A stretch of DNA of 36,794 bases from an uncultured Porphyromonadaceae bacterium (GTDB taxonomy: Bacteria > Bacteroidota > Bacteroidia > Bacteroidales > Muribaculaceae), in contig CAMWSN010000005.1 of assembly GCA_947176925.1 (NCBI GenBank), positions 1-36,794 of the forward strand, in the 5' to 3' direction. The notes under the pieces are model-generated. The model ran no database searches. It was given only the letters and a program-made list of their open reading frames with translations, and had not been told where the DNA came from. The position numbers and the translations under genes were made by a program. Positions 1-36,794 of the stretch are shown piece by piece (position 1 is the stretch's first letter; each line of letters starts with the position of its first letter).

Positions 1-46
1 TGAGGTGGTGCTTGAGGTCTGGGTTGTCAGTATAGAAATTAGCCAT
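1..46 (-). CDS. Acyl-CoA dehydrogenase, N-terminal fragment (cut by window edge)
   Basis: Only the first 15 codons are inside the window, reading MANFYTDNPDLKHHL on the minus strand. This start resembles the N-terminus of the Bacteroidales acyl-CoA dehydrogenase usually encoded right after etfB-etfA. The ATG lies 2 nt after the etfA stop, so the two are almost certainly co-transcribed. The expected role is flavin-dependent oxidation of an acyl-CoA, passing electrons to the EtfAB flavoprotein. The identification rests on this short peptide plus context. The catalytic domain is not visible. Confidence 0.72.
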   Translation of the reverse strand, partial: MANFYTDNPDLKHHL

Positions 47-48
47 GA

Positions 49-1080
49 TTACTTGGAGTTCTTTTTGTAATACTTAATCAATTTGGGAACGATGTCCTCG
101 ACATTGCCGGTGATAACGTAGTCAGCAATGGTATTGATCGGCGCATTGGGGTCATTGTTAATGGAGATGATAATGGAGCTTTCCTGCATACCGGCGATGT
201 GTTGGATCTGTCCGGAGATGCCGCAGGCGATGTAGAGCTTGGGTCGCACGGTGGTTCCGGTCTGACCGATCTGGCGGCCGTGTTCAACCCATCCGGCGTC
301 GACAGCTGCACGGGTAGCGCCGACTTCGCCACCAAGGACCTTGGCGAGTTCGAAAATCTGGTCAAATCCTTCCTTTGAGCCAACGCCATAGCCACCGGCC
401 ACGATGATGGGGGAGTTTTTGATGTTGATTTTCGATTTTTCAATGTGGCGGTCAATGATTTCTACGACGTAGTCTTCGGGTTTAACGAAGTCGTCGGCTT
501 TGAGATTGATGACTTCGGCTTTGTGGTTGGGGTCGAAGATCTCTTTTTTCATGACGCCTTCGCGGACCGTAGCCATCTGGGGACGACATTCGGGGTTAAC
601 GATCGTAGCGACGATGTTACCGCCGAAAGCGGGGCGAATCTGGTAGAGAAGGTTTTCGTAGCTTTTGCCGGTCTTGGGGTCGGTATGGTCACCGATTTCG
701 AGGGATGTGCAGTCGGCGGTAAGTCCGCTGTGGAGGCAGGAGCTTACGCGGGGACCGAGGTCGCGACCGATGGTGGTTGCGCCCATGAGGCAAATCTGAG
801 GCTGAATCTGACGGAAGAGGTTGATCAGCAGCGCGGCATGGGGGTTGGTTGTGTAGGGAGCCATGCGGGCGTCGTCGACTTTGTAAACGACGTCGGCGCC
901 GTAGGGGGCGAGGACTTTTTCGACGTCGCCGAGGTTATGGCCGGCAACGATGGCTTCGAGCTTCACGCCGAGTTTATCGGCCAGGACGCGACCTTTGGTC
1001 AGCAGTTCGAGGCTGACGTCGGCCACGTGGTCTTCATCCCATTCGCAGTAGACGATGAGGTTGTTCTTGTCTTGTAACAT
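49..1080 (-). CDS. etfA: Electron transfer flavoprotein subunit alpha
   Basis: This is the FAD-binding alpha subunit of the EtfAB heterodimer, which accepts electrons from acyl-CoA dehydrogenase in the cytoplasm. The 343-aa protein has an N-terminal ETF-type alpha/beta domain. Its C-terminal FAD domain carries GISGQIQHIAGM from about residue 287, followed by SIINNDPNAPI-like sequence, the classic ETF-alpha signature. I chose the ATG at 1080 (MLQDKNNL). The open frame runs upstream to 1188, but that extension lies inside etfB and resembles no ETF sequence. The gap to etfB is 10 nt and to the dehydrogenase 2 nt, giving an etfB-etfA-acyl-CoA dehydrogenase operon. Confidence 0.95.
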   Translation of the reverse strand: MLQDKNNLIVYCEWDEDHVADVSLELLTKGRVLADKLGVKLEAIVAGHNLGDVEKVLAPYGADVVYKVDDARMAPYTTNPHAALLINLFRQIQPQICLMGATTIGRDLGPRVSSCLHSGLTADCTSLEIGDHTDPKTGKSYENLLYQIRPAFGGNIVATIVNPECRPQMATVREGVMKKEIFDPNHKAEVINLKADDFVKPEDYVVEIIDRHIEKSKINIKNSPIIVAGGYGVGSKEGFDQIFELAKVLGGEVGATRAAVDAGWVEHGRQIGQTGTTVRPKLYIACGISGQIQHIAGMQESSIIISINNDPNAPINTIADYVITGNVEDIVPKLIKYYKKNSK

Positions 1081-1090
1081 AGTTAGTTTC

Positions 1091-1963
1091 TTAGCCGATA
1101 GTGTGGTTAGCAATAAGTTCCTTGATGAGTTCTTCGATTTGCTCATCGTTGTTTTCGAGTCGGCGGCTTTCCTTGGCGGTAAAGACAACGTTTTCGATGG
1201 CTTTCACCTTAGTGGGCGAGCCGGGGAATCCGATCTGTTGGGGGTCAGCTTCGACGAAGGCGGCGTTCCATTCCTGGATGATTTCCGGGCAGCGGGAGTC
1301 GGCTCGCTTGGCGGCTTCTTCACTCAACGCGGTTTTTTCAGTGGGAGAAGCGGCGTATTTGAACTTGCAGACACGCTGGGCATTACGGGGGCGACATTCG
1401 TCGGCAGAGCCGGTTACGGTCACGACGCAGGGGAGGGGAGCCTTTACGGTTTCGACGCCGTGTTCGAGGCGGCGTTTTACGATTACGTGGCCGTCCTTGC
1501 AATCAAGGATTTCTTCGGCGTAAGTCACCTGGGGGATACCGAGCTTTTCAGCAATCTGGGGGCCTACCTGGGCGGTGTCGCCGTCGATGGCCTGACGTCC
1601 GCCGAGGATGATGTCGTAGCCTTCCATCTTCTTGACGGCCTGAGCCAGGGAGTAAGAAGTGGCGAGGGTGTCGGCGCCGCCGAGAGCGCGGTCGGTCAGA
1701 ACGACACCGCGGTCAGCGCCGCGATAGATTGCTTCACGAATGATTTCAGAGGCACGGGGGAGACCCATAGTGAGCATAGTCACGGTGGAGCCGGGGTTAG
1801 CATCCTTGAGGCGCAGGGCCTGCTCCAGTGCATTGAGGTCTTCCGGATTGAAGATAGCCGGCAGCGCAGCGCGATTGATGGTGCCGTCCTCTTTCATTGC
1901 ATCTTTGCCCACATTGCGGGTATCGGGGACCTGCTTGGCGAGCACGATGATATTTAAACTCAT
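1091..1963 (-). CDS. etfB: Electron transfer flavoprotein subunit beta
   Basis: This is the beta subunit of the electron transfer flavoprotein, the nucleotide (AMP)-binding partner of EtfA. The protein is 290 aa, somewhat longer than typical 250-260 aa homologues. It begins MSLNIIVLAKQVPDT and carries the family motif DGDTAQVGP at residues 127-135, after the conserved GGRQAI. It is the first gene of its operon. A Bacteroidota promoter lies about 65-95 nt upstream, leaving a leader of roughly 60 nt. Start and stop are clear and no damage is seen. Confidence 0.95.
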   Translation of the reverse strand: MSLNIIVLAKQVPDTRNVGKDAMKEDGTINRAALPAIFNPEDLNALEQALRLKDANPGSTVTMLTMGLPRASEIIREAIYRGADRGVVLTDRALGGADTLATSYSLAQAVKKMEGYDIILGGRQAIDGDTAQVGPQIAEKLGIPQVTYAEEILDCKDGHVIVKRRLEHGVETVKAPLPCVVTVTGSADECRPRNAQRVCKFKYAASPTEKTALSEEAAKRADSRCPEIIQEWNAAFVEADPQQIGFPGSPTKVKAIENVVFTAKESRRLENNDEQIEELIKELIANHTIG

Positions 1964-2027
1964 GCTGTTATTATTTATGTTGATAATAATTGATTAAATG
2001 CGGATGAATTATGACATAGTCAACGCG

Positions 2028-2059
2028 CAAAGTTACAAAATTTTGTCCGACTTTGCAAA
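2028..2059 (-). promoter_or_regulatory. Promoter of the etfBA operon
   Basis: On the minus strand there is TTTG (2059-2056), a 20-nt spacer, then TAACTTTG (2035-2028). This fits the Bacteroidota -33/-7 consensus. The predicted transcript starts near 2023, about 60 nt before the etfB ATG. Confidence 0.7.
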
Positions 2060-2092
2060 TTTTGGCGCCAAATAAGCCAACTTTCGCGCGGA

Positions 2093-2938
2093 TTAGACGG
2101 CTTTGAAGCTCATGTCAAGGCCCTTGACGGAGTGGGTAAGGGCGCCGACGCTGATGAAGTCCACTCCGGTTTCGCCATAGGCGCGGAGGGTCTCGAGGGT
2201 GATACCGCCGCTTGATTCGATTTCCGTGGCGCCATTGATTCTCTTGACGGCGTCGGCGGTGCGTTCGGGGGTGAAATTATCGAGCATGATGCGGTCTACT
2301 CCGGCGGCGAGGGCCTGGTCAATCTCCTCGGTGTTACGCACTTCGACTTCGATTTTGAGGTCTTTGCCGGTGGCCTTGCAGTAGGCCTTGGCGGCAGCTA
2401 CGGAGTTGGGGATTCCTCCGGCGAAGTCGTTATGGTTATCCTTAATGAGAATCATGTCGAATAGTCCGATGCGATGGTTTCCGCCGCCGCCGATGCGTAC
2501 GGCTTCTTTGTCGAGGATGCGCATTCCGGGCTGGGTCTTGCGGGTGTCGATGACCTTGGTTTTCAGGCCGTGGAGTTCCTGCTGATAGCGATGTGTTGTG
2601 GTTGCGATGCCGCTCATGCGCTGCATGATGTTGAGCATGATGCGCTCGGTCTGGAGGAGGCTGCGGACGCTACCTTCGACCTCAAAAGCGATGTCGCCGG
2701 GTTTGACTTCGGTGCCGTCGGGGATGAAGACGGTCATTTTCAGTTCGGGGTCAAACTTTTCAAACACTTTGCGGGCCACATCGACTCCGGCTAAGATTCC
2801 GGGCTCCTTGATGATGAGGCGCTGCTTTCCGCGGGCGTCGGCGGGGATGGTACTAAGGGTGGTATGGTCGCCGTCGCCGACGTCTTCAGCGAATGCGAGC
2901 GTCAGGAGGTCATCGATCAGTTCGTCTTTAGATTTCAT
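2093..2938 (-). CDS. nadC: Nicotinate-nucleotide pyrophosphorylase (quinolinate phosphoribosyltransferase)
   Basis: This enzyme converts quinolinate and PRPP to nicotinate mononucleotide, CO2 and PPi in de novo NAD synthesis in the cytoplasm. The 281-aa protein has the usual family length. Motifs visible are DTRKTQPGMR (131-140), GGGGNHRIGL (150-159), KDNH (166-169) and the late barrel motif ESSGGI. nadA and nadB are not next to it. It is transcribed divergently from rlmH out of a shared palindromic promoter region. The separate etf promoter downstream suggests nadC is its own transcription unit. Confidence 0.96.
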   Translation of the reverse strand: MKSKDELIDDLLTLAFAEDVGDGDHTTLSTIPADARGKQRLIIKEPGILAGVDVARKVFEKFDPELKMTVFIPDGTEVKPGDIAFEVEGSVRSLLQTERIMLNIMQRMSGIATTTHRYQQELHGLKTKVIDTRKTQPGMRILDKEAVRIGGGGNHRIGLFDMILIKDNHNDFAGGIPNSVAAAKAYCKATGKDLKIEVEVRNTEEIDQALAAGVDRIMLDNFTPERTADAVKRINGATEIESSGGITLETLRAYGETGVDFISVGALTHSVKGLDMSFKAV

Positions 2939-2949
2939 AGAGATTTATG

Positions 2950-2988
2950 GATTTTTTGTTAATTTTGCGGCAAAATTAACAAAAAATC
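2950..2988. promoter_or_regulatory. 39-bp perfect palindrome holding the nadC/rlmH divergent promoters
   Basis: Two 19-nt arms (2950-2968 and 2970-2988) are perfect reverse complements around a single G at 2969. Each arm contains TAATTTTG, a good -7 element: plus strand 2960-2967 for rlmH, minus strand 2978-2971 for nadC. The two polymerase sites overlap, so occupancy should be mutually exclusive. It could equally be an operator for a dimeric repressor. The palindrome and the -7 elements are directly visible. The regulatory role is inferred. Confidence 0.7.
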
Positions 2989-3002
2989 AGCAGAAAATCA
3001 AA
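2971..3002 (-). promoter_or_regulatory. nadC promoter (-33 and -7)
   Basis: On the minus strand there is TTTG (3002-2999), 20 nt, then TAATTTTG (2978-2971). The -33 element touches the first base of the rlmH start codon. The predicted start near 2965 gives a leader of about 27 nt. Confidence 0.65.
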
Positions 3003-3475
3003 TGAAATTGTTATTAATGGCCGTCGGTAAGACCACTCAGCACCTCATGCGTCAAGGGATTGACCTTTATCTGGAGCGTTTGCGTCACTATCTGCCCGTG
3101 GAGGTGGAGATTATAGCTGACGTCAAGAAGACTGCGTCGCTGACGTCGGAGAAGCAGAAGGAGCTTGAAGGCGAGCAGATTCTGCGGCGAATCGAACCGG
3201 GTGACAGGCTTATTCTCCTTGATGAAAACGGGCGGGAGATGACGTCGCGCGAGTTTGCGGGGTATATGGAGAAGCAGATGGCGGCTGGCGGGAAGAGGCT
3301 GGTCTACGTCGTAGGCGGCCCTTACGGGTTTTCGCAGGCGGTCTATGCGCGCGCCGATTCGAAACTGTCACTCAGCAGGATGACGTTTAATCATGAGATG
3401 GTACGGCTCTTTTTCGTCGAGCAGCTTTACCGCTCGCAGACGATACTTCGCGGCGAGCCGTATCATCACGATTAA
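3002..3475 (+). CDS. rlmH: 23S rRNA (pseudouridine1915-N3)-methyltransferase
   Basis: This is the SPOUT-family methyltransferase that N3-methylates pseudouridine 1915 in helix 69 of 23S rRNA, acting on assembled ribosomes. The 157-aa protein matches the usual 155-160 aa. The SAM-binding knot is visible as YVVGGPYGF (102-110), followed by LSRMTFNHEMVRLFFVEQLYR and the C-terminal GEPYHHD typical of RlmH. The ATG at 3002 is the first in frame and follows the palindromic promoter. The gene converges on a porin-like gene with only 3 nt between stop codons and no evident terminator hairpin. Confidence 0.97.
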   Translation: MKLLLMAVGKTTQHLMRQGIDLYLERLRHYLPVEVEIIADVKKTASLTSEKQKELEGEQILRRIEPGDRLILLDENGREMTSREFAGYMEKQMAAGGKRLVYVVGGPYGFSQAVYARADSKLSLSRMTFNHEMVRLFFVEQLYRSQTILRGEPYHHD

Positions 3476-3478
3476 GAT

Positions 3479-4813
3479 TTAGAACGAGAAGGCACACATG
3501 ACGTTTGCGCGCCAGGCATTTCGGGCCTCTTTTGAGATGTTTTCGCGGCGCCCGTAATCAACCTCGGCTGCCACGCTCAGGCGCGGGAGGATGTTCCAGA
3601 AGGCATTTGCGCAGGCAAACGTGCCGCAACGATATTCGTCGGCAGGTGCCCCCTTGCGGGTACTGAGGTATGTCTGGCTGGCGGCGATGGAGATGAAGAA
3701 GTCGGGCCGGAAATTGTATTGAACGCCTAAGGACCAACCCATGGATTGGGGTGCATAGAGCTTAGAGGGATTCTCAGGGTCAGAGATGAGGTCATAGCGG
3801 CCATATTGAAGGTCACTTCCCAATCCGGCGATGCCGCGTCCGCAGGCCAGGTTGGCATAGGTAGTGAGCGAGCGCGTCGGATGAGCTACGGAACTCAGGT
3901 GTAGCCCCCAACCGGTCAAATTGTGGTTGCTTCCACCGGAGATGTCGCGATAAGACAGGGAGCGGGCAATGGCGCTCAGGCGGACGTGCTGGCCTGGGGC
4001 CCACTGATATTGCGCGAGAGCGGCAAGGTCAGGGAGCCACTCTGAAAGAGGCTTTACAGCGGGCATGGTTTGGTCAATGGCCGTGGATGGTGTTTCGAGG
4101 GACACGCCCAAGTGCCAGCGGTTTTTCAGGCAAGGCATGTATCGGACCAGGACAGAGGTGTGGGAATACTTGTTGTTGTTACCGGCCGCGTCGATGACCA
4201 CGGGTTGGGCCGCGGGGTCGGAGAAGGTAGAGGCGGCGTAACCGACGGTGAAGTCACGGATCATGGCATAAGCTTTTTTGAGTTTAAGACCGCGTGAATC
4301 ATAGCCGGTGAAGTCGGTTTCGATATAGAGTTGATAGTTGCCAATCACGCGGTGGTAGCCGATGACGCGGAAGAAGAGCCCGGTTCCGGCTGGGGTCGAT
4401 GAGAATCGGCGCATTGACAGTGGGTTGGCAGGAATAGGAATGGTGTAGGGGGCAAAAGCGCTTCCGGGAACGGCGCCATTCCAGTCATAGAAGGCGCGCA
4501 TGCGGACGCTTCCGCCGATGCCCATTGACATGCCGGCCTCTTTGCTCATGAAGAGGAAGTAAGGGGCGTCGGGGTCCTGGAAGTGGCGAAACTGGTCATA
4601 ATAGAAAGTGCTGATGACGCGAAACATCGAGTCTTTGTCGGCCGCGATGGTGGCATTGTCGGTCGGACGGCCGTCGATATACATTATTTTAGTTGATGCG
4701 GCTTTACGATTGATAAGCGAATCGGGGTTGGAGACGGCGGCTTCGGCAGATAATGCGCTGCATGATAAGGCAAACAACGCTATGGCGCACAAGGATTTCA
4801 ATATATTTCTCAT
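3479..4813 (-). CDS. Outer-membrane porin-like beta-barrel protein (DcaP-like)
   Basis: A 444-aa exported protein with a Sec signal peptide (MRNILKSLCAIALFALSCSALSA, cleavage near 23). The rest alternates short aromatic-rich strands and ends in CAFSF, the terminal-Phe signature of BamA-inserted barrels. The sequence style (GGSVRMRAFYDW, a FRVIGYHR strand, then an IETDFTGYDSRGLKLKKAY region) resembles the DcaP-like porin family. That would make it a channel for small solutes. The assignment is from memory of the family and needs a profile search. It is monocistronic, converging with rlmH, and has a -7 element 23-30 nt upstream. Confidence 0.65.
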   Translation of the reverse strand: MRNILKSLCAIALFALSCSALSAEAAVSNPDSLINRKAASTKIMYIDGRPTDNATIAADKDSMFRVISTFYYDQFRHFQDPDAPYFLFMSKEAGMSMGIGGSVRMRAFYDWNGAVPGSAFAPYTIPIPANPLSMRRFSSTPAGTGLFFRVIGYHRVIGNYQLYIETDFTGYDSRGLKLKKAYAMIRDFTVGYAASTFSDPAAQPVVIDAAGNNNKYSHTSVLVRYMPCLKNRWHLGVSLETPSTAIDQTMPAVKPLSEWLPDLAALAQYQWAPGQHVRLSAIARSLSYRDISGGSNHNLTGWGLHLSSVAHPTRSLTTYANLACGRGIAGLGSDLQYGRYDLISDPENPSKLYAPQSMGWSLGVQYNFRPDFFISIAASQTYLSTRKGAPADEYRCGTFACANAFWNILPRLSVAAEVDYGRRENISKEARNAWRANVMCAFSF

Positions 4814-4835
4814 GAAAAAATGTTTTAACGTGGCG

Positions 4836-4843
4836 CAAATTTA
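4836..4843 (-). promoter_or_regulatory. -7 element of the porin-like gene
   Basis: TAAATTTG on the minus strand, about 22 nt before the ATG at 4813. The -33 position only offers TTTC, so it is a weaker match. The leader would be roughly 15-18 nt. Confidence 0.5.
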
Positions 4844-4884
4844 CGAAAAATTCTGAGAATCTGAAATTTTCATGGATGAAGGAG

Positions 4885-4915
4885 TTGTCAGTCCGGATAA
4901 AATTGTGTAAATTTG
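4885..4915 (+). promoter_or_regulatory. Promoter of the two-helix membrane protein gene
   Basis: TTG (4885-4887), 20 nt, then TAAATTTG (4908-4915). The predicted start near 4920 gives a leader of about 26 nt to the ATG at 4946. This argues against the upstream TTG start at 4913, which would fall inside the promoter. Confidence 0.6.
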
Positions 4916-4945
4916 TGGGTGAAAACACGTAAAACAGTTTTGAGC

Positions 4946-5611
4946 ATGAAAACGCCGTTTGAATCTGAAATCGGAAATAAAATAATCTTGGTTGCTTGCT
5001 TTGGCCTTGGAGTCTATTTGATGACTTTAGAAAAAGATGTGTCCCTCTTTGGCATTATCTTGATGGGAGCTTTTGTGGGTTTTATTATTTACTTGGTCCT
5101 TAAATTCCCGGTTTTGATTTACTTGGAGTATCGTCGCCGCGTTGAAAACGACATCCCGGTTGACGTAGTCTTGGAGACGAATCCGGATGTCGTTAAGGGG
5201 CGTATGCTGGAGCTTATGTACTATGGCCATCTGGATGGAGATGATGCGATGTTGGCCGAGTTTAATCAAATATTCCGGTACTATCCGCAGTGGAATCTTG
5301 AAGAATGGGATGTTTTTCGCGCCTGGTATAAGGGTTTTATTGACTTTGTGCTTTCTCGTCCGGATTTAATCAAGATAACAAAAAATGGAGGGCAGGAGTA
5401 TGTCAAAGAGGAAGATTCGCTCTATGACCCTGACGCTCCTGACTGGGAACCGTATGAGTACGTTGTAAATAAAGTATTTACAGAAATAGAAAACGAAAGG
5501 GAGCTTAAACGCAAAGAGTCCGAAAGGAGACGAGACAATTACGCAAGGGCTCTCGGCATAGGTATGGGAATAGGGCTTGTCGGCGGTATTTCCGGAAGTA
5601 GCGGCTCTTGA
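4946..5611 (+). CDS. Unknown two-helix inner-membrane protein
   Basis: I do not recognise this 221-aa protein. It starts MKTPFESEIGNK and has two predicted membrane helices (about residues 13-28 and 33-60). A charged, mainly helical domain of about 130 residues follows, holding acidic and aromatic runs such as FRYYPQWNLEEWDVFRAWY. Next come a highly charged stretch (ENERELKRKESERRRDN) and a glycine-rich end (ALGIGMGIGLVGGISGSSGS). With both helices near the N-terminus, the bulk is probably cytoplasmic. It stands alone between a divergent porin gene and a convergent tRNA-Cys. A single-gene transcript with its own promoter is likely. Confidence 0.75.
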   Translation: MKTPFESEIGNKIILVACFGLGVYLMTLEKDVSLFGIILMGAFVGFIIYLVLKFPVLIYLEYRRRVENDIPVDVVLETNPDVVKGRMLELMYYGHLDGDDAMLAEFNQIFRYYPQWNLEEWDVFRAWYKGFIDFVLSRPDLIKITKNGGQEYVKEEDSLYDPDAPDWEPYEYVVNKVFTEIENERELKRKESERRRDNYARALGIGMGIGLVGGISGSSGS

Positions 5612-5679
5612 GGCTAGTCCTTTATGATCCGGGGTGGGGCATCTTTTTAATTTGGTGAAGAGCAGTGATTTAAAAGCGA

Positions 5680-5704
5680 AAGACTCCGCGGGTTACGGAG
5701 TCTT
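5680..5704 (-). terminator. Terminator after tRNA-Cys
   Basis: AAGACTCCG pairs with CGGAGTCTT around a 7-nt loop. On the minus strand it is followed by TTCGCTTTT. It begins about 4 nt after the tRNA 3' end and could also end plus-strand transcripts from the gene ending at 5611. Confidence 0.75.
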
Positions 5705-5707
5705 CAG

Positions 5708-5778
5708 AGGTCCCAAGCGGATTCGAACCGCTGTACACGGTTTTGCAGACCGTTGCCTAACCACTCGGCCATGGAACC
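5708..5778 (-). tRNA. tRNA-Cys (anticodon GCA)
   Basis: A 71-nt cloverleaf on the minus strand. The acceptor GGTTCCA pairs with TGGGACC. The anticodon stem ACGGT/ACCGT holds CTGCAAA with anticodon GCA. The T arm AGCGG-TTCGAAT-CCGCT is complete. The discriminator is T, as expected for cysteine tRNAs. CCA is not encoded, so it depends on a CCA-adding enzyme, and a candidate is encoded further on in this window. Confidence 0.97.
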
Positions 5779-5803
5779 ATAAAGTGAGTAGCTTTTAGCG
5801 GTG

Positions 5804-5835
5804 CAAAGTTACGTAGAATTTTCGGGATGCGCAAA
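5804..5835 (-). promoter_or_regulatory. Promoter of tRNA-Cys
   Basis: On the minus strand there is TTTG (5835-5832), 20 nt, then TAACTTTG (5811-5804). The -7 element ends 26 nt before the tRNA 5' end. Confidence 0.7.
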
Positions 5836-5871
5836 TTTTTTTTCGTTTTTTTGAAAAATTTTATAAAAGTG

Positions 5872-5902
5872 TTGTAATTTTCAGGCATTCTGACTAAATT
5901 TG
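5872..5902 (+). promoter_or_regulatory. Promoter of the LysE-family exporter
   Basis: TTG (5872-5874), 20 nt, then TAAATTTG (5895-5902). The predicted start near 5907 leaves a leader of only about 5 nt before the ATG at 5912. Confidence 0.6.
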
Positions 5903-5911
5903 CAAGATATT

Positions 5912-6544
5912 ATGGAAAGTTTAATCTACGTGTTGCTGCGCGGTCTTGCGATAGGCGTGCTGATTTCGGCTCCGATGGGGCCAATCGGTATGCTGGTGAT
6001 CCAGCGCACGTTGAATAAGGGTCGATGGCCCGCTTTCTTTACCGGTATCGGCGCTTCGGTATCGGATATGTTTTATTGTATTCTGACCGGTGCGGGCATC
6101 GCGTTTATTACGGATTTTATTAGTTCACAGCAGTTTATTTTGCAGTTGGCGGGGTCGGCGGTTCTGGCCGTGTTTGGTATTTATCTTTTCCGGAAGAATC
6201 CGGCGCGGCGGGTTAATCCTAAGGATGACCTTATGCCGAAGAGTTATTGGAAGGATATGGTCAGCGGCTTTTTATTGACTTTTTCTAACCCGCTGATTTT
6301 ATTTTTTATTATCGGATTGTTTGCCCGGTTTAATTTTCTTTTGCCTGAATATAGATATTATCATTATATTTTGGGCTATTTGAGCATTGCCGTGGGCGCT
6401 TTGGCGTGGTGGTTTATGATTACGCTTTTGGTTAATAAGATGCGCGCTCATTTCAATGTGCGTTCGCTTTACATTATTAACCGCGTCATTGGTGGTATCC
6501 TCGTGGCTTTTGCGTTAATCAGCCTCGTTACGGCGTTTATTTAG
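5912..6544 (+). CDS. LysE-family amino-acid exporter
   Basis: A 210-aa inner-membrane protein with about six membrane helices, the usual size for the LysE/RhtB superfamily that exports amino acids or related metabolites. The family motif is visible near the N-terminus as SAPMGPIGMLVIQRTL, followed by the FFTGIGASVSDMFYC region. FLLTFSNPLILFFI in the middle matches the second conserved NP block. I chose the ATG at 5912 (MESLIYVLLRG) over the TTG at 5900, which lies inside the -7 promoter element. The substrate cannot be told from sequence. Its stop codon overlaps the stop of the convergent downstream gene. Confidence 0.85.
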   Translation: MESLIYVLLRGLAIGVLISAPMGPIGMLVIQRTLNKGRWPAFFTGIGASVSDMFYCILTGAGIAFITDFISSQQFILQLAGSAVLAVFGIYLFRKNPARRVNPKDDLMPKSYWKDMVSGFLLTFSNPLILFFIIGLFARFNFLLPEYRYYHYILGYLSIAVGALAWWFMITLLVNKMRAHFNVRSLYIINRVIGGILVAFALISLVTAFI

Positions 6545-7737
6545 AGTTTTTTCCGTTTCAGTAGGCGGGGAAGGTAGCCGATGAGGAGGATGGCGGCTTC
6601 GGCAAGGAGGAAGATGATGGTGTAGCGGGGAAAGAGCGAGGGGGATGCGTAGATTGAGAGGTCTTCGGTCTCAGGGTCAATGGATTGGAGTGTGCGTTTC
6701 CAGGTGATGATTCCTCCGTCGGTGCCGACTATGGCTGTTTTGCCGCGAGCTATGGTCTTGAGTGTGCGTGAGTCGGCCCGGTAGATCGGGTAGTCGGCCA
6801 TGGAGATGTCACGCCAGGAGTCAATTTCTTCAGCTGAGGCGTCGGTCAGGGCTATGAGATCGGTGCGCGCGGCAAGTTCGTTGGCGTTGAAGCTGATGGC
6901 GGCTCCGGCGACTTTGAGGTCGGGGATAAGGAGGAAGAGTTGAGTGGAGTCAGGGTTGACGACGTCTTCGGTTATGTCCATGCCAGAGTCGGGGTCAAGA
7001 ATGGCAAAGGTGTTGGTTCCGACAGGGTTCGCTGCCGGTTGTCGCACTTCAATGAATTCGAGGTCCGGGGTGTCGTCGTCGGGGAGGTCAAACATGCTGA
7101 ATTCCTGGATTTCACCGGTGGATAGGACCCGGTATACGTAGACGGGCTCGGGGGCGGGAGCGTCAGGGTCATAGAGCCTGGAGCCGACAGGGTAGGGGCG
7201 GAAGTCGACGAGAGGCTGCTCGTTATATCCGATAATGCCAATTAGGCCGCAGTAGGCCGCGGCTACTACAATCTGAACCCATTGAATCCAGGGGGCGAAG
7301 AGACACGGTGCGCATCGGTTGGTGAGCAGAAGGAATACGCAGAGGGCGGTGAGGAAGATGTTTTTGAGGAAGGTTGCGAAGTTTGAGATAATCAGCCAGT
7401 CGCCGAAGCATCCGCAGTCACTTACGGGGTCAGCAATCCAGATGTAGGCGCTCAGGGGGAGCATGACGGCCATGATGGCTGTGGCGCAGATGGCTGAGGT
7501 GCGGCGCATCGAGCCGGTCAGGAGGGTGAATCCGGTGAGGAATTCGGCCATGCAGAGGGCTGCGGCAGCCATCAGGACGAGGCCTTCGGGGAAAAGGTCG
7601 GCGATTCCCCAGGCAGCAAAATAATCGTTGAATTTGTTGACTGAGCCATAAAGGTCAATCATTTTTGCCATGCCGGAGACTGTAAATGTCGCGCCGACAA
7701 TGAGGCGGGCCATCCAAACGGCTATGCGGGTCTTCAT
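6541..7737 (-). CDS. DoxX/MauE-like membrane protein (BT_3928-type)
   Basis: A 398-aa inner-membrane protein. The N-terminal part (about 1-170) has four or more helices of the DoxX/MauE type (ARLIVGATFTVSGMAKM, TGFTLLTGSMRRTSA) and a cysteine pair, SDCGCFG. A hydrophilic domain of about 200 residues, probably outside the cytoplasm, follows, and a last helix sits near 372-390 with a basic end. This layout, directly after a DUF1599 gene, matches the Bacteroidales BT_3928 family. The molecular role is unknown; a redox or quinone-linked role is only suggested by DoxX/MauE relatives. Its ATG overlaps the DUF1599 stop (ATGA). It is the last gene of the tRNA-Pro-headed operon. Confidence 0.8.
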   Translation of the reverse strand: MKTRIAVWMARLIVGATFTVSGMAKMIDLYGSVNKFNDYFAAWGIADLFPEGLVLMAAAALCMAEFLTGFTLLTGSMRRTSAICATAIMAVMLPLSAYIWIADPVSDCGCFGDWLIISNFATFLKNIFLTALCVFLLLTNRCAPCLFAPWIQWVQIVVAAAYCGLIGIIGYNEQPLVDFRPYPVGSRLYDPDAPAPEPVYVYRVLSTGEIQEFSMFDLPDDDTPDLEFIEVRQPAANPVGTNTFAILDPDSGMDITEDVVNPDSTQLFLLIPDLKVAGAAISFNANELAARTDLIALTDASAEEIDSWRDISMADYPIYRADSRTLKTIARGKTAIVGTDGGIITWKRTLQSIDPETEDLSIYASPSLFPRYTIIFLLAEAAILLIGYLPRLLKRKKL

Positions 7738-8276
7738 TCAGTCAGTTTGATGATTCCGAAGATGGAGTAGTTGACCATGTCCATATAGTTAGCGTCGATA
7801 CCTTCGCTAACGAGAGTATAGCCTTGAAGGTCCTCAATCTGCTTGGTGCGTAGGACTTTCATAAGGATCAGGTCGACGTAGGAGCTTACGCGCATGTCGC
7901 GCCATGCTTCACCGTAGTCATGGTTCTTGGCCAACATGAGGGCGCGGATTTTAGCGGCGTGACCGTCGTAGAGCCTGAGGGCTTCGGCGGAGTCAATGTC
8001 GGGGGTGACTGTGGGTGGGAGCTCGAGCTGAATAAGACCGATAATCCCGTAGTTGACAATGCCGATAAATTCATTGAAAGAGCCTTCGCCTACGGCCGAG
8101 TGGTCGTCGCCGCCGAGCATCTGGAGTTCGCGTATACGTTTTGCCTTGATATATATCTGATCCGTCAGCGAGGCGGGGCGGAGGACCCTCCATGCGGGAG
8201 CATAGTCATGGAGTTTGCTCTCAAAAAGTTCCCGACACCGGCGGAGCGCGACGTCAAATTGCTGTTCAGTAGTCAT
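7734..8276 (-). CDS. DUF1599 domain protein with internal duplication
   Basis: A 180-aa cytoplasmic protein of the DUF1599 family, function unknown. It is built from two similar halves. The first has KLHDYAPAWRVLRP, KAKRIRELQML and IVNYGIIGLIQLE. The second has KNHDYGEAWRDMRV, KVLRTKQIEDLQ and MVNYSIFGIIKLT. The repeated HDYxxAW and NYxIxGxIxL motifs suggest a tandem helical fold. It overlaps the upstream PCMD gene by 11 nt and the DoxX-like gene by 4 nt, so translation is probably coupled. The DUF1599-DoxX pairing is conserved across Bacteroidales. Confidence 0.88.
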   Translation of the reverse strand: MTTEQQFDVALRRCRELFESKLHDYAPAWRVLRPASLTDQIYIKAKRIRELQMLGGDDHSAVGEGSFNEFIGIVNYGIIGLIQLELPPTVTPDIDSAEALRLYDGHAAKIRALMLAKNHDYGEAWRDMRVSSYVDLILMKVLRTKQIEDLQGYTLVSEGIDANYMDMVNYSIFGIIKLTE

Positions 8277-9852
8277 ATTCTAATTTCAAATCGTCAATTG
8301 TCAGGATTGAGCCGGAGCCACCGACGAAGTAGTCACCATATTTCGAAGCGGAGCAGACCACGAGGATATATCGGGGCACGCGCGAGGTTGAGCGGTAGTT
8401 AAGCTCGATATTCATCGGAGTCCAGGCGCTGACGGTCTGGCCCAAGGACATTGAACCGTAGGCAATCACGTGGGGGTCTGTGGGGTCAAATAGCTGACGG
8501 TTTTTGGGGTTGGTGCGGATTTCAAAGGGTTCGGTCCAGTCGGTCAGGGCGATGTAGACCTGGCAGGTGTCCGGGCGTCCTTTCCAGTCGGCAAATTCGG
8601 GGTCGGAGCCTACGTGGCTGATTTCGGCGCAGTTATACTTATACCAAGCGGTCAGTCTTGTTGGCCTGCGGGTAAACGGCCGGCCGAAGTTGAGGATGCC
8701 GTTAGTGCCGTCTGTGCGGACATAAACCCCGGTGAATATATTGCCGGCGGCGATTTTGCCGAGGGCGCCGATGCCTTTGAATTCGGTTTTCAGTTCGGCG
8801 GCATAACCTTGGCCGTTCTGTGTGTCGGGAGTGGGCACGGAGTTCGACGGGCCAAGGGTTGCTGCGCCCTTGTTGCCGGTGTCCCAATATGGGGTTCCGC
8901 CTTCTTCCCAGGGGTTGTAGACCTTGCCGTCAAGCCACCAGTTATCGAGCGTCCAGTTAGGCATCTGGACTACGTCTTCAGTGGTGAATTCGACCGTAGC
9001 GGTGACGTCCTTATTGGAGTAAGCACGGGCTTCGTAGGTCGTCAATGGTGAGAGGTGGATGAGTCGTCCGGTGAATGAGCCGCCGTTTGACGTAATCCAG
9101 TAAGCGGGAATCCGAATCCACTCTTCGTCGCCTTTGAGGCGGTATTCAAAACCGTTGTCTCGTCCGGCCTCGGCTTCGCCGTGGAGCCAGGCGACGTTGG
9201 TCCACGCGTCAACGGCACCGAGGGTTACGGCGGCGTCAACGGCCTCGACATAGATGGTCCACGTCAGGTCCCGGCCATAGTCGGTCAGTGTCAACTCCAG
9301 GGGGTGGGTGAAGTCCATGGTTTGGCCGACGGGGTCGGGGGTCAGGGTGGAGGCCGTAGAGCCTAATTTGGCTTTGGTGACTTTTAGCGCGGCAAGATTT
9401 GAACCTTTTGGGACGTAGACAATTACGCGGCGCCCGGGGACGTCAATAATCGTCTGCCCGATTTGTCCTTCGATGGCAAATTCGCGCTCAATGGTCTGGC
9501 GGGCGCGGATGGTCCAGACGTATTCCTGATAGAGGCGCAGGGTGACGTAGAGGGGCTTGATGAGGTTGAGAGTCGGCCCGAGTTTTGCGTCGTCAGACAG
9601 CACGGCGCCATCGGGGGAAAGGGTGTAGCTGACCAGTTCGACGGCTTCGAGGTTTGTTTCCTCGTCAATGTCGAGAGTAATGACGCGGTTAAGCGTGTCG
9701 ATTTCGGCCGGTTTGGTCATTCCGTTGACCATAAATGCACTGAAATTCGGCTGAATCCGAGGGTATGGCAGGTCGTTATGGATACACCCGCAAAGGAGCG
9801 CAACCATCAGTGCTACAATCGGTAGGATAATATTTCGTTTAGATATGAACAC
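8266..9852 (-). CDS. PCMD-domain surface lipoprotein
   Basis: A 528-aa lipoprotein. The signal peptide MFISKRNIILPIVALMVALLCGC places the lipidated cysteine at residue 23. The first 200 residues look like beta-sandwich repeats, each with a DIDEETNLEAVELVSYTLSP-like or VPKGSNLAALKV pattern. The C-terminal 250 residues resemble the PCMD (putative carbohydrate metabolism) domain, with NWTLDNWWLDGKVYNPWEEGG and closing TIDDLKLEYDY. PCMD proteins are probably carbohydrate-binding or carbohydrate-active, but no activity is established. The start appears to be GTG at 9852, overlapping the upstream barrel gene by 14 nt; no ATG lies before the hydrophobic core. Second of three lower genes in the operon. 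Confidence 0.8.
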   Translation of the reverse strand: MFISKRNIILPIVALMVALLCGCIHNDLPYPRIQPNFSAFMVNGMTKPAEIDTLNRVITLDIDEETNLEAVELVSYTLSPDGAVLSDDAKLGPTLNLIKPLYVTLRLYQEYVWTIRARQTIEREFAIEGQIGQTIIDVPGRRVIVYVPKGSNLAALKVTKAKLGSTASTLTPDPVGQTMDFTHPLELTLTDYGRDLTWTIYVEAVDAAVTLGAVDAWTNVAWLHGEAEAGRDNGFEYRLKGDEEWIRIPAYWITSNGGSFTGRLIHLSPLTTYEARAYSNKDVTATVEFTTEDVVQMPNWTLDNWWLDGKVYNPWEEGGTPYWDTGNKGAATLGPSNSVPTPDTQNGQGYAAELKTEFKGIGALGKIAAGNIFTGVYVRTDGTNGILNFGRPFTRRPTRLTAWYKYNCAEISHVGSDPEFADWKGRPDTCQVYIALTDWTEPFEIRTNPKNRQLFDPTDPHVIAYGSMSLGQTVSAWTPMNIELNYRSTSRVPRYILVVCSASKYGDYFVGGSGSILTIDDLKLEYDY

Positions 9853-10717
9853 CTAATCCAAAGTTAATGTTAAAGATGTTGAATCGGAAATTGGCGCCGG
9901 AGCTAATTCGGGTGCCTTCGTCGACTCCATTGGTTTCCTGATGTTCGGCGCGATATTTGACGCCGAACACTCCGAAACTGAGGTTGAAGCTGACATTTTC
10001 CATGATGAATACGCAGACGCCGGGGCTGAAGTTCAGGCTCACCTCATTAATACGCGTGCGCGTGAGCTTCGGTTCGGCGTTATAGAGTCGGGAGAAGTTG
10101 CTGTGGCCGGTTGTGAAGTTCAGGTCGGCTTCGTTAAACACGGCGAAACGCTTGTTGCGGTCCAGGCCTACGTAGGCGCGGTAAGTGACGCCGGCAGAGT
10201 AGCTTTCAGAGGTATACCTGACGTCTCGAAGGGTGAAGCTCAGGTCGTCGCCCATGTCGAGCCCGAGAGAGCCTAATGAGCCTTCGGCGCGGGTATAGTT
10301 GATTTTCATGCCGGCGCTTTGGTTATGGTTGAAAAACCAGCTGACCGATGGCTTGATGGAGTACATTTTGCCGTTGAGGTCAACATTGGTCAGGACCGAG
10401 AGCAATTCGATGTCTTCAGTGTTGAGTTCGCCATAGCTTGCCGTCAGTCCGAACATCCATTGTCCTTTCGGGATAAAGAGATAATTGAAGAGTCCGCGGT
10501 CATGGCGCCCGAGGTTACGGGTACGTAATTTTAAGGGGATAGTGTCGCCGCTGACGATGACCAGGTCGGGGTCAATGGCCGGGCGCTCGGGCTCGACGAG
10601 GGGCTCGATGACGGCGACGATGCTGTCAACTTCAGTGACCTCTTGGGCGTCAGTCACCGCCGGGAGCAGCCACGCAAGAATCAGGATCAGCAATATGTAG
10701 ACTTTCGCGGGTTTCAT
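9839..10717 (-). CDS. Outer-membrane beta-barrel protein, paralogue 1
   Basis: A 292-aa exported protein with signal peptide MKPAKVYILLILILAWLLPAVTDA. A short linker of about 65 residues precedes a barrel-like region starting at FIPKGQWMFGLTASYGE. It is clearly related to the next gene upstream: FIPKGQWMFGLTASY versus FVPKGEWITGVSVSY, RNKRFAVFNEADLNF versus QSRRFAIFNEVQLQM, and FRFNIFNINFGLGVHI versus FKINLFSITFGCMFYL at the C-terminus. The aromatic-ended last strand fits an outer-membrane barrel. No function is known. Its ATG overlaps the stop of its paralogue (ATGA). Confidence 0.75.
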   Translation of the reverse strand: MKPAKVYILLILILAWLLPAVTDAQEVTEVDSIVAVIEPLVEPERPAIDPDLVIVSGDTIPLKLRTRNLGRHDRGLFNYLFIPKGQWMFGLTASYGELNTEDIELLSVLTNVDLNGKMYSIKPSVSWFFNHNQSAGMKINYTRAEGSLGSLGLDMGDDLSFTLRDVRYTSESYSAGVTYRAYVGLDRNKRFAVFNEADLNFTTGHSNFSRLYNAEPKLTRTRINEVSLNFSPGVCVFIMENVSFNLSFGVFGVKYRAEHQETNGVDEGTRISSGANFRFNIFNINFGLGVHI

Positions 10718-11463
10718 AAGTAGAACATGCAGCCAAACGTAATGCTGAACAGGTTGATTTTGAAGTTGGCGCTATGGCGGTGGATGTGAGCCATGTAGAT
10801 TTGGTCAGTGATGGCCTTGGTGTTGTAATAATTAAAGCCTAAGACACCGATATTTACTTCCATTGCGGAATAATTATTGAGCATCATCATGACGCCCGGA
10901 GTCACTCCGACGTGGAGGTTGAAATTCGTTTGGTAGGTGCCGCTCAGTGTCTGGCCGGTTCCGGTGGCGAGTTTGCTTTGTCCGCCGGCCATCTGGAGCT
11001 GTACTTCGTTGAAGATAGCGAATCGGCGGCTTTGGCCGAGCGAGATGTAGTTGCGGAAAAGGGCGGTTGCGCCGTAGGTGTGGCTCAGCGAGAAGAGATG
11101 ATCAATGTCGTAGCCCATGTCTGAGGCCAGGACGAGTGAAGCCTTGTCGACTTTGGCGAGAGTTCGGGAATAAGAGAAACGACCTCCGGCGGCAAGATTG
11201 TCCTGAAAGGCATAAAGCAGAGTGGGGGAGACTTTAAAAGTGTAGCCGCGGCCTTTCAGCCCTTCAAGGATGAAAAAGGAGTAATTGTCGAGCTTTTCAG
11301 CTGAGTAACTGACGGAAACACCGGTGATCCATTCGCCTTTAGGGACGAAAACAATTGGAGCTGACATTCCACGTTCAAAGGGCACCTGAGAATGGACAGG
11401 TGCCGCCATGGCTATGATTGCCATCGTCAACAATGCCGTCAGGCGGCTGATGAAACGAGACAT
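10714..11463 (-). CDS. Outer-membrane beta-barrel protein, paralogue 2
   Basis: A 249-aa exported protein starting MSRFISRLTALLTMAIIAMAAPVHS, a normal signal peptide. It is a tandem paralogue of the downstream gene and lacks that gene's long N-terminal linker. The open frame continues upstream to 11595, but that part is antisense-free coding of the tRNA-Pro and cannot be protein. The ATG at 11463 sits only 2 nt after the tRNA 3' end at 11466. The gene therefore appears to share the tRNA transcript and would be left nearly leaderless after tRNA processing, unless a promoter lies inside the tRNA gene. Function unknown. Confidence 0.75.
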   Translation of the reverse strand: MSRFISRLTALLTMAIIAMAAPVHSQVPFERGMSAPIVFVPKGEWITGVSVSYSAEKLDNYSFFILEGLKGRGYTFKVSPTLLYAFQDNLAAGGRFSYSRTLAKVDKASLVLASDMGYDIDHLFSLSHTYGATALFRNYISLGQSRRFAIFNEVQLQMAGGQSKLATGTGQTLSGTYQTNFNLHVGVTPGVMMMLNNYSAMEVNIGVLGFNYYNTKAITDQIYMAHIHRHSANFKINLFSITFGCMFYL

Positions 11464-11465
11464 GG

Positions 11466-11539
11466 TCGGGGTGACAGGATTCGAACCTGCGACCTCCTGC
11501 TCCCAAAGCAGGCGCGCTACCGGGCTGCGCAACACCCCG
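11466..11539 (-). tRNA. tRNA-Pro (anticodon TGG)
   Basis: A 74-nt cloverleaf on the minus strand. The acceptor CGGGGTG pairs with CACCCCG and the discriminator is A. The D stem is GCGC/GCGC. The anticodon stem CCTGC/GCAGG holds TTTGGGA with anticodon TGG. The T arm is GCAGG-TTCGAAT-CCTGT. CCA is not encoded. No terminator follows; a protein start codon lies 2 nt beyond the 3' end. Confidence 0.97.
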
Positions 11540-11552
11540 CGAAAATTCGCCG

Positions 11553-11560
11553 CAAAGTTA
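11553..11560 (-). promoter_or_regulatory. -7 element upstream of tRNA-Pro and its operon
   Basis: TAACTTTG on the minus strand, ending 13 nt before the tRNA 5' end. No good TTTG is seen at the -33 position, where the sequence is a T run. It is the only recognisable promoter for tRNA-Pro and the five genes behind it. Confidence 0.55.
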
Positions 11561-11599
11561 CGAAAAAAATCGTAAAACATAAAAAAAATATACACTTCT

Positions 11600-11631
11600 T
11601 TTCTACTTTATTGAAAAATTTCGTAACTTTG
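11600..11631 (+). promoter_or_regulatory. Promoter of modular secreted protein A
   Basis: TTTC (11600-11603), 20 nt, then TAACTTTG (11624-11631). The -7 element is perfect and the -33 has one mismatch. The predicted start near 11636 gives a leader of about 29 nt. That leader contains TTAATTTATCACATT (11643-11657), also present in the leader of the next paralogue. Confidence 0.6.
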
Positions 11632-11664
11632 CGACATAATTATTAATTTATCACATTTTTAACC

Positions 11665-13623
11665 ATGAAAAAAGTTTTACTTTTGTTGTCAGTAATGGCG
11701 ATGGCAGCCACTTCGGCCAGCGCTTATGACTCATTCACAGCCGGCACCGATGAGGCTCCCAATTATTACCTCATCCGCACTGAACGTGGTAATCCCTTCC
11801 TTTCTTATAGTGCGGACGGTGTGACCAATAGCGCGGATGGATACGTTTCTCATCTTACTCGTCTGGCTAATGCTACCGAGGCTTCACTTTGGGAAGTAAC
11901 TCCCGGCAGTGCAGCCGGTACCGTAGTTATCAAAAACTACGTTGGTGACTTTTACCTGATGAATCTGACAACAACTCCGGCCGATGTTACTGAAACCGGT
12001 ACTGATATCTATGTTCAGCAACTCACTGATAAGGCTTTCTCTATTGGCGTGGAAACGAGCGGAGCAAACTTCCTCGATGCTAATAACTGGAATAATAACT
12101 GCGGCAACTGGTATGCTAATGATGGTGGTACCACTTGGTATGCCACTATGGTTGACCTGACCAACGCTGATGATGTCCTTTCTGCAATTCAAGCCGCTCA
12201 ATACGGCTCAGATTGTGAGTCTGCTCAAAAACACGCTATTGCTCAGCTTGAGGCTTATGCCGGAATTGAAGTCGTAGCCGATATCATCGCTGAAGGTGTT
12301 GAAGCTATTAAAGCCGTAAAGGTATCACCCGATTTTCAGACAGATATTGATGCTGCGCTCCAAGATACATGGACCAAAGCAGCCGCTATGCTTGGAACCG
12401 GACTTAATGGCAAGACTTTCGGTATTCTGAATCTGCGCCGTGAGGGGGCAAATAACGCCTATATTTCCGTGAATACAACGACGAATAATTACCCCGGTAC
12501 AATCAACATGAGTGCCGATAATGCCATTTTTGAATTCCAGTCGGTTGAAACCGGAGGCTATCATATATATAATAAGGAGACCTCTACCTATATGTCAGTG
12601 GGCGGTGCTATAACCGACTCTTTTACTCCGACCCAGAATGAATCTGAAGCTGCGGCTGTTTTCCCCTTCTTAAACTCTTTCGAAGGCTATTACGGCATTG
12701 TATTTGGTCTTAAGGCTGAACGTTCACAATGGGAAGGTACCTTTAACTATGACTCCAGTACTAGTAATGGAGCTCTCGTCGTATGGTATGCTGATACTGA
12801 CGGTGCCGGTTCAATCTGGAATCTCATTGAATTAAATGAGGAAGCCGTTGTTAAGGAAATTACGGCACCTTACGCAAGCCGTTTGACCGAATATGCAACC
12901 AACGTAGAGCCGGCTGCCGACATTTTCAATGCCGGAATCACCAAGCTCGGCGAGCTGAAGCGTTCCGCTACTATTGTAGAAGAGGCTGCTGCTATCGAGA
13001 CCGAGACTATCGCTTCGGCCAATGAATTCCTCAAGACCGGTCTTAATGAGAAGAGCGTACAGCTCCGTTCGCTCCGCAACGGCTATATTGTTCCCGATGA
13101 AACTCCTACTGCTTGGACTATAAGCGACGGCGTTACTGAAGAAACTTACGGTTATTCGATCTCTGCTACGGCTTCTGATGCTGCCAATTATGACTTCATT
13201 TCCGGCGAAGATGGTGGTTACACCGTTTATAGCCCCGTAACCGAGCGCTACTTCGGTCCCTATAAGCAGAATGGTGGCAACAAGTCCATTCCTCAGGTTG
13301 ACGAAGCTGACGCTACCTTGGTTTACCCCGAAATCAAACAATCAGGTGATTACTATGGCGTTGCTTTCGCTCTCCCGGCTGATGAGAACTTTTCCGCCGG
13401 TTCATGGGGCCTTAACACTAACGCAACAGGACTCCACTCATATTATACTACCGACATCGGTTCTATCTTCGCCATCAAGGTTGTGGGCAATGCTACTGAA
13501 ATCGCTGAAATCAGTGCTTCTGCTCCCGCCGCTCAAGGCATCTATGACCTCAGCGGTCGCCGCCTCAGCGCTCCCGTTCGTGGCATCAATATCATCAACG
13601 GTCGCAAAGTCCTTGTGAAGTAA
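11665..13623 (+). CDS. Modular secreted protein A (lectin-like modules, sorting-type tail)
   Basis: I do not recognise this 652-aa protein as a named family. A type I signal peptide (MKKVLLLLSVMAMAATSASA) is followed by a beta-rich module (about 21-170: YYLIRTERG, SLWEVTPGSAAGT, YLMN). Two linker-module units follow. The helical linkers contain EYATNVEPAADIFNAGI-like sequence. The modules run from GKTFGILNLRR (249) to GSIWNLIEL (382) and from EKSVQLRSLRN (about 462) to GSIFAIKV (599). Each holds a GGYxxY and a YYGxxF motif. Residues 625-652 form the IYDLSGRRLS...INIINGRKVLVK tail, resembling a type IX-type sorting tail. The repeats are reminiscent of beta-trefoil lectins, so glycan binding is a reasonable guess, not shown. 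First of three tandem paralogues before a mucinase PUL. Confidence 0.8.
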   Translation: MKKVLLLLSVMAMAATSASAYDSFTAGTDEAPNYYLIRTERGNPFLSYSADGVTNSADGYVSHLTRLANATEASLWEVTPGSAAGTVVIKNYVGDFYLMNLTTTPADVTETGTDIYVQQLTDKAFSIGVETSGANFLDANNWNNNCGNWYANDGGTTWYATMVDLTNADDVLSAIQAAQYGSDCESAQKHAIAQLEAYAGIEVVADIIAEGVEAIKAVKVSPDFQTDIDAALQDTWTKAAAMLGTGLNGKTFGILNLRREGANNAYISVNTTTNNYPGTINMSADNAIFEFQSVETGGYHIYNKETSTYMSVGGAITDSFTPTQNESEAAAVFPFLNSFEGYYGIVFGLKAERSQWEGTFNYDSSTSNGALVVWYADTDGAGSIWNLIELNEEAVVKEITAPYASRLTEYATNVEPAADIFNAGITKLGELKRSATIVEEAAAIETETIASANEFLKTGLNEKSVQLRSLRNGYIVPDETPTAWTISDGVTEETYGYSISATASDAANYDFISGEDGGYTVYSPVTERYFGPYKQNGGNKSIPQVDEADATLVYPEIKQSGDYYGVAFALPADENFSAGSWGLNTNATGLHSYYTTDIGSIFAIKVVGNATEIAEISASAPAAQGIYDLSGRRLSAPVRGINIINGRKVLVK

Positions 13624-13651
13624 ACATTATTAATAGTTTTATTATGACATC

Positions 13652-13687
13652 AATCCCCGGCAGCCCTTGGGCCGCCGGGGATTTTGA
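13652..13687 (+). terminator. Terminator after modular protein A
   Basis: AATCCCCGGC (13652-13661) pairs with GCCGGGGATT (13674-13683). A nested GCCC-TT-GGGC extends the stem, and TTTT follows. It separates genes A and B into two transcription units. Confidence 0.85.
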
Positions 13688-13695
13688 TATAAAAT

Positions 13696-13726
13696 TTTGA
13701 TTTTTAAATTAAAATGTGTAACTTTG
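13696..13726 (+). promoter_or_regulatory. Promoter of modular secreted protein B
   Basis: A full consensus: TTTG (13696-13699), 19 nt, TAACTTTG (13719-13726). The predicted start is near 13731, giving a leader of about 42 nt that opens with the same TTAATTTATCACATT (13732-13746) seen upstream of gene A. Confidence 0.75.
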
Positions 13727-13772
13727 CGGCGTTAATTTATCACATTCTTACTATCTTAAATCCAAATTTAAC

Positions 13773-16256
13773 ATGAAGAAATCACTGTTGATTCTTTCAG
13801 TGGTGGCCTTGGCGGCGACGTCTGCCCGGGCCTACGATACTCTCGAGCCCGGCACCGCCGATGCTCCGAATTACTACACCATAACGGCTAATCGAGGTGA
13901 CAATAAAATCTTGACTTATAGTTATGATGGCGTGACCGCCGGTTCCGGCAAAACCCATCTCTATCGTCAGACCGAGGTTATCCCCGAAGCAATCTGGGCC
14001 GTTACTCCCGGTTCGGTTGATGGTACTATCAGAATTCAGAACTTAGTGTCCGGCCAGTATCTGATGGATTATCAAAATGGTTTTGAAGTTCCTTTTGCAT
14101 TCACCGGTGCGTATGCCAACACTACATCTACTCCGGCAGATGTCTATTATAAAGCGGATCCATCGGTAGCCGACACTTATGTTCTTTCATTGAGGAATAC
14201 TAATGGTTCCGCAGTTGTTGATGGCGCATGGAATTATTTTGGTCTTGATGCTTCGGGTGGTCAGGCTAATATTCTTTGTGGTAACTGGTACGGAAGCGGC
14301 GGCGGCCTTGCCTGGGGCTTTACTAAGGTTGATATGGATAATGACTATCCGGGTTATCTGGAACAAATCAAGCCGGAATTTGATAAGTATCTTACCGTGT
14401 TGATGGATTATGCCAAGTATGTCGCTCCGTGTGCCGAAGGTTTAGGCACGACTATCAAAGAGATTATGGCGATTACAGATCCCACTCAGGCTTCAACCAT
14501 TAAAGAAAAATATGATGCAGCCGTTACGGCGGCAAATGAAACCCTTCAGAATGGTTTGCTGGACCACAGATATGCTATGGTTAACCTGCGCCGCTTTAAG
14601 AATAATAATGCTGCCGGATATTTCCTTGGAGTGACCGCTAACGGAGCTTATGCTCCCACTACCTCGATGTATGACAGTTATGCGTGGTTCTCGTTTGCAA
14701 AGTTAGAAAGCGGTGAAACAACTCCTTATTATATCCATAATATCGGTCCGAATGACTATATGGGTGATTCTACCGGGCCTATTGCACCTCATCCTAATTC
14801 TGTGTTTACGATCTACCCGGCCCTTCATTCCTTTGGTGGATATAATGGTGTAGCGTTTACAAGAAATGCGGACCACACCGGCAACGCGCTGAATATGGAT
14901 GAATCTGCCTCTAATCCGGTAGTGTTCTATAACGTTGAAGATACCGGCTCGATCTGGGCGCTTGTTGATGTTACTGAACTTGAGGATTACATGGGACTTC
15001 TGACCCAGTATGCCGCCCATGTTGCTCCTGCTGCTGAATATTTTGAGGCAGGTACTGAGTTGCTGAAGGAAACCCGCAGTATCGAGTCCCCGATTTTGCA
15101 TACACGCAGTGCTATTACTGATGCGATTACTCAAGCGAACTCTTTACTCCAGACCGGTCTTGAAGGTAAAGTCTTTGCTATGTATTATCTCAGAGGAAAT
15201 GGTTATTTGGCGCCTAAAGCTGATGAATCAGGTTACTCAACAGGATCTGCCAATTATAATTCTGCTTCTACTTGGTTTAAATTTGTTGCTGATCCGGATC
15301 ATGCCGGTGGATATTTCATACAGGATTATGCTGACGATAAGTATATCTCTGCATCTTTGGCTCCCTCCGAATCAGATAAACAAGTGGTATATCCTTTTGT
15401 AAATGCAGGTGGAGGAAACTATGGCGTTTCATTCTCTTTTAACTCTAATCACGCAGGAGATGGTTTGAATTCAAACGGTACTTTGAGCTCATGGGGTGTC
15501 TCTGATGCCGGTTCTATCTGGGGCTTGATTGATGTTGAGGATGGTCTTAAGTCGGCTGCTATCAGTGATCTTGAGAAGTATGTCGAGACGGTTGCTCCTG
15601 CTGCTAATATTTTCAATAAGGGCATTGAAGATATTGATGCTTTGGAATTTACGGATGACTTTGTTTCTGAAATTCAGGCTGTGTCTGGCAAAGCTATTTC
15701 CGACGCTAATGATTTGCTGAAAACGGCTCTTGCTGAAAAGAGTGTTTCTATACGTAGCTTGCGTAACGGATATATTTATGTGTCCGATGATGCATTTAAA
15801 TCTTCTTCTGAGCAGACCGATCTTGCCAATTATGACTTCGCGGCTGCTGATGGAGGTGGATATACTATCTATAGCCCTGTAGCCGATAAGTATATGGGTC
15901 CGGTTGCAAGTGGAAACATGACGCTTGTGGAAGATAAGGCTAATGCTGTTATTGTATACCCTGTGGTTTTCCATTTTGGGGATAATTATGGTGTGGCTTT
16001 CCCTCTCTCTGATTCAGATGCTGCCGGAACGGATGGCTTGAACGCTAATTCTGATGCTAATGCTCTGCATAAGTGGCAGATCGACGATCTTGGTTCGATC
16101 TTCGCTATCCAGGTGATGGGTCCCTCAACGGAAATCAGCGAGGTTACGGCTGACGATGTTCGCGCCCAGGGTATTTATGACCTCAGTGGTCGCAAACTTA
16201 TCGCTCCCGTTCGCGGTATCAATATCATCAATGGCCGCAAGGTGCTTGTAAAGTAA
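13773..16256 (+). CDS. Modular secreted protein B (largest paralogue, three linker-module units)
   Basis: An 827-aa paralogue of its two neighbours with the same plan. It has a signal peptide (MKKSLLILSVVALAATSARA), then an N-terminal module with YYTITANRG, AIWAVTPGSVDGT and QYLMD. Three helical-linker plus beta-module units follow, one more than in A or C. Linkers carry DYAKYVAPCAEG, QYAAHVAPAAEYF and KYVETVAPAANIF. Module ends carry GSIWALVDV, GSIWGLIDV and GSIFAIQVMG. The tail at 800-827 (IYDLSGRKLIAPVRG...) is nearly identical to that of A. By eye it uses more A/T-ending codons than gene C and the PUL. It is flanked by its own promoter and terminator. Glycan or mucin binding is inferred from repeat style and context only. 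Confidence 0.8.
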   Translation: MKKSLLILSVVALAATSARAYDTLEPGTADAPNYYTITANRGDNKILTYSYDGVTAGSGKTHLYRQTEVIPEAIWAVTPGSVDGTIRIQNLVSGQYLMDYQNGFEVPFAFTGAYANTTSTPADVYYKADPSVADTYVLSLRNTNGSAVVDGAWNYFGLDASGGQANILCGNWYGSGGGLAWGFTKVDMDNDYPGYLEQIKPEFDKYLTVLMDYAKYVAPCAEGLGTTIKEIMAITDPTQASTIKEKYDAAVTAANETLQNGLLDHRYAMVNLRRFKNNNAAGYFLGVTANGAYAPTTSMYDSYAWFSFAKLESGETTPYYIHNIGPNDYMGDSTGPIAPHPNSVFTIYPALHSFGGYNGVAFTRNADHTGNALNMDESASNPVVFYNVEDTGSIWALVDVTELEDYMGLLTQYAAHVAPAAEYFEAGTELLKETRSIESPILHTRSAITDAITQANSLLQTGLEGKVFAMYYLRGNGYLAPKADESGYSTGSANYNSASTWFKFVADPDHAGGYFIQDYADDKYISASLAPSESDKQVVYPFVNAGGGNYGVSFSFNSNHAGDGLNSNGTLSSWGVSDAGSIWGLIDVEDGLKSAAISDLEKYVETVAPAANIFNKGIEDIDALEFTDDFVSEIQAVSGKAISDANDLLKTALAEKSVSIRSLRNGYIYVSDDAFKSSSEQTDLANYDFAAADGGGYTIYSPVADKYMGPVASGNMTLVEDKANAVIVYPVVFHFGDNYGVAFPLSDSDAAGTDGLNANSDANALHKWQIDDLGSIFAIQVMGPSTEISEVTADDVRAQGIYDLSGRKLIAPVRGINIINGRKVLVK

Positions 16257-16281
16257 ATTAAGACTTTTTCCCCGATATCCA

Positions 16282-16317
16282 ATCCCCGGTTGCTTTGCGG
16301 CTTCCGGGGATCTTTTT
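16282..16317 (+). terminator. Terminator after modular protein B
   Basis: ATCCCCGG (16282-16289) pairs with CCGGGGAT (16304-16311) and is followed by CTTTTT. The stem sequence is almost the same as in the terminator after gene A, which suggests gene and terminator were duplicated together. Confidence 0.85.
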
Positions 16318-16391
16318 GTGGGGTGGCGGATCCCATTTGGCTTTGGCATGGTTTTTGCTTGGTAACCTTTTGTAGTTTTTTTGTGGAAAAT

Positions 16392-16422
16392 TTTGCAGTC
16401 TCAGAATTTTTTAGTAACTTTG
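16392..16422 (+). promoter_or_regulatory. Promoter of modular protein C and probably the PUL
   Basis: TTTG (16392-16395), 19 nt, TAACTTTG (16415-16422). The predicted start near 16427 gives a leader of about 51 nt. No other TAnnTTTG site was found between here and susC, so this may drive gene C together with the SusC-SusD-lipoprotein-M60 genes. Confidence 0.7.
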
Positions 16423-16477
16423 CAATTAGAAAAATTTTAACATTAGATTACATTTCACCTTAACTCACCCCTTTCTT

Positions 16478-18577
16478 ATGAAGAAATCATTACTGATTCT
16501 TTCGGTGTTGGGCCTCGCCGCCACTCAGGCGATGGCTGTTGACAGGCTTACCGTCGGCACAGCCGATGCGCCGAGCTATTACCTGATTTATGCCAATCGT
16601 GGCACGGCTTATCTGACCTATAATCCCGAAGGTCAGGATATTGAAATCATGGGCAAGGATGAGGCCGGCAATGACGTTGTCAAGCAGGCTTTCAATACCA
16701 AGCTGGTTCGTTCAAACTCGATTTCTACTGCTGCTGTTTGGGCTATTAGTGAAGGTACCGACGAAGGTTCACTGGTTATTAAGTCGGCCGAGCATGATGC
16801 TTATCTGACCGGATTCTTTAATCGCGACAATGATGAGACTTCTTATGAGCTCGATGCTTATGCCAACACGGTTGACGAAGCTACCGATGTTTATTATAAG
16901 GAGTTTGTCAATGGTACCGGCGATTATTGCTACAGCTTCAGCCTCTTCTCAGCTCAAGGTTATGAAAGTGTTGCAAATGAAGATGGCGAAGGTACTCACA
17001 ATATCTTCTACACTCTTGACGCCAGCAACCAGGGTGACTTCTGTACTAACTGGTATCCCGCAGGCGACGGCGGTAATATCTGGTGGCTCGTTAAGGTCCC
17101 TGTTGAGCCGGGCGTGTCAATCGTAGATGCTCTTTGCTCTATGGCTACTGAGACTGCCATTACCAACCTCGAGAACTTCAAGGCTAACGTTCCCGCAAGC
17201 ATTGTGCCCGTTCTCGAAACCGGTATCAGTCAGATTCAGGGTCTTCCCGCCGATGCTGACTATGATGCGTTCTCTGAAAAGGTTAACGAGCTCTATACTT
17301 CAACCATCGCTGCTTGTAATGCCGGTCTGATGAACGTGTTTGGCGGCAAGACCTGGGCATTTAAGAACCTCCGTCGCGCTGACAAAAACATCGCAACCGG
17401 TGCTTATCCCGCAGCCAGCACCGTGAACACCCTGTTTATTCCCTCAACTACCGTGGCTGACCCCTTCACTTCATTCACGGCTACAGTTGACGACGAAGGC
17501 GGCTACACCTTCTATAATGAAGCTTCGAAGACCTACATTGGTACCGTGGTTGAAGGTGAAAAGAACGTTTGCGCTCCTGTGACCTCAGCTGATAATGCTC
17601 AGACTTTCTACGCTTGCCTGAAGGTCGGCGGCGGTTATTATGGCATCGGCCTCTGTGTTTCCGACGAATATGAAGGCCAGGGCCTGAATATGGATACTTC
17701 AGTTGGTAACGGCATGGTATATTACAATGTTAACGACGCCGGTTCAATCTGGCAGATCATTGAAGTAAGCCAGGAAGCCATGAAGGCAGACATCGTTGAA
17801 ATGGTTGAAAACGCTCTTTCTCCCTATATTCCCAACGTTACTTGCGTAGCTCCGATTCTTACCAAGGCTATCGAAGACGTTAAGGCTCTTCCTTATAGTG
17901 CAGAGATGCTGACCAAGGCTAACGCTCTTAGAGATGATGCCATCGCTGACGCCAACGAATATCTCGCAACCCAGCTCAACGGCAAGGTCTTCGCGCTGAA
18001 GTATCTCCGCGGCAACAATTACGTAGCTGTAGCTCCCGGCGTGACTGAAGATGGCGAAGAAGGCGATCTGAACTATCAGCATGTTGAAAATGCCGCTAAC
18101 CCTGACGCTCAGTTCACTTTCATTGCTATCGAAGACAATGATGAAGGTGGCTACTATGTCTACAATGCTGCTACCGACACTTACTTCGGCCCGCAGCAGG
18201 CTGAGGAAGTTGACGCCAACGGTAATCTTCTTGACACTCTGACCATCGTTACCGATGCTGAAGATGCTCAGGATCTCTATCCCACCCTCTACACCTTCGG
18301 CGGCTACTATGGTATCGCCTTGCCGTTCATCCCCGGTGCAGACGCTACCACCCCGTCAATCAACATGAACGGCAATCCCGGTCTCCATGCATACATGAAC
18401 GGTGACGCAGGTTCTATCTGGGGTCTCCTTGATCCGGAAGAAACCTCAATCGAGGAAATCGGCGTTGACGCCAGCAAGCCCGCAGTCGTAGGTATCTATG
18501 ATCTGAGTGGCCGCCGCCTGAGCAAGCCGGTTAAGGGTATCAACATCATCAACGGCAAGAAGGTGCTTGTGAAATGA
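16478..18577 (+). CDS. Modular secreted protein C (paralogue adjoining susC)
   Basis: A 699-aa paralogue of A and B. It has a signal peptide (MKKSLLILSVLGLAATQAMA), then an N-terminal module with YYLIYANRG, AVWAISEGTDEGS and AYLTG. Two helical-linker plus module units follow (GKTWAFKNLRR to GSIWQIIEV; GKVFALKYLRG to GSIWGLLDP). The tail at 672-699 is IYDLSGRRLSKPVKG... ending KKVLVK. The central modules include GGYTFYNEASKTYIG and GGYYVYNAATDTYFGP. Codon choice looks like that of the following SusC/SusD genes (AAC, GAC, TTC, CTC favoured), unlike B. It lies 137 nt upstream of susC with no clear promoter between, so it may be the first gene of the PUL transcript. Function unknown; surface glycan capture is a hypothesis. 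Confidence 0.8.
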   Translation: MKKSLLILSVLGLAATQAMAVDRLTVGTADAPSYYLIYANRGTAYLTYNPEGQDIEIMGKDEAGNDVVKQAFNTKLVRSNSISTAAVWAISEGTDEGSLVIKSAEHDAYLTGFFNRDNDETSYELDAYANTVDEATDVYYKEFVNGTGDYCYSFSLFSAQGYESVANEDGEGTHNIFYTLDASNQGDFCTNWYPAGDGGNIWWLVKVPVEPGVSIVDALCSMATETAITNLENFKANVPASIVPVLETGISQIQGLPADADYDAFSEKVNELYTSTIAACNAGLMNVFGGKTWAFKNLRRADKNIATGAYPAASTVNTLFIPSTTVADPFTSFTATVDDEGGYTFYNEASKTYIGTVVEGEKNVCAPVTSADNAQTFYACLKVGGGYYGIGLCVSDEYEGQGLNMDTSVGNGMVYYNVNDAGSIWQIIEVSQEAMKADIVEMVENALSPYIPNVTCVAPILTKAIEDVKALPYSAEMLTKANALRDDAIADANEYLATQLNGKVFALKYLRGNNYVAVAPGVTEDGEEGDLNYQHVENAANPDAQFTFIAIEDNDEGGYYVYNAATDTYFGPQQAEEVDANGNLLDTLTIVTDAEDAQDLYPTLYTFGGYYGIALPFIPGADATTPSINMNGNPGLHAYMNGDAGSIWGLLDPEETSIEEIGVDASKPAVVGIYDLSGRRLSKPVKGINIINGKKVLVK

Positions 18578-18622
18578 TAGTTGGTCTCGGTTAACCCGAC
18601 GAATCTAACTCCCGCAATCATA

Positions 18623-18670
18623 ACCAGTGAGACTGAGCTTTATTCCTTAGATAAAGTCGGCCTCACTGGT
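18623..18670 (+). promoter_or_regulatory. Long RNA hairpin between gene C and susC
   Basis: ACCAGTGAG (18623-18631) pairs perfectly with CTCACTGGT (18662-18670). An inner CTTTAT/ATAAAG stem caps it with a 7-nt loop. No U run follows, so it is not a standard intrinsic terminator. It may attenuate, protect or process the transcript between gene C and susC. The structure is seen; the role is inferred. Confidence 0.55.
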
Positions 18671-18714
18671 GCCAATAAACAGACTTATTTCATAAACCGA
18701 TCTATTATCACAGA

Positions 18715-21700
18715 ATGAGAAATCGTAATTTAAATTGGCGGAAAGGCATCTTCTTTGCCTCGGCCCTCGCGTTGATGGCCCCCGTCAGTGTTTGGGCACT
18801 CCCGGAGCCCGTTAGCGCCTCTGCCGAGCAGGCAGCCGCTAAGCGCACAATCACCGGTGTAGTAGTCGATGCTCAAGACGGCGAACCCCTGCCGGGTGCA
18901 ACCGTTTCGGTTGTTGGCGATAAATCGGCCATCACCGCAACAGACATCGACGGTAACTTCTCTCTTAGTATTCCTTCCGGCAAGAAGACGGTGCTTTTGG
19001 TTAGCTATGTAGGCTATAACGAAATGCGCGTGCCGGTAGAAGACCTTGGTTTTGTCAAGGTGGAAATGAAAGGCGCTGACAACACACTGGATGAAGTCGT
19101 AGTTGTCGGTGCAGGTACTCAAAAACGTGTGTCCGTGACCGGTGCCATCACTTCAGTGAAGGGCGATGAGCTCCGCCTCCCCGCCGGTAACCTGACCACG
19201 GCCCTCGCCGGTAAAATCGCCGGCGTTGTTTCCTCGACCCGTTCCGGTGAGCCCGGTAGCTCCGCTGAATTCTATATCCGCGGTATCGGTACTTTCGGCG
19301 GCCGTCAGACCCCGCTTATCCTCTTGGACGACGTGGAAATCTCCGTCTCCGACCTTGATTATATCCCCGCTGAAAACATTGAGTCTTTCTCAATCCTCAA
19401 GGACGCATCCGCAACGGCTATCTACGGTTCACGCGGTGCTAACGGTGTGATGATTGTTAAAACCAAGGGCGGTGATTACAACACTCAGACCCGCATTGGC
19501 GTCAGCTTCGAAAACTCCTTTAACTTCAAGGGCGATTTCCCTGACTTCCTTGACGGTCCTGCCTTCATGGAACTCTACAACAAGGCCCGTGTGGCTCGCG
19601 GTAACGCTCCTTATTATACGGAGACCGCTATCGAACGCACCCGTGAAGGCCTCAATCCCTACCTCTATCCTAACGTAGACTGGGAAGATATGCTCTTCAA
19701 GAAGATGGCCATGCGTCAGCGTGCCAACGTCAACGTCAGCGGTGGTGGCTCCAAGGTGCGCTACTACATGTCGCTCGACTTCCAGCATGAAGACGGCCTT
19801 CTGAACACTTCGAAGAACTACTCATGGAACAACAACCTCAACATCTACAACTACACGTTCCAGAACAACATCGCCTATAAGCTCACCCCGACCACCACGA
19901 TCGAGATGAACATGAACGCTCAGATCCGTCAGAGCTCCGGTCCGAACGTCAACGACGATAACGTAGTCGTTCCCACCAAGGGCATGTTTGCTTACATCCT
20001 GACCACTAACCCCGTAGTCTTCCCCGCTTACTATCCCGGATTTGAAGACGACGAGTTTATCCGTTATGGTGCCGTCCGCCGCGCCGAAGTCATGCAGCAG
20101 AACCCTTACGCCCTGCTCAACTCCGGTTACGGTCAGACCAACGAAAACACCATCAACACCGTAATCAAGATCAAGCAAGACCTTGATTTCGTTACCAAGG
20201 GCTTGAAGTTCGACGCCTGGTTTAACTTCAAGAACTGGAGCAGCAATGGCTTCACCCGCCGCGTGACTCCTTATTACTATACCACCAACGGCGACCGCGA
20301 TAGCTATGACCTCGTAGACGAGAACGGTTCACCGCTGATGACCGACGACATGTATCAGATCCTTCAGGAAGGTACTGTCTACCTGAGCGAACGTGGCCCG
20401 CTGCGTAACTCTGACTCCACCTTCGAGCTGCAGGCTAACTTCAACTGGAACCGCAAGTTCGGTCTCCATGACGTCAGCGCTATGCTTCTCTATCGTCAGC
20501 GTCAGTATCGCTCGGCAATCCTCCCCGAACGTAACCAGGGCCTTTCATTCCGCGCAACCTATGACTATGCTCACCGCTACCTCGTAGAGTTCAACGCCGG
20601 TTATAACGGTACCGAACGTCTCGCCAAGAAGGACCGCTTCGGTTTCTTCCCCGCTGCATCAATCGGCTGGGTAGTCAGCAACGAAAAATTCTTCGAACCC
20701 GTTTCAAACGTGATCACCAACCTTAAGCTCCGTGCTTCTTACGGTCTCGTAGGTTCTGATGACCTCGCTTCTCCCGGCGGTTCACACTTCCTCTACCTGA
20801 ACAAGATTGAAGACAATACCATCAATAAGATCAGCTACACCACCGGTGATATGGCCGACAACGCATGGTATTCCGGTTCGGGTCCGAGCCTCAGCTACTA
20901 CGCAATGACCGGTATCGGCTGGGAAAAATCACGTAAGGCTGACGTAGGTATCGACCTTACCCTCTGGGGCAAACTCGTCCTCACCGCCGACTACTTCCAC
21001 GAACAACGCTATGACATCTTCCTCCAGCGCGAATCCTGGCCTCAGTCTCTCGCTTACCACATTGCCAAGCCTTATGACAACAAGGGTAAGATGCAGAACC
21101 AAGGTTTCGAAGTGTCTGCCGAATACAACCAGCGCATAAACAACGACTGGAACATCAGCTTCCGCGGTAACGTCTCCTACTCTGAAAACAAAATCATTGA
21201 CTGGGACGACCCCGAATATGAATACACTTGGAAAAACAACTATCGTACCAACAAGCCTTATCCCGGCAAGAGCAACGTCTACGGCTATATCGCCGAAGGT
21301 CTCTTCAAGAGCGAAGAGGAAATTGCCAATAGCCCCATCCAGCAGGTAGGTTCTTCAACCGTTCGCGTCGGTGACATCAAGTATCGCGATATCAACGGCG
21401 ACGGCCGCATCACTTCAGACGATATCACGATGATCAGCGAATACGGTACGACCCCCCGCCTGCAGTATGGCTTCGGCGCTACTGTCAACTGGCGCAAATT
21501 TGACCTCGGCTTCCAGTTCGTCGGTCAAGGCAAGCGCTCCATCATGGCCAACGGCGTAGATCCCTTCCAGGAAGGCGGCAACATGACTGCCCGCAACGCC
21601 CTCACCTGGGTTGCCGAAAACTACTTCGACCCCGAGCTGGGCAACTTCGACGCCAAGTATCCCCGCCTGGGTACTACCCAGACCGAAGTTTCAAACAACA

Positions 21701-21912
21701 CGGTTAACTCTACATGGTGGCTCCGCAGCGGTTCATTCCTGCGCCTGAAGAACATCGAACTCGGCTGGTCATTCCCCTATGGCCGCGTTTATGTTGCCGG
21801 CACGAACCTCCTGCGCTTCAGCAACTTCAAACTTTGGGATCCCGAACTTGAAGCATGGAACAGCTATCCTATCTCTAAGGCCGTCACCATCGGTGTTCAG
21901 CTCTCCATCTAA
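18715..21912 (+). CDS. SusC/RagA-type TonB-dependent outer-membrane transporter
   Basis: This is the outer-membrane importer of the PUL, which pulls oligosaccharides or glycopeptides through the outer membrane using TonB energy while SusD acts as the lid. The 1065-aa protein has a signal peptide (to about residue 28) and a carboxypeptidase-regulatory-like domain (TITGVVVDAQDGEPLPGATVSV, about 44-115). Next come a TonB-box-like LDEVVVVG and a plug with the SusC/RagA signature KDASATAIYGSRGANG (from 229). The large barrel ends in VTIGVQLSI. There is no N-terminal STN domain, so it is not built for anti-sigma signalling. It is followed by susD after 36 nt. Confidence 0.97.
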   Translation: MRNRNLNWRKGIFFASALALMAPVSVWALPEPVSASAEQAAAKRTITGVVVDAQDGEPLPGATVSVVGDKSAITATDIDGNFSLSIPSGKKTVLLVSYVGYNEMRVPVEDLGFVKVEMKGADNTLDEVVVVGAGTQKRVSVTGAITSVKGDELRLPAGNLTTALAGKIAGVVSSTRSGEPGSSAEFYIRGIGTFGGRQTPLILLDDVEISVSDLDYIPAENIESFSILKDASATAIYGSRGANGVMIVKTKGGDYNTQTRIGVSFENSFNFKGDFPDFLDGPAFMELYNKARVARGNAPYYTETAIERTREGLNPYLYPNVDWEDMLFKKMAMRQRANVNVSGGGSKVRYYMSLDFQHEDGLLNTSKNYSWNNNLNIYNYTFQNNIAYKLTPTTTIEMNMNAQIRQSSGPNVNDDNVVVPTKGMFAYILTTNPVVFPAYYPGFEDDEFIRYGAVRRAEVMQQNPYALLNSGYGQTNENTINTVIKIKQDLDFVTKGLKFDAWFNFKNWSSNGFTRRVTPYYYTTNGDRDSYDLVDENGSPLMTDDMYQILQEGTVYLSERGPLRNSDSTFELQANFNWNRKFGLHDVSAMLLYRQRQYRSAILPERNQGLSFRATYDYAHRYLVEFNAGYNGTERLAKKDRFGFFPAASIGWVVSNEKFFEPVSNVITNLKLRASYGLVGSDDLASPGGSHFLYLNKIEDNTINKISYTTGDMADNAWYSGSGPSLSYYAMTGIGWEKSRKADVGIDLTLWGKLVLTADYFHEQRYDIFLQRESWPQSLAYHIAKPYDNKGKMQNQGFEVSAEYNQRINNDWNISFRGNVSYSENKIIDWDDPEYEYTWKNNYRTNKPYPGKSNVYGYIAEGLFKSEEEIANSPIQQVGSSTVRVGDIKYRDINGDGRITSDDITMISEYGTTPRLQYGFGATVNWRKFDLGFQFVGQGKRSIMANGVDPFQEGGNMTARNALTWVAENYFDPELGNFDAKYPRLGTTQTEVSNNTVNSTWWLRSGSFLRLKNIELGWSFPYGRVYVAGTNLLRFSNFKLWDPELEAWNSYPISKAVTIGVQLSI

Positions 21913-21948
21913 TCTCCAATCTTATCCACTAAGCAAGAATTTACAGAT

Positions 21949-23967
21949 ATGAAATTAAATAATTTTCTGAAATTTGCGGTTGTGGCAGCCGGAACGCTCG
22001 TTGGCGTTTCCTCCTGCGATTATCTTGACGTTGTGCCCCCCGAACAGGCCAACCTCGAGGACGCCATGAAGACTCACACCGCTGCCCTCGGCTTCCTTTA
22101 TTCCTGCTATGCCGGCACACAGGACGCCTCAGCCACTCCGACGGAGTATCAGGACGTTTTCTCCGCCTCACAGGACGAATGGGTATTCCCCAACGAACAG
22201 GAAGCATCTTATCCGGCAATCTTCGCCGCCAATAAGAACACTCAGTCAACTGACCTGAGCAATATCAACTGGCTTTGGGGCACGATGTATCAGTACATCG
22301 GTCAGTGCCTGCTCTTTGAAGAACAGCTCAAGACCAACGGCCGCCAGAATGAGGTTTGCCAGAATGACCAGGAAGAACGCGAATGGCTTGCTGAAAGCCG
22401 CTTCCTCCGCGCTTATTACCACTACATTCTTCTGCGCACCTATGGTCCTATTCCTTTGACCACCGAGCGTATCCCGATGAATTCTCCCGATTCAGATTTC
22501 CCCGGCCGCTCTCACTTCGACTACTGCGTGCGTTACATCGCCAGCGAACTTGATGCCGCCTACGAGGATCTGCCCGCTACCCGCGAATCCATCAACTATG
22601 GCCGCGCAACCAAGCCCATCGCTAAGGCTATCAAGGCTCGCCTGCTCCTGCTCGCCGCCTCTGACCTCTACAACGGCTCTTTCCCCTATCCCGAGTGGAA
22701 GAATACCAAGTATGAAACTCCCGGATATGGCAAGGAACTCGTTTCCAGAACTTATGACCGTCAGAAATGGGTCGACGCTTACAAGGCTCTTGAAGAAGCC
22801 ATCGAAGAAGCTGAAGGCAACGGCCGCAGCCTCATGACCGACTATGAGCCCGAAGCAAACGTGCCCCTGTCAAGCATGAACTGGATTCCCGTTGACTTCG
22901 AGGACGACACCGAACGTGACGAATTCCTCTCAAAGGTGATGCTCAACCGTTACATCCACACCACCTCCGAGAGCCAGAACCCCGAAATCATCTGGTCTCA
23001 GCGCCGCACTCACGGCCTGCTTGAGAACGCCCGTATGCCGCTTAAGATTATCAAGAATAAGAACGGCCAGTGGTATGCTTCAAGCTGGTCAGTGGTTAAC
23101 CCTACGCTGAACACCGTGTTCAACTTCTACTGTAAGGACGGTCTTCTGCCTGCCGACAGCCACTCTGAAATCGACTTCCCCGCCAAGAGCGACTGGTATA
23201 AGCGCGTAGCCGTAGCCGCTACCGGCCATGAAGATATGATCAACCTCGTCCGCAACCGCGAACCTCGCTTCTATGCCTGGATTGCCTTCGACGGCGGTAA
23301 CTATCTCAGCCGCATCAAGAACGGCGAACCCCTGACTCTTGACTTCAAGTCAAACACCGCTCAAGGTCATGACCCCGCCCGCGAACCTAAGAACCTTGCT
23401 TCTACCGGTTTCCTGGCTATGAAGCACATCGCTCCGGTCACTATGATTTCTAACGAGTTGGCTCTGACCAAGGGTACTGACCACCCCGTGGTACTTATCC
23501 GTCTGACCGAACTTTACCTCGGTATCGCTGAAGCAGCCGCCGAGCTGGCCAAGACTGAACCTGAATATCAGGAAATCGCCCTGAGCTACCTCAACGCTAT
23601 CCGCGAACGTGCCGGCGTGCCCGAAATTGATGCCTCAATGATTGGCCGCGTGGTCAACAACCCCGCCACCAACTCTCCCAAGACGATGACCCTCACCGAA
23701 TGGGTTCGTCAGGAACGCTTCATCGAACTCTGGGACGAAGGTACTCGCTACTTCGATATCCGCCGTTGGGTTGCAGGTCCTGAATACCTCGGCAACGGTG
23801 TCCGCATGGGTCTCACCGGCGACGTTGAAAACCCCACCCACGAGCAGTTCAATACCCCCAAGGTCATCAACCCGACCTACTCCTTCGGCGCTCGCCAGTA
23901 TCTCTATCCGGTCTTCATCAACGAAGTTTACAAGAACCCGCAGATGGTTCAGGCTCCCGGATTCTAA
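21949..23967 (+). CDS. SusD/RagB-family surface nutrient-binding lipoprotein
   Basis: This is the surface lid that pairs with SusC and binds the imported glycan. The 672-aa protein has a lipoprotein signal with the modified cysteine at 23 (GVSSC). It carries the SusD helical framework: WLAESRFLRAYYHYILLRTYGPIPL, then RATKPIAKAIKARLLLLAA, and late VRQERFIELWDEGTRYFDIRRW, which is diagnostic of RagB/SusD. It is at the long end for the family. It lies 36 nt behind susC and 45 nt before the next lipoprotein gene, with no promoter or terminator between. Confidence 0.97.
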   Translation: MKLNNFLKFAVVAAGTLVGVSSCDYLDVVPPEQANLEDAMKTHTAALGFLYSCYAGTQDASATPTEYQDVFSASQDEWVFPNEQEASYPAIFAANKNTQSTDLSNINWLWGTMYQYIGQCLLFEEQLKTNGRQNEVCQNDQEEREWLAESRFLRAYYHYILLRTYGPIPLTTERIPMNSPDSDFPGRSHFDYCVRYIASELDAAYEDLPATRESINYGRATKPIAKAIKARLLLLAASDLYNGSFPYPEWKNTKYETPGYGKELVSRTYDRQKWVDAYKALEEAIEEAEGNGRSLMTDYEPEANVPLSSMNWIPVDFEDDTERDEFLSKVMLNRYIHTTSESQNPEIIWSQRRTHGLLENARMPLKIIKNKNGQWYASSWSVVNPTLNTVFNFYCKDGLLPADSHSEIDFPAKSDWYKRVAVAATGHEDMINLVRNREPRFYAWIAFDGGNYLSRIKNGEPLTLDFKSNTAQGHDPAREPKNLASTGFLAMKHIAPVTMISNELALTKGTDHPVVLIRLTELYLGIAEAAAELAKTEPEYQEIALSYLNAIRERAGVPEIDASMIGRVVNNPATNSPKTMTLTEWVRQERFIELWDEGTRYFDIRRWVAGPEYLGNGVRMGLTGDVENPTHEQFNTPKVINPTYSFGARQYLYPVFINEVYKNPQMVQAPGF

Positions 23968-24012
23968 TTTAATCTATCCAATTATTAATCACCTTTTTTG
24001 ACTCTTAATTAG

Positions 24013-25530
24013 ATGAAAAAATCAATTATACTTTCGGGTCTGCTTGGCGCACTGGTGCTCACTACCGGCTGTGAGAAGTATGACATCTATCCCGAAGCTT
24101 TTGACGGAGTCTTCACCATCCGCAACGCCGGCACCCGTGACCTCGTAGTCTATGCTACCGACGACGTGGCCGAAGTACCTTTCGTTGTCATGAAGGGCGG
24201 CTATAAGCCTGAAATCGACTCCAAGGCTACTCTCAAGGTCATGAACGATGAGGAATTTGCAGCCTATCAGGAATCAACCGGTCTGGTAACATACGTTCCC
24301 TTAAGCCCGGAGTGTTACTCTTTCTCGCCCAATCTTGACGAGAATATCGACGCTATGGACTATGTATTCTCCGGCAAGGATGATCGTAGCCGCTCTACCA
24401 ATCTCTACGTCCGTCCTAACGTGATTCGTCAGTGGCTGAGCGATAATTCCGAACTCCTGGGTCTCGATACCGACGCTCCCAAGACTCCGATTATTCCCGT
24501 ACTCCTTGTCAGCGAAACCGACACCGTCGATGCTTACAGCAATGTATCCATCATCAAGGTGAACCTCCGTGTTCCTCAGCTTGAAGTTGACGTCAATGAG
24601 TTCAATTCGCGTTCAATCAATGCATCTACTCTTGACCCCACAGGTGACAACTTCTATTCTCCGGAAATGAACTTCAGCATCCCCTGTGCCAACCCCTGGG
24701 GCTTCACCGTCAAGGTGAACGCAGATCGTGCTGCCGTTCAGAAGTATAACATGGTTAACGGAACCTCTTACCTCGTTCTTCCTAACGATGCTTACGAGCT
24801 CCAGACCGATTACCACTTCGAACCCGGAGTCACCTCTATGCCGCTCAACCTCAAGATTGACGTCAACAAGCTTCAGATTAACCGCAACTACTGCTTCGCC
24901 GTCACTATCGACAAGAAGAACCCCATCACGTGGGACAACGAAAACTATAATCCCGGTGAAGCCCTTGGCGTCGAAGCCGGCAAGACCTATTATTTCAGCG
25001 TTCGCGTTATCGACGTGGTTATCCTTGAAAAGATCGAGCTCTCGACTTCTAACGTGACTACTAACGATGCCGAACCCTCGGAAGGTAACCTGGCGTTCCT
25101 CTTCGACGGCATTATCGGCGGCACAAGCAACTTCTTCCACTCCGGATGGTCCGTAGCCAACGAGCGTGAAAGCGTCTACGCTTCTTACCTCGAAATCGAG
25201 CTTCCCACTCCGATGTCAATGTTCCGCTTCATGCTTGCTAACCGTGAATCAGCCGCTGCTGCCGGTTATGTAAAGAAGGTTCACCTCTTCGGTACAAATG
25301 ATAAGAACAACTGGCCGACCACTCCGTTTGCCGTCATCGACGATATGAACCAGCAGCTCAACGGCGCGGCCGTATCTGCCGAGTTTGGTGACGACGAAAA
25401 TCCCTATCGCGCCGATCAGCCTTACAAGTATCTGCGCTTCTGCGTGATGGAATCCGGAGGCGGTTCACTTGGTACGACAAGCACCGCGGTCTTCTGGCAC
25501 GCTTCTGAACTTGAACTCTACGGTTTCTAA
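24013..25530 (+). CDS. Surface glycan-binding lipoprotein (DUF1735 plus discoidin-like)
   Basis: A 505-aa lipoprotein (GALVLTTGC, lipid cysteine at 20). The N-terminal two thirds look like two DUF1735-type beta-sandwiches: the first around FTIRNAGTRDLVVYATDD, the second around VDVNEFNSRSINASTLDPTG. The C-terminal 160 residues resemble an F5/8 type C (discoidin) module: LFDGIIGGTSNFFHSGWS, YLEIELPTPMSMFRFML, VKKVHLFGTNDKNNW, and closing HASELELYGF. DUF1735/discoidin proteins at this PUL position usually act as accessory surface glycan-binding proteins. No catalytic motif is visible. The 45-nt and 32-nt gaps to its neighbours fit a single operon. Confidence 0.85.
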   Translation: MKKSIILSGLLGALVLTTGCEKYDIYPEAFDGVFTIRNAGTRDLVVYATDDVAEVPFVVMKGGYKPEIDSKATLKVMNDEEFAAYQESTGLVTYVPLSPECYSFSPNLDENIDAMDYVFSGKDDRSRSTNLYVRPNVIRQWLSDNSELLGLDTDAPKTPIIPVLLVSETDTVDAYSNVSIIKVNLRVPQLEVDVNEFNSRSINASTLDPTGDNFYSPEMNFSIPCANPWGFTVKVNADRAAVQKYNMVNGTSYLVLPNDAYELQTDYHFEPGVTSMPLNLKIDVNKLQINRNYCFAVTIDKKNPITWDNENYNPGEALGVEAGKTYYFSVRVIDVVILEKIELSTSNVTTNDAEPSEGNLAFLFDGIIGGTSNFFHSGWSVANERESVYASYLEIELPTPMSMFRFMLANRESAAAAGYVKKVHLFGTNDKNNWPTTPFAVIDDMNQQLNGAAVSAEFGDDENPYRADQPYKYLRFCVMESGGGSLGTTSTAVFWHASELELYGF

Positions 25531-25562
25531 TCATTAACTACTAATCCCCCCTCCTCATTACA

Positions 25563-28214
25563 ATGAATAAGAAACTCAAAAAAATGCTTGCACTCGCAGC
25601 CCTCAGCCTTGGCCTCATGGCCGGGCTGACGGCCTGTGAAGGCAAGGAAGAAGAACCCAACGGCGGAGGTAATCCCTCGGTCGGATTCTCCATAGACGAC
25701 CAGTATCTCAACCATACCATCAACAAGGAAAAGAAGACCATCGAAATTCCCGTCAATGTGCCTGCTTCCACTTCAAAATGGTTTGTTGAGACTGATGCCA
25801 ACTGGATTTTTGCCAGCAAGGAAAATGCCGTCAACGGTATCGGCAAGGTAATCCTTCGCGTGGACGAAAATAATTCCGGCGCCACCCGTGACGCTATCGT
25901 AACCGTTTCCTCCACCGCGCGCACCATTACCGTCAACGTAAGGCAATATGCCGAGAGCGGCCTGATCGTGGCCGGAGACTTCCCCGTGAAGCCAATCTCA
26001 GCCACTGCTTCTTCCCAGCAGAGCAATGGCCACATCAGCCTCAGCTATGACGATGATGTCAATACGATTTATCATTCCTCATGGAGCGGCACCACTTTCC
26101 CCGTGGAGCTCAAATATAACTTCGCCGGACGCGAACAGATCGACTATATCGAGTATGTTCCCCGTCAGGGTGGCGGCAACGGCAGCTTTGAAGAATTTGA
26201 GTTATATGTGGCTGAAGATGCTGCCAAATCTAACTTTGAAAAGATTGGCGACTTTAACTTCCATGGATCTTCTGCTCCCAGTCAGGTAACCATTCCCGGA
26301 GGAAAGAAGCCCACCTGCGTGAAGTTCAGCGTCAAGAGCGGTGTCGGCAATTTTGCCAGTTGCGCCGAAATGCGCTTCTTCCGCTATAACACTGAATCTT
26401 CGCTTGACCGCGAACTCCTTGAGGTATTCACTGACCTGACTTGCTCCGAACTCAAGCCCGGAGTGACCTCCGAGCAGATTCAGCAACTTGACCCCGCATT
26501 CCAGCTCATTGCCGAAGCCCTGATGAACGGGACCTATGACCCCCTGGAGAAATCTTTCCGTATCCACGAATATGAAGCTTACTCCAACCCCGTAGAATGG
26601 GCTGAACCGCTGATGACCAAGATTTACTCAAACTGGGATAACCCGATGGGTATCGCCGTGAAGAAAGGTGAAAAAGTCCTGATTCTTGTTGGTGAAACTC
26701 ATGGTAATTCGCTCTCAGTCCAGATTCTTGGCGAAGAAGGCTCCGGCAGCGAACTTCGTCCCCAGAAGCAGGGTACTTTCCATAGTCTCCGTCCCGGTGT
26801 CAACCAGATTGAGGCTGACCAGGAAGGCCAGCTCTTCCTGATGTACACGGCCGTGCCCTCCGCCGCGACCTCCAAGCCTATCAAGGTGCATATCCCCTTA
26901 GGTCAGGGCAGCTTTGCCGGTTACTGGCGTTTGAGCGAGCATAAGACCGACGAGAAATTCACTGAAATCGTTGGCCGTGGCACGCATAAGTATTTCTGCA
27001 TCGTCGGAAACCGCATGCTCCTCTACTTCAATCGTCAGAAACTTCCCCGAAAGATTGTTGACCCCATCACTCAATGGGACAACATCATCACCTGGCAACA
27101 GAACTTCATGGGCATTGAAGACGTACGTCCGTCACTTTGGAACAACCATATCGCCGGCGTCTCCAGTACCGTTTCGTCTGACTATATGTGGGCTTCGGAC
27201 TATACCATGTGTTTCCACGAATCTACAATCGAGAAAATCATGGGTCTGGACCGTCTTAACGCAAATGCTGATAATGCCTGGGGACCGGCTCACGAGATGG
27301 GCCATGTGAACCAGAAGGCTATCAACTGGGCGTCTACCACTGAAAGCTCCAATAACCTCTTCTCAAACTACGTGCTCTATCGCTTTGGCCGATACAACAG
27401 CCGCGGCAGGGGCCTCTACTATCGCTTCAAGGCAGTCTATGAACAGGGTCACTCCTGGGCATCGATGCTCAATACCGTAAGTACCGGTCCTGAGATTCCC
27501 AAAGTAGCCGACGGACAATGTTTTGACGGAACCGGCGGTGAAGATACCGGTATCCACATGCGTCTGAACTGGCAGCTTTGGAATTACTATCACCGCGTGC
27601 TCAAGGATGAGAAGTTCTTCGGCCGCGTCTTCCAGAATATGCGTAAGCTCGGCATGACCGAAACGGAAAACTGCGGCAAAAAGCAACTTGAATTTGCCGT
27701 GGCTTGTTCGGAGGCCGCCGGTGAAGACCTAACCGACTTCTTTGAAGCCTGGGGCTTCTTCAAGGCTCATAACTCCGTTGTCAGCCAGTATGGCACCTAT
27801 GACTATAAGGTTACGCAGGCTATGATTGAAAACGCCAAGATGCGGATGTCCAAGTATCCCAAGCCCAAACATGCGTTGGAATACATTGAAGATCGCAGCG
27901 TCAAGATGGGTGCTAAGCCCGGTGACTATTCGTTTGACATGGTAGGTGATCTCGGCTATTACACCACCTATGAACAGAACCTGAAGGTTTCATCAAATGC
28001 CAAGGCAACTGTCAGCGGTCGCTCCGTGACCACTACCAACTGCGAAAATGCCGTGGCTATTGAAGTCCGCAAGCGTTTGGGTGAAAGCTATGGAGAAATC
28101 CGCTATGCTTCAAACTACGTTCAGTTCACTGTGCCCACCAAGGTTGATATCAACGGATGTAACGTCTATGCCGTGCAGGCCGATGGTACTCGAATCTTCC
28201 TGGCACAAATGTAA
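25563..28214 (+). CDS. M60-family (enhancin-like) mucin peptidase lipoprotein, BACON-discoidin-M60
   Basis: An 883-aa surface lipoprotein (LMAGLTAC, lipid cysteine at 25). The domains in order are as follows. A BACON-like module (about 40-130) has WFVETDANWIFASKEN. An F5/8 type C module (about 135-280) has LSYDDDVNTIYHSSWSG. An M60-type peptidase domain occupies roughly 340-700. The zinc motif HEMGH is at 577-581, with candidate third ligand Glu594 (TTESSNN). The same order is known from the mucin O-glycopeptidase BT4244 of Bacteroides thetaiotaomicron, which cuts beside O-glycosylated Ser/Thr. The inferred role is cleavage of mucin-type glycoproteins at the cell surface. It is the last gene before a strong terminator. 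Confidence 0.92.
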   Translation: MNKKLKKMLALAALSLGLMAGLTACEGKEEEPNGGGNPSVGFSIDDQYLNHTINKEKKTIEIPVNVPASTSKWFVETDANWIFASKENAVNGIGKVILRVDENNSGATRDAIVTVSSTARTITVNVRQYAESGLIVAGDFPVKPISATASSQQSNGHISLSYDDDVNTIYHSSWSGTTFPVELKYNFAGREQIDYIEYVPRQGGGNGSFEEFELYVAEDAAKSNFEKIGDFNFHGSSAPSQVTIPGGKKPTCVKFSVKSGVGNFASCAEMRFFRYNTESSLDRELLEVFTDLTCSELKPGVTSEQIQQLDPAFQLIAEALMNGTYDPLEKSFRIHEYEAYSNPVEWAEPLMTKIYSNWDNPMGIAVKKGEKVLILVGETHGNSLSVQILGEEGSGSELRPQKQGTFHSLRPGVNQIEADQEGQLFLMYTAVPSAATSKPIKVHIPLGQGSFAGYWRLSEHKTDEKFTEIVGRGTHKYFCIVGNRMLLYFNRQKLPRKIVDPITQWDNIITWQQNFMGIEDVRPSLWNNHIAGVSSTVSSDYMWASDYTMCFHESTIEKIMGLDRLNANADNAWGPAHEMGHVNQKAINWASTTESSNNLFSNYVLYRFGRYNSRGRGLYYRFKAVYEQGHSWASMLNTVSTGPEIPKVADGQCFDGTGGEDTGIHMRLNWQLWNYYHRVLKDEKFFGRVFQNMRKLGMTETENCGKKQLEFAVACSEAAGEDLTDFFEAWGFFKAHNSVVSQYGTYDYKVTQAMIENAKMRMSKYPKPKHALEYIEDRSVKMGAKPGDYSFDMVGDLGYYTTYEQNLKVSSNAKATVSGRSVTTTNCENAVAIEVRKRLGESYGEIRYASNYVQFTVPTKVDINGCNVYAVQADGTRIFLAQM

Positions 28215-28242
28215 GAATCCTTAATTCAACCAACCCATAAGG

Positions 28243-28289
28243 AGGGGCGGGCCTTAGCTGACTTCGGTCACTAAGGCCCGCCTTTCGTT
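28243..28289 (+). terminator. Strong terminator closing the SusC-M60 operon
   Basis: A 12-bp perfect stem (GGCGGGCCTTAG, 28246-28257, with CTAAGGCCCGCC, 28271-28282) is extended by TGAC/GTCA and capped by a TTCG tetraloop. TTTCGTTATTT follows. It isolates the GH84 gene from the operon before it. Confidence 0.92.
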
Positions 28290-28315
28290 ATTTCCAAAAA
28301 TTTTTCGTATCTTTG
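28283..28315 (+). promoter_or_regulatory. Promoter of the GH84 gene
   Basis: A perfect -7 element, TATCTTTG (28308-28315), lies only 5 nt before the ATG. TTTC (28283-28286), 21 nt upstream, is a weak -33 and overlaps the terminator tail. The predicted start falls at or next to the ATG, so the mRNA would be leaderless or nearly so. Confidence 0.6.
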
Positions 28316-28320
28316 TCCCC

Positions 28321-30516
28321 ATGAAGAAAATATGTTTGATTCTTTTGACCGCAATGGGAGCGGTACTTTCCTCGGCGCAGGAAGTCGATTTGGCGGCGCA
28401 GAGAGGTGAGAGTCAGGTCGTGGAGGCCGTTGACGGGGTTGCCCGTGGCCCTCGTGGAGCGATTAACCCGACTCCCCGTCGGATTGATACTCTTGCGGTT
28501 GAGCGCGTTGACGTCAGTCGCGGATTTCGGCTCAATGACCGCCGCAAGGCTTTTGCGGCCGATGTCGATTTCCTGAATGTTACGCCCAAGGGGGTGAAAC
28601 TCACGATTGATTTCTTCCGCAATTGTCCGGCTGAAGTCCCCGGGGGGTATCTTCTTGAAGTCACGCCCAAGGAGGTCAAAATCATAGGCAATGACGAGAC
28701 CGGGGCGTTTTATGGGCTCCAGACCTTGCGCCAACTCCTTGGGGATGACTGCGAGTCGCTGCCCCGGGTGAGGATTACGGATTGGCCTGAGTTTCGTCAT
28801 CGCGGAGTGGTGGAAGGTTTCTACGGCACTCCATGGAGCCACCTTGTGAGACTCTCGCTGATTGATTTCTATGGCAAAAACAAACTCAATACTTATATTT
28901 ACGGACCGAAGGACGATCCATATCATAGTTCCCCGAACTGGCGACTTCCATATCCGCCTGAAGAAGCTGCCAAGATTCGCGAGTTGGTTGATGCGTCGCG
29001 CCGTGCCCGTGTGAATTTCGTCTGGGCCATTCATCCGGGCAAGGATATCCGCTGGACTTCGGAGGATTATGACAGCCTGCTGACCAAGTTTAACGGCATG
29101 TATGACCTCGGAGTGAGACATTTCGCATTGTTTTTTGACGATATTGAGGGTATCGGAACCGACCCTCGGCGCCAGGCTGCATTAGTCAATGACTTGACGC
29201 GCGACTTTGTCGAAAAGAAAGGTGACGTTGGCTCGCTTATGATTTGCCCGACTGATTACTCGCAAATGTGGGCCAATCCCGGCGAGAATGGTACATTGGC
29301 CGTTTATGGCCGCGAACTTAATCCGCAGGCCGACGTCTTCTGGACCGGTGCAGTGGTTTGTTCGGATCTGACGCCAGAAACCCTTGAGTTTATTAATTCT
29401 CGCATCCGCAGGCCGGCGCTGTTCTGGTGGAACTTCCCGGTGACGGACTATTGCCGAAACTATCTTCTCCAGGGCCCCGTCTACGGGCTTGACAAGTCAC
29501 TTACCCGGGCCGACTTGGCCGGAATAGTCAGCAACCCCATGGAACATGGCGAGGCTTCGAAATTGGCCTTATATGGCGTAGCGGACTATGCCTGGAATCC
29601 CGTCGCATATAATCCTCTTGACAATTGGGAGCGGGGACTTCGTGAGGTAATGCCCGGCGCGGCTGAGGCTTACCGCACGTTTGCCATTCATAACTGTGAT
29701 ACAGAGACCGGGTATCGCCGCAGCGAATCATGGGAAACCGAAACCTTTCCATTTGACTCCTATACTCCGGAGCAATTCGAGGCCTTGCGTGGCGAATTTG
29801 AGCGCGTGGCAGCCGCTCCGGCCAAGATTCGTGCTGCCGGCGGAAATGATTTGCTACTGCGGGAGTTGGAGCCCTGGCTTGCGGAGTTTGAAAAGTTAGG
29901 GGAGCGCGGATTGCGCACCCTTGAACTGATTAAGACCTATGAGGCGGGCAATGACTCGGCTTTCTGGACTGCATATAAGCAAAATCTTATGACCGATGAT
30001 GACCGCAGCGCCTATGATGCTCACAAGGTTGGGACGATGAAGCTTCAACCCTTCTATGAAAATGCCATGGACGATATGTATATGGCGGCATATCAGCGTT
30101 CTACTGGCCAGGTAGCGCCCGTCTTCAAGGGTGTTGGGACGTATCCATCATTAGCCTCTACTCAGAGTAAGCTGATGACGGACGGAAATGATTCCACGTT
30201 TTATCATTCCGGCGTGGCCCAGCGCCCCGATGACTGGATTGGTCTTGACCTGCGGGCGCCGCGCCAAGTCTATGAAATACATATCCTTCAGGGGCGTAAC
30301 AGCGTTGACGATGTCGATTTCTTTGACCATTGCCAGCTCGAAGCCTCGCTTGACGGAGAAACGTGGACCCCACTGACCGAACCTCTGAAAAATCAGTATG
30401 AAATTGACTGGACGACAGAGAAGCCACTGACGGCGCGTTATGTGCGCCTTCGTCGCCTTGATTCTGGTAGGCGAAACTGGGCTGCTGTCCGCTCATTTAA
30501 CGTTACAATTCTTTAA
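28321..30516 (+). CDS. GH84 beta-N-acetylglucosaminidase (O-GlcNAcase-like) with C-terminal discoidin module
   Basis: This glycoside hydrolase of family 84 releases terminal beta-linked GlcNAc by substrate-assisted catalysis. The 731-aa protein is close to the B. thetaiotaomicron BT4395 length. It has a signal peptide (MKKICLILLTAMGAVLSSA), then a GH20b-like N-terminal domain ending in GAFYGLQTLRQLL. The catalytic barrel starts at RGVVEGFYGTPW, and the paired acids Asp273-Asp274 lie in FFDDIEG. YIYGPKDDPYH is another family hallmark. The last 130 residues look like an F5/8 type C module (DGNDSTFYHSG, YVRLRRLDSG). With no lipobox it is probably periplasmic. It has its own promoter and trims glycans released or imported by the PUL. 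Confidence 0.94.
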   Translation: MKKICLILLTAMGAVLSSAQEVDLAAQRGESQVVEAVDGVARGPRGAINPTPRRIDTLAVERVDVSRGFRLNDRRKAFAADVDFLNVTPKGVKLTIDFFRNCPAEVPGGYLLEVTPKEVKIIGNDETGAFYGLQTLRQLLGDDCESLPRVRITDWPEFRHRGVVEGFYGTPWSHLVRLSLIDFYGKNKLNTYIYGPKDDPYHSSPNWRLPYPPEEAAKIRELVDASRRARVNFVWAIHPGKDIRWTSEDYDSLLTKFNGMYDLGVRHFALFFDDIEGIGTDPRRQAALVNDLTRDFVEKKGDVGSLMICPTDYSQMWANPGENGTLAVYGRELNPQADVFWTGAVVCSDLTPETLEFINSRIRRPALFWWNFPVTDYCRNYLLQGPVYGLDKSLTRADLAGIVSNPMEHGEASKLALYGVADYAWNPVAYNPLDNWERGLREVMPGAAEAYRTFAIHNCDTETGYRRSESWETETFPFDSYTPEQFEALRGEFERVAAAPAKIRAAGGNDLLLRELEPWLAEFEKLGERGLRTLELIKTYEAGNDSAFWTAYKQNLMTDDDRSAYDAHKVGTMKLQPFYENAMDDMYMAAYQRSTGQVAPVFKGVGTYPSLASTQSKLMTDGNDSTFYHSGVAQRPDDWIGLDLRAPRQVYEIHILQGRNSVDDVDFFDHCQLEASLDGETWTPLTEPLKNQYEIDWTTEKPLTARYVRLRRLDSGRRNWAAVRSFNVTIL

Positions 30517-30542
30517 TTATTAACTGTATAAATCAAAATTTT

Positions 30543-30788
30543 ATGAACGTTCAAGAAATTATTGCCCAACTGACCGAGAAATTCGGCGGCTCCTTTGATG
30601 TTTCAAAGGTTACGGAAGCGCTGAAAGGTATTGACCTTAAGAACATCTCCTTCCCTGACATCGTTTCAAAACTCCATGCCGACGGCCTGCTCAAAAACGT
30701 AAACCTTGATAGCGTCAAAGGCGGAGTCCTCGACGGACTGAAGGAAAAAGCCGGTGGCATGCTCGGCAATATGTTCGGCAAAAAGTAA
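30543..30788 (+). CDS. Small unknown protein (81 aa) behind GH84
   Basis: I do not recognise this 81-aa protein. It starts MNVQEIIAQLTEKFGGSFD, alternates short amphipathic helices (VTEALKGIDL, FPDIVSKLHADGLL, SVKGGVLDGLKEKAG) and ends GGMLGNMFGKK. There is no signal peptide, membrane helix or cysteine. The start lies 26 nt after the GH84 stop in an A/T-rich gap without a promoter match, and a clear terminator follows the stop. It is therefore probably the second gene of the GH84 transcript. Regular codon use and the gene-like setting support a real gene. A role cannot be assigned. Confidence 0.75.
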   Translation: MNVQEIIAQLTEKFGGSFDVSKVTEALKGIDLKNISFPDIVSKLHADGLLKNVNLDSVKGGVLDGLKEKAGGMLGNMFGKK

Positions 30789-30823
30789 ACTTCCCGCTCC
30801 CGGACAGTATCAGATTTCAAGTA

Positions 30824-30848
30824 AAAGCCCGTACTGCGGGCTTTTTTT
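30824..30848 (+). terminator. Terminator after the 81-aa gene
   Basis: AAAGCCCG (30824-30831) pairs with CGGGCTTT (30837-30844) around a 5-nt loop, followed by a run of seven T. Its T run abuts the stop of the convergent nitroreductase gene at 30847. Confidence 0.92.
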
Positions 30849-31386
30849 ATACATTATGTACGCGTTCGGGATGCCATTTGTTGATGGGAGCGTGTGTCGC
30901 AGCGGGATAGCCGATTGGGATGAGACTGAATGGTATAAAATCGTCGCTAAGGGGCAAAATGCGGCGCACTGCGTCCTCGCGGTCAGGATGGGGATAAATG
31001 CACGTCCAGACGGCTCCTAATCCGAGCGCATGAGCCGCAAGGAGGATGTTTTCAGACGCAGCTGAAACATCCTGCACCCATAGGGTCGAGTCGTCTCCCT
31101 CAAGGAAGCGCCGGCGGTTGGCGCAGACCAAGATGGCTATGGGCGCGTTAGTCACCGACGCGGAATATGGCAACGCCTCGCCAAGTTCTTTCAAGAACTC
31201 CGGAGTGCGGATCACGACAAACTCCCACGGCTGGAGGTTTACTCCCGACGGCGCCGACATGGCGGCGTGGAGAATCGCTTCACAGAAGGTGTCATTGATG
31301 TTTTGGTCAGTAAATTTGCGTATGCTTGTCCGCTCAATGATGTTGCTGTAGGCGATGTTGTCTGAAGGTAAATTAGTGTTTTTCAT
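30847..31386 (-). CDS. Nitroreductase-family FMN oxidoreductase
   Basis: A 179-aa cytoplasmic flavoenzyme of the nitroreductase family, which reduces nitro compounds, quinones or similar acceptors with NAD(P)H. The FMN-binding start is visible as ERTSIRKFTDQNI (about 18-30), then the substrate-loop region SAPSGVNLQPWEFVVI and the late block ENILLAAHALGLGAVW followed by IPIGYPAA. It is shorter than the classic 210-220 aa enzymes but matches the compact subgroup common in Bacteroidales. It sits 114 nt downstream of queE in the same direction and may or may not share that transcript. Its substrate is unknown. Confidence 0.9.
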   Translation of the reverse strand: MKNTNLPSDNIAYSNIIERTSIRKFTDQNINDTFCEAILHAAMSAPSGVNLQPWEFVVIRTPEFLKELGEALPYSASVTNAPIAILVCANRRRFLEGDDSTLWVQDVSAASENILLAAHALGLGAVWTCIYPHPDREDAVRRILPLSDDFIPFSLIPIGYPAATHAPINKWHPERVHNV

Positions 31387-31500
31387 AGTAATCTGTTTAC
31401 AAAATAACGTCCGCGCCGCTACAATAGTTTATACATTGACCCGCTCCGGGCTATTGATTGAAAATGGTTATCCGGAGAAAAGAATAAATGCAGGGTGGAT
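31387..31500. other. Intergenic gap queE to nitroreductase
   Basis: 114 nt with no gene. The only inverted repeat seen is CTCCGG/CCGGAG (31443-31448, 31471-31476) with a 22-nt loop and no T run, too weak to call a terminator. A near match to a -7 element, TTATTTTG, occurs on the minus strand just before the nitroreductase gene but does not fit TAnnTTTG. Confidence 0.5.
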
Positions 31501-32049
31501 TTATTGGATATTGAGGAGTTTGTGGGTTTGGAGGGAGAGGCGCCAGGCGGGATGGGCGAGGATGTAGTTAATGGTTGGGGTGGGGTCTTCGCCGGCAAGG
31601 GGTTGGAGGGAGTAGATTTGCGCTTTGGGGAGGGTAGCGGCGACGGCTTCCGGGTTGATTCCGGGGGTGAAGAGGAGTTTGAGTTCGTCAATGCGTTTGA
31701 TGCCGTAAGGGGGCGTCTTGGGAGAGCATGTCACCCAGTCAAGGGATTCGGGGAGGGGGAGGGAGCCGTTTGTTTCAACGTGGACGCGCTTGCCGGCGCT
31801 ATGAAGTAGAGCAACGAGGCTATCGGTCAGTTGCAGTGCGGGTTCGCCGCCGGTAATGACCACTATTTTAGCAGGGTAGGTGCTTACGGCATTGACAATT
31901 TCTTCTTCGCTCATCTCAGTGAATGAGGCGAAATCAGTGTCGCAAAACGGGCATGCACGGTTGCAGCCGCTCAGGCGCACGAATATCGCCGGGCAACCCG
32001 TGAAGTGGCCCTCGCCTTGCAGGGAGTAAAAAATCTCGTTGACTTTCAT
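31501..32049 (-). CDS. queE: 7-carboxy-7-deazaguanine synthase
   Basis: This radical-SAM enzyme converts 6-carboxytetrahydropterin to 7-carboxy-7-deazaguanine, the second dedicated step towards preQ0 and queuosine. In the 182-aa protein, FYSLQGEGHFTGCPAIFVRLSGC leads into the cluster motif Cx3Cx2C at C29, C33 and C36, followed by VVITGGEPAL. It overlaps queD by one base (TGATG), so the two sequential enzymes are translationally linked. queC and queF are not in the window. Confidence 0.95.
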   Translation of the reverse strand: MKVNEIFYSLQGEGHFTGCPAIFVRLSGCNRACPFCDTDFASFTEMSEEEIVNAVSTYPAKIVVITGGEPALQLTDSLVALLHSAGKRVHVETNGSLPLPESLDWVTCSPKTPPYGIKRIDELKLLFTPGINPEAVAATLPKAQIYSLQPLAGEDPTPTINYILAHPAWRLSLQTHKLLNIQ

Positions 32050-32381
32050 CAGTCTTTCAGATAGCTTGCTACGTTTCCTTCGCTTTCCTGGACGTCAACG
32101 CGGACACACGTGGGTATTTGTTCACATATCCAGCGAGCAATGTTTTCGGCCGTAGGGTTGAAGGGGAGCACTTCGTTGAGGTCGGCATGGTCAAGGCGCC
32201 CCTGGACCATCTCCTTGATGGCCGTGAAGTCTTCAACCATTCCGTCAGAGTTGAGAGTAGGGCTCTGGCAGGTGACGGTGATTATCCAGTTGTGGCCGTG
32301 GAGATTGGTGCATTTGCTCGGGTAGCTGAGCTCGAGGCGATGACACGCGGATATTTCTAATCTTTTGGTGACGATATACAT
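32049..32381 (-). CDS. queD: 6-carboxy-5,6,7,8-tetrahydropterin synthase
   Basis: This is the first dedicated enzyme of deazapurine synthesis, making 6-carboxytetrahydropterin from dihydroneopterin triphosphate. The 110-aa protein is of the short PTPS type. Zinc ligands are His14, His28 and His30 (CHRLEL and LHGHNW), with catalytic Cys24 in PSKCTN. It overlaps the end of the upstream nucleotidyltransferase gene by 25 nt and the start of queE by 1 nt. The chosen ATG (MYIVTKRLEIS) gives the expected N-terminal strand. Confidence 0.94.
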   Translation of the reverse strand: MYIVTKRLEISACHRLELSYPSKCTNLHGHNWIITVTCQSPTLNSDGMVEDFTAIKEMVQGRLDHADLNEVLPFNPTAENIARWICEQIPTCVRVDVQESEGNVASYLKD

Positions 32382-33814
32382 TTTTCTTCCTCCGGGGGTA
32401 AGTCGTTAATTTTAGTGAGTCCGATTTCGGCGGCCAGGGGGAGCATGAATTCGTAAGCAGCCTGTCGGTCATTGGGAATCTTTCCGTCAAGGATGGCGTC
32501 CTTGATGGCTTCTTTGAGGGTTTTGATGGGCATTGACGGCGGGATTTGGAATATGTGCATGATGTCATTGCCAGTGATGGGTGGTTGGAAATTGCGGATG
32601 CGGTCGCGTTCTTCAAGTTCCACGAGTTTTTGGCGCACGATGGCGAAGTTGGCCAGGCACGAGCGGAGCTTTTCGGGGCGTCCGGTGGTGATGTCCGCTT
32701 CGCAGAGGGTCATGAGGCTTTCAATGTCGTCGCCGGCGTCAAAAAGCAGGCGGCGCACTGCGGAGTCGGTTACGATTTCTTCGCTGAGAATAATGGGGCG
32801 CATGTGGAGCTCAACCATCTTGGTCACGAACTTCATTTCGGCACCCATCGGGAGTTTCAGTTCGCGAAACAGGCGGGGAATCATCTTGGCTCCAACGAAG
32901 TTATGATTGTGGAATGTCCAGCCGATTTTGGGGTCCCAGCGCTTGGTCTGCGGTTTAGCGATGTCATGGAGCATGGCGCCCCAGCGGAGCCATACGTCGT
33001 CAGACTTGGCGGCGACATTGTCAAGCACCTTCATCGTGTGGTCGAAGTTATCCTTGTGAGCGCGTCCGTTGACCACGTCGACTTTTTGCATTTCCTCCAA
33101 TTCCGGCAGGATGTAATGGAGCAGTCCGGTTTCAAGGAGCAGCCGCCAGCCGATTGAGGGCTTGGGAGCACGCATGATTTTCATAAGCTCGTCGGCAATG
33201 CGCTCGCGCGAAATGATTTCCAGGCGTGCGGCATTGCGGCAGATGCCGTCGTAGGTCTCGGCGGCGATGGCAAAGCGGAGCTGGGTGGCGAATCGGATGG
33301 CGCGCATCATCCGCAGGGGGTCATCGCTGAAGGTGATGTCCGGGTCAAGGGGAGTGCGGAGCACCCGGCGCTCCATGTCTTGCAGGCCGTGGAACATGTC
33401 CACTACTTCACCGAAGCCTTCAGAGTTGACCCGGAGGGCGAGGGCGTTGACCGTAAAGTCGCGGCGGGAGATGTCATCCTCAAGGGTGCCGTTTTCGACT
33501 ATGGGCTTGCGGGAGTCGTGGGAGTAGCTTTCCTTACGGGCACCGACAAATTCGAGCTCTACGGAGTGCCAGTTGATTCGCGCCGTCCCGAAGTTTTTAA
33601 AGACACTAAGGTGGGCGCCTCGACCGAGTTCGGCGGCGACGGCGCGCGCCAATTCGATTCCGGAGCCTACGGTGACGAAGTCAATGTCCTTGGATTCGCG
33701 CCCGAGGATGCAGTCCCTGACATATCCGCCGACGGCATATGCTTCAAGCCCTAAGCGGTCAGCCACGGAGCCAATGCGCCGAAGAATCGGTTCATCTTTC
33801 GCGGGAACGTTCAT
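32357..33814 (-). CDS. cca: CCA-adding-type tRNA nucleotidyltransferase with HD domain
   Basis: A class II nucleotidyltransferase that probably adds or repairs the 3' CCA of tRNAs. The 485-aa protein has GGYVRD (29-34) and the catalytic DID pair (Asp43, Asp45), and then RRDFTVNALAL and DPLRMMRAIRFA in the head and neck. An HD phosphohydrolase domain follows with WGAMLHDIAKPQ. Poly(A) polymerases share this fold, so the specificity is inferred. Both tRNAs in this window lack encoded CCA, consistent with a need for such an enzyme. I chose the ATG at 33814 because it forms an ATGA overlap with the M24 peptidase stop. An earlier ATG at 33853 would add 13 unconvincing residues. Confidence 0.9.
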   Translation of the reverse strand: MNVPAKDEPILRRIGSVADRLGLEAYAVGGYVRDCILGRESKDIDFVTVGSGIELARAVAAELGRGAHLSVFKNFGTARINWHSVELEFVGARKESYSHDSRKPIVENGTLEDDISRRDFTVNALALRVNSEGFGEVVDMFHGLQDMERRVLRTPLDPDITFSDDPLRMMRAIRFATQLRFAIAAETYDGICRNAARLEIISRERIADELMKIMRAPKPSIGWRLLLETGLLHYILPELEEMQKVDVVNGRAHKDNFDHTMKVLDNVAAKSDDVWLRWGAMLHDIAKPQTKRWDPKIGWTFHNHNFVGAKMIPRLFRELKLPMGAEMKFVTKMVELHMRPIILSEEIVTDSAVRRLLFDAGDDIESLMTLCEADITTGRPEKLRSCLANFAIVRQKLVELEERDRIRNFQPPITGNDIMHIFQIPPSMPIKTLKEAIKDAILDGKIPNDRQAAYEFMLPLAAEIGLTKINDLPPEEEKCISSPKD

Positions 33815-34959
33815 AGCAGCTGAGTGAGGCCTTCCGGCGCGGGAGTTATACATTCAAGTCCGTCGGGACGACAGATATAGGTGTTTTCGATGCCTACGGC
33901 GCCGACGCCTTCAATGACGAATTTCGGCTCGATGGCAATGACGTTGCCTTCCTCCATGACGCTTTTTGAGCGGGGAGCAAGCACGGGGAGTTCATTGATT
34001 TGGATTCCGACACCGTGGCCGACGAATCCGGCGTGATATTTATGACCCATGAAGCAGTCCTCAAGTCCGGCATCGCCGGCTATTTCCTTAGCTTTTTCAT
34101 AGAGGACCTTACACTCTACTCCGGGTTTGGCCAAGGCGGCCAAGGCATGGCAGATGTCAATGGAACACTGATGGGCACGCAGGGCTTTTTCCGGGAGGCG
34201 GCCGCAGGCAAAGGTGCGGGTCATGTCAGTCATGTAACCGTTGAAATTGCCGTTCATGTCAATCATCACGGCTTGACCGGGTTTGATTTCTTCGCCGCTT
34301 GCGCCGACGGGGAGCGAGGGTGAGAGTCCGGCTCCTCCCATTGCGAAATCGTAGGGCGATGGAGTGTCGGCGTTACGTCCTGTGATGACGTTGCCCATGT
34401 GGATTTCCATGTCGGGGCCATTGACGCGGAACTGGCCGAGGCATCCTTCAAGTCGGTCAACGCGCTCGATTTCGGCCTGGAGTTCAATGTCGGTCATCCC
34501 TTCGCGGAAAAGGGCGGGAATACGGGAATATACGGCAGCGTGGCGCAGCCCGTCCTCGCGCAGGAGTTGCTGTTCATGCGGGGTCTTGACGGCGCGTCCG
34601 AGCATAATTTTGGGGCTGACATTGACTATATCGTCGGCGTTGAGGGCCGTTTTGAGGCGCATGACGGCGGAATAGCTGAGCGAGTCAAGTTCCAGGCCGA
34701 GGCAGGGACACGTGAGACCTATTTCTTCAGGCTTGCGGATAAGGGTGATTCCGTCGCCGCGAAGCTCGGAGGGACGTTTGACAAAATATCTGGGTGCGTT
34801 TCCCGGCTCAAGGAACAGATAGCCGCAGAATACCCGCCCGGTCAGATAAAAGAGGTTGGCATTATCAGTAATCAGGGCGGGGGAGTCAAGGCGCAGGCCG
34901 TCGATTCGCCGCTGCTGCTCCTCGGGTTTCAGGAGGCATATATCGAGAGGATAGTTCAT
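33811..34959 (-). CDS. M24-family metallopeptidase (Xaa-Pro aminopeptidase-like)
   Basis: A 382-aa cytoplasmic pita-bread-fold metallopeptidase. The N-terminal creatinase-like domain (about 1-120) is followed by the catalytic domain. All five metal ligands are visible: Asp234 (VMIDMNG), Asp245 (YMTDMTRTF), His315 (GHGVGIQINELP), Glu344 (AIEPKF) and Glu358 (VGIENTY). The family removes N-terminal residues before proline or splits Xaa-Pro dipeptides; sequence alone does not decide which. ATGA overlaps with gldH and with the cca-type gene show it lies inside a coupled operon. Confidence 0.92.
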   Translation of the reverse strand: MNYPLDICLLKPEEQQRRIDGLRLDSPALITDNANLFYLTGRVFCGYLFLEPGNAPRYFVKRPSELRGDGITLIRKPEEIGLTCPCLGLELDSLSYSAVMRLKTALNADDIVNVSPKIMLGRAVKTPHEQQLLREDGLRHAAVYSRIPALFREGMTDIELQAEIERVDRLEGCLGQFRVNGPDMEIHMGNVITGRNADTPSPYDFAMGGAGLSPSLPVGASGEEIKPGQAVMIDMNGNFNGYMTDMTRTFACGRLPEKALRAHQCSIDICHALAALAKPGVECKVLYEKAKEIAGDAGLEDCFMGHKYHAGFVGHGVGIQINELPVLAPRSKSVMEEGNVIAIEPKFVIEGVGAVGIENTYICRPDGLECITPAPEGLTQLL

Positions 34960-35444
34960 TTTTCTTCAAAGATTATACCGATTTGTTCAATTGCGGGGAC
35001 GAAGTCCTGACGCATAATGTGGCGCACGCGAATCGGGGCGCCTGAAATCAGCTGAAAGTCGGCAGAGACGGTGTCGGTGGCCTGGAAAGAAGTGCCTAAT
35101 CCGGTTCCGAGCCAGTTGCCGTAGAGGTCGGCAAGGGTCAGATTGACCGTGTCGCGGCGGAAGGAGATGGTGCTGTCAGCGTGGAGTTGCTGATAGCTGA
35201 CTTCAAGCCAGAGGTTACGGTAGGGATAATCGTTGCTGTGGCGGGCCATGAGGCGGAGTGTTCCGTGGGCAACGGAGTCTGCAATCTCGGGGCGATAGAC
35301 GAACGTATGACCGTAAGCCCAGCCGTCAGGGTCGACGGTCGAGAATGCGGAGTAGTCATTATCAGGAGCCGAACAGGCCGACATCAAGAGTCCGAGCAAG
35401 GCGCCGGCCGCGGCCAGGGTCTTATTTCGGGTCTTGTGAGTCAT
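34956..35444 (-). CDS. gldH: GldH-type lipoprotein
   Basis: A 162-aa lipoprotein starting MTHKTRNKTLAAAGALLGLLMSAC, with the lipid cysteine at 24. The mature part is a beta-rich domain (FVYRPEIADSVAHGTLRLMARHSNDYPYRNLWLEVSY..., closing FEEK) typical of GldH. GldH was named from gliding motility in Flavobacterium but is widespread in non-gliding Bacteroidales, where its role is unclear. It does not by itself prove gliding or type IX secretion. The frame is open to 35633, but that extension lies inside ricT and is not protein-like. It overlaps ricT by 23 nt and the M24 gene by 4 nt. Confidence 0.88.
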   Translation of the reverse strand: MTHKTRNKTLAAAGALLGLLMSACSAPDNDYSAFSTVDPDGWAYGHTFVYRPEIADSVAHGTLRLMARHSNDYPYRNLWLEVSYQQLHADSTISFRRDTVNLTLADLYGNWLGTGLGTSFQATDTVSADFQLISGAPIRVRHIMRQDFVPAIEQIGIIFEEK

Positions 35445-36576
35445 TTTTCTGCTTTGGTTTGCGCTTTTTCTTGCGCTTTTTCTTGTCAAAGCGGTTGATG
35501 TTGTCCTGGTCCAAGAGGTCGACGGGACGGTTTTGAGCGGCTTCGGCTTCGACTTCCTCATCGCGGCGCAGTTGGAGGGGCTTTTCGCCCTGTTTGTTGA
35601 GCTCGATGATTTCAAAGGCGCGTGTGCGGTCAATCGTCGTCAGGTTGGCGGGAATCTTCCGGTCTGTGGAGTATGTGATTTCGCCTTTGAAGATGTCGGC
35701 CTTGAAGAAGTACCAAGTCGCGTCGGCGGTCTCCAGGTGGATATCCTTGGCGGGAAGTTTGCGCGAGGCTTCAAGGTAGGCGTCAACTTCATAGTTGAGG
35801 CAGCATTTGAGCTTGGCGCATTGTCCGGCAAGTTTCTGAGGGTTGAGTGATAGGTCCTGGATGCGGGCGGCACCTGTGGCCACGCTCATGAAGTTTGTAA
35901 TCCACGTTGAGCAGCAAAGGGGGCGACCGCAGGGGCCGATTCCGCCGATGCGTCCGGCTTCCTGGCGCGCGCCGATCTGGCGCATCTCGATGCGCACTTT
36001 GAAGGCGTCGGCAAGGACCTTGATGAGCTGGCGGAAGTCAACTCGTTCGTCGGCAATATAGTAGAAGATAGCTTTGTTGCCGTCGCCTTGATATTCAACG
36101 TCGCCAATCTTCATGTTGAGGCCCAGTTCTTCGGCCAGGCGGCGCGCGCGAATCATCGTTTCTTCTTCGCGGGCGCGTGATTCTTCATATTTTTCAATGT
36201 CGGCGGGTTTGGCAACGCGGAAAACACGGCGCAGTTCGGCATCCTTACGGATTCCGGCGCGCTTCATCTGGATCTGGACCAGGGGACCGGTCAGGGAAAC
36301 CTTGCCTATGTCATGGCCGGGCTGGGACTCGACGGCAACCATATCGCCGACCGTAAGGTCAAGGCCGAGGGAGTTGAGATAGTAACCCTTGCGGGTGTTT
36401 TTGAAGAGGACTTCGACAATAGGGCAGCTCTCCATGGAGCCGGGGATGTCGTCAATCCAGTTGAAGGCATGGAGCTTTCCGCGCGGACACTTTCCGGCGT
36501 CACAGCGGCGGAATGGGGTAGAGGAAACCGGGGAAACGTCCTCGGCCTCGTTGTTAAGGTCAAGAATCTCGTCCAT
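35422..36576 (-). CDS. ricT: RicT/PSP1-domain protein
   Basis: A 384-aa PSP1-domain protein related to RicT (YaaT). In Bacillus, RicT forms the Fe-S Ric complex that works with RNase Y in RNA maturation. Here the PSP1 core (about 50-270) carries the cysteine motifs GPCGRPLCC (C216, C221, C222) and CAKLKCC (C253, C258, C259), with a further CDAGKC near residue 25. The C-terminal 25 residues are strongly lysine-rich, suggesting RNA or ribosome contact. The gene starts 9 nt after the rny stop, which supports a functional link to RNase Y in this lineage too. Confidence 0.93.
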   Translation of the reverse strand: MDEILDLNNEAEDVSPVSSTPFRRCDAGKCPRGKLHAFNWIDDIPGSMESCPIVEVLFKNTRKGYYLNSLGLDLTVGDMVAVESQPGHDIGKVSLTGPLVQIQMKRAGIRKDAELRRVFRVAKPADIEKYEESRAREEETMIRARRLAEELGLNMKIGDVEYQGDGNKAIFYYIADERVDFRQLIKVLADAFKVRIEMRQIGARQEAGRIGGIGPCGRPLCCSTWITNFMSVATGAARIQDLSLNPQKLAGQCAKLKCCLNYEVDAYLEASRKLPAKDIHLETADATWYFFKADIFKGEITYSTDRKIPANLTTIDRTRAFEIIELNKQGEKPLQLRRDEEVEAEAAQNRPVDLLDQDNINRFDKKKRKKKRKPKQKNDSQDPK

Positions 36577-36585
36577 AGGCCCGGA

Positions 36586-36794
36586 TTATTTTGCGAAGGC
36601 TACGGAGCGGGTCTCGCGGATGACGGTGATTTTAACCTGACCGGGATAGGTCATCTCGTCCTGAATCTTCTTGGCGATTTCAGCGGAGAGTTTTTCGGTT
36701 TCGGCATCGTCAATCTTGTCGGCACCTACGATTACGCGGAGTTCGCGGCCGGCCTGGATGGCGTAGGTCTTGATTACGCCGGGATAGCTCAGGG
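36586..36794 (-). CDS. rny: Ribonuclease Y, C-terminal fragment (cut by window edge)
   Basis: The last 69 codons or so are visible. The protein reads [20 protein letters not shown], then [31 protein letters not shown] and ends VAFAK. This matches the conserved C-terminus of RNase Y, the membrane-anchored HD endoribonuclease that starts bulk mRNA decay. The KH and HD domains are outside the window. It lies directly upstream of ricT. Confidence 0.9.

What the first reader, a model, noticed from the sequence alone, without database searches (positions are those of the whole stretch)
11665..18577. Three tandem paralogous secreted modular proteins of unrecognised family, beside a mucinase PUL
A, B and C share one plan: signal peptide, one beta-rich module, then two, three and two units of helical linker plus beta-rich module, and a common tail. 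Across ten modules the strand motifs recur: a GKxFAxxxLRxxxxYL-like start, a GGYxxYxxxxxxYxGx core, YYGxxFxL, and a GSIWxLIxL end. Linkers repeat YxxxVxPAAxIFxxGI. The style resembles beta-trefoil lectins strung on helical spacers. Lying directly upstream of SusC/SusD, an M60 mucin peptidase and a GH84, they could form a secreted or surface-displayed mucin-binding array of graded length. I know of no described family with exactly this plan.
Basis: partly seen in the sequence, partly recalled or inferred. Interest (0 to 1): 0.78.

Follow-up and report, generated by a model that had tools for sequence, protein, structure and literature searches.

The report
Strings of lectin-like modules beside mucinase
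Three neighbouring genes of a gut bacterium encode secreted proteins built as strings of lectin-like (beta-trefoil) modules; in every sampled genome of this genus that holds this mucin-degradation gene cluster, one to three such genes sit directly before its import pump, so they probably hold mucus sugars at or near the cell surface, though binding is untested.

Summary
A (11665-13623), B (13773-16256) and C (16478-18577) are paralogous secreted proteins: signal peptide, one divergent N-terminal module, two/three/two units of helical linker plus module, and a shared 45-residue tail. AlphaFold2 gives C at pLDDT 81.5 and one module alone at 94.4; all three modules of C are beta-trefoils (VIA Z about 15-16). 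By sequence they stay below Pfam's RicinB_lectin_2 cut-off and lack both ricin QxW and CBM92 WExF motifs. Of 11 sampled genomes of the genus, all six that hold the SusC-SusD-SGBP-M60 cluster carry one to three of these genes immediately upstream of SusC. Four of the five without the cluster lack them; the fifth has a five-module version elsewhere. Each gene has its own Bacteroidota-type promoter element, SusC has none, and a hairpin separates C from SusC. The genome encodes a type IX secretion system, and the tail recurs at C-termini genome-wide, but it does not match the T9SS tail model. Best reading: genus-restricted, multivalent, surface or released glycan-binding proteins serving a mucin cluster. 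Fold and linkage are shown; ligand, location and export route are inferred. New variant of a known kind.

The parts
11665..13623 (+). Protein A, 652 aa: signal peptide (no lipobox Cys), N-trefoil, 2 linker-trefoil units, tail
13773..16256 (+). Protein B, 827 aa: signal peptide, N-trefoil, 3 linker-trefoil units, tail
16478..18577 (+). Protein C, 699 aa: signal peptide, N-trefoil, 2 linker-trefoil units, tail; AF2 model pLDDT 81.5
16541..17098 (+). C N-terminal trefoil module (residues 22-207)
   Evidence: VIA Z 16.1 to 4izx, rmsd 2.2, 133 aligned
17327..17767 (+). C inner module 1 (residues 284-430), modelled alone at pLDDT 94.4, twelve strands
17963..18436 (+). C inner module 2 (residues 496-653), trefoil
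   Evidence: VIA Z about 15 over model residues 503-654
17120..17338 (+). C helical linker 1 (three helices, residues 215-287)
   Evidence: DSSP
17771..17971 (+). C helical linker 2 (three helices, residues 432-498)
   Evidence: DSSP
18437..18574 (+). C-terminal tail ...GIYDLSGRRLSKPVKGINIINGKKVLVK, low-confidence in model, recurs at C-termini across the genome
12391..12834 (+). A inner module 1
13030..13485 (+). A inner module 2
14544..14972 (+). B inner module 1
15147..15536 (+). B inner module 2
15717..16118 (+). B inner module 3
11624..11631 (+). TAnnTTTG promoter element before A
   Evidence: pattern match only
13719..13726 (+). TAnnTTTG promoter element before B; a GC-rich hairpin followed by a T-rich stretch precedes it (end of A's transcript)
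16415..16422 (+). TAnnTTTG promoter element before C; a GC-rich hairpin and T run precede it
18623..18670 (+). Hairpin between C and SusC without a T run; hairpins also in G080, G061 and G123 at this spot
18715..21912 (+). SusC-type TonB-dependent transporter
   Evidence: Pfam
21949..23967 (+). SusD-type lipoprotein
   Evidence: Pfam; lipobox Cys
24013..25530 (+). BT3987-like (DUF1735) + F5/8 type C surface glycan-binding lipoprotein
25563..28214 (+). M60 peptidase with BACON and F5/8 type C domains; HEMGH zinc motif at residue 577
28321..30516 (+). GH84 with GH20b and F5/8 type C domains

Best explanation
A, B and C are secreted, multivalent glycan-binding proteins, functioning like extra surface glycan-binding proteins of a mucin O-glycoprotein utilisation locus. 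After Sec export they cross the outer membrane, probably by the type IX system using the C-terminal tail, and are held on the surface or released. Three or four beta-trefoil modules, spaced by three-helix bundles, bind mucin glycans with avidity and keep the glycoprotein near the M60 peptidase, GH84 and SusCD pump. Steps shown: trefoil modules on helical spacers (predicted structure), paralogy, Sec signal peptide without lipobox, fixed position upstream of SusC, presence of a T9SS in the genome. Steps inferred: glycan binding, mucin as ligand, tail as T9SS signal, surface location, higher expression of the module genes than of SusC.
For: Trefoil fold: single module pLDDT 94.4 with 12 strands; VIA Z 16.1-16.6, rmsd 2.5-2.9 over 129-138 residues to sugar-bound lectins, though FGFs score 15; all three modules of C match. 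Weak sequence kinship to RicinB_lectin_2 (best E 0.00019). Linkage: six of six genus genomes with the PUL have 1-3 copies right before SusC. Two genomes with a lone M60 relative (53% identical) but no SusCD have none. The core order SusC-SusD-DUF1735/CBM32-M60 equals the B. theta mucin locus BT4247-4244 (PMC11992087). Remote relatives of the module form the C-terminus of a GH20 and of a sialidase in the same genome, the usual place of a carbohydrate-binding module. T9SS: PorU 837 bits (cut-off 420) and SprA 2629 bits; the tail ends the protein in 14 of 15 other loci examined; the last 22 residues of a T9SS signal can suffice for export (PMC10202324). Modules cluster by position, first against last, across genomes with one change over 20 rows, and C is under purifying selection (dN/dS 0.15), so positions have kept roles.
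Against: No binding residue could be assigned: no QxW or WExF in A, B or C. Trefoils also bind proteins or inhibit proteases, and FGF and fascin score nearly as well as lectins. The tail is not recognised by TIGR04183. G149 keeps a five-module homologue with no PUL beside it near a contig end, and a two-module relative in another genus sits among housekeeping genes. The GH20 and sialidase modules are only remote relatives.
Confidence: 0.6

Rival explanations
1. The trefoils bind protein, not sugar: for example they capture the mucin peptide or host proteins, or inhibit host or rival proteases near the cell.
For: Trefoils of protease inhibitors (cocaprin 7znx, Z 15.6) and FGFs score about as high as lectins; the profile's best PDB hit by sequence is fascin, E 0.007; no lectin signature residues.
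Against: The setting is a glycan/glycoprotein utilisation locus and remote module relatives sit on glycosidases.
Confidence: 0.2
2. The proteins are mainly structural or protective, an abundant surface coat (S-layer-like, decoy for phage or antibody), and only share a promoter region with the PUL.
For: Own promoter elements and terminator-like hairpins for A, B and C suggest expression separate from SusC; copy and module number vary; B-type copies are only about 40% identical between genomes whose SusC is 94% identical.
Against: Strict co-occurrence with this PUL, and no promoter element seen between the last copy and SusC in five of six genomes examined; C is well conserved, dN/dS 0.15.
Confidence: 0.12
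3. They are periplasmic or soluble helpers (the tail is not a sorting signal), handling imported glycopeptides inside the envelope.
For: The tail does not match TIGR04183 or Pfam's Por_Secre_tail; signal peptides are of the plain Sec type.
Against: The tail recurs at C-termini genome-wide in a T9SS-bearing genus, and G149's homologue ends in a different tail that weakly matches TIGR04183 (E 0.005, below cut-off).
Confidence: 0.1

Closest known systems
BT4240-50 mucin O-glycoprotein PUL of Bacteroides thetaiotaomicron (PMC11992087)
   Same: SusC, SusD, DUF1735+CBM32 glycan-binding lipoprotein and M60 peptidase in the same order.
   Different: The B. theta locus is described with ECF sigma/anti-sigma genes and a GH2/GH109 operon, not with trefoil-string genes; here GH84 follows and one to three trefoil-string genes precede SusC.
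Ricin B-type / CBM13 beta-trefoil lectins, Pfam RicinB_lectin_2 (PF14200)
   Same: Fold, size, weak sequence similarity.
   Different: Below the gathering score; QxW motif absent; strung on three-helix spacers.
CBM92 (beta-trefoil, trivalent; PMC11039641)
   Same: Beta-trefoil carbohydrate-binding module, also found in Bacteroidota.
   Different: The WExF motif of each subdomain is absent; CBM92 modules are appended to enzymes rather than strung on helical spacers.
Surface glycan-binding proteins (SGBP, SusE/F positional class)
   Same: Encoded beside SusCD and expected to hold glycan near the pump.
   Different: Not lipoproteins, upstream of SusC rather than downstream of SusD, own promoter elements, presumed T9SS export.
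T9SS type A sorting domain (TIGR04183)
   Same: Conserved IYDL-GR ... GINIINGKKVLVK ending in a T9SS-bearing genome.
   Different: Only about 45 residues and no model match.

Membership tests
Beta-trefoil fold | Twelve strands in three subdomains superposing on solved trefoils | tested here: met
   Z 15-16.6, rmsd 2.2-2.9 over most of the module, three modules of C.
RicinB_lectin_2 (PF14200) | Score above Pfam gathering cut-off 25.6 bits | tested here: not met
   A 20.0, B 13.9, C 21.1 bits.
Ricin B / CBM13 lectins | QxW signature in subdomains | tested here: not met
   No QxW in A, B or C.
CBM92 | WExF at the end of each subdomain | tested here: not met
   No WExF in A, B or C; definition from PMC11039641.
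Fascin domain (PF06268) | Pfam match of A, B or C | tested here: not met
   Not listed for A, B, C at E 10; 3 of 24 modules match at best E 0.0026 on their own.
PUL surface glycan-binding protein | Encoded adjacent to a SusC/SusD pair | tested here: met
   Six of six genomes.
PUL surface glycan-binding protein | Lipoprotein signal peptide | tested here: not met
   No cysteine at the end of the signal peptides of A, B and C, whereas SusD, BT3987-like and M60 have one.
PUL surface glycan-binding protein | Binds the target glycan | not testable with these tools
   Needs binding assays.
T9SS cargo, type A | C-terminal TIGR04183 domain | tested here: not met
   No match of A, B, C or their tails.
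T9SS cargo, type A | Genome encodes the T9SS | tested here: met
   PorU and SprA above cut-off in all 11 genomes.
M60 mucin PUL (BT4244-47 type) | SusC, SusD, DUF1735/CBM32 protein and M60 in order | tested here: met

The most novel reading that the evidence does not exclude
A genus-specific class of T9SS-exported, multivalent trefoil-string proteins acts as the first, over-expressed component of a mucin PUL: each copy has its own promoter, a hairpin throttles read-through from the last copy into SusC, and position-specific modules make a surface array that hands mucin to the lipoprotein SusD/SGBP/M60 machinery.
Probability: 0.3. Interest if true: 0.6.

Novelty: new variant of a known kind. 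Interest (0 to 1): 0.45.

Why it matters
PUL surface binding is thought of as the work of SusD and SusE/F-type lipoproteins. A linked family that is not lipidated, is probably exported by another machine and carries several trefoil modules per chain would add a second mode of glycan capture for mucin foraging in gut Bacteroidales, and would give testable new lectins. The family is also missed by all Pfam and NCBIfam models at their cut-offs.

Tried and rejected
Viral contigs scan with C found nothing. The linker as a FIVAR domain: one weak hit in B (E 0.93), none among 21 linkers, so not claimed. A search with the other-genus relative returned almost only tail matches; it shows how widespread such tails are, not the modules. 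Ambiguous bases in G080's B gene looked like hypervariability but are Ns spread over the left half of the locus, densest at the end of B, so read as assembly quality. Fast divergence of B between G000 and G080 cannot be separated from non-orthology, and dS is saturated (2.2).

Full report
Observation. Self-comparison shows seven inner modules that align pairwise, with E down to 1e-36, and an HMM built only from other genomes finds 2, 3 and 2 of them at E 1e-22 to 8e-43, while 300 shuffled sequences give nothing better than 0.46. The three N-terminal modules are a divergent branch: profile comparison to the inner ones gives 77% probability, E 2e-5.

Fold. AlphaFold2 on C with nine family rows: pLDDT 81.5; modules alternate with three-helix bundles; the signal peptide and part of the tail are uncertain. 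Inner module 1 alone with 24 rows: pLDDT 94.4, pTM 0.89, twelve strands. VIA aligns all three modules of C to beta-trefoils: 22-207 to 4izx Z 16.1, 286-430 to 4ion Z 15.7, 503-654 to 3q7x Z 15.3. The single module has Z 16.1-16.6 to sugar-bound ricin-type lectins, but FGF and designed trefoils reach 15, so the fold is settled (as a confident prediction) and the function is not. A and B were not modelled separately; they follow by homology. Pfam RicinB_lectin_2 is the best family but below its cut-off. QxW and WExF are absent.

Neighbourhood. SusC, SusD, BT3987-like with F5/8 type C, M60 with BACON and F5/8 type C, and GH84 follow; the M60 keeps HEMGH. The order matches the mucin-induced BT4247-4244 operon of B. 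theta (PMC11992087). Upstream lie two related proteins with no firm Pfam family, a PCMD protein and a tRNA-Pro.

Distribution. In 11 genomes of the genus, the PUL (SusC 79% or more identical, SusD, BT3987-like, M60 62% or more) is in six, and in each a family gene lies directly upstream of SusC: 3 copies in the window genome, 2 in G080 and G096, at least 1 in G061 and G123 (contig edges), 1 single-unit copy in G147. G020 and G110 have an M60 relative at 53% without SusCD and without the family. G041 and G136 have neither. G149 lacks the M60 orthologue and has a 1249-residue homologue with five modules, Ig-like repeats (judged by eye) and another tail near a contig end. Six of six against one of five gives a hypergeometric probability of 7/462 = 0.015 (worked by hand), ignoring relatedness. 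Beyond the genus, the inner-module profile found nothing in 392 other genomes of the order at 1e-6, and the N-module/linker/module profile found relatives in one other genus, of which G036's is not in a PUL.

Related modules. At lower similarity the module profile reaches the C-terminus of a sialidase (C37, E 2e-10) in the window's genome, and protein B matches the C-terminal part of a GH20 hexosaminidase (C41, E 7e-8, tail included). Both end with a similar kind of tail.

Export. None of A, B, C has a lipobox. The genus has PorU and SprA. The tail recurs at about twenty other places in the genome; in 14 of 15 examined the protein ends with it. It does not match TIGR04183. In HBP35 the last 22 residues suffice for export (PMC10202324), so a short tail is possible as a signal; this is inference.

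Expression. TAnnTTTG elements begin 41, 54 and 63 bases before the start codons of A, B and C, and 52-62 bases before family genes in G080, G096 and G147; none lies between C and SusC. Hairpins occur between the last copy and SusC in the window genome, G080, G061 and G123 (whole intergenic fold -20 to -34 kcal/mol). The window holds 30 TAnnTTTG matches on both strands, so each alone is weak; the conserved spacing is the evidence.

Evolution. First-position and last-position modules separate on the tree with a single change over 20 rows, support 75/79, so not firmly. B's middle module groups with first-position modules, and G149's modules 1/3 and 2/4 pair up, consistent with duplication of one unit and of a two-unit block. 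Between the window genome and G080, C has dN/dS 0.15, SusC 0.07, SusD 0.12, BT3987-like 0.16.

Verdict. Function is inferred from fold and linkage only.

Noticed in passing
G000:C41 (L054:3425-10358): A GH20 hexosaminidase ending in a linker, a module-like region and a tail lies close to the PorU sortase gene (one gene between).
   Followed up: partly
G000:C3:4949-8101: Second PorU-like protein, 382 bits, just under the family cut-off; similar second copies in nine other genomes of the genus, one of them (G136) above the cut-off.
   Followed up: no
window 10714-11595 (-): The listed GTG start runs through a tRNA-Pro gene (11463-11539); the protein more likely starts at the ATG just after it (MSRFISRL).
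   Followed up: partly
window 9839-11595 (-): Two tandem related proteins without a firm Pfam family (about 26% identical to each other's relatives), conserved at 85-88% in G080.
   Followed up: no
L082:10149-13898 (-): Five-module homologue with two Ig-like repeats and a different C-terminal tail, no SusC beside it on the contig.
   Followed up: partly
L047:8545-9165: G080 carries a repeat-rich stretch between its B-like and C genes (repeated DPPPCGRKIW-type reading), probably non-coding.
   Followed up: no
PDB 4kca, residues 630-680: An endo-arabinanase in the PDB carries a similar tail (E 0.0003).
   Followed up: no
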